Origin: Prosopocoilus inquinatus
Lineage: Eukaryota; Arthropoda; Insecta; Coleoptera; Lucanidae
Assembly: GCA_036172665.1 (NCBI GenBank)
Contig: CM069873.1
Span: forward strand, 47,834,001-47,898,000
Direction of reading: 5' to 3'
Length of the DNA: 64,000 nucleotides
Below the pieces are notes generated by a model. It was not told the origin of the DNA. It made no database searches and worked only from the letters and a program-made list of their open reading frames with translations. Below, in pieces: positions 1 to 64,000 of the stretch (position 1 is the stretch's first letter; each line of letters begins with the position of its first letter). A program made the translations under genes and the position numbers.

Positions 1-587
1 TTTTCCAACAGAGAGAACAAATATCTTTAAATTTATCGAAATTCATATCAGTGCCCACGTGATCGTTGTAAACGTGTTTCAAATTTAAGTCATCTTGCTT
101 GAAAAGTATGAGTGCATTTGCATTGTCTCTAATCAGATGCTTTGGTACTTTAGCATATGTTTGAGAAAGATAAAACGAATCAATGTACATAAGTATGTCT
201 ACCCACACTGAAATATTCCCTAATAATATCTTGATTGTTGCACGCAACATCATCGAAAATAAAAATAGAATTAGATTTAGCTTCCGAAGGTGGAAGTATA
301 TTTTCACCTGCATTGTACGCAAAATAACCTATACCCTTGATTGGTTTCAGTAGCTCTTCTAAATAAACATTTTTCGGTTGACTTAAAGATTTCGAATAGA
401 CGTATACGTTCTCAAATGCTAAACCATTTTGATGTTCGATCAAGTTAATTGTAAGGTTTGTTTTCCCACAATTCGATGGACCTACGAAGATACATCTCAA
501 GGTTGATGGAAATAATACACCGTGTCTCTTAAAACGTTCCCCTTCCAAACTATCATTATTTTCAATGTTTAAAACAACTTTAAACAT
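1..587 (-). pseudogene. Polinton/adintovirus-like genome-packaging ATPase, partial and frameshifted
   Basis: FtsK/HerA-type packaging ATPase of Polinton and adintovirus-like elements; in the family it powers loading of DNA into capsids. Reading leftwards from a Met codon at 587, a Walker A loop (GPSNCGKT) is followed by a Walker B strand (IFIFDDV) and the family string REYFSVGRH. The frame ends in a stop near 180, but the family sequence resumes in another frame (DSFYLSQTYAK, then HLIRDNANALILFKQDD) and stays open to the window edge, so there is a frameshift near 180 and the C-terminus lies outside the window. The longer open frame extending to 668 is an artefact: its first residues come from an inverted copy of sequence near 4918-4966 plus a snapback of the ATPase 5' end. 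Divergent from the integrase. Identification firm; surely non-functional. Confidence 0.85.
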
Positions 588-630
588 TGAAAATAATGAT
601 AGTTTTGAATGGGAACGTTTTAAGAGACAC
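522..630. repeat. Snapback inverted repeat of the ATPase 5' end
   Basis: Bases 522-570 recur as a near-perfect reverse complement at 582-630, separated by 11 bases. The repeated stretch is the ATPase start region, so the right arm is a copy pasted in inverted orientation. Seen directly in the sequence; it makes a strong hairpin. Confidence 0.85.
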
Positions 631-633
631 ACA

Positions 634-681
634 TAGCCATATTTAATAATCCGTCTCCTATATAACACTTCATTCTAATAA
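634..681 (-). repeat. Inverted copy of the phospholipase A2 gene start
   Basis: This stretch is the reverse complement, with few differences, of 4918-4966, which holds the start codon and first codons of the phospholipase A2 ORF. It directly abuts the ATPase snapback, so the element has been rearranged here. Alternatively it could be a remnant of a terminal or internal inverted repeat of the element; only two short blocks are available to judge. Confidence 0.7.
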
Positions 682-883
682 AATACCATGTGATTTCTTA
701 AACAACAATTCTCTAACTGAATATAAATTCAAATGTTAAGACTATTTCATAACAACAACAAAAAGCACAGAACCATAGGTATGAAACCGATTGAAGTGGG
801 GAAGAATAACGAAGAGAAATTATTAAATTCCGCGTATAGCAAAATTAAATCAGTTGACCTTAAAAGTAAAAAATTCAGTGTCG

Positions 884-891
884 GTGATCAC
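884..891. repeat. hAT target-site duplication, left copy (GTGATCAC)
   Basis: Exact 8-bp match to 3074-3081 flanking the hAT element. Eight bases is the standard hAT duplication size. The duplicated bases are integrase codons. Confidence 0.95.
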
Positions 892-3073
892 TAGAGACCG
901 GATTTATAAGTTTTTACAAGTTTTTTACGCTAACATACCTAAACTTGGCGTTTTGTATTTATATGTTTGTCGATTAGAGAAGCCCAAAAATGGTAGTTTT
1001 ATTTCGCATATAACTTAATATTTTAGACTTTTAGCGCATATTTATTTATTTATCCATAAATTGATATAAATAACATTATAATTCCATATACGGTCAATAT
1101 TCAAGTCTGCAGCTTTTCCAAGAAGTAATTTATTCTTCTCAACGTCTGGCCACTTTATTTTACGATTTCCCGGAATGTGATTTTCTGGGAATCTGTAGCG
1201 ACTTGCACTTGCATTTTGCACTTATGTTTTGCATTTCAGTTTGAGATAAGAACTCCGTGAATGTGTGTGACTAGTGACTAGTGTATTTATCAACGCGAAT
1301 TAGTTGTTATTTTCTTATTTAATTTAAAGACGAAATAAATTCAGTGCTTATCTTTTCAAAATGCCGAAAGTAGCATCCTCTCGATCCGAGCTATTGAAAA
1401 AATGGATTAAAGCATCTAAACATCTAACTACAGATGGAAAAGTTATTTTTTGCAACGCATGCTCAAAACAGGTAGATACCTTACAAATTCTCTTAAAAAT
1501 CACATTTTCATTTTGACAATATTTTAAGGTGTCGTCAGACCAAAAGTACCAGATTGATCAACATTTGGCTACAAACCTCCATAAGGAGTCGGAGAAAAGA
1601 TGTGTGTCTAACTTTAAGCAGTCTTTTATTTCTTCAACAGCCAGTAACTCACAGGGCAGTGACACAGGAAATGAATTCTTTTTAGACTTGTGCAGTGCTA
1701 TGGCAGAGTCAAACATTCCTTGGCATAAACTTGAACAAGCAAGTTTTCGAACTTTTTTGGAAAAATATTGCAATCGTCATATTCCAAATGAATCGACTTT
1801 GCGGAAAAACTATCTAAGTATATGCTACCAGCAACGGATGAAGAAAATAAGAGAGAAGCTTAGCGACAACAATATTTATATAGTAGTTGATGAAACGACA
1901 GATGCCTGCGGTCGTTATGTAGCAAATATGTTAGCAGGAGTATTAAGCAACACAGTTGCACCAATATCTTATTTGGTAAATAGTGCAGTTTTGGAAAAAA
2001 CAAATCATTCAACGATCGCACGTTTTATTAACGACAGCTTGACACTTTTATTTGCACCTAATCAAGTTAAATCGGAAAATATATTACTAATGGTGTTTGA
2101 TGCAGCAGCCTACATGATAAGAGCAGGACAGGCTTTACAGGTGTTTTACCCAAATCTGATGCACTTCACTTGTATGGCTCACGCAATGAATAGGCTCGCT
2201 GAATTGGTGCGACTAGAATACCCAACAGTAAATAAGTTGATCAATAACGGAAAAAAGGCGTTTCTTAAAGCCCCACTGCGTATACAACACTATAAAGAAT
2301 TAGCTGCTGACCTGCCATTACCACCAGAACCAATAATTACGAGATGGGGTACGTGGCTTGAAGCAGCAAATTTTTACGCAGATAACTTTAAACAATTAAA
2401 GGAAATTTTCTTAGAATTGGATGATTCCAATTCAGCGGCTTTAAGAATTTGTAAGGAATGCATGTCGAACACAAACATCGGGAATCAATTAGCATTCATT
2501 AAAACTCATTTTTCGGTTTTAATATCCACCATTAAAAAGTTGGAATCATCCCAGACGGCTCTATTAGATTCTTTTGAAGTGGTCGATGATGCAATTGAAA
2601 GTGTAAAATCAATTCCAGGGGAGATAGGAGAGAAGTTAATGGCAAAATTAGACAAGGTTCTATTACGTAATCCTGACTACAATAAAATGAGGAAAATCTG
2701 TTTAGTTTTAAAAGGTCAAAGTGAAGAGGATTTGGACATGGACCCCAAAGATGTAGCATCCATGAAATTTGCGCCCATTACTTCATGCGATGTCGAGCGT
2801 TCGTTTTCCTCTTATAAAAATATTTTGACAGACAGACGACAAAATTTTACCCCAAATAATTTAAATCAACTGTTGATTATATTTTGTAATCCTACTACTT
2901 AAGTGTTAAGTGTTAAAATTACTTATATGAAACAATTTATGTTTTTATTATTCTAAAGTATGTATAAGTAAAATAAAATTTTTATCGCATATAATATCCA
3001 TATTTTGATCCATTTTAATCGCATAAAAAAAACTTATTTTCCACTTTTTTAGCACATATAAATCCGGACTTTA
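892..3073 (+). mobile_element. Complete-looking hAT DNA transposon (2,182 bp)
   Basis: The element begins TAGAGACCGGATTTATA and its right end, read on the other strand, begins TAAAGTCCGGATTTATA: terminal inverted repeats of 17 bp with two mismatches, within the hAT pattern (Y)AGNG. It is flanked by the exact 8-bp duplication GTGATCAC and carries one two-exon transposase gene with no visible disabling change. It landed in the integrase gene of the surrounding Polinton-like element, so it is younger than that insertion. Both ends, the duplication and the coding region being intact suggests recent transposition; whether it is active cannot be told from one copy. Confidence 0.93.
1361..2902 (+). 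CDS. hAT transposase with N-terminal BED zinc finger, two exons
   Basis: DNA transposase that would cut and paste the surrounding element. Exon 1 (1361-1471) starts at ATG and encodes the first half of a BED zinc finger with CNAC. A 57-bp intron (1472-1528, GT...AG) joins in frame to exon 2 (1529-2902), which supplies the His pair (HLATNLHKE). About 494 residues in total. Exon 2 shows the hAT RNase-H-like fold: candidate catalytic Asp in VVDETTD and again in LMVFDAA, the CMAHAMNR block, TRWGTW, and the C-terminal dimerisation region with the conserved Glu in DVERSFS, then YKNILTDRR. Without splicing, exon 2 lacks an ATG at its start, which supports the intron. No internal stop or frameshift seen. 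Confidence 0.88.
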
Positions 3074-3081
3074 GTGATCAC
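3074..3081. repeat. hAT target-site duplication, right copy (GTGATCAC)
   Basis: Exact match to 884-891 immediately after the right terminal inverted repeat of the hAT element. Confidence 0.95.
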
Positions 3082-3513
3082 GTATGCATTTCTAAAATAA
3101 GAGGAATATTCGATAAGAAATATTTACCTAATTGGCCAACGGAAGTTTTTGCGATTCGAAAAGTACAACTAACAAATCCAATCACTTATTTATTAAAAGA
3201 CGCAACTGGAAATGATAAATTAGGAGGATTTTATAAAGAACAGTTGCAAAAAGTAAAGTATTCAGACGTTTATCTCGTGGAAAAAGTTTTAAAAAGAAAT
3301 AAAAATAAAGTGTTCCTGAAACGGTTGGGTTTCAATAATACACATAACAGTTGGATAGATAAGAGTAATATTGCGTAACATAGCAATCGTTATCTATTAA
3401 TGCTTCTGCGTACATATAGACGTATCAACAACTTCAATTTGTTAGTAAGAGAGTAGCAACGAACAAGAAAACTTTACACACACGTATTAATTCTTTATTG
3501 TGAAACAGTAAAA

Positions 3514-4005
3514 ATGTACATTATCGACATTCAGGGCTTCCAGTTTCAAAACAGTGAATTTGTAATCAGAGAAATAGCGTTATTAAATACAAGAACGAAA
3601 ATTATGCATCATGCTTTTGGAAAGACACAGCAAAAATCATCATGGTTTTCTGATAGATTAAAAAAACACATTGAGTGGACTACAAGAAATTTGCACGGCT
3701 TAGACTGAGATACTTCGTTTGACTACTACTTACCTCAAGAAAACATTGGTAACTACATCAAAAGTCTCGTCGGAGATGAAGTCATCTGCGTAAAAGGTCT
3801 CAATAAGAAAAGAACCTTAAATAAAATTATACCTAATGAAATTATAGATTTAGATGAACTCAAATGTCCGAATTTAAGAATTTTAAAATGTAATTATCTT
3901 CAAAATCATTGTAATTTACATGTTTATAATACGTTAAATTGTTCTAAAGATAATGTATTTGTATTACATCAATGGTTTATTAAAGAATGTAATGAAGAAC
4001 TGTAA
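3514..4005 (+). pseudogene. Conserved ORF of insect Polinton-like elements, function unknown, one in-frame stop
   Basis: A frame of 164 codons opens with MYIIDIQGFQFQ and closes at 4003-4005, with one TGA at 3706-3708 after the string NLHGLD. The stop probably replaces a TGG Trp codon. The pattern (a D-x-Q/E-G-F start, a central WxxxNxHGLxW motif, and a VKGLNKKRTL string) resembles a protein I associate with arthropod Polinton-like elements. I cannot name a reaction. The arrangement of acidic and His residues is compatible with a nuclease-like fold, but that is a guess. It lies between the integrase and the structural genes on the same strand. Confidence 0.55.
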
Positions 4006-4124
4006 AAAAATTTATTTTGTTTTTATTAAATTATAACTTATATATAAATTTTTCATGTGACGGTTTATCATGTATAATTTCAGAGTTTAAAAGTTTGTTT
4101 CTGTTGTTTAATGTTCAAGTGAAA

Positions 4125-4458
4125 TTAAACTTGTGAATTGATACTATTTTCAACCACAATCAAAGCCTCTTCGAATGTCTTTATTTCATCTTCATTCTCC
4201 AAAGCCAGTCGCATATACTTCACAGGTAAATTACCTACTTTCCTCTGGATTGTTTCCGTTTTCGGACTGTAACTCAACTGTATTAACACTTGATTGGCCT
4301 TCCTTCGAATATTTTTCACACCAAATCTAATTTCAAAATTAAAAAAAATATATATTAACTAAGATAATTTTATGAAAAATAATAATTTACCTAAATAATT
4401 GTTTGCAAATAACAAATAACATGGTAACCGGCAAGATGACCTTGTTAGTCGATTCCAT
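4125..4458 (-). CDS. Small two-exon gene on the minus strand, unknown function
   Basis: Exon 1 runs from an ATG at 4458 to 4391 and contains a short hydrophobic stretch (VILPVTMLFVIC). A 64-bp intron (4390-4327) has GT and AG ends, and exon 2 runs 4326-4125, continuing in frame with KNIRRKANQVLIQLSYSPKT. The product would be 89 residues: a hydrophobic N-terminus followed by a Lys/Arg- and Glu-rich segment likely to be helical. The exon 2 sequence looks like a small protein I associate with Polinton-like elements, but I have no function for it. Opposite in strand to its neighbours. The splice model is inferred from the sequence alone; exon 2 is more secure than exon 1. Confidence 0.45.
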
Positions 4459-4925
4459 AACCAATGTACACGGAATTCCAGATATTTTCGTTTCTTCTCC
4501 TTGTTGTTGTTACTGCTTTCAACTTCAGAATGAAATGTTTTAAAGCGGTTCAGTATTTATATTAAAAAAAATAAAAGAATTTTGTGATAATTTTAATGAT
4601 ATAATGATGTGAAAGCGCTACGTTTTTATTAGTGTGGACGCGGCTTTGGGAATTCGTGCACTTGCACTTTGCACATATGTAAATAACCATTACCTTTGAA
4701 ATGATTATTTAGCAAACTCGGGTATAATTGAAATTTTATTTACTAATTTACTAGTGTGTAAAAGACATCAGTCTATACCGTTTGAGTACATCTCTCATGT
4801 GTGTGAATTTTAATAATCAATTGAGCGAAATTGTGAACAAAATTTAAACTGTTGGTAAGTTGGTTAAGACAAATAAAGATAACGTAAAATGGTTAAAATT
4901 TATCAAAAAAACAATTGTTATTAGA

Positions 4926-5617
4926 ATGAAGTGTTATATAGGAGACGGATTATTAAATACGGCTATCAATAATTTACCATTCGAACTACACATACCTATC
5001 TATAGATTTTGCGGAGCCGGTACTAAACTTCAAGAACGTCTGGCACGCGGTGACACCGGTATAAACGGCTTTGATGAAGCTTGCAAGGAGCACGACATAG
5101 CATGTGGCAGATAATAAGTTATATAAGAGTGCAATGGAACGATTTCAATCTAAAGACGCTTCGTGGGGTAAAAAAACGACTGCATTAGGAGTAGCAGGGG
5201 CCATGAAAGCCAAAGTAAATTTAGGATTAAGATTAAAGACGAAAACAAATTATGAAAAAAATATTAACGAATGTTTAAAAAAATTAGAAAAAATAAAAAG
5301 TAACAGAATCTTCTGTTGAAAACATTAAAGAAAGTATAAGAGCTTTAAAACAAAATCAAATCGAATCAGTACAGAAAAAGAATAAGGAGGTCGTGAAACA
5401 AAAACTTACTGCACGGAATAAAAATAAAATTAATATAAGTGATAAAATGGATGTAGATATTACCAATGATTACCCAATGAAACCTTACAAAGTTGAAACG
5501 AGAACAGACGACAACGATAACTTTGAACGTAAAAAAATCAAAATAAATTCAAGAAGTCAAAACAAATCAGTACAGGATAAGAATGTGAAAGAAGTAAGGG
5601 AAAAAATTAAGAACTAA
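4926..5617 (+). pseudogene. Phospholipase A2-domain protein of a Polinton/adintovirus-like element, frameshifted
   Basis: The N-terminal block carries a secreted-type phospholipase A2 signature: a Ca-binding-loop-like YRFCGAGTKL, then the catalytic dyad in CKEHDIAC. In parvovirus capsid proteins and in some adintovirus-like elements such a domain acts on membrane lipids during entry. The frame stops at 5112-5114, but the family sequence continues in another frame from about 5104 (KSAMERFQSKDASWG, AMKAKVNLGLRLKT) to 5319, and again from 5320 with a Lys-rich, charged tail containing DYPMKPY. At least two frameshifts, so no full product. The start at 4926 is chosen because the domain begins there; the open frame upstream to 4860 lacks an ATG. 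Confidence 0.8.
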
Positions 5618-5619
5618 AA

Positions 5620-5841
5620 ATGGACGAAGATATTGCTGACGACTTTCCGATGAAACCGTACGTGTCTGAAAAGAGAAAATTATATGTAGACAATAACGAT
5701 GATTTCGAATCTAAAAAAATAAAAATAAATCCAAGTGATCCTGTTACACTGAAAAGAAAGTTAACTATTGATGATGATGACAACCTAGAAAATTGTGCTA
5801 AAAGAAAACGTGAATCACATGAAGATGTAAATTTATTTTAA
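5620..5841 (+). pseudogene. Acidic/basic repeat ORF, probable tail of the phospholipase A2 protein
   Basis: A 73-codon frame that begins MDEDIADDFPMKPY, echoing DITNDYPMKPY in the preceding frame, then a FES/RKKIKIN string also shared with it. It ends with a basic cluster (CAKRKRES) that resembles a nuclear localisation signal. The repeated module and the close spacing suggest one original protein with tandem D-x-PMKPY modules, now split by a stop at 5615-5617 and a frame change. Function unknown. Confidence 0.5.
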
Positions 5842-5900
5842 TAAATTGCGCGAGGATAAAAGTATTACTTCAGTATGTAACTAAAATTCAAAGACTAACG

Positions 5901-6375
5901 ATGGCAAAATTAAACAACAAAACTAAAACAAAGAATAAGAAAGTGCCTCTTTCGAAAGTAATCGAGCAAATAAAGAAACGAGTGCTTATAAAAAAAACCA
6001 AGCACTCTAAAGAATGCAGTTCAAATAGCTTTAAATTTATCTAAGAAATTTAAAAATAAAATGAAACCATTCAAGCGCATAGTTAAAATTCCTAAAACAG
6101 GAGGAGTGTTACCTTTGATACCAATTTTTGGTGGTCTCAGGGCTTTAGGAGCTCTAGCTGGCGGAACGAGTCGAATCATAAAAGCAGTAAACGAAACGAG
6201 AGACGCAAAAGAGCAATTGAAAGAATCACAGCGTCATAATAAATCGATGGAAGCGATAGCAATGGGCAAGGGATTATATTTGAAACCGTACAAAACTGGG
6301 CTTGGACTTTTTTTACGACCAGCATCATTAAAAAAAAGAAAAATTAAAAATTCCACAAAATCGACCGATGACTAA
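5901..6375 (+). pseudogene. Adenovirus pX/core-like protein of the Polinton-like element, frameshifted
   Basis: A Lys-rich N-terminal segment starts at ATG 5901; after a frame change in an A-run near 5990 a basic segment leads into KTGGVLPLIPIFGGL, a Gly-Ala hydrophobic hairpin like that of adenovirus pX and pVI-type core proteins. A charged helix (DAKEQLKESQRHNKSMEAIA) and the conserved GKGLYLKPYKTGLGLFLRP tail follow. In the family such proteins bind DNA or the inner capsid. An ATG at 6061 also gives a clean 104-codon frame, so a shorter product is possible. The last 8 bases overlap the start of the protease frame. Confidence 0.75.
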
Positions 6376-6718
6376 CATTGATTTAGAAAAAGATGCACAA
6401 ATTATGAAAATTCCACATTTCCGAAGTGTCTTTATGAGGGATGCATTACCTAAAAAAATGGAAAAAATGAAAGAGGAATAATTAATTTGGACAGTGCAAA
6501 TGGTCCCGGTACTCATTGGACAGCCTACAAGAAAACGGAATCTCAAGTGATATACTTCGACAGTTTTGGAAATTTAAAACCACCTGGGAAAATCACAGCG
6601 TAGTTTAATTCGAGGGTGCCGTGTAAAATTTTTTATAATCATAGTTCATATCAAACTTATAATAGTTCTAATTGTGGTCAATTATGTTTATCATTTCTTT
6701 CTAATTAAATAAATACTA
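6368..6718 (+). pseudogene. Adenain-like cysteine protease of the Polinton-like element, broken
   Basis: Three adenain family blocks lie in order across 6368-6718: the His block (NGPGTHWTAYKK), the acidic block (VIYFDSFGNLKPP) and the Cys block (SNCGQLCLSF), giving the His-Asp-Cys triad. In the family this enzyme processes capsid proteins. The first ATG (6368) overlaps the core-protein stop. A stop at 6479-6481 with a frame change just before the His block, and an in-frame TAG between the acidic and Cys blocks near 6601, disable it. Position between the core and penton-like genes fits a Polinton morphogenesis module. Confidence 0.8.
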
Positions 6719-7501
6719 AGTTAATGACGTCTTGTTTTTCATTCGTTTGTTAACCTTCAACCTAGTGAAATGTGTTCGTTTACGTTCACGTTATCAGGCA
6801 AAGAATCTGTGATGTCAGCTCAAATATATCCACCAATTACATTAGATAATGAAAACTCATACGTTCTCAGACTGAGTGATTTTTATTCCTTCAATGCAAT
6901 TCCCTATGTCGATGAAACGAACAATAAATTTTATATCGACAAATACGTCATAGAAGTGCCCCAAGGGGCTTATGAAATAACAGACATCGAAAACTATATA
7001 AAATCAGAATTGTTGGAAATTAATTTGGAGAGGAAACAAATTAGAAGTAACAGTAGTGGCAGTAATAGTAGTAGTATTAGACCGTCATTCCAATTCCCTG
7101 ATATGAGTAATAGAAAACCAAACTTTGTTAAGAATACTATAATTAAAAGTACACCCGATGATGATGATATAGTATTTAAAGGAAATACTAATCATAACAC
7201 ATTAAAATACGAAATAAAAAGCAACAAAATTATACATTTTGAAAAATCGAATTCTATTGATCCGCTTTTGGGATTTAACAGAAAAAAATTGGTTGCAAAT
7301 AAGAAATATACGTCCGATTTTGCCATTAATATTTCTAAAGTTAATGCGATTTGTATTGAATGTAATCTGATTAACAATTCCTATAATAACAGCAATCAAG
7401 ATCACGTGATACACATATTTTTTCCCCAGGTGCCCCCTGGTTTTCGAATAGTGGAAAAAGTAAACAACGTTATTTATCTACCAATCAGTACAAAATATAT
7501 C

Positions 7502-7513
7502 GATAAAATTGTC
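7502..7513. repeat. 12-bp target-site duplication, left copy (GATAAAATTGTC)
   Basis: Exact 12-base match to 7970-7981; the bases beyond differ on both sides. These bases encode penton-like residues, so the duplication boundary is defined by the protein frame as well. Confidence 0.93.
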
Positions 7514-7798
7514 GAACAGATAAAATAGCGACATCTTACTATCGCTTTTTGACCTGACATTGCAGTAGGGTAGACAAATTGAAGCGGGATTTGCTCCTAA
7601 TAAGTTCCCCATGCAAGGCGGCCATGCTTGCTGTCAAAGCATAATGAAAATTTTTCTAAAATTTTCATTATGCTTTGACAGCAAGCATGGCCGCCTTGCA
7701 TGGGGAACTTATTAGGAGCAAATCCCGCTTCAATTTGTCTACCCTACTGCAATGTCAGGTCAAAAAGCGATAGTAAGATGTCGCTATTTTATCTGTTC
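7514..7798. repeat. Perfect or near-perfect 285-bp palindrome
   Basis: Arms 7514-7654 and 7658-7798 are reverse complements by eye, with a 3-base centre (7655-7657). The right arm is the genuine element sequence, since it also occurs at about 16957-17077; the left arm is its inverted copy. Such 5' inversions can arise by twin priming during target-primed reverse transcription. Confidence 0.93.
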
Positions 7799-7870
7799 AT
7801 CACTCTTACATCGCAAATGCGAATAAATTGGGCAAGTCGTTTTTGTTTGCAGCGGGAATGTCGAGCTACG

Positions 7871-7917
7871 TCTCTGCTGAAGAAGCCCCAAGCAGGGCTG
7901 AAACAGCTGTCCAGAGG
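7871..7917 (+). ncRNA. Type I hammerhead ribozyme (copy A)
   Basis: All core parts are present in order. Stem I pairs TCTCTG (7871-7876) with CAGAGG (7912-7917). The conserved CTGAAGA core is 7877-7883. Stem II is AGCCC/GGGCT (7884-7888/7895-7899) with a 6-base loop. GAA is at 7900-7902. A 2-bp stem III (AC/GT) is closed by the loop AGCT, and the cleavage triplet GTC ends at 7911. The short stem III capped by a tetraloop is typical of Penelope and retrozyme hammerheads. Predicted cleavage lies after 7911. Confidence 0.88.
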
Positions 7918-7969
7918 CTGCTCGAGGTTCTCGCTGCAATCAAAAGCGATTTGCAAAAAATTTTTCTAA

Positions 7970-7981
7970 GATAAAATTGTC
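7970..7981. repeat. 12-bp target-site duplication, right copy (GATAAAATTGTC)
   Basis: Exact match to 7502-7513. The penton-like reading frame resumes from here. Confidence 0.93.
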
Positions 7982-8083
7982 ATTAAAATACTAGATCAAG
8001 ATAAAAATCTAGTTAATTTCCAAAATGAGATCAGAACGGTAAGACTTCACTTAAAAGAGTTAACGTAAGAGCTAAGAAAAAAA

Positions 8084-8230
8084 ATGGTGTTTCAATACAA
8101 TATTTTTCCGTATAAGGATATAAAAAGAAAAGTTGTAAACCAAAAGTTCAGTTTTCAACAGCATTTGAAGGAGTTAACACCTGAAAATAAGCAGTTTTTA
8201 TTATCATTAGGATTCCAGTTATTACCATAA
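8084..8230 (+). CDS. Small 48-residue ORF between penton-like and major capsid genes
   Basis: A short intact frame from ATG 8084 to TAA 8228-8230, starting MVFQYNIFPYKDIKRK and ending QFLLSLGFQLLP. It lies 16 bp after the penton-like stop and 10 bp before the capsid start on the same strand, so it fits the compact gene spacing of the element. No domain recognised; function unknown. Confidence 0.45.
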   Translation: MVFQYNIFPYKDIKRKVVNQKFSFQQHLKELTPENKQFLLSLGFQLLP

Positions 8231-8240
8231 GAAAAACAAT

Positions 8241-9449
8241 ATGAGTTTCGGTATGTAGAATATTGGTGAACACGTCTTAATAGACAATTCAATTACAAAC
8301 TGTGAATTGCACAGTCATCCACCATACGCAAACATCACTTTAAATAAATCCGACGAAATTCGAATTCCAATTCAAACGCAGGACCTTTATACATTACCAT
8401 CTCAAAGTTACCTCTATATCGAAGGAAAATTACTCGATCACGATAATAAAGTGACCAACACATTACATTTTGTAAATAATGGTATAGTTTTTCTGTTCGA
8501 TGAAATCAGATATGAACTTGGAGGATCGGTGATCGATCGAGCTCGAAATCCCGGCATAACTTCCACGATGAAAGGATACGTTTCTTTCACACATAACGAT
8601 TGCAAACGATACAACAACGCAGGCTGGAATCACTTTGAAAATCCTACAATCACCGATCAGCAAGGAAATTTTAGCGCTTGCATTCCATTGAAGATTCTAC
8701 TTGGATTTTGTGAAGATTATAAAAAAAATTTGGTGAACGTGCGACAAGAATTAGTACTTATTAGAACTTCTTCCGATCTAAACGCAACAAAACGGAGAAA
8801 AACCTAGAATTGAACTTTTAAAATTACTATTGAATATTCCTCATGTCCAAGTAGCCGACGCCGGAAAATTACAATTACTTAGATATATCGAACAAGGAAG
8901 GGATCTCGAGATTGCGTTTAGAAATTAGCAGCTACACGAACTGCCCCTCTACTGCAACAAACCATGAGACACACCTGGAACGTAAAAGCGAGTAGTCAGT
9001 TAGAGAAACCACGTTTCGTTATTGTAGGTTTTCAAACTAGTAGGAAAAATGATGCCTTAAAAAATTTCAGTCAATTTGATCATTGTAACTTGACAAACAT
9101 AAAATTATACTTAAATTCAGAAGTCTACCCTTATGATAATCTAAATTTGAATTTCGACAAACATCAGTTTGCCATTTTGTATGAAATGTACGCTCAATTT
9201 CAATATTCCTATTACTATAAATCTGCAGGCGAACCGTGTCTTAGTTTTTCAAAATTTAAAGAATTAGCTCCCCTAGTCGTTATCGATTGCAATCGACAAA
9301 ACGAAACGCTAAAGACAGGTTCCGTCGATATCAGACTTGAATTTGAAACCGACAAGAACGTTCCCGCAAATACGTGCGCTTATTGTTTAATATTGCACGA
9401 CAGATTAGTTAAATACAACCCGCTAACGAATGTGGTAAAAAAGTTCTAA
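8241..9449 (+). pseudogene. Major capsid protein (double jelly-roll type) of the Polinton-like element, broken
   Basis: From ATG 8241 the frame has a TAG at codon 6 (8256-8258), then a long block with the Polinton hexon-like pattern (ITLNKSDEIRIPIQ, LPSQSYLYIEGKL, then FDEIRYELGG). It later shows GITSTMKGY and, further on, CIPLKILLGFCEDYKK. Near 8785 a frame change leads to LNIPHVQVADAGKL, then a stop near 8927, and from about 8940 another frame runs to 9449 with MRHTWNVKASSQ, PRFVIVGFQTSRKND and DNLNLNFDKHQFAILYEMY. At least two frameshifts and two stops, so no product. In the family this is the capsid shell protein. Confidence 0.85.
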
Positions 9450-9458
9450 AAAAAAGAT

Positions 9459-9584
9459 ATGCCCATTCCAACGAAATACGTTTGTCCTAAATCTAAAGGA
9501 GAAACCGATATACCGGAACAAAAATGTATACCTTGTCTCACAGATCAATTGTTAAAAGAAATTAATGGAAAGAAACATTTGTGA
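9459..9584 (+). CDS. Small 41-residue ORF after the capsid gene
   Basis: Short intact frame starting MPIPTKYVCPKSKGE, with three Cys (one single and one CxxC-type pair in CIPCL). It follows the capsid gene closely on the same strand. The Cys spacing could bind a metal, but nothing else supports that. Unrecognised; could be chance. Confidence 0.3.
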   Translation: MPIPTKYVCPKSKGETDIPEQKCIPCLTDQLLKEINGKKHL

Positions 9585-9819
9585 TTTAGCGTATATTGAG
9601 ATACATGAATATGTAAAAATGTATATTTAGCTTTTTATTTAAAGAAATAAATAAATAAACAATTTATTTACAGCGAAAAGTTTTATCATTTTCTCTCCTG
9701 ACCTGTCCTAAGGTAAAATTACAACGTCGTTCAGTCATTGCTCGAATAAGAAAGAATTTTGCTGACATTGATTCTGAAATACCACACTCACGAATCTTAA
9801 TTACAAGCAATATTTCTTA

Positions 9820-9905
9820 TGCAAAGAAACGAACATATTATTATTACAAAATAGCAAGCGAACCGTGTTTTACTCTTTTATTTCGAAATTTAAAGATTTT
9901 TTAAT
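9820..9905 (+). pseudogene. Possible second fragment of the major capsid gene
   Basis: The translated string YYYYKIASEPCF, with the bases around it, resembles the YYYKSAGEPCLSF block of the capsid gene near 9205-9250, including the shared GCGAACCGTGT. Either a second decayed capsid copy or a partial duplication. Short match, weak. Confidence 0.3.
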
Positions 9906-10125
9906 TTAGTATATAAATCATTGATATTTACGTTTTATTTAATTGCACAACGTTTTGCAGTTTCATAAAAATACATAAACGGCAATTACAAAGAGTACAC
10001 GTAATTTATTTTCATAAGTTCTTTGATGGAAAAAAGCGTCCTTAAAAATATTTTCTTGTAATATTTACAGAAATAAATGTAGAAAATTTCATTAAAAGAA
10101 TTTAAGCAAGCTTGCACTTTGACAA

Positions 10126-10160
<35 letters not shown>

Positions 10161-12650
10161 TGCAAGTGGGTTCGATAAAAGAAGCTTTGGACTAGTTTTG
10201 CTGAATCTGCACATTTTTCAAATTTCATTGACTCGTTATACTGAACGAACACGCCGGATAAAATTACAACCCTTCTTCAAGAACTAAACGGGGGTTAGAC
10301 TTATTTTTTTTCTCAACGACCTCTTCTGGTATTATGACGTCATTGCCAACATTCTTCAGAGCTGCAAGAAGTAAAGATTTTTCTGCAACGGCCTCTTCGG
10401 CTCAAGAACTAAAGGGGTAACTTCTTCACCTCTTAAACCACTCCCCTAACTTAGGGGATGATCTTCAACGATGGTCACTTCGGATGGACACATGCCATCC
10501 GCAATTTTTTTCAAGGTCAAATTGATCCAGGATCCCGCTAGCTATACTACTCACGTGTTTGCAAAAATCAGCTAAATATCATTAGCCGATATTCAACAGT
10601 TCCCAAGATATCGATTAAATGTTGAAAATAAGTTGAAGGATTAGTGGAGTTAAATTTTCATTAGATAAAAATATTAATTGGAAATTTCTTGCTTGAACTT
10701 TAGCAATTAATAAATTTCAGTTTTAAGAACTCCTTGTAGTGAACTTACGTTCTCGGATTACTTATAAATGCCAATACTTTAATTGAAATTTAATAAATCT
10801 AATTATACCCTTTCCTTTTTTTTCATTTTTTTTCTTTTTCAGAAGTTGGATTATACTATAGCTATTTAATTGTGTCAAAATATATAGGGCGTTACATTTA
10901 ATTTTCTTGTAAAATTTAAACTTTTAAATTTCAATTGTTTCTATACAAACATACGGCCGTGCGCACCTTAAGTGCTACAATTTGTCATTTCTGTGAGCCT
11001 TGTAGTATAAGGTCTTAGAGTGAAGTTTGCCTGCAGTTGGTGCATTTTAGTTGCCCATGACTGTACATCAAAAATGTTACGTTTACTTATGGGGAATATT
11101 CTACACGATATTTATAATTAATTAGGTAAATATTCGCCGCTGATTATGAATAAAATACTTCTACATTTTAGCTCTTTAATTCAATGGAAGAGCTATAGAT
11201 TTCGATTTAGGGCTACAGTTGTAAATTTCTAAGAGCTTTATCGAAATTGGTGTATTCCATTTAAAAAAATATAAGTTTGGTAGATAACTCACTTATGGAA
11301 CAAGCTGTACATGTGAAAATAATTTTCTGATATAGAGCTAATTATAGACAATAACTTTTGTATAACATTTTTTGACATTTTCTTTTATAATAAATAGTTA
11401 AGATGCTGTTGAAGAAATCAATACTAATGACACACCCTGTATATTCTAGTGATACTATTCTATTTTCAATTACTGCAACTGTTTGTAATATGTATATTTC
11501 CAAGACCAAAAAATAAGAGAAAGAAGAATTATGATTTTTGTCCATTTACGCCTATCATTCGACGCACTGTGCGACGGTACCTTTATGTTTACTCTAATTT
11601 TGAGCGATCATTTGGGTGCGGGGCGCTGAGTGACGTCATCGTCTGTCAATTATGTCCTGTTAAAGATGTTCTACTCCCCCCCCCCCCCACGAGTTGTGTC
11701 GGCCCTTTTGGCCGTCGTGACAACTTTTGTACTGTTGCGTACTTGGTTTGAGTTTTTTGCTTCTTTGTGACACTGATTACGTAAGGAGTATAGATTACAT
11801 TCTTTTTTGCTGTTAACTGTTGAGGGCTCCTTCAGAGCTGTAACTATTTCGGAATTTGCTCAGTTTTGAATGATTTTATTTTGTAGAAAAATTAAAAAAT
11901 TTTGAAATTTATATTTTATATATATATAGAGGGTGTTTAGTTATTGAATGGACAAATTGAAACTGTAGATGCGGGTTACCAAATGAAGTATAAAAGTCCT
12001 ACACATACTGACCTTTCTGCCCATTTTTGAAAATTTTCGAAAAGTACCAATTGTTTGGAACTGCTGAAGCATTTATCACACAAGCGTCCATTAAAGTAAA
12101 TATTCCATATGCCCGAACGCATGAATCAGCGCGAATCTATGCTAACGCGTGCAAGCCCATCGCTTTTAATAGCTCGGATAAAAGGTACTGCAAAAATAGA
12201 ACTCCAGTTAAGGCATACTTGAAGCACGTAAGAGCCATGATTTTTCCGTGAACTCGTAATTTGTTTGTAAATAAATTAACTTGTAAATATTTATTTCAAC
12301 ATTCTTTGATGTTTCATCACTCGTAGAATAATAAAACTTTATTAGACACAATTGTAAGTGAGAAAAATGTTAGAATTTCATTCTTTGTACGTACATTTAT
12401 TCTGACGTGCACACTTTAAAATCGGTTGAGGCACTGACCTTTCATCATTTGCCTTGAAAGATGTAAGCAAAAAAAGAAACACCATTAGCGGAATTCATGG
12501 TTTCTGCCCGGGCGGACGATGTTTGCAGTATTGGAGACGTTAATCAGTGGTTCCCAAATTTTTTTTTTTTTCGATTTTTGTATCAATTTTTTTCTCGAAA
12601 ATAAAAGCTGTAGCGTCCCGGATTATCAAGTCTTTTCTACTCTATATAGT
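9906..12650. other. AT-rich DNA, no gene recognised
   Basis: Besides the CA repeat, a C-run near 11675 and the string ACACACCCTGTAT near 11435 (typical of mariner-type MITE ends), I see no gene or well-bounded element. Short open frames here have no recognisable motif. Confidence 0.5.
10133..10160. repeat. (CA)n microsatellite
   Basis: An uninterrupted CA run of about 13 units preceded by CGCG. Ordinary simple repeat. Confidence 0.95.
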
Positions 12651-12654
12651 GTCC

Positions 12655-12735
12655 CCAACATGCTGTGTAAAGTTATCCAGTCAATTACCTAACATCCTGT
12701 ATTTATATTTTGCGTGTTAAAACTGTATTGGATGT
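12655..12735 (+). repeat. MITE flank shared with 17170-17252
   Basis: The stretch with AACATGCTGTGTAAAG and CAGTCAATTACCTAACATCC recurs in inverted orientation at 17170-17252 next to the other MITE copy, so the duplicated unit is larger than the MITE itself. Confidence 0.8.
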
Positions 12736-13232
12736 TAGTGCTGTAAAAGTAACGAAAAAGTTTGTACTCGCATGTATTCGTTACCTTAGATTTCGGTACT
12801 CGTTACAAAATATTCGTTATTCGTTACGTTCGTTACTGTAATACAATTAAATAATCAGGTAATGTGCATCAATATAATTTTCAACTTATAGACGTAATAA
12901 CTAATAAGATTACTTTTATAATAATTTTGTTTATTAAAAAATATTCAAAATACAATTACTACTTACTAAAAATGCATACATAAGCCGTGGACGGTACGTA
13001 CGGGTATAAACAGTTGACAAACAATCTATTAAAACGTAAACAACTTATAACTGAAATTACCAAATTAATAACTGATCGGAAGCTCGCACTTTTTCCTGTC
13101 GAAACATGAACGAAATCATACGCTATTGTCATACGAGTAACGAAATGTTTTAACAAGTAACGAATCAGTACGTCGAGTCTCATATTATATCCGTTACTCA
13201 GTAACGAATACAGACGGTTTGCACCAGCACTA
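12736..13232 (+). mobile_element. hAT-type MITE with TAGTGCTG ends
   Basis: Starts TAGTGCTG and ends CAGCACTA, rich in GTTACTCGTTACG-like subterminal repeats, with no coding region. Flanks are TTGGATGT on the left and TTGGATTG on the right, an imperfect 8-bp duplication. A truncated copy with the same left flank lies inverted at 16707-17169 and carries the hammerhead insert. This copy provides the uninterrupted site (12816-12827) for that insert. Confidence 0.7.
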
Positions 13233-13443
13233 TTGGATTGTAAGACTACGGTTCAAATCAAATGCTAAATTTGAATCAATATTTATTTCTTTTGTTTATT
13301 TGTCACAGAATAGCAATGTTTTATGACTAACTAGCTGAATTATGTAAATGAACCTAATATCGCTAATGAACACTGTTCTTTGTATAAGTGTACTTCCATA
13401 AGGTTGATCTCCACCTTCTGCAGGGCCAACTTAGAAAATAGCT

Positions 13444-14180
13444 ATCATTAGCATACACCGACTAGCCGACTACGATAACCTTTAACCCGGTGTAGGTAGT
13501 GCAATGGGAACCAAGGGAAAACGCATGAGACTCCCTCCTCACAGTCCCCTGGTGGGAAACACACCCAATAGGTTTCAGGAATATAATCATAAACTTGATA
13601 ATCAATCTGGCATTCCCTGGCTAGGATAACCATTAGCCCGCTGTAGGTGGTGCAATGGGAACCAAGGGAAAACGCACGAGGTTCGCTCCTCACAGTCTAC
13701 TGGTGGAAAACGCAACCAGTAGGTTTCAGGAATCTAATCATAAACTTGAAAAACAAACTAGCATTCTCCGGCTAGAATAACCATAGCCCGCTGTAGGTAG
13801 TGCAATGGAACCAAGGCAAAACGCACGAGGTTCCCTCCTCATAGTCTACTGGGGGAAAACGCACCCAGTAGGTTTCAGGAATCTAATCATAAACTTGTAA
13901 AACAAACTAGCATTCCCCGGCTAGGATAACCATAGCCCGCTGTAGGTAGTGCAATGGAACCAAGTTAAAACGCACGAGGTTCCCTCCTCACAGTCTACTG
14001 GGCGAAAACGCACCCAGTAGGTTTCAGGAATCTAATCATAAACTTGTAAAACAAACTAGCATTCCCCGGCTAGGATAACCTTAGCCCGCTGTAGGTAGTG
14101 CAATGGAACCAAGGGAAAACGCACGAGGTTCCCTCCTCACAGTCTACTGGGGGAAAACGCACCCAGTAGGTTTCAGGAAT
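13444..14180. repeat. Tandem satellite, about five copies of a 150-bp unit
   Basis: The motif GATAACC...CCGCTGTAGGTAGTGCAATGG recurs at 13474, 13625, 13775, 13925 and 14074, spaced about 150 bp. Each unit contains a short hairpin around CTACTGGG...CCCAGTAG and a GGTTTCAGGAAT block. The first unit is the most diverged and the array ends inside a unit at about 14180. No hammerhead core found in it. Confidence 0.92.
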
Positions 14181-15240
14181 GCCACGCAACTGCCCGCCCG
14201 CATAACATGGACTAGCAAACAATTAACTGGTATCAGTCAACGACTGCACCGACTTTTTAACCATCTGATCGATAACTGGTTACCAGCTGTTCATTCAGAG
14301 ATATTAACATTGTAAAATCGTTAGACTATATGTAAATAATAAACCCCGCACTAACCTGGATTCTAATTTCTCGACCGGTGCACTTCACAAGCTCACACCA
14401 CCGATGCTAACATTACACTGACTTTCGATCCCTTACTTTTATTTTCCCTTATCCTGCCACTTACATAACTGACAATTTATAACGAGTTTTGGGCTAAATT
14501 TTCTTGAGCGGTGAATCATTTTAAGACAGGGACAATGTCGCTCTAATTGCACAACGAATGTACTGAACAGTTATTTTTGATTGAGTAATCTCAACACCGA
14601 AAATATTTAGTGTAAACAAAAGAAAATAAACTTTAACGGAGAGAAACTTTATGTAACTCCACAGGATGTTGATTTATTTGTTCGGTGTAAGCCGACGCAT
14701 GAGTACTCCCGTAGAGGCGCTTTCTTTGCCCACGTTTTGAGTCTTGTGTTAACACTTATTTAAGGCATGATCGTTTGATCGTCCCGTATTCGGGCGAATG
14801 TGTATATATTTCTAACGGGAAAAATTGTTTGAAGTTGATTGCTGGGTGGCACCTTATCTAGTAACAACTTTGATGTTTCCACGACCGTCTCTACTGAGTG
14901 GGCAAAGTTACGTAACCGTATTCAATAGCAAGGTCCTCGATGGTCCGACCGACTCGGTACGTTATGGTAAGTTACGGATTGGCGCAGGCCCTCCTCCTTT
15001 ACCGTTTTGGGTCCATCAGCACTGAGCCCTCCCTAGTTGTCACTTGTGTCAAAGAGGTAGTTGCAGGTGTGACAAGATACACCAATGGAAGTGAATTTAA
15101 AGTTACAAAAAAACAATAGAGGTAATTTTGAAGTTACATATCAACAACTTTCAGGTAGCTTAATGTGTCTTGTAGTATTAACAAAACCCAAAATCGCATG
15201 TAGCGTTAGTTTTTTTAAGTAAATTTAATAACTCTTATAA
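14181..15240. other. No gene recognised
   Basis: Less AT-rich than its surroundings in places (14660-15030). Open frames here show no known motif. Could be decayed transposon sequence following the satellite. Confidence 0.4.
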
Positions 15241-15570
15241 TGAAACACGCTGAAATTGTGCAAAAAGAGTACTTGCATAGTAACGGCTTGAAGCTTGTAA
15301 AGGATACCGCAGAACTAGAACGTTTTATTGATGTCTATTGGGCAGGTAATTGGATTGATAGGTCATGGTTTTTGCTTCAAACTCTCTGGCTCTGTGGTTT
15401 CCTGAAAAAGTAACAAACAGAAAACGGTAGTCTGAAACCAAGTTCAGAAACTTGAAAAGAAGCTATTTGTTTGCGAGATTTACTTTTAGAATTAACAAGG
15501 AAGTCAAATTATGTCACATTATTTAATGATAGTCAAAGTGCACAGAAGTTGTCTGTAAAACCTTTAACAC
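15241..15570 (+). pseudogene. Copia (Ty1) RNase H relic
   Basis: In shifting frames the stretch reads GLKLVKDTAELERFIDVYWA (a copia RNase H block), then a TGF..KLS-like region with the string SGSVV lost by frame changes, and finally LFNDSQSAQKLSVKP, the conserved end of copia RNase H. Several stops and frameshifts; only this C-terminal part of a pol polyprotein is recognisable. Plausible terminal repeat sequence follows but is not proven. Confidence 0.65.
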
Positions 15571-16375
15571 ATTTTTATTAGGGAAATTTAGTGTCTGTTC
15601 GTTTGTTGCACTAGTACGCACTCAAAATATTTGTATTGTTACGTTTCTAGGGTTTAAATTTATTTATTTAAACGAACAAAACACTCTGTAAAAACTTAAC
15701 CGTAATTTATTAATGCTTACAAACTAATTTATTTGTAACAATTTATTTACACACTAAAATCTAACTTCGACGGTCGCTGTTAGAATTCGACTGACTCCTG
15801 AGTCAACTCCGGCCGATTTTATATCCTTTGCTGCCGTCCCGAATTTTCCAAGCTGGAAAATTCGAGTTTGTTCGATGGTGGCGTGACGGCCAATGACGCA
15901 TAACGTTCCGACTTCTTGACGCCTTCAGTTTGACGTAGTAAGCCGGGTGGCGCGCCACAGTATCTTGTTCTATCCTCAAGCATCAATACGAGATGACGAT
16001 ACTTTAAGTGTGCACTAACAGACCTAATTGCTAATATGGCATTGTTAAACTGCAATATTTACAGACAGCTCAAATGCTCGCTGGTATTTGCCCTCTTGTA
16101 AGTTTACATCAATCTTGTTTATTAGTTATATCAAATTTAAAATAATCTGGCAGTAACGTTAAAACAACGTTATCAATTTTTATACGGAATTTAAAAGAAT
16201 GATAAACTACTCAAAATAATTAATGGGTCAAACTTTCTTGCGCTGGCTAAGCTAAAACAAAATGAGTAAAAATCTTGGTCGGCAAGTCAATTATTGCTTG
16301 AACCATCTCTGTTACTCAGAAAAATCTCAGATATCATAGAACCTCTTTATTATGAGAGAGAGATAGTTGGTGATG
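15571..16375. other. Non-coding, possibly solo-LTR sequence
   Basis: Begins near TGTTACGTTTCTAGGG (15638), a start often seen in LTRs, and has a GC-richer middle (15770-15960). I cannot identify the other end, so the LTR idea is only a suggestion. No gene. Confidence 0.25.
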
Positions 16376-16389
16376 TTGGTAAAAATAAT
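16376..16389. repeat. 14-bp target duplication of the Penelope-like element, left copy
   Basis: TTGGTAAAAATAAT, an exact match to 19991-20004. The left inverted repeat of the element begins directly after it; on the right about 37 bases lie between the inverted repeat and the second copy. Confidence 0.75.
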
Positions 16390-16390
16390 G

Positions 16391-16706
16391 AAAAACGTGG
16401 TAGTTGATCGGGTTTTTAGAACAAAAAAAATATTCTAAATCATTCAGTTGACCAGTTTCGGTTTTATTTTAAAGCCTTCCTCAGATCCTAAAAGGTATAC
16501 AGTGAGATTCTATCAACTAAGAATTAAAAACGATTTTTACCTCTGATTAACACAAAACGATAAACTACAAACCATCGTATGATTTGGGGTGAAATTTACG
16601 CATTAAAAGCCGCTGTAAAAAAGAAAAAACAACAGTCAGTCAGACTGGTAGATACAAAAGTGTAAACACTTACGGTTCCATTAAAACATGTTTAAAACAA
16701 AGTTGT
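16391..16706 (-). repeat. Penelope-like terminal repeat, left (inverted)
   Basis: Reverse complement of 19637-19954 with scattered differences. Contains a decayed hammerhead on the minus strand at 16446-16490. The match stops at AAAGTT (16706), where the MITE fragment starts. Confidence 0.88.
16446..16490 (-). ncRNA. Decayed hammerhead motif in the left Penelope repeat
   Basis: On the minus strand CTGAGGA (16484-16478), a loosely paired stem II, GAAAC (16460-16456) and GTC (16452-16450) are in order, but stem I pairing is poor and stem II has a mismatch. Homologous to the better motif at 19855-19897. Confidence 0.5.
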
Positions 16707-16721
16707 ATTACAGTAACGAAC

Positions 16722-16733
16722 GTAACGAATAAC
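16722..16733. repeat. 12-bp target-site duplication of copy B, left (GTAACGAATAAC)
   Basis: Exact match to 17078-17089. The intact MITE has this sequence once (12816-12827, other strand). Confidence 0.93.
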
Positions 16734-17077
16734 TTAGAAAAATTTTTGTGCAAATCGTTTTTGATTGCAGTGAAAACGTCGAGCAGCCTCTGGACAGCAA
16801 TTGCGAATAAATTGGGCAAGTCGTTTTTGGTCTGCAGTGGGAATGTCGAGCTACGTCTCTGCTGACGAAGCCTCAAGCAGGGCTGAAACAGCTGTCCAGA
16901 GGCTGCTCGAGGTTTTCACTGCAATCAAAAACGATTTGCACAAAAATTTTTCTAAATCTTTCGTTATGCTTTGACAGCAAGCATGGCAGCCTTATTAGGA
17001 GCAAATCCCGCTTCAATTTGTCTATCCTACTACAATGTCAGGTCAAAAAGCGATAGTATGATGTCGCTATTTTATCT
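16734..17077 (+). mobile_element. Retrozyme-like hammerhead element, copy B
   Basis: A 344-bp insert in a hAT MITE, with exact 12-bp duplications. Its first about 62 bp are the inverted copy of 16891-16956; the forward part (about 16795-17077) contains the hammerhead half first and then the segment that in copy A precedes it. Thus the order of the two halves is reversed relative to copy A while orientation is kept, a circular permutation. Differs from copy A at scattered sites and lacks about 13 bp around 17000 that copy A has, so the two are independent insertions of a diverged family. Confidence 0.87.
16856..16902 (+). ncRNA. Type I hammerhead ribozyme (copy B)
   Basis: Stem I TCTCTG/CAGAGG (16856-16861/16897-16902), core CTGACGA (16862-16868), stem II AGCCT/GGGCT (16869-16873/16880-16884, last pair a T-G wobble), GAA (16885-16887), 2-bp stem III with AGCT loop, GTC ending at 16896. 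Compared with copy A the variable core base and one stem II base differ while pairing is kept. Confidence 0.88.
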
Positions 17078-17089
17078 GTAACGAATAAC
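17078..17089. repeat. 12-bp target-site duplication of copy B, right (GTAACGAATAAC)
   Basis: Exact match to 16722-16733. Confidence 0.93.
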
Positions 17090-17243
17090 GAATATTTTGC
17101 AACGAGTACCGAAATCTAAAGTAACGAATACATGCGGGTACAAACTTTTTCGTTACTTTTACAGCACTAACATCCAATACAGTTTCAACACGCAGAATAT
17201 AAATACAGGATGTTAGGTAATTGACTGGATACCTTTACACAGC

Positions 17244-19446
17244 ATGTTGACAAACTTACTGCAATGTAGGTACAAAAATGTCTACCCTAAACACATATCG
17301 CAATCAGTAAAAGGGATCTACAGTCTCCAAATCAGTCCACATCCGTTTACACACAAAGTCAACAAGCTTGTCGACGTTACTTATTATGAAATTTCAATGA
17401 TCCAACTTAACTTAAGTAATATCAGAACTTATTTGAGACATACGATCCCTCTACATATTTGTCAGTCTTTTGAACGCTTTACATTTGATAACTATCAAAA
17501 ACACTTTAATATTACTAAGAAACAACACATCAATAAAATTAATACTTTACTTTCTAATAGTAAAAATATAACCTAACTGTTAAGTGCCAACCTTAACTAT
17601 TATTAAAGATATTGAACACTGCATTCAGAATCAGCCCGAGGATGTTGATAAAGATTCTCTAAGGTGTACTTGCACCAACATACTAACTTCCTACAATCCC
17701 ACACTCACTCTTCCCTTACAGAGGTCGACAGGTGGTTTAACCAATCTAGATCTTTTCTTAAAGAACATCATAACATCCTTTTAACCAGAGCAGATAAAGG
17801 TGGTGCCAGTGTGATTTTGTTGAAAGAAGACTACGTTGAACGAATGAATCATATACTACAGGACAACAATGTTTACCAACAGGTCAAAAGACCCTACTTC
17901 TGGTTTTCAAACAAAAAACAACAAAATTGTCCGACAACTTCTAAAAGAAGAAAAAATTGACAGCGCTACAGCAAAACAGCTCACCACATACACTGCTATC
18001 CCCCGAAAATTTATGGCCTTCCCAAAATCCATAAACAGAACCATCCACTTCGTCCCATAGTATCTTGTATTGGTGCTCCCACCTTTCAATTGTCAAAATT
18101 TATTACAAAAATTCTTTCGAACTTAAATCAGAACTTTAATTTCAACATCAAAAATTCTTTTACCTTTGTGCAAAAAATTAAAAACAACAATTCCTGATAA
18201 CTATATTTTAATTTCGTTAGATGTAACTTCATTATTCACCAACATTTCAAAACAATTGGTACTCAAAATTCAGAATGATGATTGGGACCAAATACAATCA
18301 CACAACCATACCTAAGGCAGTTTTTATCAACATGGTCGAGTTCTTGTTTGACAGCAGCTATTTTATTTTTGACAATAAATTTTACAGACAAATTTTTGGT
18401 ACCGCCATAGGCAATCCAGCTTCCCCCATTTTAGCTAACATAGTTATGAACAAACTGCTCAATTCCGTTGTACACAACTTACCGTTTCCTTTCCCCTTTT
18501 TATATTGTTATGTCGATGATATCGTTACTAGCATTCCTAATGATTCTGTGGATTTGATTTTGTCAAAGTTTAATGAGTTTTGTGAAGAATTAAAATTTAC
18601 AATTGAAATAGAAAATAATAAAAAACTTCCCTTCTTGGATGTGTTGCTTGAGAGATGTGACAATGGTAAGATTATCACTGATTGGTTCATAAAGCCTACC
18701 CATGCTGGCAGAATAATTAATTACCATTCTGTACACCCTTTAAACCAAAAACTGGCAGTTTTGAAGTCCTTAAAACACAAGATCATGGAGCTTTCTGATC
18801 CAAATTTGTGGAAAAAGAATTTTACTATCATTCAAAAACTGGCTATACAAAATGGCTATCCAAAAAAACTCATTGCCCATCTGTTGACAGTTGTGACAGA
18901 CCCAATATTTCACAATTAGAAACAATAGAGTCTCAAAATCAAGCCAAATATTTCAAAATTCCTTTTTTGCCTAACTTATCTTATAACATTGCCAGAATCT
19001 TAAACAATAATCAAACAAAAATAGCTCGTTATTCCTTAAAATCAACCAACAGCTTAAGTACAAAACTTAAATCAAAAACCCCTTTACTTGAACAATGCAA
19101 CGTTGTTTATAAAATAGATTGTATGGGGTGTGATTCCTCTTATATTGGCCAAACTAAACATAAACTATGCCATATAATGAGAAATCATAAATATGATTGT
19201 AATCCATCTCAACAATCAAAATCCGAAAAAACTGCTCTATATACACGTCATTTTTCCACAGGACATACGTTTGATTTCGATAATGTTAAGATTTTAGATT
19301 ATGAACCGGCCTTTACAAAAAGATTAATCTCTGAAATGATTCATATAAAGAATAATAAAAATTCTATAAATTTAAGAACGGATACACAAAATTTAAGTAT
19401 CATTTACCATAACCTTATCAAATATCACACTGGCAATCGTTTGTAA
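17244..19446 (+). pseudogene. Penelope-like reverse transcriptase with GIY-YIG endonuclease, frameshifted
   Basis: Several frames together show the Penelope order. The N-terminal region is 17244-17576. The ADKGGASVILLKEDYV block lies near 17795, then YGLPKIHKQNHPLRPIVSC near 18005. Motif A (ILISLDVTSLFTNI) is near 18205, FGTAIGNPASPILANI at 18390-18440, and the catalytic YVDD near 18510. FLDVLLER and FIKPTHAGRIINYHS follow. After a frame change near 18900 the GIY-YIG endonuclease has NVVYKIDCMGC, SSYIGQTKHKL, and a Cys/His-containing stretch to 19446. In the family this enzyme copies RNA at a nicked target. At least four frame changes or stops, so inactive; the motifs themselves are well preserved. 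Confidence 0.88.
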
Positions 19447-19636
19447 GTGAATTTTCTTAGCTTGGCCAATACTTGGGGAATTTTACTCTAACCTGTAAGT
19501 TGGTAAACTTGTCGCGTTGCTGAGTAAAAACCAGCTTCAATCTGACATTTGGCGTACGTTTCCTAACGTTACTTTTAATTTTGTTTTATCCTTAATCATT
19601 TATTGTTAATTGTTTAAAAAACATCCCATATTGCTG

Positions 19637-19954
19637 AACTTTGCTTTAAACATGTTTTAATGTAACCGTAAGTGTTTACATTTTTGTGTCTACCAGTCTT
19701 AGACTGACTGTTGTTTTTTCTTTTTTACAGCGGCTTTTAATGCGTAAATTTTACCCCAAATCGAACGATGGTTTATAGTTTATCGTTTTGTGTTCATCAG
19801 AGGTAAAAATCGTTTTTAATTCTTAGTTGATAGAATCTCACTGTATACCTTTTAGGCTCTGAGGAAGGTTTTAAAATAAAACCGAAACTGGTCAGCTGAA
19901 TGATTTAGAATCATTTTTTTTGTCCTAAAAACCCGATCAACTACCACGTTTTTT
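19637..19954 (+). repeat. Penelope-like terminal repeat, right
   Basis: Inverted partner of 16391-16706. Includes ACCGTAAGTGTTTAC, CAGCGGCTTTTAATGCG and the hammerhead motif at 19855-19897. Confidence 0.88.
19855..19897 (+). ncRNA. Hammerhead ribozyme motif in the right Penelope repeat
   Basis: Stem I GGCT/AGCT (19855-19858/19894-19897, one G-T wobble), core CTGAGGA (19859-19865), stem II GGTTTT/AAAACC with a 5-base loop, GAA at 19884-19886, a 2-bp stem III (AC/GT) with only a 2-base loop, GTC ending at 19893. One unpaired A precedes stem II. The very short stem III is typical of Penelope hammerheads, which may need dimers to cut well. Confidence 0.7.
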
Positions 19955-19990
19955 TCAAAATTTAATAACAGGACGCCAATTTCAAATTTA

Positions 19991-20004
19991 TTGGTAAAAA
20001 TAAT
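19991..20004. repeat. 14-bp target duplication of the Penelope-like element, right copy
   Basis: TTGGTAAAAATAAT, exact match to 16376-16389. Confidence 0.75.
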
Positions 20005-20085
20005 TGTCGTATTCGCTAAGATTCAATTTACAATTTCTTTTCTTTAATCTGATATAACACTTCTACTGTCATGCAGCGCAGCGTG

Positions 20086-20919
20086 GTAGCTCAACAAGGC
20101 GTACGAAACCATTTGACACCAACAGAAGTCAATGTCCGACGGTCTGTAATAGGAAGCTTTTAAAGCGACACCAGAATATCGGAAAAAATTTCCGATAAAA
20201 CAGTGAGGAGCCGAACTTGAGAAGCTAACCTGAGGGCCAGACGTCCGGCGAAAATAATGCGTTTAACCAGAAATCAGCCAAAAGCGCGAATGCAATTCAA
20301 TTAAGAACACAATAATTAGCAAATACGCCATTGGAGAAACGTTTTCTTTACTGACAAGTCTAGGTTTGCAGTATGTTCAAATTATGGACCAGTTCGAGTA
20401 TGGTGACTACTAGGGGAATGGTTTCTTTCCAAAATAACTCAAGAAAGAGTCCGGTTTGGTGTGTGTGTTTCTGTAATGATCTACGGCGGTATTTCGTTCC
20501 AACAACAAACTGATATTTTTATCATAAGAAATGAAGCTGTAACTGGACGATATTATATTGATGAGGTCCTCCAGGTCCTAGTACAACCTCATTCACATGC
20601 CGTAGTTGAGAATTTTATTTTAATGCAAGACAGTGCCCGGACACATAATGCGAGAATCATTACTGAGTATCTGCAAGAACAAAATATCGCAACTTTGCCA
20701 TGGCCAGCGTGCAGTATTGACGTTAATGCCTTTGAACATCTTTGGAACGAGTTAGGTAGATGAGTCTGAAATCGGTATAACTCACCTCTTACAATCTGGG
20801 AGCTAGAAAATACTACTTCGGAGCAAATTCCACAAGACACCATTCGAAGATTAACACGAAATATGTCAAGACGCTGTGCAGCTTTAATTGAAGGCAGAAA
20901 ACGCCCAAGTCGTTATTAA
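20086..20919 (+). pseudogene. Tc1-like transposase (DD34E), broken
   Basis: Decayed N-terminal helix-turn-helix region (QGVRNHLTPTEVNVRRS near 20095) with stops. The catalytic core is recognisable: FTDKSRFAV (first Asp) near 20350, VMIYGGIS near 20475, QDSARTHNA (second Asp) near 20630, and the Glu in AFEHLWNELGR near 20735. The second Asp and Glu are separated by 34 residues, the Tc1 spacing. The C-terminal block IRRLTRNMSRRCAALIEGR follows a stop at 20761 and ends near 20919. Several stops and frame changes; terminal repeats not identified. Confidence 0.85.
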
Positions 20920-21388
20920 AAATAAAAATTCAAGAAATAATGTGATAGCATTAAAAACAAAAAAATTTGATCACATTTTTTTCTTTTTCTTTCTGAGTTG
21001 TTTTTCATTAATTTTCAATTTTTGTTATAAAATGTTGATGTATGAATTGCAAACTTTAAACTAGTGTTCATAAAAACTCTGAGTTTTGAAACTACTAATT
21101 TTTATAAAGATAAAGTACTATTTCCGATATATAGAGTCGTTTAAAAACTTGACCCCTTAATTGTATTGAGTAGTTTAGTTAACACTCCAAACCTGCACGA
21201 CGGACTCTCATTCCAGAGTGTGCAATCCAAAACTTTTCGTGTAAATGCAAAATTTAATGGATTTGGAGTGTCGTGTGGCATTTCTAACGCGTTAAAAAGT
21301 TCAGAGAACGCACCAAATGTGGATGTGTTAACTAAAAATCTGCACAAAGTTTGGAGTACTACTTAATAAGCTGACAATTTCCGATATA

Positions 21389-21460
21389 CTGGGTGTCTCC
21401 TACGGAGGAGATTGAAAGGACAGCTAGAGGAGATGAAATTAAAGTTTTTTACACCCAGTG
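21389..21460. mobile_element. 72-bp internally deleted mariner-type MITE
   Basis: CTGGGTGTCTC... to ...ACACCCAGTG between TA dinucleotides. Same family as 23819-24400 but lacking the middle. A similar flank without the insert occurs at about 21121-21185 (CCGATATATAGAGTCG), consistent with insertion at TA in a duplicated sequence. Confidence 0.75.
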
Positions 21461-21591
21461 TATAGTCGTTTAAAAACTTGAGGTCTTAATTGTTTTGAGT
21501 AGTTTATTTAAATGTTTATTTAACCTGGTTCAAGGGAGGGTAGCCCGCGTGCCTTTCAACGCGTAATAGTATTTGTCAGTCAGGCTGTAAA

Positions 21592-22085
21592 CAGAGTTGG
21601 ACAAAATTTATTTGAATGACGAATAATGAATAAAGATAAAAAATTTATTCGTTATCCGTGAATGACGAATAATTTATGAATCGTTAAATTTATTCGTCCC
21701 ATGAATAAATTGGCGATTCAAATTAACTTTATTCGACATCGGTATCCTAGGAAACCAGCATCGTTTTATGAAGGAAGCATGAGGTAAACAATAGCACAGT
21801 GACTTTTGCTTGTTTTCATTGTTTTTCAATTTGAAATTAAAGTTTGCAAGACCAGTTCAAATACCTTTAAAGATTTGAGACTCAAAAATTCCGCGCAATA
21901 TTTTGTTAAAAATGTGATTCGTAGCAAAAAGATTATAACTATCTAAAATAAAATTATTTGTCAACCGTGAGTGACGAATAATTACTTATTCGCGGATACT
22001 TTATTTCCCGCATGAAAGTCACGAATAATTTTTTTATTCAGATAATTATCTAGATGAAACTTTATTCGAATTATGCCCAACTCTG
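21592..22085. mobile_element. hAT-type MITE with CAGAGTTGG ends
   Basis: Starts CAGAGTTGGACAA and ends with its inverted form (GCCCAACTCTG). Contains many ATTCGT/ACGAAT subterminal repeats. Flanks GCTGTAAA and AATGTAAA agree at 6 of 8 bases. No coding region. Confidence 0.7.
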
Positions 22086-22093
22086 AATGTAAA

Positions 22094-23040
22094 TACTATG
22101 AGTTTTAAAGTTTCTAGTATCCCGGGTAAGGCCTTTAAAAGAAAATAAGTAAAAACTGTTACCTTTATAATTAAGAAAATTTTAGAAAAATTTTCATTTT
22201 ACTAATATAAAGGTTAAAATAGATTAAAATGTTTGAGGAAAGACAAAAACATTAATTTCTACTAATTATTATAATAGGATCATGTGTTCGATAAACATAT
22301 ACGCACATTGAATATATGTTAAAATTTATTCACCTACTTTCTGTTTAAACCTATACATAACACGTTAAAGCGATTAATATTTACAATGTATGAAATATTT
22401 TCGCAAACCAACTGTCGACAACATAATATTATGCGTTCATCAATTGTGTGTTGCTTTGAATAATTCAAACCAATACAAATTTACTAATAATGTAAGCAAT
22501 GAAATTACTGTTATTACAAATACTCCTTCCGAGGCCTCTCAAATAATTTAAATTATTACGATAACCCCCGGATTAAATGACTGTATTCCATCATAAAATA
22601 TTGCTTTTAGTACACACTTCCTCTTCGGAAAGAAAGGAATTGCTATAATGATGATGCTGAAAGTATTATACCTGCACTATTAAAATGATTTATACAATTA
22701 GTTTATAATGGACACTTCGAGTCGGTTTAAGATACCATCGGTATAGATTATTCAGGATGATATGGAACATTAAACCCGCAAAAAAACGCAAAACGATGTG
22801 TATGTATCTTGCAGGTAAGTGTGTATAACTATACCAGCGACTGCCCGTAACGAACTAAATTTGATTACTTAGTTGTCCAGAAGCGAATTTTAGCGACTAA
22901 CAACTATTCCTATATTTTACGTTCCGAGTACGGCCGCCGCAGCATCGCTTAACTCAAGACGATGTAAAACAAGATGTTCTATATCGCAGTCAGAAAACTT
23001 TTCGTTTTTACGATTAATTTGGAAATTCACTCTCCGAAGA
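22094..23040. other. AT-rich DNA, nothing recognised
   Basis: No long open frame, repeat or element end that I can support. Confidence 0.5.
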
Positions 23041-23239
23041 TCGGACCACATCGCCACATAAATTAATATGTAAACACCTAAAATTAACCGTCAAGAAAAC
23101 CTTACAATTAAGAGCTAACCATACAACACGGAAATAGGGAATAAATAGTCCAAAGACCCGAAAAATGGTTTTTATTCTAAGGAATAAATAAGAATAAATT
23201 CCCTGTTATACATATCCTGAAAATAGAATAAAATATATA

Positions 23240-23645
23240 CAGGCTGTGTCTAAATTCCGTGGACATGGCTTAACCACAGATTCGTGGGCTCAAAATAAGA
23301 CGACTTAACCAAACTTATCTACAAACGTAATGGTCTAGTTAGGCTGGTAGTCTTCTTCAAAGTTCTTGAAGAAAAAGTAAACTTTTCTTATTACAAGGGA
23401 ACGCCTGAACCGATTTGGATGAAATTTGATGAGATTCCACAAGGCGGTAAGTCACATTTACAGCTGGTTTTAGTTACTTACAGTTAACCTCTAGTGTGAG
23501 AAACAGGGTTGCCACAACATATATGTTGCTATAACTTTTTTGAGGTTAGGAAAATAACTTTAGTTAATAAATCTTTAGGAACAAGCACTCGATAAGAAAT
23601 TTTTTCATGTTTTTGTAGCTTCTGATACACGGAATTTAGACACAG
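23240..23645. mobile_element. Mariner-type MITE (406 bp)
   Basis: Ends CAGGCTGTGTCTAAATTCCG and its inverted form CGGAATTTAGACACAG, flanked by TA on both sides. No coding region. Inserted in the repeat array. Confidence 0.8.
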
Positions 23646-23818
23646 TATATTATGTATAAATCGTCAAAAACAACCAAATATAAATTAATATGTAAACACA
23701 TAAAATTAACCGTCAGAGAAATCTTACAAATAAGAGCTAACCAAACAACACGAAAATACGGAAATAAATAGTCCAAAGACCCGAAGAAAATTCTTAATCT
23801 AACGAATAAATAAGTATA

Positions 23819-24400
23819 CTGGGTATCTCATAACCTACGGAGAAGATTAAATAGGTAGCTAGGGGAGTTCAAATTAAAGATTTTTTCTTAATAACTTTTT
23901 GGTAGGAAAGCATTAACAAAAAAGTTACAAGAGTTTAAAGTGAAATTAAATAACAGGTAGAAGTTACTCCCTGTAGTAATATTTTACGTTTTAAATCCAA
24001 ATTAGAAGGTTAATTGCTGCTTTACAGTAAACAACTATTTTAAAAAATGTGGTCACATTATTATAACGACTATTTTATTTTTTCTTTCAATGTCCAAAAC
24101 GGGTTTTCATCTCGTTGTGTACCGCCTACTAATTAAAAACAAAACCAGAAAACACGTAGACATTTTATGAATGGTGGTTTTGATAAATTTAGAGTTTATT
24201 TAATAATAAAGTTGCATTTTGTGAAATAATTTTGATTAATTAAGAAGCTATAGGTGTAAATTAAAGAAGAAATTAAGAAAGTTAAACTGCTGTAACTTTC
24301 TTATTATTGGGTTTCGGTCAAAAGCGAATTAAGAAAAAACTTAATTTTGATGTCCTACAGCTGCCCTTTCAATCTCCCCCGTATATTGTGAGACACCCAG
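23819..24400. mobile_element. Mariner-type MITE (582 bp)
   Basis: Starts CTGGGTATCTCATAACC and ends GTGAGACACCCAG, flanked by TA. The first about 60 bp match 21389-21460. No coding region. Confidence 0.8.
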
Positions 24401-24760
24401 TATAATTCCCTGTTATTCGATACCTAAAAATCCTGAAAATATATATATTTTATTTTATTTTCAGTATTTTTAGGTATCAAATAACAGGAAATTTATACTT
24501 ATTTATTCGTTAAAATAAAAGCCTTTTTTCGGGTCTTTGGACTATTTATTTTCGTACTTCCGTGTTGTTTGGTTACAACTTATTTGTAAGGTTTTTCTGA
24601 TGGTTAATTTTAGATCTTTACATCTTAATTTATATTTACTTAGATTTAGACATATATATCTTTTAGGATGATTAGATTGTTGTTAGTTTTAACATTTTTA
24701 TGATTTTATTAGGATGACTAGGTTGTTGTTAGCTCTTTTTAAGTGCTTTTAATTTGGTAG

Positions 24761-24803
24761 CGTACTGAAGATGGCAGCTTAGCTGCCGAAATACGTATCT
24801 ACG
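24761..24803 (+). ncRNA. Hammerhead ribozyme motif
   Basis: Stem I CGTA/TACG (24761-24764/24800-24803), core CTGAAGA (24765-24771), strong stem II GGCAGC/GCTGCC with a TTA loop (24773-24787), GAA at 24788-24790, then ATACGTAT folding as a 2-bp stem III with loop ACGT, and ATC as the cleavage triplet ending at 24799. One unpaired T precedes stem II. The palindromic stem III could also pair between two molecules. Confidence 0.72.
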
Positions 24804-24850
24804 GATATAAAAATTATTGTGGGCGGAGGTTAATTTTAATTGTTTCTTAA

Positions 24851-26310
24851 ACCACAGTCTCCTTTACTATTTCACTTGGATTATGTTTTGAAAAATACAT
24901 TTATTAAAGTTTCTTACTTATTTGTAAAAATAAATATCACATATACCATATCATATTAAAGAGGAAAAGCCTACTTAATGTTCCATAAGAAAAATTGAAT
25001 TTACAACTTAAAACTCAAAAGCGGAAAAGTAGGAATAAAATCTAAGAGGATAATTAAATATACGATTAAAAGTAGCTTAGGAAAGAAATAAAGTATCTGT
25101 TACGACAAAAAAGGTATTATCTGTAAAAAAGAGAAATTGGAATTTTTTTGTCTTTTTGCTATAACTTTCGAACCCGATGGAATTTTCGCAAGTTCAAAGC
25201 AGTTCGTAACTCCTCAAATATTTTAGAACAATTCAATTTAAGCGAATTCTCTTATAATAACCAAGATCCCCATGCTGGAAATGTTATCTGAGCACGCTGT
25301 ATATTACTTTGTTAAGAAAAGGAAATAATAACTAGGTTTCACTTTCGTGAAATTAAACGTTATAATCGAGCGACGACGCATTCCGAAACATATACAAGAG
25401 TTATTAGCAAATTACTTATTATTAGGGAACGCACCCGTGCATAAAATTATTGAAACGTGCACCTCTTTAAAAAGCGATTCCTGAAACCAGTCACCAAAAC
25501 ACCCCACTATGTAATTCAGTAAGCTAACAAAAGGCTAATTTATAAAGAATGGCTTGGCGTGTGCCCCGATCGTTAGATAACGCAACATATGGCGGAACCG
25601 GTAACGTAATCGTCCCATTACCTACGAATGAACAGTTTTCAGGAAAACAAAACGAAACATACTTTAGTTAAAATGTTCACAAGACAAATCGCTTTTTTTG
25701 GAAGATTGAAAATTAAACGACGGCGTCTCTATAAAAAAAATTAAAAAAACATTATTTTTAAAGAAGGAAAATTGCATTATAAATTCTGCGGAACATTAAT
25801 TCCATAGCGAATACAATAATTGGGATGCACAAGAAAGTGTTAATAACTACTATGTGTAACATTTCATCTCCTCGATAAGTTGTTTTCTATACCTGTCTTA
25901 CATTGTACACTCGGCAATAACGAACGTATACTTCCAAAGTAACGTGTTTTTAATAGAAGAGGAATGTGAAGATATTAGAACGAAAAACGATGACGTGTAC
26001 ACAAAAGTTCACACTACTCATTCATCCCATTTCGTCTAATAGAAGAATACATAATGGAAAATCCTGAGCACAGATTCACAGGCGCAAAATAGGAGTCTGC
26101 AATTAAAGTAATTATAATTTATATTCTACTGAGTTTATGATGCTTTTGCCGAGAATTAATTGCTTTTACAAATTATTTTCCGTGAATTTATTTAAAAGCT
26201 GGGATGCCAAACGGTGAATGGTAATTACAATTATTCTGCAAATCTGAAAATGCAAATTCTATGGCATCTAAGACCAAAATAAACTGATTGTGTCATAGTA
26301 CAGAGAAGAT

Positions 26311-26354
<44 letters not shown>

Positions 26355-27760
26355 GTGATGTAAGTTCCTTAAATGACACAGGCGACCCTAAAAGTAACAC
26401 CGGGCTTGGTGATATGCCAACGAGTGAAAAAATTAACGCGCCGCGCCAATGGGAAATACAACCTCAAACTGTAAGTAGGTATAGGTAAGCACTCTTGCGC
26501 AGGAGTAGACGAGCGTCTTGTGACAGGCATTATCGAATAAAATAAGCTATCGAATAATTATTAAATTGATGATACCAACTTTAGAATAAATATACATTCA
26601 TTACTAGAAACTCGAATAGCTTTTCGAGAAGACGAGATCAGCAGTATTAATAAATTTATATTTTTGTTATTTAATATTGGATTTATAGAGTTTAATTATT
26701 TAATTTTTAATTACTGATGAATCAATCTAATTATAACTGATAACCTCTGCAACTAAGAAAATAATGATGAGATTAAGCATTTTTTCAGAAAATTGAAAAA
26801 TACTGGAAATTGAGAAACTATTGTCTTCTATTTTTTCTTAATAAAACTTGATAAATTAAATGCTTTTATATAAATGATATATATTTTCTCGAACTAAGAA
26901 AGATATTTGTCTCTAATTCCAAAAATATACTTATAGTTTGCCTATATTTGGTTTCAGACTTTTTGCAATAATTAAGTTTGAAATTATTTTTATTTTGGTA
27001 TATCTTTATTAGATAATTTATAGCGAGAGCTACAATTTTTTTATTATAATCTACGGCTTCGTCTCAGAAGACTTTTTCAAGTGGCTTACTAAATTAAAAT
27101 TAAATTATAACTAATTACTAATAAATGTAAAATTGATTAATTATTCTAAAATGTTTTACATATAAAATAACATTATTGTACAGACTTTAGTTAATAAGTT
27201 GTTAGATATAAGATAATAAGATATAATATTCATTTTTATTTCATAGAAATATTAAAATCCGAACTTCTTCGAACTTCTGGGTCGCATGAAGCACTTACGG
27301 AAGCAAGTCTTTGCAGTTCACCGTAACTGATGATGTTCGAGGAAGCCGGGATAGAACGGCGTCATCACTGTACCCACTATCAAGCGTTCGGTTTGAAAAG
27401 GCAATTCTAATATTTTTAAAGACATTCAGTCATTATATTCATTCAAGTCAACAACAGTTCTCGAAACGGCGACACAAGCCGCAATTTTCATTTCAATTTT
27501 CATTATTGTGCAACAGCACACATTTGTTTATTATTCTTCACTTGTTTAGTGTTTATTAGTTAAATAAAATAAGTGAAAATCAACAAGAACTTTTCTTTCA
27601 CGGCAAAAAATACCTGAAAGGCCCAACAATTATTATATCTGTTACTGTGATATCATCTTTTATATTAACCTATCCTTTAAAACATTTACTTTTAAACATG
27701 ACTGTCACTAACAAATTAAAATAATTTTAAATTTATGGTCGGCAGTCAGGTTTACAGAGC
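24851..27760. other. AT-rich DNA, nothing recognised apart from a microsatellite
   Basis: Contains the (ATT)n run at 26311-26354. No supported gene. Open frames here (26288-26488, 27311-27559) have no recognisable motif. Confidence 0.5.
26311..26354. repeat. (ATT/AAT)n microsatellite
   Basis: Run of AAT then ATT trinucleotides, partly self-complementary. Confidence 0.95.
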
Positions 27761-28264
27761 TCGAAAAGTCCAGGGGCCATTCCATGTCAAGTGCACCAGG
27801 GGTCCCCACTCAACCATCTCCAAATGTCATGAAATTTTATAATTATATTCTATGGAGTCTTAAACCATACTGTACCAAATTTTAGTTGTTTATAACTCAT
27901 ATACCTTTCAAGTTGAATCAAAATTTGACATTCACTATTTTTTTGATTTGTTCTACTTGTCACAATAACAGCTGAAATTTGATAAAAAAATTCGTTGCGT
28001 GTTAAAAAATTAAAACTTTAACCGCTCCTAAATTCTTAATAACGGAATCAATCGAACCCAGGCTTGGTGATCTGAAAGAACACTTCACTGTTTGCAAAAA
28101 TTTCACATATGAAGTTGATTAAAAATATGATTCATCAAAGTAGGTATAAAACGGATTTTTTGGCATGTTTTAGGTCCGATATCTCAGGTATACCTTTCTA
28201 GATTTTATTTAAATTTTAACATTAACAAGACTAACTTCTTACTTTTCAATTACATAGAGTTTCA

Positions 28265-28660
28265 TTTTGGACCCGTCCCTCTAAGGTAAGGTCACTATAT
28301 CAACATACTTACGTGTTCAGGTAACGCCAATACATTCCCATTCCGAGATTCTTGTGTAACAAAGATAACAAATACAAATGTCGCAAGAGCAACAAGGAAA
28401 TCAACACTTTTAGGAAATTCTGTTTACTACGATGACAGTAGTTTATAGCCGACACTCTAGTCAAAAATGTATTAGGTTATGTTATTCTCCGCAGCCATGT
28501 TAAAATGACATTTGTGAAACGTCACTTTGATTAACACACTTTCGACAGTGTTTTTTTTTATCCCTAGACGAGATTACTGTGCGACAAGGATAGATCACTA
28601 ATATCGCTACCTGAACACGAAGTGTGTCGATTTAGAACTTACTCTAAGGTGGTAAAAAAA
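28265..28660 (-). repeat. Inverted relative of the MITE at 30822-31478
   Basis: Reverse complement shares many blocks with 31050-31400, for example CGACACACTTCGTGTTCAGG, TTGTTGCTCTTGCGACATTT and GTAGTAAACAGAATT. Diverged, ends not resolved. Confidence 0.65.
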
Positions 28661-29085
28661 TATTCAAAATATTTGTACTTTTTTGCAAACTTGTAAATTA
28701 ACCAGGCTGCTTAAAGTTTAGCTGAAAGGTAACGTTACTAAAGACGTTACTAAAGTAAGCAGAAATTGTTAAATTTGTTTCTTATACTTCTTCTTTTACA
28801 AGACTACAAGTTCCAACTTTCCTAATATGCAGGTTTGCCTCCAAATTTATAACATCCCTTCGATTTCGCCTAGTTTTTGTACTTGTTTAAAAGCTAATGA
28901 ATCAGCTGTATCTTCTTTTAACCGGAGATTGTTAAATCTGTTTCCTATGCTTCTTCTTTTACAAAACTACGGGAGTAATTTGTTGCCTTTCAGTTACATA
29001 GAGTGTCATTTAGACCCGTCCCTCTAGGTTGGTAAAAAAATATTCAAAATATTTGTACTTTTTTGCAAATCTGTAAATTAACCAA
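28640..29085 (+). repeat. Direct repeat pair around AAATATTCAAAATATTTGTA
   Basis: About 55 bp at 28648-28703 recurs at 29030-29085; the block TTCTTATACTTCTTCTTTTAC near 28780 recurs near 28945. A local duplication with divergence. Confidence 0.7.
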
Positions 29086-29442
29086 CACTACGCGAATTTT
29101 TATGTATCGGAAATTCATCATTAAATCAAGTTCAAATCGAAATTAATAATAGTGTTGATTAAGTACCAAATTTCTCATAAATATCTGAGTTTTCAAATAA
29201 TGCAGGGTGTTGAAAAAATTCGTTTGCCTAATTTCTAGGGCAAGTAAAAGAGTCCAAAATAAGACCTTTTTGTTATATAACATAGTCGGAAATTAATAAT
29301 TACTTTTTAACACTTTAAAAATGACTTAATATTGCAGAATGCTGAAGAAATTAACGTGCCAAAACCAGGTAATTAAATGAATAAAATATTTATTGTACAG
29401 GGTGTCGTAATAATTTCCAGGATTTGTTTACACATAATTTTT

Positions 29443-30531
29443 TTTTTTTTGAAGATTTTAAATTCTAAAAACTGGTGACTGTATTGAATTTTTCATGAAA
29501 TATTAATCTGGAAGGTGTTTATTCATTTCTTTGTTTAGTTTGAGTTAAGAGAACTGTGAATTATCAAAATAAACGAGTCAACTAGTCAACTTCAATGATA
29601 GTAATGAAGATGATTGTTCGAACGACGCGACGGAAGGGCGGGTTTTAAGAAATGTGTTGTCTGTGATACCATGAAACAATGATTCAGGTAGACTGTTTGA
29701 ATCACGGACCACGTTCATGAATCATCAAAATAAACGTGCCACAATTACATAAGATAAGAATGAAGATGATGGACATTGTTCGGGGCCAATTGAAAGACTT
29801 ATTATAGAAAGTAAAATATAGTACACAAAAGAGTTATCTGCAATTATGGTAAAAAAATGGTATCGATTAAGAGTTATTAATTTTTACTTTCAACTGCAGT
29901 TGATTCGACAACAGTATTGGAATTTTTAACGCACAAGACAATTATTGATACATCGTTCTCATCACTATAAAAAATTATTCATTTAATTATTTCGTTTTAT
30001 AATGTTAATATTTTATTTTCACTTTCTTAGTAAATTTGATTTTACAGGTTAATTTTATTTTTTATGGTAACCAAGTAAACGATAAATTACGGAAATAGAC
30101 CCGTAATATTTTACGGACTGGTATGAAAGACCTGTAAAATTTTACAGGCTTGTAGAAAAGGAGATTTTCTGTTTATATCACTATAACTAAGTTTAGCTAG
30201 AATAACGCCTTGAATAATAAGGAAACGTTTTCATAAAAGAATTAAAATAATTTAATTAAAAATCGCTGTGTGAAGGTGAAAATAAGTTTGTACGCGATAC
30301 GCTTTAAAATTAATCTTTACTGGGCTCACTGGATTATGCGGCTTCCTCAGCGTAGTTTCTGCAATATTAAGTAGCTTTTACAGACTCGTGACTCGTTTAT
30401 TTTGATGATTTATCACAGTTCCCTTAACTCAAAATAAACAAAGAATTGAGCAAACACATTCTAGATTAAAATTTTACGGAAAATTCAATACAATTAGTAT
30501 TTTTTAGAATTTACGTTCACAAAAAACATCA
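29443..30531. repeat. Foldback element with about 140-bp inverted arms
   Basis: 29443-29580 is inverted at about 30376-30531 (for example TTTGTTTAGTTTGAGTTAAG against CTTAACTCAAAATAAACAAA). The interior includes a TTTTACAGG/CCTGTAAAATTTTACAGG segment (about 30045-30145) that also flanks the gypsy element at 48950-49020 and 58291-58365. Confidence 0.65.
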
Positions 30532-30821
30532 AAAAATTGTTTGTTTTAAAACGTAAAATATTATTACAGCTGATAACGATTTTTGTTAATTAATTTACCT
30601 TTAAATTCCTGCAACTTTTAATTAATGACTTTTTGTCAAACGACAAAAAATTTGTATATATTGAATGAAGACATTTTATAAGCCAATTAGAATTTTTTGT
30701 AAAAATACTGCAATTTTAACATGAAATTACAACTTTATAAACTACAACTTACTATATTTCATGATCATAAACTATGACCGATACCGATTAAAACTTATCG
30801 CACACGACCGTTCATTTTGAC

Positions 30822-31478
30822 TAGAGACCCTCTAGTTAGAGTCAGATTGGCGCACATTTTTAATTAATTCCGCCATATTTCAGACAAAATGTGTTTAAGC
30901 CAATCATAAGAGAGAATGGAAGTGCAGTATGGCCCCCTTCACTTGAATTTGACTTGAAAATAAAATAAGCAAGCAAGTTTAGGAAATGTCAATTTGATCA
31001 GAATTTGATACTGACGGAATTTTTTTGCTGAAAAAGGTTAAGTAATATAAGGTACTAAATCGACACACTTCGTGTTCAGGTAGCGACATTAGTGATTTCT
31101 TCTAACTATCCTTGTTGCACAATAATGTCATCTAGGGATAAGAAAAACACAGCCAAAAGTTTGTGTCACAAATGTCAATTTATTGTGATTGCGTAGAATA
31201 AGCTAACCTATTACATTTTTGGCTAGACCTTCGGTCATAAACTACTACCATCGTAGTAAACAGAATTCCCTAAGAGTGTTGTTTTCCTTGTTGCTCTTGC
31301 GACATTTGTATTTGTTATTGGTGTTACACAATAAACTCATCATGGGAATGGAATGGTGTTACCTGAACACATACATGTGTTGATTTGGTGACCTTAAGGT
31401 AATATTGTCAATGTCAGTAAGGGAACTTTGTTGCTGAAAAATGGCTGATTCTGCGAAACAGTAACTAGAGGGTCTCTA
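30822..31478. mobile_element. hAT-type MITE (657 bp)
   Basis: Starts TAGAGACCCTCTAGTTA and ends with its exact inverse TAACTAGAGGGTCTCTA. Flanked by exact 8-bp duplications ATTTTGAC (30814-30821 and 31479-31486). No coding region. The TAGAGACC start resembles that of the full hAT at 892, but the rest differs. Confidence 0.9.
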
Positions 31479-31486
31479 ATTTTGAC

Positions 31487-33045
31487 ATTTTGGGCGCAAT
31501 ATCATAGTTCGGTAGTTATACTCATTATCATTCTTACGAGCGTTGCCATGGCTACACTTTGCGTGGATAGTAAACGTACAGTCGCGATAAAAGTAATCGA
31601 GACCGATTGACGGTTCTGTAACCATCACTAACAGCGTCATTAAGAGCGCAGTAAGCTTACAGCGGTCTCGATTAGGATGATCGCGTCTATACATTAAATA
31701 TTGGTTTTCGTACTGTGATTCGTACTTATCGTTGATTCTCGTCTAGCGTAACCATGACAATGCCCAGACAATCCTAAGCCTGCTCATGATCGTTTGCTGA
31801 TGACCACAAATAGACGCTCATCATTGCTGTATACTATCGTGATCGTTGTTTAAGCAAAGGACATTATTGACCTCCCGGGCGCCCCCAAACTACTTAAATT
31901 ATTAAATTTCCAGTTACCAATAATTAGAAATTCATTTGTAAGTAATTGTATTCAGATAGCAGCAATTTATAATTCATTGTCATTGGCCTTGTACACAGTT
32001 GTTACAGGATGGTACATAAATTTAATAACTCCATACTGACATGAAATACACAAAAGAGTTGCAGAAGACAAAAAAAAATGTGGATCGTAAAAATATTTTC
32101 AACTATAAGTACAGTGTCCTAAAAAAGGATAACATAAATAAACGATAAAAATTGTGACAAAATTTTTACGTAGGGTATTTTCGGGAATCCGCCACAATAG
32201 CTAACTTCCTTATTTGCATTTTTACGAACTAACTTCAATTACGGAAGTTTCAGGAGCTCTCTTACTCGATTTTTCTGTACCATCAGAAAATTAAATTTTC
32301 GAGATATACAATTGTTTTCAACTTTTTTAAATGGAACGTTCGTTTTTTCTTATCGCATCGTATTCAGGATATCAAATGAATTACATCTCTCAAATATTAT
32401 CTCCCAAAGCCTACTAAGTTATAAATGCTTTAATATTCATAGTGTTTTCGGTAAATGGGTACAATAGTTAAATTTTTTATTTGCAATTTCACCAAGTAGC
32501 TTAAATTAGAAAAGTTTCAGGACTGCATCACAGTAGCCTTAATATTTTTCCTAGGAAATTAAAGTTTAGAATGATTGTTGTACACTGACAATTGTTAAAA
32601 AAATTATATTTCTGGAAAATATCAATAGGCTCTTTCAAAGTTTACCCTCCCACACTACCACATAAATCAATCCAATAACGCTATTACAGTGAAATTTGAA
32701 TATTTAGAAAGACAAAAGTTTTATTGTATGTCGATTTTTAAATTTCGCTATTATACCGTTATTTGAACGCTTTGAATGGAGTGCCATTGTTTTGAGTGGG
32801 GTGGCATTGTAGACAACAGATTAGTTGTTACTTTCCATTTCTGACACAATTTCAGTTTCTGGTTGAAACTCTTTTCAAAGTATCGTTCATAAAAGAGACT
32901 GTTCTGCGTCGGCTGTTCTTCACTTGTATAAAACATTAAAAAAAAAAAAAAACACCAAAATTGATTAGAAAAAAACGTGTATTTTTTTTAAATGCCATTA
33001 GGGGTGCCTATGGAAAATACATTTTATGTCATTGCTTGATTCATA
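31487..33045. other. No gene recognised; dispersed repeat
   Basis: 32090-32720 shares blocks with 38800-39700 (for example CAAAGCCTACTA and TAGCTAACTT), suggesting a decayed repeat family. Nothing else supported. Confidence 0.4.
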
Positions 33046-33047
33046 TA

Positions 33048-34791
33048 CAGGTTGTCCCGGAGCTCCGTAAAAGTTCCATAACTTTCTTGTTATTCTAGGT
33101 ATCGACTCGATTCTTTTTCTGTATAATAGGGGCGCTTCTATTGCACATTCTAAAATTATTTTCGTTTTTATACAGGGTGTATACAAGTATTATAAAAATA
33201 TTAAAGTTACGTTTTTTCTAAATTGAAACACCCCATTTTGACTATATTTTTGAATTCTACACTAAATTCTGCGTTAAATTTATTTGAGTCATTTTTACGT
33301 ATCAATCATACTTTTTGATGTGAATCATTTTTTTTGAAAATTCCCGGATGCAAGGTTCCATTCAAAAATTTGTAACTTCTAAACCACTAACTAAAACTCA
33401 ACCGATTTTTTTTCAGTCAATGTCAAGGCTGTGGCTAATCGTTTTATATCAAGCCGAGTCGTGAAGGGATGTTTCAAGCCTCGCTACAATTTTTTTAATA
33501 TGAGTAATTATAAATAATAAAAACTCCATTTTTCAAATAGAACACCTGTGTATTTTCATTTCACCATTCAATAGCATTTTTGACAAGCTTTTCAATGATA
33601 TATATAGTTTGTAGGGTCAAATTCTGATATTCGACGAGTTATTGAGAAAATAGTAATTTTTAGATGTAAATATTTAACAAAACACTGAAAGTTTGTAGTA
33701 GGCTGGTGTCAAAATGAAAATCGATTAAAATTTCATTGGTTTAATATTTTATTCGCTATGCATGATTATCCGCGATCGATCAGTAAGACTGCGGCTTTAA
33801 TTTCAAAATTATCGTCCCAGTTCGCGTGAATTAGAAGTTCTCTTGATGATTAATGAAAATTCTAACTTAAGTACTAGGGAAATTTCAAGAGAAACTGATT
33901 TATATGTCAGTTTCAAATTTTAACTTGAATACTCGGGGAATTTTAAAAGAAACTGACTTGTATGTCAGTTTCTCCCGAGTACTCATCAAGAGAATCATCA
34001 AGACAACTTCTAATTTACGCGAACTGGAAGGATAATTTTGAAATTAAAGCCGCAGTCCTACTGATTGATCGCGGATAATCATGCACAGCTGATAAAATAT
34101 TAAACCAATAAAATTCGCACTTTTTGACACAGTGCATCCGTAACTGGTGCGACGTTGGTTGAAAATTTTAATCGCTTTTCATTTTGGCACCAAACTACTA
34201 GAAACTTTCAGTTCTTTATTAAATATTTACATCTAAAAATTACTATTTTCTTAATAACTTGTCGAATATCAGAACTGGACTCTACAACGCTATGGAACGG
34301 TTTGAAAATATACAGTGTTCTATTTGAAAAAATGGAGTTTTTGTTATTTATAATTATTCATATTCAAAAAATCGTAGCAAGCCTTGGAACATCCCTTCAC
34401 GACTCGGCTTGATCTAGAAAGATTGGCCACAGCCTTGGCATTGACTGAAAGAAAATCGGTTGCATTATCTTTAGTGGTTTAGAAGTTACAAGTTTTGGAC
34501 TGGAACCTTGTATCCGGGAATATTCAAGAAAAAATTGACTCACATCAAAAAGTATGATTGATACGTAAAAATGACTCAAATAAATTTGACGTAGAATTTA
34601 GAGTAGAATTCAAAAATGAAGTCAAAATGGGGTGACGTAACATTAATATTTTTATAATACTTGGACACCGTGTATACAAACGAAAATAATTTTAGAAAGT
34701 GTAACAGCAACGCTTCTATTATGCAAACAAAAAAAAATCGAGTCGATACCTAAAATAGCAAAAAAAAAATACGGAACTCTGGGGCACCCTG
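33048..34791. mobile_element. Long snapback MITE, about 1.74 kb with arms of about 850 bp
   Basis: Starts CAGGTTGTCCCGGAGCTCCG and ends with the inverse CGGAACTCTGGGGCACCCTG, flanked by TA at both sides as in Tc1/mariner elements. Nearly the whole element folds back: for example 33050-33240 against 34600-34790, 33400-33480 against 34370-34450, 33740-33850 against 34000-34110, with the centre near 33925. No coding region recognised. Confidence 0.85.
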
Positions 34792-34964
34792 TATGTCCGT
34801 TCAAGGAGCTACCAGTGCATCATTTCTGACATCTAAAGGATCTGACCTAGAAATTTAATAGTTGTTGAAGTATACACTAGGGTCCCTAGATGTGATTGAC
34901 ATTCAACATGTCGAACAGGGTTCGGCAGAACAACGTCAATTCGTTAGTAATGTCAGATTTTATA

Positions 34965-35133
34965 AGTACAAAGTTTTTTTAATATCGAACCGGACACAAT
35001 TATGAAGGGAAAACACTCCTCGAAGCTATAAATTTTAGCGAAACGTTGAGTGTTTTCCCTTCATAATTCTGTCCGGTTCGAGATTAAAAAAACTTTGTAC
35101 TCACAATTTTCATCGGACAAGAACCAACTTCAA
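34965..35133 (+). mobile_element. 169-bp insert with hammerhead-like relict and 12-bp target duplication
   Basis: Flanked by exact 12-bp copies of TCAGATTTTATA (34953-34964 and 35134-35145). Nearly the whole insert folds: 34966-35016 pairs with 35047-35104 as a very long stem, ending in a small domain at 35011-35055. A diverged relative is inverted at about 38708-38783. No coding region. Inferred to be another hammerhead-type small retroelement, older or decayed. Confidence 0.65.
35011..35055 (+). ncRNA. Hammerhead-like relict
   Basis: Stem I ACACTC/GAGTGT, then CTCGA where a hammerhead needs CTGANGA (two bases short), stem II GCTA/TAGC with loop TAAATTT, then GAAAC and the triplet GTT. The layout is right but the catalytic core is incomplete, so it should not cut. 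Confidence 0.45.
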
Positions 35134-35750
35134 TCAGATTTTATAGTTGGCTGACGTAACTTGATATGCGTTTCCCGTGGGTTAGAAAGAATATAACATA
35201 GTATTGCTATATTGTAAACGATTCGGAGCATAGCAAAATGGCGGAATTGACATTGTACTGCCGAACCCATGTTAAATGTCAATCACATCTAGGGACCCTG
35301 GTATACACGAATGGTGCTAAGGCATCAATTATATTTAGCCACCCCTTATGGTATTTAAAAAAAAACACACGTTATAAACACTGCAATAAATTGTGCCCGA
35401 TTTTGATAGTTGCTTACTAATATCTTGCAGAAATTTTGAAGAAGAATACCGGCTTAACGAAGCAGTTTTGAATATAAACAAATTTAGTTAAATCGTCTCC
35501 TTTTGAGCTCAGGAACCTGTCCACGGAATTTACGGACACTCGTATATACGTCTAACATGAAAGGGCTTTATTAAAAAAATACGTCGTTATAAGAAAAGTA
35601 CACTAGAGATTTTTTCGCTTAAAGCAAGAATGTGTTCTGTAAAAGTACTATGCAGTAAATTTAACTGTGATTTTATTATTAATATTGTAATATTTTAATA
35701 AAAAAATATTATTTTTAGCTTTATCGAAATTTAAGTGTAAATTGAAAACC

Positions 35751-35914
35751 ATACTCTGTTCACGCTAAGAACATAGCAGGAATATCATTCACTCTCCCTC
35801 CAATCGCCCGATAAGTCCAGTGTTGTTAAGAATTAAACAGTCTACGCAACGCGCTAGCGTTCGCGGGTGAGGGACAGTATACGATACTATGTTCTTAGCG
35901 TGAACAAAGTATAG
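35751..35914. mobile_element. Short MITE with 26-bp terminal inverted repeats
   Basis: ATACTCTGTTCACGCTAAGA at the left is the inverse of TCTTAGCGTGAACAAAGTAT at the right with one mismatch. The 110-bp interior has no coding potential. Superfamily unclear. Confidence 0.75.
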
Positions 35915-36960
35915 TCATTGGACATTTCTAACCTAAAGCTAAATTTTGTATTTGCTTAGTTTCATGTCTCATTTATTAAAGTTTTTTCATCGGCAAACTA
36001 TATAACTTAGATTAATTAGTTAATTAATTAGAGAAAATCCTTGGCATATAATATGAAAAAAGAGGGCCCAGATATGCCTGTTACTATTTGATATTTTTTT
36101 GCATCCTGTACTATAATTTGTTTGCAGAAATGTATAAAAAAAATCATGTGCGTCCCCTCCTATTGCATAACATTGCAACTTATTCATTACAGTTTCATGA
36201 CTAAGAGTCGAATACAAAATTATAAAAACCTTACAAATGTAATATTTTTGTAATGAAGTATTCTAAAGTTAATACGAAGAAACGATATTTTACAAAATAA
36301 AAGAAATGAATGTACAATGAATGACTAAACCATAACCTTTTTGTGTTAATGTCGACAACTATCCTTCTGAAAGTAGAATGTTTATTTATAAATCCGAGTT
36401 AATGTAACGGCAGAATGTGCGGAGGAATTATGCTCGCTAATAAATTAATGTTTTGATTTGCCATGAACAGTGGCGATGTGGTGTTCATTCAATTCCGAGA
36501 ACGTTACCGACTCTTTCACAGCAAGGCCTTAAATACACATATATTTAAATTACACACGCAATTAATATCTAATTAATATCTAACTGGACGCCAGCTCGGA
36601 CAATGGACCAACTCGCTTTTCTTGAAAGCTCCTTATGATACGTTATTCGCCATAATTGAGCATTTGTAATCATCGATGCATAGCTCATTACGAGCCTATT
36701 AGTCTCCGTAACGGGTTCCGCTTTTCTATGCAAAATTATGGCTTGCCGTAGATCCTCTTTCTTCCTTTCTTCCAAACATCAATCCTATGTACCCATACTA
36801 CCGCCATTGTTTATATTTTTATTGCCACTTTCTAAAGTAATTTAGATGATTTAAACAATTTACCTGGCAACCATTATGTTTTCATGCCGGATTCAATAAA
36901 CAACCTTTAGAATTAATTTACATATGCAATCACTCAACTAAAAGCACTAATAACATTTAT

Positions 36961-37190
36961 GGTGAGTTTATACAGTAACTAACACTAACAACTAATGTTA
37001 GTAATTAATCTTTTAGGGCCGTTTTCTCGGTTATAGTTGAACGTTTATTCCCATTGTAACAATTATAAAAATAATTGTTCCTATGGGAATAAATTGAAGA
37101 TTAAAGGTAAACTATGACTGAGAAAATGGCCCTAAAAAATTAATTGGTAAACGTTAGTTGTTAGTGTTAGTTACTGCATAAACCCACTAT
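36961..37190. mobile_element. Palindromic MITE (about 230 bp)
   Basis: Left arm with GTAACTAACACTAACAACTA and GGGCCGTTTTCTC is inverted in the right arm (GAGAAAATGGCCC, TAGTTGTTAGTGTTAGTTAC). The central part (TTCCCATTGTAACAATTAT) resembles the centre of 41909-42049. Confidence 0.75.
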
Positions 37191-38700
37191 TAGAGACAGC
37201 GTTATTAGGCTTTAATAAAGTATTTTTCAGCAATGTGCAGTACATTCAGGTAAATTTTTGAACACGTCTTAGTAAGAATGCAAATTGACGAGATTCGACA
37301 ACCAATAAATACAAAAACTTTTACCGAAGATCCGGTTACGCCTGACCTAATAACACTTCTCAGTGCCACTTTCTCGACATTAACCAAGAATAACTGAAAC
37401 GTTGTGTATGTTTCTTAAACTTTCTTAAGTCACTTTCAACCGTTTACAAATTTAATAGACCTATCGTATCTTATTGTGCACACACATCTGACTCTTTTCC
37501 AAGTTTATAATTACAATAATATCACCGCTATTACCGCTAGTTCATAGAAAATTATTTTTCTCTAGAATTATTCATCAAACAATATTGTTCGAATAATCCC
37601 TAACATTTTAGCTTGAAAAATTATTTTGAAAATTTGAGCTTTTATTCAAAATAATGTAGTGTTCTAAACTAAATTTACATTTTCTTGTAGGGTCTTTTTG
37701 TTACTTTTTGTTATTACTTTGTTACTTGAGTGTACCAGTCATCGATGAAAAACTTGAATTTTGAAATAAATATTTATTTAAATTTGCTAATATTTGACGG
37801 TAAACCTGAAATCTTTTTTATGTATTCTTAACATACGAAGCGGTCCCGATAAAACGTGCCAAATTTAAACAGGTAACTTAGTTTATGTAAAGGAATGAAA
37901 AAGTTTTCTCTCGCGTCCATCCGTTTGTGAAGTGAGGAAAAATGGAGTTAGAATGTTTACCATGTAAATGTAGGAGTATAACGTATACTTGTTGGAGTAC
38001 ACTGAGAAAAATGTAAATTAAAATCCGTGTTGTAAAAAAATTACAGTTAATAATAGAATAAATTGTTTTAAAAATAGCAAAATCGTTTAAGTAAAGCTAG
38101 TAAATATTATATATAGTATACCGGCTGTTTCAAATTGGGTGTGCACTGAAGGGATCTCCTAAACCGTAAGAGATACAAATTCGGTTAAATGGAAGAAAAG
38201 TTGCATGAATCAATTCCTAATTCATATCCATTGACAGAATGATTTTTTTCTCACTTCTTCTTGAGTTATTAATAAAAATGTGAAAAAATCTATTTTCTTT
38301 TTCTCTCTGTATCTCTTTTATTATACATAATTTTGAAATTCTGATTTAACTTTATACAGGCGATATTTTTTCGATAGCATTTTTTCTCCTAATTACAGTG
38401 ATATATCACACTTAATAGTTGATATTAATTTGAAGCTTAAATAATTCAGATTTTATATGAAAATTTTATTTAATACATAATTTCAAATTTTTGGTTCATT
38501 CTCTTATCTTTGTATTATTCTAATCGATAGCATTTTTTCTGGTAATTTCAGTGAGTGTAATACTTAATACCTTTTTTCAAATAAAGTTGGAATATGACAA
38601 AAAAACTGGTATAGTTTCGTCATGTTTTCTCAATAAGTAAATTTATTCCTAACCACTTTTTTATTTGTTAAGTATTATTAGATTTATTAAGTATTATTAT
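37191..38700. other. No gene or element recognised
   Basis: AT-rich, short open frames only. Confidence 0.45.
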
Positions 38701-38707
38701 TATTACA

Positions 38708-38783
38708 AAGTTTTTTTAATCTCAAACCGGACAGAAAAATGAAGAGAACACACTCAACGTTTCGTTTGAATTTTTGCGAAGAA
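38708..38783 (-). repeat. Relative of the 34965-35133 insert
   Basis: Minus strand carries GAAACGTTGAGTGTG and TGTCCGGTTTGAGATT, matching the right half of that insert. Only one arm is clear. Confidence 0.6.
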
Positions 38784-40331
38784 ACTTATTTTGGAAAAGT
38801 TTCTGTACAAATTTCAACATTTTTTTATCATCACATCGCATTTAGGCCCTCAAAATAATTATGTCTAAAATATTATCTACCAAAGCCTACTATTTTTTTA
38901 TTATTTTGTAAATAAATCTTGGTGATCAAGAAAAATGTCTGCAATAGCTATACGATACGATTTCCTGCGAAAAAATATACAATTTATTTTTTTTAATTTA
39001 GATCTGTAAGATACTCTCAGAAGTAGCTGCTACTTCTGAGAGACTGATGTAAATAGAGAAAAAAGTTCAAAGAAACTTATATCCACAAATCACCTGTTTT
39101 TATGTTTAATGAATTTATTAAAATTATGAAATTTAAAATTATAGTTTTAATTTAATTTATAATGTTGAAGTAAAGGTAGAAAAATATCATTTAAGCATGT
39201 GTACAGGATATTCGCAGGAAATCGTATCGATAGTTAGAAAATATTTTTTTAGAGACGAACCTGACATTCTAAACGCGATTCAGTCATAAAAAGCTGATAT
39301 TACGTTAAAAAAACAAAAACAATTGAAAATCTCAAACAGTCATTTGTTTTTCCGTTACTGTCATAAAATTGAACGGAGAAGTCCTGAAACTTTCCTAATT
39401 TGAAAGTTAGCTATTATAGACATTTTCCTTGATCATGAAAATTTATTTACCAAATAATAAAAAAATAGTTCACTTTGTAAGAAAATATAATAAACATAAT
39501 TAATTTAACGCGATGCGCTGATAAAAACCATTACGTTTTATTAAAAATTTAAAAATAATTGAAAATCTCACAAATTTGATAGTCATGTCTTTCCGATATT
39601 TCCATAAAATTGAGCAGGAAATGTCCTGAAAGTTTTCTAATATAAGTTACTTCGTAAAAATTCAAATTGAAAGTTAGCTATTATTGCGGCTTCCCGTGAA
39701 CTGTATACATATACCGGATGGAAAGTTTCAAACCCGAACATAGCAAACTTGTATTGAAAACTATGTTTCTGTGAATTGCTGCTCGCCATTTGAAGATCCA
39801 AAAATGGCAATGGTATTAAAGAAAAGAGAAAATTATGGACAATATTATGGTGTTAAAATTATTCCTAAATATTAATACTTTCGGAACATAAATAATTTTT
39901 TTAAACGAAAAATTTAGTCGCCTATATCAGGTTTGAAATTTTCAGTTGTTTCAATTAATGGAAAATAATTTAACGTCAGTCAAAAAGCATTATGAAATAT
40001 TGTACAGAGCAAATAATAAAAACGACACTCTTGTCGTCTAAGTTACAACAATTCTTACTTTATTAGGATGATAATTGTATTCTACGTCATTGCATACAAA
40101 AATACAGTTGTTTCTGATACTATCAATAAATTTGAACTGATGCCATGGACAATCAATACCGACACATGTCGATACTAAATCAGTTTTAAATTCAATTGTA
40201 CTAAGAATTAAGTAAGTTTCACACAGTTCAAAATAAGTAACACACAAATGTAAAGAATACAAAAAAAAAAAAACATCAATCCTAACAGTTTTTTATCGTC
40301 AGTATGCTACACAGATGAATGGAAGTAGTAG

Positions 40332-40417
40332 GAATAGGCCGATTCTGGAACCTCCTCCGACCTTGACCAATAAAATTCAAGGTCAAGGTCGGAGGAGGTT
40401 CCAGAATCGGCCTATTC
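40332..40417. repeat. 37-bp perfect-looking inverted repeat
   Basis: 40332-40368 and 40381-40417 are reverse complements (CCGATTCTGGAACCTCC...), separated by 12 bases. Parts of the arm recur in direct orientation near 40470. Confidence 0.85.
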
Positions 40418-40620
40418 TTGACGTGACCTCACCATGACCTTCAAGTTCAAGGCCATGACCTTGAGGTGGAGGTTCCAGAATCGGCCTATTCCTGGCGTTA
40501 CCTTACCATAATCTTCATGGTCAAAGATCATGACCTTGAAGTGACTTCAATGATAAGGTTATGTCAAGGTTGGAGGGACCTCCAGGTGACCTTGAAGTGA
40601 CCTTCAGCGTGACTGCCCTT
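40360..40620. repeat. Degenerate repeat cluster of TGACCTTGAA / TCAAGGTCA
   Basis: At least seven copies or near-copies of TGACCTT(C/G)A or its inverse within 260 bp. TCAAGGTCA is the known binding half-site of FTZ-F1/ERR-type nuclear receptors, but a minisatellite origin is at least as likely. Confidence 0.6.
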
Positions 40621-41908
40621 CTGCAAGGTTACAGCTTCCCTCCCACCTCCCAAGTGTTTGTAGGCCTTATATGCCTATCTATGCAGTTAAATTTATTTTC
40701 AGTATGATTTTGTTGCGACTGAAATTAAATCTGGAAGCTCCTCCGACCAAACATTTCCCTCTCATTGAGGAGGTTAGAAAATCACTTTTCTTTTCAATGT
40801 CATTGATTGGACATTGAGCAAATGTTGCGAAATTGACATATCTCTGAAAATGGTTTCATTCAAGATCCAGGTCTCAGGAGATCCCAGAATCGATCTATTC
40901 CCGACATGACCTCCGGAATGTTGCAGAAACGGTGAGAATAAATTCAGTTGGTGTACCACCGTGAAGCTTACAACTAAAGAAGCAATTCGTTGCTGAGTTG
41001 AGGGAAATACTTGTAATTGAAGCAATAGTTCGTTAGTTATACCGTATGATTTCTTAAATTTTAGATAAAGGGATGCAGTGGAAAGCAAAACATATTATGA
41101 TAAATACCTCAAAAATAAAAATTTACTGTAGAATTTCCCAAAACTTCTTTAGTTTTGATTGTAGGTTTGCTCTTTCCTCATTTCCTTCCCATGCTATTAT
41201 CCTCTACGGCTAAATTTAAATATTCATGGCTAATCTTTATCTAAAATTTAAGAAATCATGTGGTATATCCCATAATAAAAATCGATTTAATAAAGCTGTC
41301 TTTCGAATGAGTCCAAGGAAAAAAATAAATTAGAACGAGGTGTGGAAACAGTATTCCCGAGGTTTTAAAACAAATACATTATAAGTCTTTTTGTGTCGAT
41401 ATGATTCCCCGCGTAATCACATTTGAAATAGATATAAAAATATTAATTTTTTTTTAATAATGTAGTCAGACAATGATGCAATTACGAACGAATTAGTTAT
41501 GTATGGAATTAATAATATTAATTTTTGTTGAATAATGTAATCAGACAATGATGCAATTACGAACTAATTAGTTATGTATGCAATTAATAAGATAATGTTC
41601 GATATAAGTATGCATAAGTGTGAAATTAAAACGCGTTTATATTATGAAGTTAATTTTTGAAAATATTGATGACCAAATAGGGTTAATTTATTCAACAGCA
41701 ATCATTTGAAAATTTAGTTTATGAAATAACGAGTGTTCGTAGTATTCTTATTCTTATTATGGTGAAACTTGAATGCCTGTTTATAATAAATAAAAAACAC
41801 ACATTTTGGTGCTTGTGATGCATTCTTATGTAATTTTGGGAAGCAGAACTGAAAAAACATCATCAGATTTGGTTTGTCGGGTCTAGTTTCCGAGACACGA
41901 CGTATTCA

Positions 41909-42049
41909 CCTTAGACCCGGTCTTTTCATCTATGAGTAACTTTAACCGTTGATTAATTCCTATAGAAACAATTGTCTCTATAATTGTAACTATGGGAATA
42001 AATCAACGATTAAAGTTACTCGGAGATGAAAAGACCGGACCTTAGTCTC
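41909..42049. mobile_element. Palindromic MITE
   Basis: CCGGTCTTTTCATCT at the left is inverted as AGATGAAAAGACCGG at the right, and the arms extend through GAGTAACTTTAA and AATCAACG to the centre. Confidence 0.75.
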
Positions 42050-42684
42050 TGAATAAATAACTGTTTTCGTATAAACGTTCTATTTTCTTGAATATTATGA
42101 CAAATATGACAATAACCTGATTTACGTCACCGCATTTTTGATCAAGCATACGTATGGTTCAGATAATACGACATGAAAAATTAAAAAGATGTGATTGAAT
42201 ACAGGATATCCCAAAGTGCGATCTAGGGCAGCTTTCACTTCACTATCTTTGCAGTCATGTCATAAAATTTTCGCAAGTGAATCAAATCGATACTTCGTAT
42301 TCAACTTCGCGACAATATTCATTATTCAAACTGCAATTTGAGCTTGGTTATATGTGTCAGATGTCGGAGAATCTTAACCACCGATCACTGAAGTTGATCT
42401 TAACCTAAAAGAATGCCACGCAAAATCATGGGTAAAATAAAATCATGGGTAAAATAAACACGAGAAATCGCAACCTAACCACAACTGTCAGTGTGACTGT
42501 CAGTTAAAAAACCGGATATTTTATGCGCGGCAGAATATTTATACGTGACGTAAAAATTATTTTTTATTTGTTTTCATTTTATACGCAGCAGAGTAAACAT
42601 ATGTATGTAATAACTCAAAATGATAAACTTATAGATTTTTTTATTATTTTAACTTGAAGGCTTCCGCGACCGTCGTCCATCGTT

Positions 42685-42931
42685 GAATTCCTGACTTCCG
42701 GTTGGAACCGCGTCTCTCCTCGGATTTCTTCTACTGCCGACGTTTCGTTCTCCATTACAGAAGAACTTCTCAGAACAGTCTCAACGACTTGTGAGAAGCA
42801 GCAGCAAGACCATCAGCAGCAGCACTACCACCAGCAGCAGTCCTGAGGAAGTTCTTCTGCAATGGAGAACGAAACATCGGCAGTAGAAGAAATCCGAGGA
42901 GAGACGCGGTTCCAACCGGAAGCCAGGAATT
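42685..42931. repeat. Foldback element with 90-bp arms and hammerhead-like motif
   Basis: 42685-42773 is inverted at 42843-42931, separated by about 70 bp rich in CAGCAG. The right arm (plus) has CTGAGGA, a paired stem II (GTTCT/AGAAC) and GAAACATC; the left arm (minus) has CTGAGAA, the same stem and GAAACGTC with 5-bp stem I (two G-T wobbles). Each arm thus has one defect in the hammerhead core or triplet context. Resembles Penelope terminal repeats. Confidence 0.6.
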
Positions 42932-44174
42932 TTAGATTCTTTTATTGTTTTATCATATGATGTGTCAGACAGTGATAAATGAAGGTGTTGATTCTTTACT
43001 TGGATCAGGACACTATAACGTATCTGCAAAGATCCAGCGGAAAAACTGTATACACTGAGAATCTTATAAGAATGCACATAGTATTCATCAATGGAAGCTT
43101 TATTACATTATTATTTCCAAATTTATTTTCTTCGCCATGGTTACCGTGCGTTTTTAGTAATGACACTACTGATTTAGAATTGTCAGATAGAATTAAATTG
43201 TTCTCTTGATTTATTGTAAAATGCATACAACCGCCGAAAAAGTAAAAATGTAGGTGCACGTTATTTTCAGATGAAGTTCATTGACAGAGGTCTTTGCGTT
43301 ATTTGCCGCCAAATTTCCGGATAGATCAATTATTCCCTTCTTTAATACTTCCTATGTGCAATTTGTAAATGATTCAGCATTGAGAATTGAGTAGTAACTA
43401 TAGCAACGTAATGTTAAAACCTCTATGTGCAATTTTATATGATTCAGAAATGTATTATCTGATCACGTAATTTTCGTCTATGTGCAGCGTTACAAGATTC
43501 TCACTGTATATTTTGTATGAGAGCTTACGTCATTTTGACGTCACGTTCTCTTGTTTGCGAGTTTGTTCCCTCGATTCGATAATAATAGGCTAGGAGCATG
43601 GGCTTTTTTGACACCGGCTGAAATTTCTTGAGAAAATACTTAATTCATGTCTAAAGAGAAAATAGATGTTTTGGCGGTGCAATTCCGGGCATGTGTTCTA
43701 AAAATTATTTTAAAATCTCTCTGTCTTGCATAAGCTTGTCTCCATAATCTCCTCTCCGTCACACTCACGTGAAATCTCGAACACTTCACTTTTATGGCAT
43801 CATGAATATCTTGTGTAAATGACAGGCGGCATAAAACATCTTGAATTTAATCGAAAAAGTTCAACTTTGCAGTCATCTGACAGCAAGTTTAACCCAACCA
43901 AGAGATCTGTCAGTTTTTGATCACTCAGAAAATCAAATTGAAATATGTTAAAGTTACAAAGGGTATACTTCACTTTAACCAGGCTTTACATTTTTTGAAA
44001 TTTCAGAAAAGAAATATACTTAACGACGATTTCATTTATAGCTATAAATCAAGTATCTTCATAAAAAATATCAGCCGGTATAAAATACTTTGTCAAGAAA
44101 GTCCACTATCTCTCAGTCTATAAGGTCCCTGAATGAGACTCAAAATAGCTCGGTAGGTTCGGTAAGGTAAATTA

Positions 44175-45110
44175 CAGTGTTGTTAAAGATACATTTCTAA
44201 TAGTATCTAGATACAGATTCAGATACTTTCACAAATATGAATCTAGATGCAGATACAGATACTTTTTCCGGAAAATATCTAGATACAGATACAAAAAAAG
44301 TATCTGCAGTATATCAAGATACTTGCAAGCGTAAAATTCAATAACCTATGCAGTAGTGGAGGTACGGTATTATTTGCGATCCAAATCGACTTTTTTGTGA
44401 AAATTGACGAAGTTTTCGTATTAATATGTGAATAATGTACACACTAAAATCTGTGATAACTATTTCATATATTTATATACTATTTCATAACTTTCACAAT
44501 TTTTTTCAGCAGTATGTCTTTTTAAATAGACAATTTATCTATCTTTTTAAATGGACGATTTATTTTTGTAATTAAGTTGATCAATAAGCTGATAAGTAAT
44601 TACCTGGTTTTGTATGAAACCAAGTCAAGTCAACGTAAAATATAAAGTTATCAACAGAATCTAGGATCCTTAGTTGCAACCTTGTTACAGCTAAGAGAGC
44701 GTTCCCATAATCAAGAAAAGTTGATAAAATCAGCAATACAGTCTTTTCCTTTTGATTTTCTCCTTTTGTCAATTATCTTTCCCAATTTTTATAATAATTT
44801 TCAAGTTTCTGAACTATCAAATCGCATTTTAAATAGAACGGTCATTTGACAAACTGGAAAACATAATTAACAAGAGGAGAAAATCAAAAGAAAGAGACTG
44901 TAAAATCAGCAGATCGATCCGCCAAGATCTGCTGTTTTTATGGAAGTTCAAAATGTATCTTAGTATCTCAAATGAATAGATATACTGTAAATGTATCTAG
45001 ATGCAGATACAGTTACATTTTTCAGTAGTATCTGAGATATGTACCTAGATACTCAAAAAGTATTTAGATACTGTATCTAGATACTTGCATCTAGATACTT
45101 AACAACGCTG
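44175..45110. mobile_element. hAT-type MITE (936 bp) rich in TATCTAGATAC
   Basis: Starts CAGTGTTGTTAA and ends with the inverse TTAACAACGCTG. Flanked by exact 8-bp duplications GTAAATTA (44167-44174 and 45111-45118). Many TATCTAGATAC palindromes near both ends, and an inner inverted pair (ACAGTCTTTTCC near 44730 against its inverse near 44890). No coding region recognised. Confidence 0.9.
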
Positions 45111-45118
45111 GTAAATTA

Positions 45119-46778
45119 GTACAAATATTAAACTTCCTGATGTCATTATTTTTATAGGTAAATATGGACTTATTATAAACATTGATATGATTGATCAAAA
45201 CTATAGGGTGGTATGGGATGTTCTATGTAAGTTGATTAATAACAAGTCAGTGATAAATATGAGTCCTCAACATCACTAAAATAATGATCAGATGACGTTT
45301 TTCACGATCTGAGATTAATTTTAAAATTACATAAAAAATCGAAGATGAATGGGAATCATACAAAATTGAGGAAGAGGTACCAATACGTCGACTTTAGAAA
45401 ATTTAGAGTTGATGCTTTAGAAGCAAGGGAGCAGTATCGTATCAGTGGTTTTAAACAAATTTGCATTCAACATAAGTCTTTATCTATTTCTTCTAAATCA
45501 AATACTAATGGTAGATTATTTGTTTGTACATACCCATTTGTTTGTACTTACCGAATCATTTGTAATCTATTAAAAGTTGAACACTGATAACTAATTGCGG
45601 TGATCTCCTAAAATTAACTCCAAACACTAGATTTGAAAAGACAAAAGGCTCTTAAATTATATATAAATTGCTTAAGAAATAATCATGAAACATGTATTTG
45701 CATATCAATCGTTTTGCAAAAAATGATTTTTATCTTTAAATAATCGTTTGAAGATGTAATTTTCAACCCCCCCCCCCCATATCTCATCCCATAAACGATA
45801 ACAACCCCAACTTTAGAAATTCAAATAGCAAAGAACCCCCCCCCCTCATTTAACAGCATTTTTTATGCTGAATACTATAATAAATAAAACTTTTTTAAAA
45901 TCAGTTGATAAATAAAAATAAACAATTAAAGGCTTTAGTATGTCTCATTTTTGCTATCTAATCGTTAAAATAAGTAACAATCACTGTACTATGTAATGTC
46001 AATAAATTCCATTTGATATTTAACAACTTGCAATTGTTTTTGTCGCTTATTACTAGAACCGTAACAATGCCTGCTCGAAAATACGCTCTTTAATTTCAAT
46101 ACATTTCTCTGAATATCTTTATTAACCGATTTTGAAAATGTTTCATTTTCATTAAGTTCAAAGTTGGATTTGCTGGCTCTTAAAATGTAGATTTAAAAAT
46201 AAAAATCAACCTGAGTATTTTTATGAAATCGTTTTCTTAACCATTTTATAGAATTTATCTATTACGTTCGGGAAACAGTGTATAACTAGCGACTGCTTTA
46301 GGTAATATCATTGATACATTAATGATGGGTTTTATTGGATTTTACATAACTCAAATTTTACTATCTTAGGATTTTACTGTATTAGGGTATTAGCTATGTA
46401 ATTAGGCCTGTTTCTTTTACCAGAATATAAAGTTCTAAACCGTCTAATTCGTGTGCAGTGATGAAAATTATATCTAAATTCGTGCATTGCGCTTGCTCAG
46501 TATGGATTCGAACAGTTCAGAACTTGAAATTCTGTCGAAAGGAACATACCTAATATTCTTTATCATATTTAGTTTTATGCAGGATTCCTAGTACTTACCT
46601 AGATATTATAAATTTCAATCTCCTTTCAAGAATTAAATTAACAGATCTTTACTTTTTAACACATTAGAAAGTCACAGAAATATTCTATTGGATCCTAATT
46701 TCCCACATTACAATATCTTGTGCTGGACTGGATTATATTCGGTTCTCTTCCTATATCTAAGCCAAAAACAAAACTCAA
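45119..46778. other. AT-rich DNA, no gene recognised
   Basis: Contains C-runs near 45769 and 45836. The open frame 45345-45587 (80 codons) has no recognisable motif. Confidence 0.45.
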
Positions 46779-48300
46779 TTGTTTTCTTCGTACAATTTCA
46801 TACATACAAAACTGCGTGTAAGATTTTGGGACATCGAAGAACCGTTTCATAGCTCAAAAGTCCCACCGTACTTTGTAGAAACTACTCGTACTCCGGAGCG
46901 TCCTGAGCGTCCTACCCTACTTTGTAGAGCAACTACCTTACTCGTACAACGGAGCGTCCTACCGTACTTTGTAGAAACAACTACTCGTACTCCGGAGCAT
47001 AGATTTGTTGTGAATTTACCGTTCAGAACTGATTCTTCGTCTGCTTTTTTGGTAGGGTAGGGACATGTAAAACGAAATTCTTAGTTTTTATGCGTTACAT
47101 ACGTACTGATAGACTAACATACTAACATAATACGGTATAAAGCAGTAAACTTATAAAATTATGCAGCTCTCTTTTTTTACCTAAAATGCGTTAATATAGT
47201 TTTTTTTTTTTTTAGTTTCTAATGCGGATACAATATTTCCTAATTAATACACTTTTACACAGTACATTAATAAAATATTATACATTTATATTGTTTTGAA
47301 CTTATTCATATAATAAAAGTATTTAGTTTTGTCAGTTAAAAAAAAATAAACTGTGCAGTTACAAAAACTTCATGAAAAATAATCAATAATAAGTATTTAA
47401 CCTGTTATTGCAAAACGTAAAATATTTGAGTACAATACAGTATTTTATACAACAGTTTATTAAACAGTGTTATCCCTCGTATTATACTCTTAGATAAAAC
47501 GTCTCTAACCACTCTGGTTCTAGGTGAGTCCAAAAAGTTAGATCTTAAACGATTCTATTCCCTGAAAATAAAACTTCACACATATCCAAAATTGCGATCG
47601 ATGCACCTTGATTTTATGCATGAGTACAAGGGTACATGTCCAAGTTCAAATTAACTGAATCTTTTAACATTTCTTATTCCCCAGATCGTGGGATCTGACA
47701 TTCAAAATGATCTCATTTCCATCTTTCTTTGATTTCGTAAGCACGTCTTTCCAGACGTTAGTCAAGCTAATGACTTCTGTGTTGATGATTTCCTTTCTGG
47801 AGGCGACTCCATTGAGAAAGTGGATAAAAGATACTATGCTTGTATCCTCACTTCTACAATCGGTTTGTTTTAATCTGCGGAAATAGTCTTCTGACAAACC
47901 TAAGGTACTAAAGGGTCTAATTCCTGACCATTCTTTTAATCATGTGTATTTTCCAGATCATGAAAGTACCAGAACTCTTGGAGTTTATTGGCCCCCTTTA
48001 TCTGACAAACTGAAATACCGTGTCTTCTGAATTAATTATATCAAACTTCAATTACGCGGTTTCTCAGATTCTTCAATGAATGCCTGTTTCTACGTTCGTA
48101 GCATAGATTTATTAGGAGACATATAAATTTCATTGCTAATACCAAAATCCACGGTATCACAACTCAAAACATCTGGGCTGTGTTCGTCAAGTTTCCTCGA
48201 GTAACACCACTGCTTCCTTGTACGTTCATATACTTGAGACAGATGGGATAAACGACGAAGAATTAAGCTTGAGTTTCTTTTGCTCCCTCAATCAGCAGAG
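46779..48300 (+). pseudogene. Decayed BEL/Pao pol fragment: pre-RT, reverse transcriptase and RNase H parts
   Basis: Blocks of a BEL/Pao pol lie in order on the plus strand: VRFWDIEEPFHSS and HRFVVNLPFR (46.82-47.03 kb, start of the RT domain), CVDDFLSGGDSIEKVDK near 47767 (the catalytic-site block; Cys instead of Tyr), then PDHESTRTLGVYWPPLSDK near 47955, and RGFSDSSMNACFYVRSIDL near 48058. All are broken by stops and frame changes. The stretch 46860-47000 also has a short internal repeat of ACTTTGTAGAAACTACTCGT. Apparently the left part of the element whose integrase part is at 58759-59280. Confidence 0.7.
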
Positions 48301-49021
48301 TGGGAACATGGAGAAGATTGATGAAAATTGTTAAAATTCTGCTAGCCTATTTGTACAGTATAACTGTAAAAAAGTGAATACGTTTGTAAATGTGAAAAAA
48401 TGTTAGTAATGGAACACAACTGCATGTATGTATGAAGTTATGAGAGACGCAAATGTAGGTACCATAAAATCTAGAAGATAGGTTTCAAAACTTAAACATA
48501 CTACCGCCAGGTTTAATATTATTTCTTGCAGTATTTCTTTCTATGGCAATATTCTCCATTATTTTAAACAAGTAAAACTATTTGAATTAATCCAATCGTG
48601 TTAATCAAATACAAGAGTTCGCAAACCTACAGGCAGTGGACACGGGCAGTAACCATGCTCGCTGAGCGCTAGCTTTGTGTAACACATGAACAGAGAACAA
48701 ACAATATACCATGAGTTTTCATTTGTATACATAGCAACTGTGTAAACTTTTCTAATAAAGAAACATTGCGTACGTGTAGTTAATGTTTACAGATTGCATT
48801 AAAACAATGCATTGACATATTTATAAAAGTATACACAGTTGCTATGTTTAGAAATAAAAAGAAACTTGTGGTATAGCGCACATCGATTACCCACCCAAAT
48901 TCGTATGCATCAGCTGCTCTTGACCACATCCGGTATTTTATTTCTACCTTCTTAGTAAATGATATTTTACAGGTCAATTTTGTTGTTTATGTTAACCAAG
49001 TAAATGGCAAATTATTGGAAC

Positions 49022-49025
49022 AAAC
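49022..49025. repeat. Gypsy target-site duplication, left (AAAC)
   Basis: Pairs with AGAC at 58291-58294 with one mismatch; 4 bp is usual for gypsy. A related uninterrupted sequence near 30080 (GGAAATAGACC) supports this boundary. Confidence 0.6.
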
Positions 49026-50347
49026 TGCTACCTACCTGTACAGGTATCGCAGGTGATCGCCGTGACAGACGTTTCGGCGTCGCCGGCCAGCCCCAGTGGG
49101 ATAGGGTGGGTAAAACAAAAAAATATATATACTAGCTCTGATCAAACAAACAATAAAACAAAATAAAGGCGCCACTTAATTTCTTTTGGGCTGAAGGGAA
49201 CCGCGGGGAAAAATTAAAAAAAACCACGTCTCATCCAAGATATGTTTTCAATACAGTTTTATTCACAACGAAACAAATAATAAATTTAACATTAATTTTG
49301 CGTCAAAATCGCCAAGAACAAAATATCTAAACTCTGATTAAAGCCGCAACCGCGCTTAAAATATAAACACCACAATCTTCAAATCAAATAACCGGAACGG
49401 TGCGCAAAAAAGAAATAGCAAACAGCAACTTCAAAATGTATCACTACGCAGTATGAAGCTACATGCCGTTTTCCGGTAGCAATGTACGTAAAATGAAATA
49501 ATAAACAGGCCAACCTTATCCCTGCGCGTGTCGCACGTCGGTCGGAGTGTTGATCAGCTCCAAGGTGTCCGCCGGGACTCACGGGATCGTGCCGAAGCGG
49601 GGAATGGCCAACAAAATCAGAAGCTCTTGCCGAAAGCGGCACAGAGGTGAGGGAACCCCTTAACTAAAGCCTGTTAGGAAGAAAGATACGCGATAGAAAG
49701 TGTCGAAGCGATACAGAACAACCAACGACTCACCTGTTCGCAGAACTGCTTGGAAGGGAACAGGTGTAGACAATACGAAAGTATTAATTCTCTTCACGTG
49801 CAACGGGTTAAAGCCAAGAAAAGCTGTTGTTGCCTCCACCCAACATCAATTTTTGGGCGAAAACGTACACAAAGGAAAGCACATCAGCACGAAACGTGTT
49901 GTTACACCGAGAAGAACGAGAACACTTCTGTTCTGACAAAATCGCTTCGCACCGGCGAACGGAAAGAGATGGGGTTAAAACAAGAAGAGATAGGGTGCCT
50001 CCGCCAACCGTGACAGAATCTTACGTGAACGAGGACCAATGGGCTTAAAGACCAGGGTTCAATTTCTGTGTAGCTAACGTGAGAAAGAAATCGCTGATTT
50101 CACAATATGATGCAATAATGCGTAAATCAAAAAGGCTAAATAAAGAATCTATGCGACCGGAGAATTTAACTTTCGTAACCCAAACTTTTCCTTATCCTAA
50201 CTTTTACAGGAAAATGAATAACACGGGGAAATACTTTGAAAGCAAATCGACGGAGCGCAAAGAATTCGCCGGGCGGTCTCTGAAAATAATTTCACGGGGA
50301 ACAATATACAGGGTGATTCGGGGTCGCACAGAAATTGAACGGTAACA
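49026..50347 (-). repeat. Gypsy long terminal repeat (3' LTR in element orientation), 1,322 bp
   Basis: Begins TGCTACC and ends GGTAACA in plus orientation (TG...CA). Nearly identical to 56969-58290: about 16 substitutions by eye and no length change, roughly 1.2%. On the minus strand a purine-rich tract (AGAGGGGGAT) immediately precedes it, as expected of a polypurine primer. The short open frames in it are repeated in the other LTR and are not believable genes. Confidence 0.92.
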
Positions 50348-52406
50348 ATCCCCCTCTTATTACGGTAGAAATTTTGCCACAGGTAAAATTTCTATAGTAG
50401 GCCAGAAGAAAGAGGTCCTAAGACCAAAAGCACAAGTCGAACGACCAAGATCTGCAGCGAGACAAGAAAGGAGCAAAGATATGCAGGGACCAAAAGAAAC
50501 GTGGGGGGGGGGTAATAACAAATGGGGCAACCCAAACGAACGGACAATAAACGCGGACGGAAACTCATAGTCAAAGACTGCGGGAAAAATACAATAAACG
50601 ACGAAAAATTCGGCCAAGCCGCGGGAAAAATTCAAACCAAAAGTTACCCAAACGATACCATGACCACACGGGTCACCGAGCGGATTGGTACGCGACAAGA
50701 ATAACAGAAGAAACTAGACGTCAGGTGGGGTCCGCATGTCGATAAGCATCGGCATCGTCTGACCAAGAAACACCACGCCACCTGGCACAAACAAGAAGAG
50801 GAAGTTAACTATACCAATCCAGAACAGTCCACCGCACGGCCACGAACTGTCCAAGCAGCTTCCGTTGAAACGTTACAAAATCCAAAAACACCAAAAGAGT
50901 TTCCCAGGCAACGTAAAATTTGACGAAATACAAAAGGATGCCGGGACATCCTGGAAAAGACCAACATCACCGAGAAATTTTCTTGGATGACTCAACAAGG
51001 GAAAAAAAAAGAAACCCATCTGCCCAGGACTTGGCCCAAACCACAACCAACCGCGCGCGTGTCACAGACGTTGAGAGGTGGCAGAGCCCTAAGGCTGTAC
51101 CGACCAAGCCTGGAACAGACTGAAACGAAATCAAAACTATAACGGTGAAATAAACTATAGAAATGGCATACTACGATAAGAAATTCGGGACACTATGTAT
51201 GGAATGAGTAAATCATAACAACAAAATGAAGATCCAAACGATCTCGGTCCATCGGAGGTCTTTTCCGAAGAAAATGTAGAAGGTAAAAGGGAAACGAAGA
51301 AGTTTAAACGATCCAAGGATCCAAAAATGTTGCTACCAAAGCAAGTAAAATTCGTGTTCGACTGGTGAGGCCGAAACACGAAGCGATAAGGTACGCTACA
51401 GTACCTGAAGTCACATCCTACTCCCAGGGCAAAACTAAAAATACGGGGAAAGAAATTTTGACAAAGGTTAAATGACTCTAAATCCTGGGGATCCCCTAGT
51501 CACGAGGAGTTGTCAGCTCCGTCACAAAAGTGTCTTCAAAGAAGACTCACAACGATGAATTCCTCGCCACCAACCCTGCGCTCCAGATTCGATACAAGGT
51601 CAAGATTCGTCAAAGGACCAACACAAACCCAACACAGAATTGTCAGCGGAGAAAACACCGTCCCACCAATACGACACAAAAAAAATTAAACTCCTCACAA
51701 CGAGATACGCTCTCGTCAGGCGAAAAACAGTCACAACCGGGAGTTTTCCAAATTCAGAAAAAGTAAACTGAAGAAAGTCGAATCCGGGTAATAAAAAAAA
51801 ATCGAGATGACTAAGTCTCAAAAGGACAGCCAAAAAGGTAGAGGTTACAAGGGGAAGGGGAAAGAAAGAGAGAAGTTGAGGAAGACAGACAACAGGAAAG
51901 TAAAAGTCCTCCAATCGAAACACACCATGCTACAGTTCTGATTCCTCTGAGGAACATCCGATAGCGGTACGTCAGAGAGAGAGGGCAAGCGATACCTTCA
52001 CGGGATCCAGCACGCTTGGAACTCCCACACGCTCTGGCGGGTGCTAAGAGATATCCCAGAGTCGGCAGGGCCGAGCTGATCAATCCGAAAGGGGAAGAGT
52101 TAGAGTAGAAGAAAGGGTGAAACAAGAAGAAAGGAAAGCAATATGCATGTGGATAGAGGCATCTCACGTCACAATCGCGAGGCCTGCCAGACGTCACTCA
52201 TAGCGAAGTTCACGAAAAGAGAGGGCAAGAAGAGTCTTCACGAGATCCGACTCTCTTGTCATTCCCACAACTTCCCCAAACTGCAAGGCGACTTCTCGCA
52301 AACGACTAGACTGATCGAAAAGTACCTCCATCACACGTGAATGTAGAAGATACGTCGGGAGAATTCTAAGGGACCCATCCCGTAGGCCGAAAAAAAACAA
52401 GCAAAT
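50348..52406 (-). other. Gypsy post-pol region without recognisable env
   Basis: Two kilobases between the end of pol and the 3' LTR. It is A- and G-rich on the plus strand, with no believable envelope ORF: no signal peptide, furin site or transmembrane segment in a long frame. A diverged direct repeat is seen at about 51965-52040 and 52200-52270 (AGAGAGGGCAAG...TTCACG...GATCC). Long non-coding tails occur in some gypsy elements; loss of env is another option. Confidence 0.6.
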
Positions 52407-55400
52407 CTACCTATCAGGGTGATCAGGTTTGAGATGTTCAGTGTTCCAAGTACCAAGAAGTATGTTACCATCAAGGTCCTTAAGTTCGTAAGTGTCCGTG
52501 GACACACGTCGATGAACAAGGAAGAGCCCAACAAACTTGTCGGCCAGCTTGGCCGCGAAATGCTTGGAAGCATCGGACAACACAAAATTTTTACGCCACA
52601 CCCGCTGTGCGGGTTGGTAAACTACCTTTCGCCTACGAAGATCATAACAACCCTTGGCCTTCTCATAGGCTTTCTGCAACCTTCCTTGAACTTCCTTATA
52701 AAGAACCGCAAACTTGCCGGTACGAGATTGATTGATCCGTCGGATCTTGAGGAATAACTTCCAGGAGTTCATTCTTTTCGGGGTTAGGATCCGGGGTCAA
52801 ACTACCCTTAAGACACATTTCACGTCCAAAATTCAGGAAATAAGGAGTCACACCAGTAACCTCATGACGCGCCGTTCTCAAAGCACAAGCAACCTTAGAC
52901 AAGAAGAGATCCCACTTACGATGATCTTCCGCCACATAAGCAGTCAACATGGACTTAATCACGCGGTTCACGCGTTCGACAGGGTTTGCTTTTGGATGAT
53001 AGTACGTTGTGTATGCTGAGCGTACCTGATAGGCCGTCAAGAGTTTTTGATAATCCTTAGACTTGGATTGGATTGGACTCCATTATCTGAAATAATGGTG
53101 CGAGGTACACCAAAGACGAGAAAGATGTTTTCCTCGATATGCTGGACGATCTTAGGGGCAGTGGCCTTTCGAAGGGGGAAACATAGGGTGAACTTACCGA
53201 AGCAATCCGTTGCCACCAAAATGTATTGGTACCCTCGAGAAGATCTAGGCAGGGGACCAACAAGATCGACACTAATGACCTCCCAAGGACGTGTGATTTT
53301 CGAGTGACCTGCCATTAGGCCAGCAGGAGCTCTTTGCTCAGGTTTGGTACGAAGACATGTCTGACGCCGGTGGATATACTTTACCACATCAGCATGCATT
53401 TTAGGCCAATAGTACGTTTGAATAATCCTATTAAAGGTCTTATAGATTCCCAGATGACCACTAGTTGGGGAATCGTGTAATTCCTGAAGAATTTTCAACC
53501 GAGATTCCTTCGGGACAACGGGCTTCCATTGAGGTTCTTCCTCAGACATACGATAGTAAGTATTCGTAACAAACTTGTACATTACTTTTCCCTCCACTCT
53601 GAAATTTGGGAATTTTCCGGGAGTCGACTGAATTTTTTTCAGAAGATTTAGGTACCAACTATCTCTGATATTTTCATAATCGATGGAATCTATCACAGGA
53701 ACAGCACGTGAAAGCATGTCAGGGACAACGTGATCTTTCCCTTTTCGATGCACAACACTGAAGTCATACTGTTGGAGGCGCACGGCCCATCGACACAAAC
53801 GACCAGAGGGATTCTGAAGTCGGTTCAACCATAATAGGGAATGCTGATCGATAATAACAGTGAAGTGTGAACCTTCAACATAAGGCCTAAGTTTTTCAAT
53901 TGCCCATAACATTGCAAGAAGTTCTTTTTCCGTGGTGGAATAGTTGTGTTCGGTACGGGTTAAAGAACGACTCAAATAACAAATGACCTTCTCACCTTCC
54001 TCCTGTTGTTGAGTGAGTACAGCTCCGACACCATAGTCTGACGCATCGGTTTGAATGACGAATTCCTTAGAAAAATCAGGACACGATAAGACTGGAGCAG
54101 AAACCAGATGCTCACGAATCTTTTCCCAAGCGTCATCGCAGGTCTCATCCCAATGATGCTTAGAATTTTTCTTAAGGAGATTAGTCAGAGGAGCAATAAT
54201 GGTTGAAAAGCCGTGAATAAATCTGCGATACCATGAGGCAGTTCCTATTAGACGACGGACTTCCCTGACAGTTGTTGGTTTTGGCATCTGTAAGATGGAT
54301 TGAACTTTTTCAGGGTCGACATGGAGTCCGTGTCGATCTACCACGTAGCCTAGGTATTTCAGTTCGCTCAAGCAGAAATTACACTTGTCCTGATTCAGGG
54401 TTAGTCCCGCCTCAGTCAGGCGTTTATGGACTTCGGAAAGTACTTCGAGATGTTTGTCGAAGGTTTGTGTGACGATAATAATATCGTCCAGGTACACGAA
54501 TACATGAGGTTTGAGATCAGCTCCGATCACACAATCTATGAACCTTTGCCATGTTGCAGGAGAATTATGCAACCCAAACGGCATTCGACGGAACTGATAC
54601 AACCCGCGATTCGGAACGGCAAAAGCAGTGTACTGACGAGAACTTTCAGCCACAGGGATTTGCCAATATGCAGACTTGATGTCTAGGGATGACAGATATT
54701 TAGCATCCTTTAGCTTATCCAAGGTGTTGGACACATATGGAAGAGGATATGCGTCTTTCGTGGTTACCTGGTTCAACTTCCGGTAGTCTACGCAGAAGCG
54801 GACTGAACCATCCTTTTTAGGAACCAGTAGGATCGGTGAAGACCAAGCACTCTTAGATTTTTCAACAATACCACATTCCAACATATCGTCAAGTTCCTTG
54901 TTCACCATCGTTTGCCTTGCCGGGGAAATGGGGTAATAACGTTGTTTTATGGGTGGGCTATCAGTATGAATAACGTGTTCCACCAATTTAGTACAACCCA
55001 ATTCACGACCTTTTGAATTGGCAAACAGCTGATTCGTCAAACTACCTAGTTGTTCTTGTTGGGAATCAGTCAGATGACACCAGGAGGTGACATGTTCAAG
55101 AGATGCGACAGATTCATGACCAAACGACCATTCTCCAGAGCGTAAGTCAGGAACGATGCCCATCAGCTTCCAGAAATCAGCTCCCAAAATTAGTGAATGA
55201 GGCAATTCAGGGGCAACGAGTATGTCGATGATCTTAACTCGATCGCGAAGTTGGATAGGGGTAGTCACATTACCAGGACTACCCCAGGGCTGTCCATTTG
55301 CAACAGTACACGAAGTCACGTGCTTTGTGAATGGCAGGTTTAGGGTTTGAAGAATTTCCCATCCTGTCTTCCCAACAATTGTGCGAGATGCACCGGAATC

Positions 55401-55583
55401 GAGGAGACCCAAGAAAGGAATTCCTAAGATGGACACAGATAAGTAGGGTCGCTCATCATTCTGCGCATGAGCAAGGACAAAGTTGAGTACGGGCTGAATT
55501 GTCAAGACTTCGATCGGTTTTGAAACTCGGAAACAACGCACTAGCCGATCATCTACCGCGTCGGTCGGAAGTTTTTTGAACAC
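52407..55583 (-). pseudogene. Gypsy pol: protease, reverse transcriptase, RNase H, integrase
   Basis: The main frame (55583-53037, 848 codons) has the aspartic protease LLDSGASRTIVG (about residue 60), RT with VRFCVDYRKLNQ, then FVYLDDIII (catalytic Asp pair, about 365), RNase H with QTDASDYGVGAV (about 513), the integrase zinc domain (SGHLGIYKTF) and the core SVDLVGPLPRSSRGYQY to SDNG (about 770-830). A frameshift near 53040 and another near 52720 split the integrase, whose C-terminal part continues in 53040-52696 and 52772-52407 (WRKNFVLSDASKHFAAKL). In the zinc domain the first Cys of the CxxC pair is Arg (RRQTC). Overlaps the end of gag by about 30 bp in another frame, as in many gypsy elements. 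Confidence 0.92.
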
Positions 55584-56844
55584 TTTGGACAGGTCTTGGT
55601 GGTGACATTAGGACGTCCACATTGATAACAATGTCTCCTGAGAGGTTCAGGGCATTCGCGAGATAAATGTCCTACGTTCTGGCAATTCCAGCACTTCAAA
55701 GACTTACTCGATTTGGGTGGTTCTACTTTACATTCCGCAACCAAGGGCGTACTAGTCTGAACATAAGCTAAATCGGGTTCTAGGGATGCATTCTTACGAG
55801 GGGGAGGAGTATAAGCCTCTACAGCGGATTTTCGCGCTTCCAGCTGCCTACCCAATTTTAATAAATGAGCTACTGATGTCACCTCCACTATACCTAATTG
55901 GCGTTGGTAAAAAGGGGCGATATTGTTCAGCAAAATTTTTATTTGTGCTGTTTCATTAACAGGAATGCTCAACCGGTTAAATAAATTTAACATGACCGAA
56001 ATGTAAATACCCATTGACTCATCGGGGCCTTGTGTTCGTTTTTTAATCTCCTCGAAAAGTCGATCGTCATAATTGTGAGGTTGGAATTCATCCCGAAGAT
56101 TTTGGACGAGGGTGGACCAGTCACTACAAAATTTTTAGTTCGCTCGAAACCAAACCAGGGCCTTGTCTCTAAAAAGGTCAGACGCTGAGGCAAAAAGAGT
56201 GGCTTCCGAAACATTACATGACACCTGTAATTCACTCACGCGTTCCAGAAAAGCGCTAAGCGACAAGATCTTATTATTTCCGTTATATGTCAAACCCCAC
56301 TTAGAAACAGGTACCGATTTGATTTCAGGTAAAGTAACAGGGTTAAAGGGTCATTTTGAAATTGGTCCGCAATGGCTGTCAGGTCAAGTAAAGGTGATAC
56401 TGGGACCTTAACGATTTCCGTCTCCTTTGTCGTCCAATTCAATGCCATTTGCTCAAAGTCGCACGCGAGCTCGTTCAATATTCGTAAGATGTCTTTACGG
56501 TGCTGCGTCTCGTCATTATTCATTGACTGAGAGCGTTGGGCTCATCCGATGGCATGTGCCAATTTAGTAGAGATTTTATCGATAATGCAAACAGCAGTCG
56601 AATCAGGGAGAGAATCTATTAAACAGCGAATTTCGCTAATTTTTTCCCGTAGGGCGATTACGTCTTCGTCAAAAGTCACATCGTAAGTCGGTAAAGGGAG
56701 GCGTAAATCTCTTTCTAACCGAAGTTGTCGCCTTAAGTTCGCACGTTTTTTCGCAACCGTACCTTCGGTTTGTACACCCCTTAACAATAATTCATAATTT
56801 AACTCCTCAGAGTTAAGGCGGTCTGGTAACAATTTACAGTCCAT
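55553..56844 (-). pseudogene. Gypsy gag with two zinc knuckles, frameshifted
   Basis: Starts at ATG 56844 (MDCKLLPDRLNSEELNYELL); frames change near 56525, 56330 and 56135, where the string ALVWFRAN is followed by a stop. The last frame (56014-55553) holds the capsid C-terminal region and the nucleocapsid with CWNCQNVGHLSREC (a CCHC knuckle) and CYQCGRPNVTTKTC followed by PKC. In the family Gag packages the RNA. Non-functional as it stands. Confidence 0.85.
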
Positions 56845-56968
56845 CGTAAATACACAATAAACAACAAACGAAAAATATCTTGGATGAGTATCCTATGTCA
56901 ACAGATCAAAACGGAATAAACGCAATAAAATCCAACCAAAACTGGCCCCACGTGTCAGGCGCCAAACT

Positions 56969-58290
56969 TGCTACCTACCTGTACAGGTATCGCATGTGAT
57001 CGCCGTGACAGACGTTTCGGCGTCGCCGGCCAGCCCCAGTGGGATAGGGTGGGTAAAACAAAAAAATATATATACTAGCTCTGATCAAACAAACAATAAA
57101 ACAAAATAAAGGCGCCACTTAATTTCTTTTGGGCTGAAGGGAACCGCGGGGAAAAATTAAGAAAAACCACGTCTCATCCAAGATATGTATTCAATACAGT
57201 TTTATTCACAAAGAAACAAATAATAAATTTAACATTATTTTTGCGTCAAAATCGCCAAGAACAAAATATCTAAACTCTGATTAAAGCCGCAACCGCGCTT
57301 AAAATATAAACACCACAATCTTCAAATCAAATAACCGGAACGGTGCGCAAAAAAGAAATAGCAAACAGCAACTTCAAAATGTATCACTACGCAGTATGAA
57401 GCTACATGCCGTTTTCCGGTAGCAATGTACGTAAAATGAAATAATAAACAGGCCAACCTTATCCCTGCGCGTGTCGCACGTCGGTCGGAGTGTTGATCAG
57501 CTCCAAGGTGTCCGCCGGGACTCACGGGACCGTGCCGAAGCGGGGAATGGCCAACAAAATCAGAAGCTCTTGCCGAAAGCGGCACAGAGGTGAGGGAACC
57601 CCTTAACTAAAGCCTGTTAGGAAGAAAGATACGCGATAGAAAGTGTCGAAGCGATACAGAACAACCAACGGCTCACCTGTTCGCAGAACTGCTTGGAAGG
57701 GAACAGGCGTAGACAATACGAAAGTATTAATTCTCTTCACGTGCAACGGGTTAAAGTCAAGAAAAGCTGTTGTTGCCTCCACCCAACATCAATTTTTGGG
57801 CGAAAACGTACACAAAGGAAAGCACATCAGCACGAAACGTGTTGTTACACCGAGAAGAACGAGAACACTTCTGTTCTGACAAAATCGCTTCGCACCGGCG
57901 AACGGAAAGAGATGGGGTTAAAACAAGAAGAGATAGGGTGCCTCCGCCAACCGTGACAGAATCTTACGTCAACGAGGACCAATGGGCTTAAAGACCAGGG
58001 TTCAATTTCTGTGTAGCTAACGTGAGAAAGAAATCGCTGATTTCACAATATGATGCAATAATGCGTAAATCAAAAAGGCTAAATAAAGAATCTATGCGAC
58101 CGGAGAATTTAACTTTCGCAACCCAAACTTTTTCTTATCCTAACTTTTACAGGAAAACGAATAACACGGGGAAATACTTTGAAAGCAAATCGACGGAGCG
58201 CAAAGAATTCGCCGGGCGGTCTGTGAAAATAATTTCACGGGGAACAATATACAGGGTGATTCGGGGTCGGACAGAAATTGAACCGTAACA
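56969..58290 (-). repeat. Gypsy long terminal repeat (5' LTR in element orientation), 1,322 bp
   Basis: Partner of 49026-50347. In the element's direction it starts TGTTACGGTTC and ends GTAGGTAGCA, followed by AGTTTGGCGCC (primer site). The element promoter should lie here, but no motif is clear enough to place it. Confidence 0.92.
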
Positions 58291-58294
58291 AGAC
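58291..58294. repeat. Gypsy target-site duplication, right (AGAC)
   Basis: One mismatch to AAAC at 49022-49025. Confidence 0.6.
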
Positions 58295-58758
58295 CTGTAA
58301 AATTTTACGGGCTTGTATAAAAGACCAGTAAAATTTTACAGGCTTGCAGAAAAGCGAGTGAGTCAAATAATGCACTTAAAATATTAATTCATTTGTCTGA
58401 AAATTATCGTTTTTAATGGAATGTAAACATTCTAACTTTTGATATAGAATGTTTATTCTAAAAAGCTCCCGTCTTATGTATTTTGCTAGTATTTTCATTC
58501 TATAACCTAGTCCTGGTCCTAGTTGTTTTGAGTTAAATTATTGTAAATATTTAATATAATTCTTTCAATAAATAACTAGTTTTGTTCAGATTTAACTGCT
58601 TTTGACTCAAACTTTCTGGTCATGGAGAAAATACAGTCTGTTATTCAGTTTAGAATGAAAATTCGATCTACTCGCTGTGCTCGCGTTCGGAATCTTCCAC
58701 TGTTATCGAATTTTCATTCTAACATTTCTACAGAATATACTATTCGCTTATTCAAAAA

Positions 58759-59280
58759 GTGTCCAATAATCATCTCATATCACAATATATTCATACTAAA
58801 TTAATATTTCAATACGGATATATAACTTCAATGCACGCTAGTCCTCAACTACTGCTCTTGTTCAGTAGAGAAAAATATTGGTCCATTTTGGAGAAAAATC
58901 TAGCCAAAAAAATCTACCATAAATACATAAAATGTTTTCGTTCTAAACCAAAATTAATTAATAACTTCATCGTCTCTCTTCCATCTTCTTGAATCACGCC
59001 CTAACACCCATTTTTTGTCACGGGAGTAGATTATGCTGGATCCTTATAGGTTCCAATAAAAAGGGTCGTACCTGAAAACTAGTAAATGTTATACCATAAC
59101 TAAGTCTTTGCAGATTGTAACAAAGGCTGTTCATCTAGAAATAGTATTTTCCAATAACGTGACGAATTTCATTGATGAAAATTCTGAACTTACCGAGCTA
59201 GAAAACTTTCTCCTATCAATGAACTCTGATCCGATATTTCAAATAATACATACGCAGATTGAAGCGTGTTGAGAGAAGAG
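58759..59280 (+). pseudogene. Decayed BEL/Pao integrase fragment
   Basis: Translated pieces follow BEL/Pao order: MHASPQLLLLFSREKYWSI and KIYHKYIKCFRSKPKL (integrase zinc-binding domain), NNFIVSLPSS, then VDYAGSL with PIKKGRT, and TKAVHLEIVFSNNVTNFIDE (start of the catalytic core). Stops and frame changes between them. Same strand as 46779-48300 and exactly the next domains in the pol order, so probably the right part of one element split by later insertions. Opposite in strand to the better preserved BEL/Pao element to the right. Confidence 0.7.
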
Positions 59281-59445
59281 AAAAATTCTCCACCTTTTTT
59301 CTGTTGATGTTTGTTTATTTTTTTTAAGTTCAACTTTTTTTTACATCAGTTCAAACATTCTAGATTTGATATAACGATTTATAACAAGTGAGTTCAATTT
59401 ACCAACTTTAGAGCCATATTTGAAAAGACAAATATTTACATTTCT
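59281..59445. other. Region downstream of the minus-strand BEL/Pao pol
   Basis: Should contain the polypurine tract and 3' LTR start of that element (GGGGGAAG at 59451-59444 on the minus strand is a candidate tract), but the other LTR is outside the window, so no boundary can be set. Confidence 0.35.
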
Positions 59446-62223
59446 TCATACTTCCCCCCGTTGATGCTCGTCATCAACAATTAACGGTATTAGGTTACGT
59501 ACTGATTCTCGTTTACTGCTATTTGCAGTTTTAACTTCAACAACTCGCACTTCGTTGTCAGGTCCAGGAAAAAGTTGATTGATTTTGCCGATTTGCCAAA
59601 AACGTGGAGGATCGAATGAACGTTTTATCAAAACGATATCACCTACATTAGGAATTTTTGATTTCGATGTCCACTTTGGTTTGCGCATTAAAGTATCCAA
59701 GTATTCATCACGCCACTTGCGCCAGAATCCTTGGACTAAGTTCCTAATTGTTTCTTGTCGAAGCTTGACAGTTGCAGAAGCATCATGAGAGTTGAGAATT
59801 TCTGGAAAATGTGACATTGGTTCACCAGTTAAAAGATGCGAGGGAGTGATGGGCACGCCGAATTCAGAAAAGCACAATGGAGTTAATGGCCGAGAATTAA
59901 CAATGCTTTCGATTTGACACAACGCTGTTTGCATTTCTTCAATGGTAAGAATAGCTCCAGTGAACATGCGATTAAGATGACCTTTAACAGTTTTGATACC
60001 TGCTTCCCAGATACCACCAAAGTGAGGTGAATATGGGGGAATAAATTGCCATTCAATAAAACCATTTGCCAAAAAATCTTTAAGTTCGGGAGATTCAATG
60101 ATAGTCAAAATGTTGCCCAAGAACTCCTTCATGATTTTATTACAACGAACAAAATTTAGACCGTTATCACTTATGACCTTTTCACATCGACCACGGCGTG
60201 CTATGAATCGTCGAAACCCCATAATTAAAGATTGTACAGATAAATTCATAATAAGTTCTAAATGGAGGGCCTTTGTTGAACAGCAAACAAATAATGCTAC
60301 ATATCCTTTAACATTAATTTTTCCTCTTCCTTGGTATGGACGAAGAATAAATGGTCCAGCAAAGTCTAGACCTACAGTAGAAAATGCTTTGCTTGGATTT
60401 ACAGGATAGGAAGGGAGGTTACCCATTGAAGGAGGAAATGTTTCGGATTTGTATCGGATACAGCGTGTGCAAGATTTAATGAGACTTTTAATAGCTTTTT
60501 GAAGTCCTATGATCCAAAAGGACCGTCGAATCTGAGCACATACTAGTTTGTAACCACCATGAAACGTGTCAAGATGCGTTTTCTGAATAAGAAGTGTACT
60601 GAATTTACAGTTTGGTAACAGAATTGGTTTTGGATTAAAAAAACCCATTTTGGTGTTTTGAAGTCTACCTCCTACTCGAAGAACTTTATTCTCATCAATA
60701 AAAGGAGAAAGAGTGGTAATGTTGCTAGATTTTGAAAGAGATTGATTAAGCGTTATTTGTGCAATTTCCTTACCGAAGTAATAAGACTGGACTTGAGTTA
60801 TCAAAAAATCAAAAGATATTTTGATTTCTTCAGCACTGAGAACAACAGATGAATAAAAATGTTTATTGCGAAAGCGATTTTTGAAACGAAGTATGTAAGC
60901 AGTAGTCCTAACTAGGCGATTAAAATTAGAAAACCTTTCTATAAAATTAATCCAAAAACTAGATTCAAAAGATGTGGTATGCAAACGACAGGGGACTTCT
61001 TCATCGGTAGTAGTAAAAGATTCATTTAATGGAAGAGTAAATTCAGGATTTTTTAAAAATTCCGGACCAGACCACCATAGATCACAATTAATTATTTGAG
61101 AAGGTGAAAGTCCTCGAGAAGTTATGTCAGCAGGATTGTGTTTAGATGAAATATAGTACCATTTCAGTCTAGGACACAGTTCATGAATTTGACTTATTCG
61201 ATTCCCGACAAATGTATTCCACCGTTTGGATAATGATTTAATCCAAGCAAGTACAGTTGTTGAATCGGACCACAGAGAAATGTTAGAGGTATCAGGAGGG
61301 CTGGTTCGAAGATGGTTAATTAATTTTGCTAAGAGTTGTGCTGCACACAGCTCTAGTCGCGGTATACTTATCTGTTTAATGGGAGCCAACTTCGTTTTAG
61401 ACGTAAGTAAAAGAATCTTGACTCAACCGTCGACGGCTACCCGTCGTACATAGACCGCAGCGGCATAAGCAATCTTTGATGCATCTGCAAATCCATGTAT
61501 TTCAGTACATCCAATGCCTAAGTAGCGAGGAATTTGTAAATTCTGAAGTAATTCGATTTCACTTCGGAGAATTTTCCATTCATTGAGAAGATCATTCGGT
61601 AAAGGGTCATCCCAATCAAGTTGTCTTACCCAAGTTTCTTGAAATATTAATTTGAATTTGAGAATGACAGGTGAAATCCATCCAAGAGGGTCATATAATC
61701 GAGCCGATTCGGAAAGAAAACTATGTTTCGTCCAAGAAGACGTATGAGGAACAGAGAAATGATACGTGAAAATATCATTGACTGGATACCAAGCGATACC
61801 TAGCGTTTTTATGGTAAGATCACCTTCATCCGAAAAGTGAAGAGGATTTGCTAGATCAGTTGGAGAGAATCGTTTGAGAAGGAATGGTTCGTTTGACGAC
61901 CACTTTTTTAGTTCAAAACCACCAAGTTTGAGTAACTCGATAATCTCAGATTGAATCCGAGAAAGCTCTTTGACATCATCATGACCGAATATTATATCAT
62001 CGACGTATCTGTTGTTAAGGAGTATTTCAGCAGCTTTTGGGTAATTTGATCCTTCAAGATGCACTAATTCTTGAATTGTTCGAAGAGCAAGATATGGAGA
62101 GCAAGATTCCCCATATGTCACAGTTTTTAAATAATACAACTTGATTGGTTCACTCTGTGATTTTCGCCAAAGGATCATTTGATACTTATGATGATCTGGA
62201 TGAACTTCAATTTGACGGTACAT
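59446..62223 (-). pseudogene. BEL/Pao pol: RT catalytic part, RNase H, integrase, DUF5641-type tail; one stop
   Basis: From 62223 the frame holds the RT core (YRQIEVHPDHHKYQMILWR, then NRYVDDIIFG with the catalytic Asp pair near 62005), the RNase-H-like block (GFADASKIAYAAAVYVRR) and a TGA at 61423-61425. The same frame then continues (TKLAPIKQISIPRLELCAAQ) through WSDSTTVLAWI, the H2C2 domain (THLDTFHGGYKLV, SCTRCIRYK), the integrase core (VGLDFAGPF, SDNGLNFV, then GIWEAGIKTVKGHL) and the C-terminal RFWQIGKINQLFPGPD block, ending GEV at 59446. A single base change could account for the stop. Confidence 0.9.
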
Positions 62224-64000
62224 TTTTTTCGATATCAGCCGTCAGTACATAGCGATTAAGTCTGAATTTATTGATCACCTGTGTGATATCATTTTGAAGA
62301 GAAGCGCCGATGTGGAGGATTTCATTTAAAGAAACTCCATTGTCACTTTTAGCTGAAGCGTCGAAAACAACGCGTAGTTTCTTGTTATTAGGGCCCTGTT
62401 GCCAGACGCCATGATGAGGTATAATGTAATGTTCAAAGTTCAATGAACTAGGATTGATCAAAGCTTCTTCCATATGACCCAAAGATTCATAATCGGACAT
62501 GAATTTGACGTACTCAGTTTTGAAGTTTGGATTCTTGTTAAGTTTTTTCTCGAGAAACAGAAAACGTCGGTAAGCTAACTGATGAGACGCTCCCAACTTT
62601 GGTCTGTTTTCACGAAAAGGAAGTTTGACACAAAACCTTCCACTGGGCAACCTAGCAGTAGTTGATTCAAAAATTGATTCACATTGTTTTTCGTCATAGG
62701 TTAAAGGTCGTGCAACACTAGGAGGTTCTTCAAGACTCCAAAATCTTTCGAGCATGCTATCATATTGTTGATCAATAAGATTGAATGAAAGGTGATTTAC
62801 AGACAAATCAGTACAACTTGCTTCCTGTTGGGTGCAAATTATAAAGCCGAAGTGGGTGTCTTGAACATAAAGTTTATCAGACGTATGCAAATACCGGTCT
62901 GACTTTAAAATCTCAAAGAAAGAAGATGCTCCAAGTATCATATTAATCTCTGAAGGAATATGAAAGTCAGGATCGGCAAGATTAAACTTTGTTCTTAATA
63001 GTTTAACAGAGGAAAAATTGGTTTCGGTTTGAGGTAATTCACCAATGAGCTTCGGGAGTACATATGCTGTAACAGGAACACATTTATGTCTATCTAAACA
63101 AGAATAAAGAGGAAGATTGACCTTTCCTTTAGAGTAAAGGTATTTGTCATCAGCTAAACAAGAAATAGGCACACGAACTTGATCTCGCTTTAAACCTAAT
63201 TTTTTCAAAAATGACTCTGAGATGAGAGATGCTTGTGATCCTGAATCTAATAAAACGCATGCTTTTATTTGGACACCACTAGCATTACTTACATGAACAA
63301 TAGCGGTAGGTAAGATCATTGAAGTATGAGACGAATAGTTAGAATTCACTTTAACTACAGGATTAGATAATCTTGAAGAATGTGAAGAGTCAGAAGAAGC
63401 TGAAGAAGAGTGACTTTTGAGATTAGGAGTACAATCTGATTCCTCACCACGATGAAGCAACGTATGATGTCGTTGGTTACATAGAGTACAATTGTGTGTA
63501 GATTTACATTCTTTTAAAGAATGTGCTTTACCGAAACAGTTATAACATCTAGATTGGGTTTTAATAATTTTTTCTCGTGCATTGACAGGATGATTTTCCT
63601 GACAATGCAAACACTTTTTAGTTGCTACGTAATTGACATGCAATTTCGTTTTGACATTTTTATTTGACATTAAATTATGACTTGAAGCTTGAATTTTATG
63701 TGAATAATTGATTTGCTTACGACGTCGATCTAAAATCGTACATCGTTCTTTAAGAAATTTGAGAAACATATCAAGCGAGGGCTCAGTGTTTGATTTAGTG
63801 TGTTTAGCCCAGGCCAGATCTGATTGAGAATCTAATTTCTTTGTCATTAAATGAATTAACCAAGGATCTCGTGAATTGGCATAAGGCCCTTGAATTTCGA
63901 GCATCTCAATAGTTTCCCTAAAAATGTTGTAGATGGCTCTAAGGTTAGATTGATTTGAACCCACCTGCTCACAATGTAAAAATCTTTCGATTATCGATTC
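62207..64000 (-). pseudogene. BEL/Pao gag C-terminus, protease and RT N-terminus; open at the window edge
   Basis: Open from the right edge to 62207. The gag part has Cys/His knuckles (CLHCQENH, RCYNCFGKAHSLKEC and NCTLCNQRHHTLLH). A Ser-rich linker follows, then the aspartic protease (CVLLDSGSQASLIS), the BEL linker (FWSLEEPPSVARP, GRFCVKLPFRENRP) and the RT N-terminal part (HHGVWQQG, LRVVFDASAKS, LTADIEK). It ends at a run of seven A on the minus strand (62225-62231), where a one-base slip separates it from the frame beginning YRQIEVHPDHH. No ATG is needed at 63964; the frame continues beyond the window. Confidence 0.9.

Follow-up and report, generated by a model that had tools for sequence, protein, structure and literature searches.

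Metazoan non-LTR retrozymes are non-coding elements of low G+C content and without LTRs, composed of tandem units of ~170-400 nt with a type I hammerhead, and Penelope-like elements (PLEs) have been proposed as their helper (Cervera and de la Pena 2020, PMC7229834). Their target duplications, when present, exceed 4 bp; in salamander families stem III of the hammerhead is weak, and such hammerheads cleave better as dimers (PMC7229834). They were published as head-to-tail tandems, and the word "inverted" is absent from the main text of that report (PMC7229834). Plant LTR retrozymes are non-autonomous, hammerhead-bearing elements with a circular RNA, a type III hammerhead, LTRs with a primer-binding site, and 4-bp duplications (PMC4918200, PMC7761336).

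PLEs encode a reverse transcriptase and a GIY-YIG endonuclease, and are characterized by head-to-head ends, target duplications, A/T-rich targets and hammerheads, with two start sites giving rise to ends with and without a tail (PMC3846280, PMC11167929). In rotifer Penelope elements the tail is found on one of the inverted ends, and self-priming on an antisense template has been proposed for their head-to-head repeats (PMC3846280). Both DNA strands are cut and extended by the PLE protein of Anolis, and two internal start sites bound an optional tail; in vitro, start-site use did not differ between the strands and hammerhead cleavage was not needed (PMC11167929). The available sections of that report contain no explicit link of the two start sites to the two strands. 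The route by which circular hammerhead RNAs re-enter animal genomes, and the reason why PLEs have head-to-head ends of which one is tailed, are questions left open by these studies (PMC7229834, PMC3846280, PMC11167929).

The element described here was found as a 456-bp insert at positions 7514-7969 (copy 1) of a 64,000-nt stretch of contig C5 of the Prosopocoilus inquinatus genome, referred to below as the window. Its type I hammerhead, low G+C content, target duplication longer than 4 bp, weak stem III, and tandem non-coding units of 310-312 nt without LTR or primer-binding site (within a range of ~150-450 bp) are those of a metazoan non-LTR retrozyme. With plant LTR retrozymes it shares its non-autonomous nature, its hammerhead and, probably, a circular RNA; the absence of an LTR, a 12-bp duplication and the type I hammerhead set it apart from them. 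Like PLEs, it has head-to-head ends, a target duplication, an A/T-rich target, a hammerhead, and two sites at which its ends lie, but unlike them it encodes nothing. In contrast to the published metazoan retrozymes, its family consists of head-to-head blocks with two paired end sites and the same template in both blocks. The element is thus of a known kind, while the head-to-head architecture and the rule governing its ends appear to be new: searches of the open-access literature found no earlier description of the plan with paired ends, which subscription papers (e.g., one of 2014 on hammerheads in PLEs) may nonetheless contain. On the sequence evidence presented below, the insert is likely to be a metazoan non-LTR retrozyme, its circular RNA having served as template for PLE machinery that primed reverse transcription on both strands of a staggered cut, with one start site for each strand.

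A fold-back insert in a capsid-type gene

Copy 1 lies inside a virus-like capsid-type gene. The features of the locus, in which A and B denote the two end sites of the repeated unit, are as follows:

6770..7513, plus strand: capsid-type gene up to the insertion (left piece), 248 aa (open reading frame, homolog search)
7502..7513, plus strand: left copy of the 12-bp target-site duplication, GATAAAATTGTC (exact repeat)
7514..7646, minus strand: copy 1 antisense block, ending on the outside at site B (unit position 139; exact mapping)
7647..7969, plus strand: copy 1 sense block, just over one 310-nt unit long, ending on the outside at site A (unit position 310; exact mapping)
7862..7924, plus strand: type I hammerhead (core, fold, conservation; Rfam HH9 below cut-off)
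7862-7876/7912-7924, plus strand: hammerhead stem I (read from sequence)
7877-7883, plus strand: hammerhead core CUGAAGA (read from sequence)
7884-7899, plus strand: hammerhead stem II (read from sequence)
7900-7903, plus strand: hammerhead GAAA (read from sequence)
7970..7981, plus strand: right copy of the 12-bp target-site duplication, identical to the left (exact repeat)
7982..8068, plus strand: remainder of the capsid-type gene (right piece), in frame with the left piece and closed by a stop (frame reading, homolog search)

The frame opening at 6770 encounters a stop codon at 7526-7528, within the insert, and continues in the same frame at 7982-8068 until its stop. Both this interruption and an exact 12-bp target duplication had been claimed in a first-pass annotation of the DNA, and both were borne out. 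When the two pieces of the gene were searched separately, the left matched 84 and the right 80 of the 120 listed homologs, 76 of which were matched by both. In all 25 printed homologs the right piece directly succeeds the left with zero residues missing; in P0001, for example, the left piece extends up to residue 224 and residue 2 of the right piece is found at 226. Two gene copies elsewhere in the genome (L093 and L094) contain a single 12-mer with contiguous flanks, providing genomic empty sites. The named relatives of the capsid piece come from the beetle Callosobruchus, and double-jelly-roll capsid frames lie just downstream of the interrupted gene. The label "penton-like" earlier given to this gene finds no confirmation in any Pfam family. 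No reverse-transcriptase frame is present in the 456 bp of the insert.

Positions 7514-7654 are an exact inverted copy of 7658-7798, making the insert a fold-back and contradicting its first description as devoid of terminal inverted repeats. The position of the inner junction between the two blocks is ambiguous by 8 nt of microhomology.

The sense block carries the hammerhead, classified as type I because stem I is the open stem. Cleavage is predicted from the sequence to occur after C7911. Stem III is formed by the palindrome ACAGCUGU, with two pairs and an AGCU loop. The local fold lies 3.8 standard deviations below dinucleotide shuffles, and the core is kept in 31 of 34 distinct full-length variants detected by BLAST. 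The Rfam model HH9 scores 16.3 bits against a cut-off of 52; at the gathering score Rfam gave zero matches in the whole window, and low-threshold matches were mostly to microRNA and other hairpin models that fit the fold-back. Identification of the hammerhead rests on its core, fold and conservation. The core and stems had been recognized correctly at 7871-7917, an interval that omits the outer part of stem I.

Copies in the genome and their end sites

A second copy, 86-94% identical to copy 1 across pieces, interrupts a PLE in the same window:

16722..16733, plus strand: left copy of the 12-bp duplication GTAACGAATAAC flanking copy 2 (repeat), the right copy being at 17078-17089
16734..16796, minus strand: antisense block of copy 2, with its outer (left) end at site A (exact mapping)
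16797..17077, plus strand: sense block of copy 2, with hammerhead and outer end at site B (exact mapping)

The 650-Mb host genome was searched with the sense part of copy 1 (195 matches, the best 40 of 1412 candidates scored) and with copy 2 (90 matches, the best 40 of 1158 candidates scored). In total, 54 loci were examined: 20 from a first retrieval, two in the window, and 32 from further retrieval. Nine that run off the retrieved stretch (L052, L053, L061, L065, L067, L070, L071, L073 and L080) were dropped, as were L051, a duplicate of copy 2, and L066, which has no antisense block, leaving 43 loci. L001-L030 coincide with the places of copy 1 and L031-L040 and were counted only there. The loci are best-scoring matches rather than a random sample, and their ends were refined using the duplications. 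The family is arranged as arrays of a ~310-nt unit (310 nt in a young subfamily, 311-312 nt in an older one) with an antisense block first, then a junction, then a sense block. Individual blocks are between 63 and 2555 nt long, and more than one unit is present in a block at 35 of the 40 loci with duplications. Units of the young subfamily differ between loci by a mean of 1.3 changes (64 units).

Exact mapping placed all 86 outer ends of the 43 loci on one of two unit sites, A (unit 305-311/1-7, with one end at 18) or B (unit 129-141), where only 12 of the 86 inner ends are found. The sites are paired: 25 loci have A on the left and B on the right, 17 have the reverse, one is A/A, and none is B/B. 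One A and one B end thus occur in 42 of 43 loci, and in 40 of 40 among those flanked by duplications of 10 bp or more. Exact duplications of at least 10 bp flank 40 of the 43 loci, the exceptions being L048, L060 and L072, and are mostly 12-14 bp long (36/43); in control pairings of flanks from different loci, two of 421 reach 10 bp and none is longer. These family data support the earlier reading of copy 1, in which a retrozyme-like element bears a hammerhead and lies in a cleanly duplicated target. That reading missed the fold-back, the tandem arrays and the copy within the PLE, and hence the likely mechanism. The condition that would have refuted it, other copies lacking fixed boundaries or duplications, was mostly not borne out: boundaries are fixed in all 43 loci and duplications are present at 40, while some older neighboring copies are truncated or have a single block for which no duplication was found.

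The target was analyzed in 39 of the 40 loci with duplications, oriented by the A end (L054 was left out). The A+T content of the duplications is 82%. The three positions ahead of them are A, A and, in 18/39, C; the first position behind them is T in 16 and G in 12 of 38, and the next two are T in 29 and 25. The target site is therefore nearly two-fold symmetric, the symmetry being partial (C 18/39, G 12/38). When a site of near symmetry is cut with its strands staggered by 12-14 nt, two like 3' ends result; the RNA sites used at them nonetheless differ. A hairpin shared by the start sites was considered and dropped, the 35-nt folding energies at A and B being unremarkable. At one locus (L075, C1:55634700-55636100) the target is a perfect palindrome that includes the duplication and its flanks.

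Copies that depart from the end rule were also found. L048 (C7:19073500-19079500) is the only two-block A/A copy among the 43 mapped and has no target duplication; an older two-block A/A copy at L034:6663-7412 has no true duplication. Four single-block copies, L066 (sense only), two older ones in L036 and one in L047, gave no duplication, and an older copy in L044 has its antisense (left) end at unit ~86, off both A and B. Twelve older pieces lying by chance in the retrieved stretches were assessed afterwards, outside the 43: four are A/B, one A/A, one has an off-site end, three are sense-only, two are fragments and one runs off. The duplications of the four A/B pieces are 14 bp exact, 9 bp exact, and 11 bp with one mismatch, none being found for the fourth. 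The end rule is strict for intact copies with duplications, and eroded or single-block copies, which may represent single-primed insertions or remnants, also exist.

Inner junctions and the template of the two blocks

Among the 40 loci with duplications, no two have a common inner junction within 3 nt. At 35 of the 43 loci the blocks meet without extra nucleotides, with a mean microhomology of 2.7 nt as compared to 0.7 nt for random joins; the other eight junctions carry 1-7 extra nucleotides. A junction apparently common to L031 and L049 in BLAST blocks was separated by exact mapping. Outside the loci with duplications, L060 (C2:41486050-41486900), which has none, has an inner junction identical to that of copy 2; the flanks of the two differ, and comparison of these flanks revealed no link.

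Palindromes are difficult to assemble, and the duplicate of this region at C5:39.437 Mb has a 1.6-kb deletion beginning in the fold-back, as might be expected if post-insertion rearrangement or misassembly of ordinary head-to-tail arrays had generated the inverted blocks. Such an origin is extremely improbable given that the same plan recurs in dozens of unrelated places, with duplications at both ends and different junctions, and that the short copy 1 is contained within 456 bp. Alternatively, the whole antisense-sense array could be a mobile unit with fixed ends, moving in linear form by retro- or DNA transposition. The end rule would then be trivial, the fixed and paired B and A ends resembling ordinary termini, and the junction common to L060 and copy 2 would be expected. 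This model predicts that junctions are inherited, whereas the loci with duplications have none in common; together with the variation in block length and the lack of a duplication at L060, this leaves the linear element quite unlikely.

The two blocks of a locus were compared at informative positions, where they agree in 303 of 305 cases (29 loci) and 104 of 111 cases (14 loci), exceeding all 1000 shuffles in each subfamily. Variants that mark the loci L044, L045, L046 and L050 are present in every full unit of both blocks; two of these recur, each in one other locus, and most other variants are confined to a single unit. Within a locus, sense and antisense units differ by 0.88, as compared to 1.55 after shuffling, and one of 2000 shuffles was as low. 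Inner ends lie within 5 nt of the hammerhead cleavage site in four of 80 cases (2.8 expected), and the absence of a pile-up there is as expected for uncut circles. The independent junctions, the variants common to both blocks and the blocks longer than one unit together fit the synthesis of two cDNAs from one circular template sequence per event, although two molecules of the same sequence would also be compatible.

Identical sequence in both blocks, as well as head-to-head repeats, would also result if a cDNA primed on a single strand snapped back and copied itself into an inverted block, a mechanism close to the self-priming proposed for rotifer Penelope, which in that proposal acts on an antisense template (PMC3846280). 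Copy 1 indeed turns at a nearly palindromic stretch, with an overlap of 8 nt. Snap-back predicts that the two inner positions are neighbors, but they lie within 30 nt of each other in 10 of 40 loci, against 7.9 by chance, and it offers no reason for the invariable use, in loci with duplications, of the other fixed site at the second outer end. We consider it very unlikely. The intact copies are explained by priming on both strands, each strand using a single site. The head-to-head plan, the single end site on each side, the duplications, the independence of the junctions and the variants common to both blocks are read from the sequence; we infer the circle, the helper enzyme and its dimeric state, and a single RNA serving both strands.

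Penelope-like elements and a model for insertion

The PLE that carries copy 2 comprises the following features:

16390..19990, plus strand: PLE, flanked by the 14-bp duplication TTGGTAAAAATAAT at 16376-16389 and 19991-20004
16391-16704, minus strand: antisense copy of the PLE 3' end, on the left side of the element
18227..18919, plus strand: reverse-transcriptase frame (RVT_1, E 1.3e-7)
18799..19446, plus strand: endonuclease-end frame (relatives carry PF01541 GIY-YIG or PF26215)

Its reverse transcriptase, a GIY-YIG-type end recognized through relatives, an inverted pseudo-LTR and a target duplication identify it as a PLE. Both frames are broken, and a Pfam search of the endonuclease-end frame itself did not match GIY-YIG. 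Named relatives of the PLE piece come from the beetle Coccinella and from ants. The left end of the element corresponds to 19953, and the right end extends 36-37 nt further.

Searching the genome with the 3' region of this PLE yielded 46 matches (the best 40 of 802 candidates scored), whose far ends fall into two groups at query positions 387-412 and 425-441 (45/46). Pairs with facing arms were taken as those with both arms among the matches listed (six, one of them with arms 5.5 kb apart), together with the window PLE; all seven have one end from each group. The five pairs retrieved whole have duplications of 12-14 bp, two of them with one mismatch (L083 and L087), and no duplication was found for the far-apart pair L090/L091. 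Immediately after the PLE end in L091 (C7:6643350-6643950) lies retrozyme-like antisense sequence.

Two-strand priming could in principle employ another helper, such as a LINE, or a linear multimer as template: the helper is itself deduced, and linear multimeric transcripts of an array would presumably hold identical units as well. The PLE pairs of the same genome, however, obey the same two-site rule with 12-14-bp duplications, and the inner ends of the retrozyme blocks are not concentrated at the cleavage site. These variants of the mechanism are therefore doubtful.

In the preferred model, a circular template copied by PLE machinery, transcripts of tandem genomic units would be cleaved by their hammerheads into ~310-nt monomers, which, by analogy with the family, would be closed into circles. 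A reverse transcriptase/endonuclease of the Penelope type, probably dimeric at the nearly two-fold symmetric A/T-rich site, would cut the DNA strands 12-14 bp apart and generate two 3' ends. From each 3' end a separate reverse transcript would be primed on the circle, at site A (~305-310) for one end and at site B (~132-141) for the other, and either transcript might travel around the template more than once. The two cDNAs would then join head to head, mostly through 1-5 nt of microhomology, and fill-in would produce the target duplication.

A circular RNA with two start sites, bound by a dimeric Penelope-type enzyme in which each subunit primes its own strand at its own site, could constitute the general mode of insertion of PLEs and the retrozymes dependent on them, explaining both the head-to-head ends and the tail at one end; on this broader proposal we are evenly divided. 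The cutting and extension of both strands by the Anolis enzyme, its two start sites, and the tail on one of the inverted ends in rotifers speak for the model with one site per strand; the lack of a strand difference in the start site of the Anolis enzyme in vitro, and its independence of hammerhead cleavage there, count against it. The ~40 young insertions in one genome can be summarized simply: each strand has one start site, the template sequence is the same, and the cut is staggered at a near-symmetric site. This rule renders both the return of hammerhead circles to the genome and the end structure of PLEs directly testable with purified PLE protein and a circular template.

The region of the window containing a polinton and the PLE (7425-20189) has a near-identical duplicate 8.4 Mb away, at C5:39.437-39.449 Mb (L051, L088, L089 and L092), in which the deletion mentioned above spans 7673 to 9313. 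A jump of the PLE with copy 2 as a passenger was considered as the origin of the identical copy at C5:39.445 Mb and rejected: the flanks beyond the PLE also match (249/251 and 251/252), and this identity indicates a segmental duplication. Other broken elements occupy 1529-2902 and 53037-63964 of the window: a DUF659/hAT-like frame, a Gypsy-type polyprotein and a BEL/Pao element.
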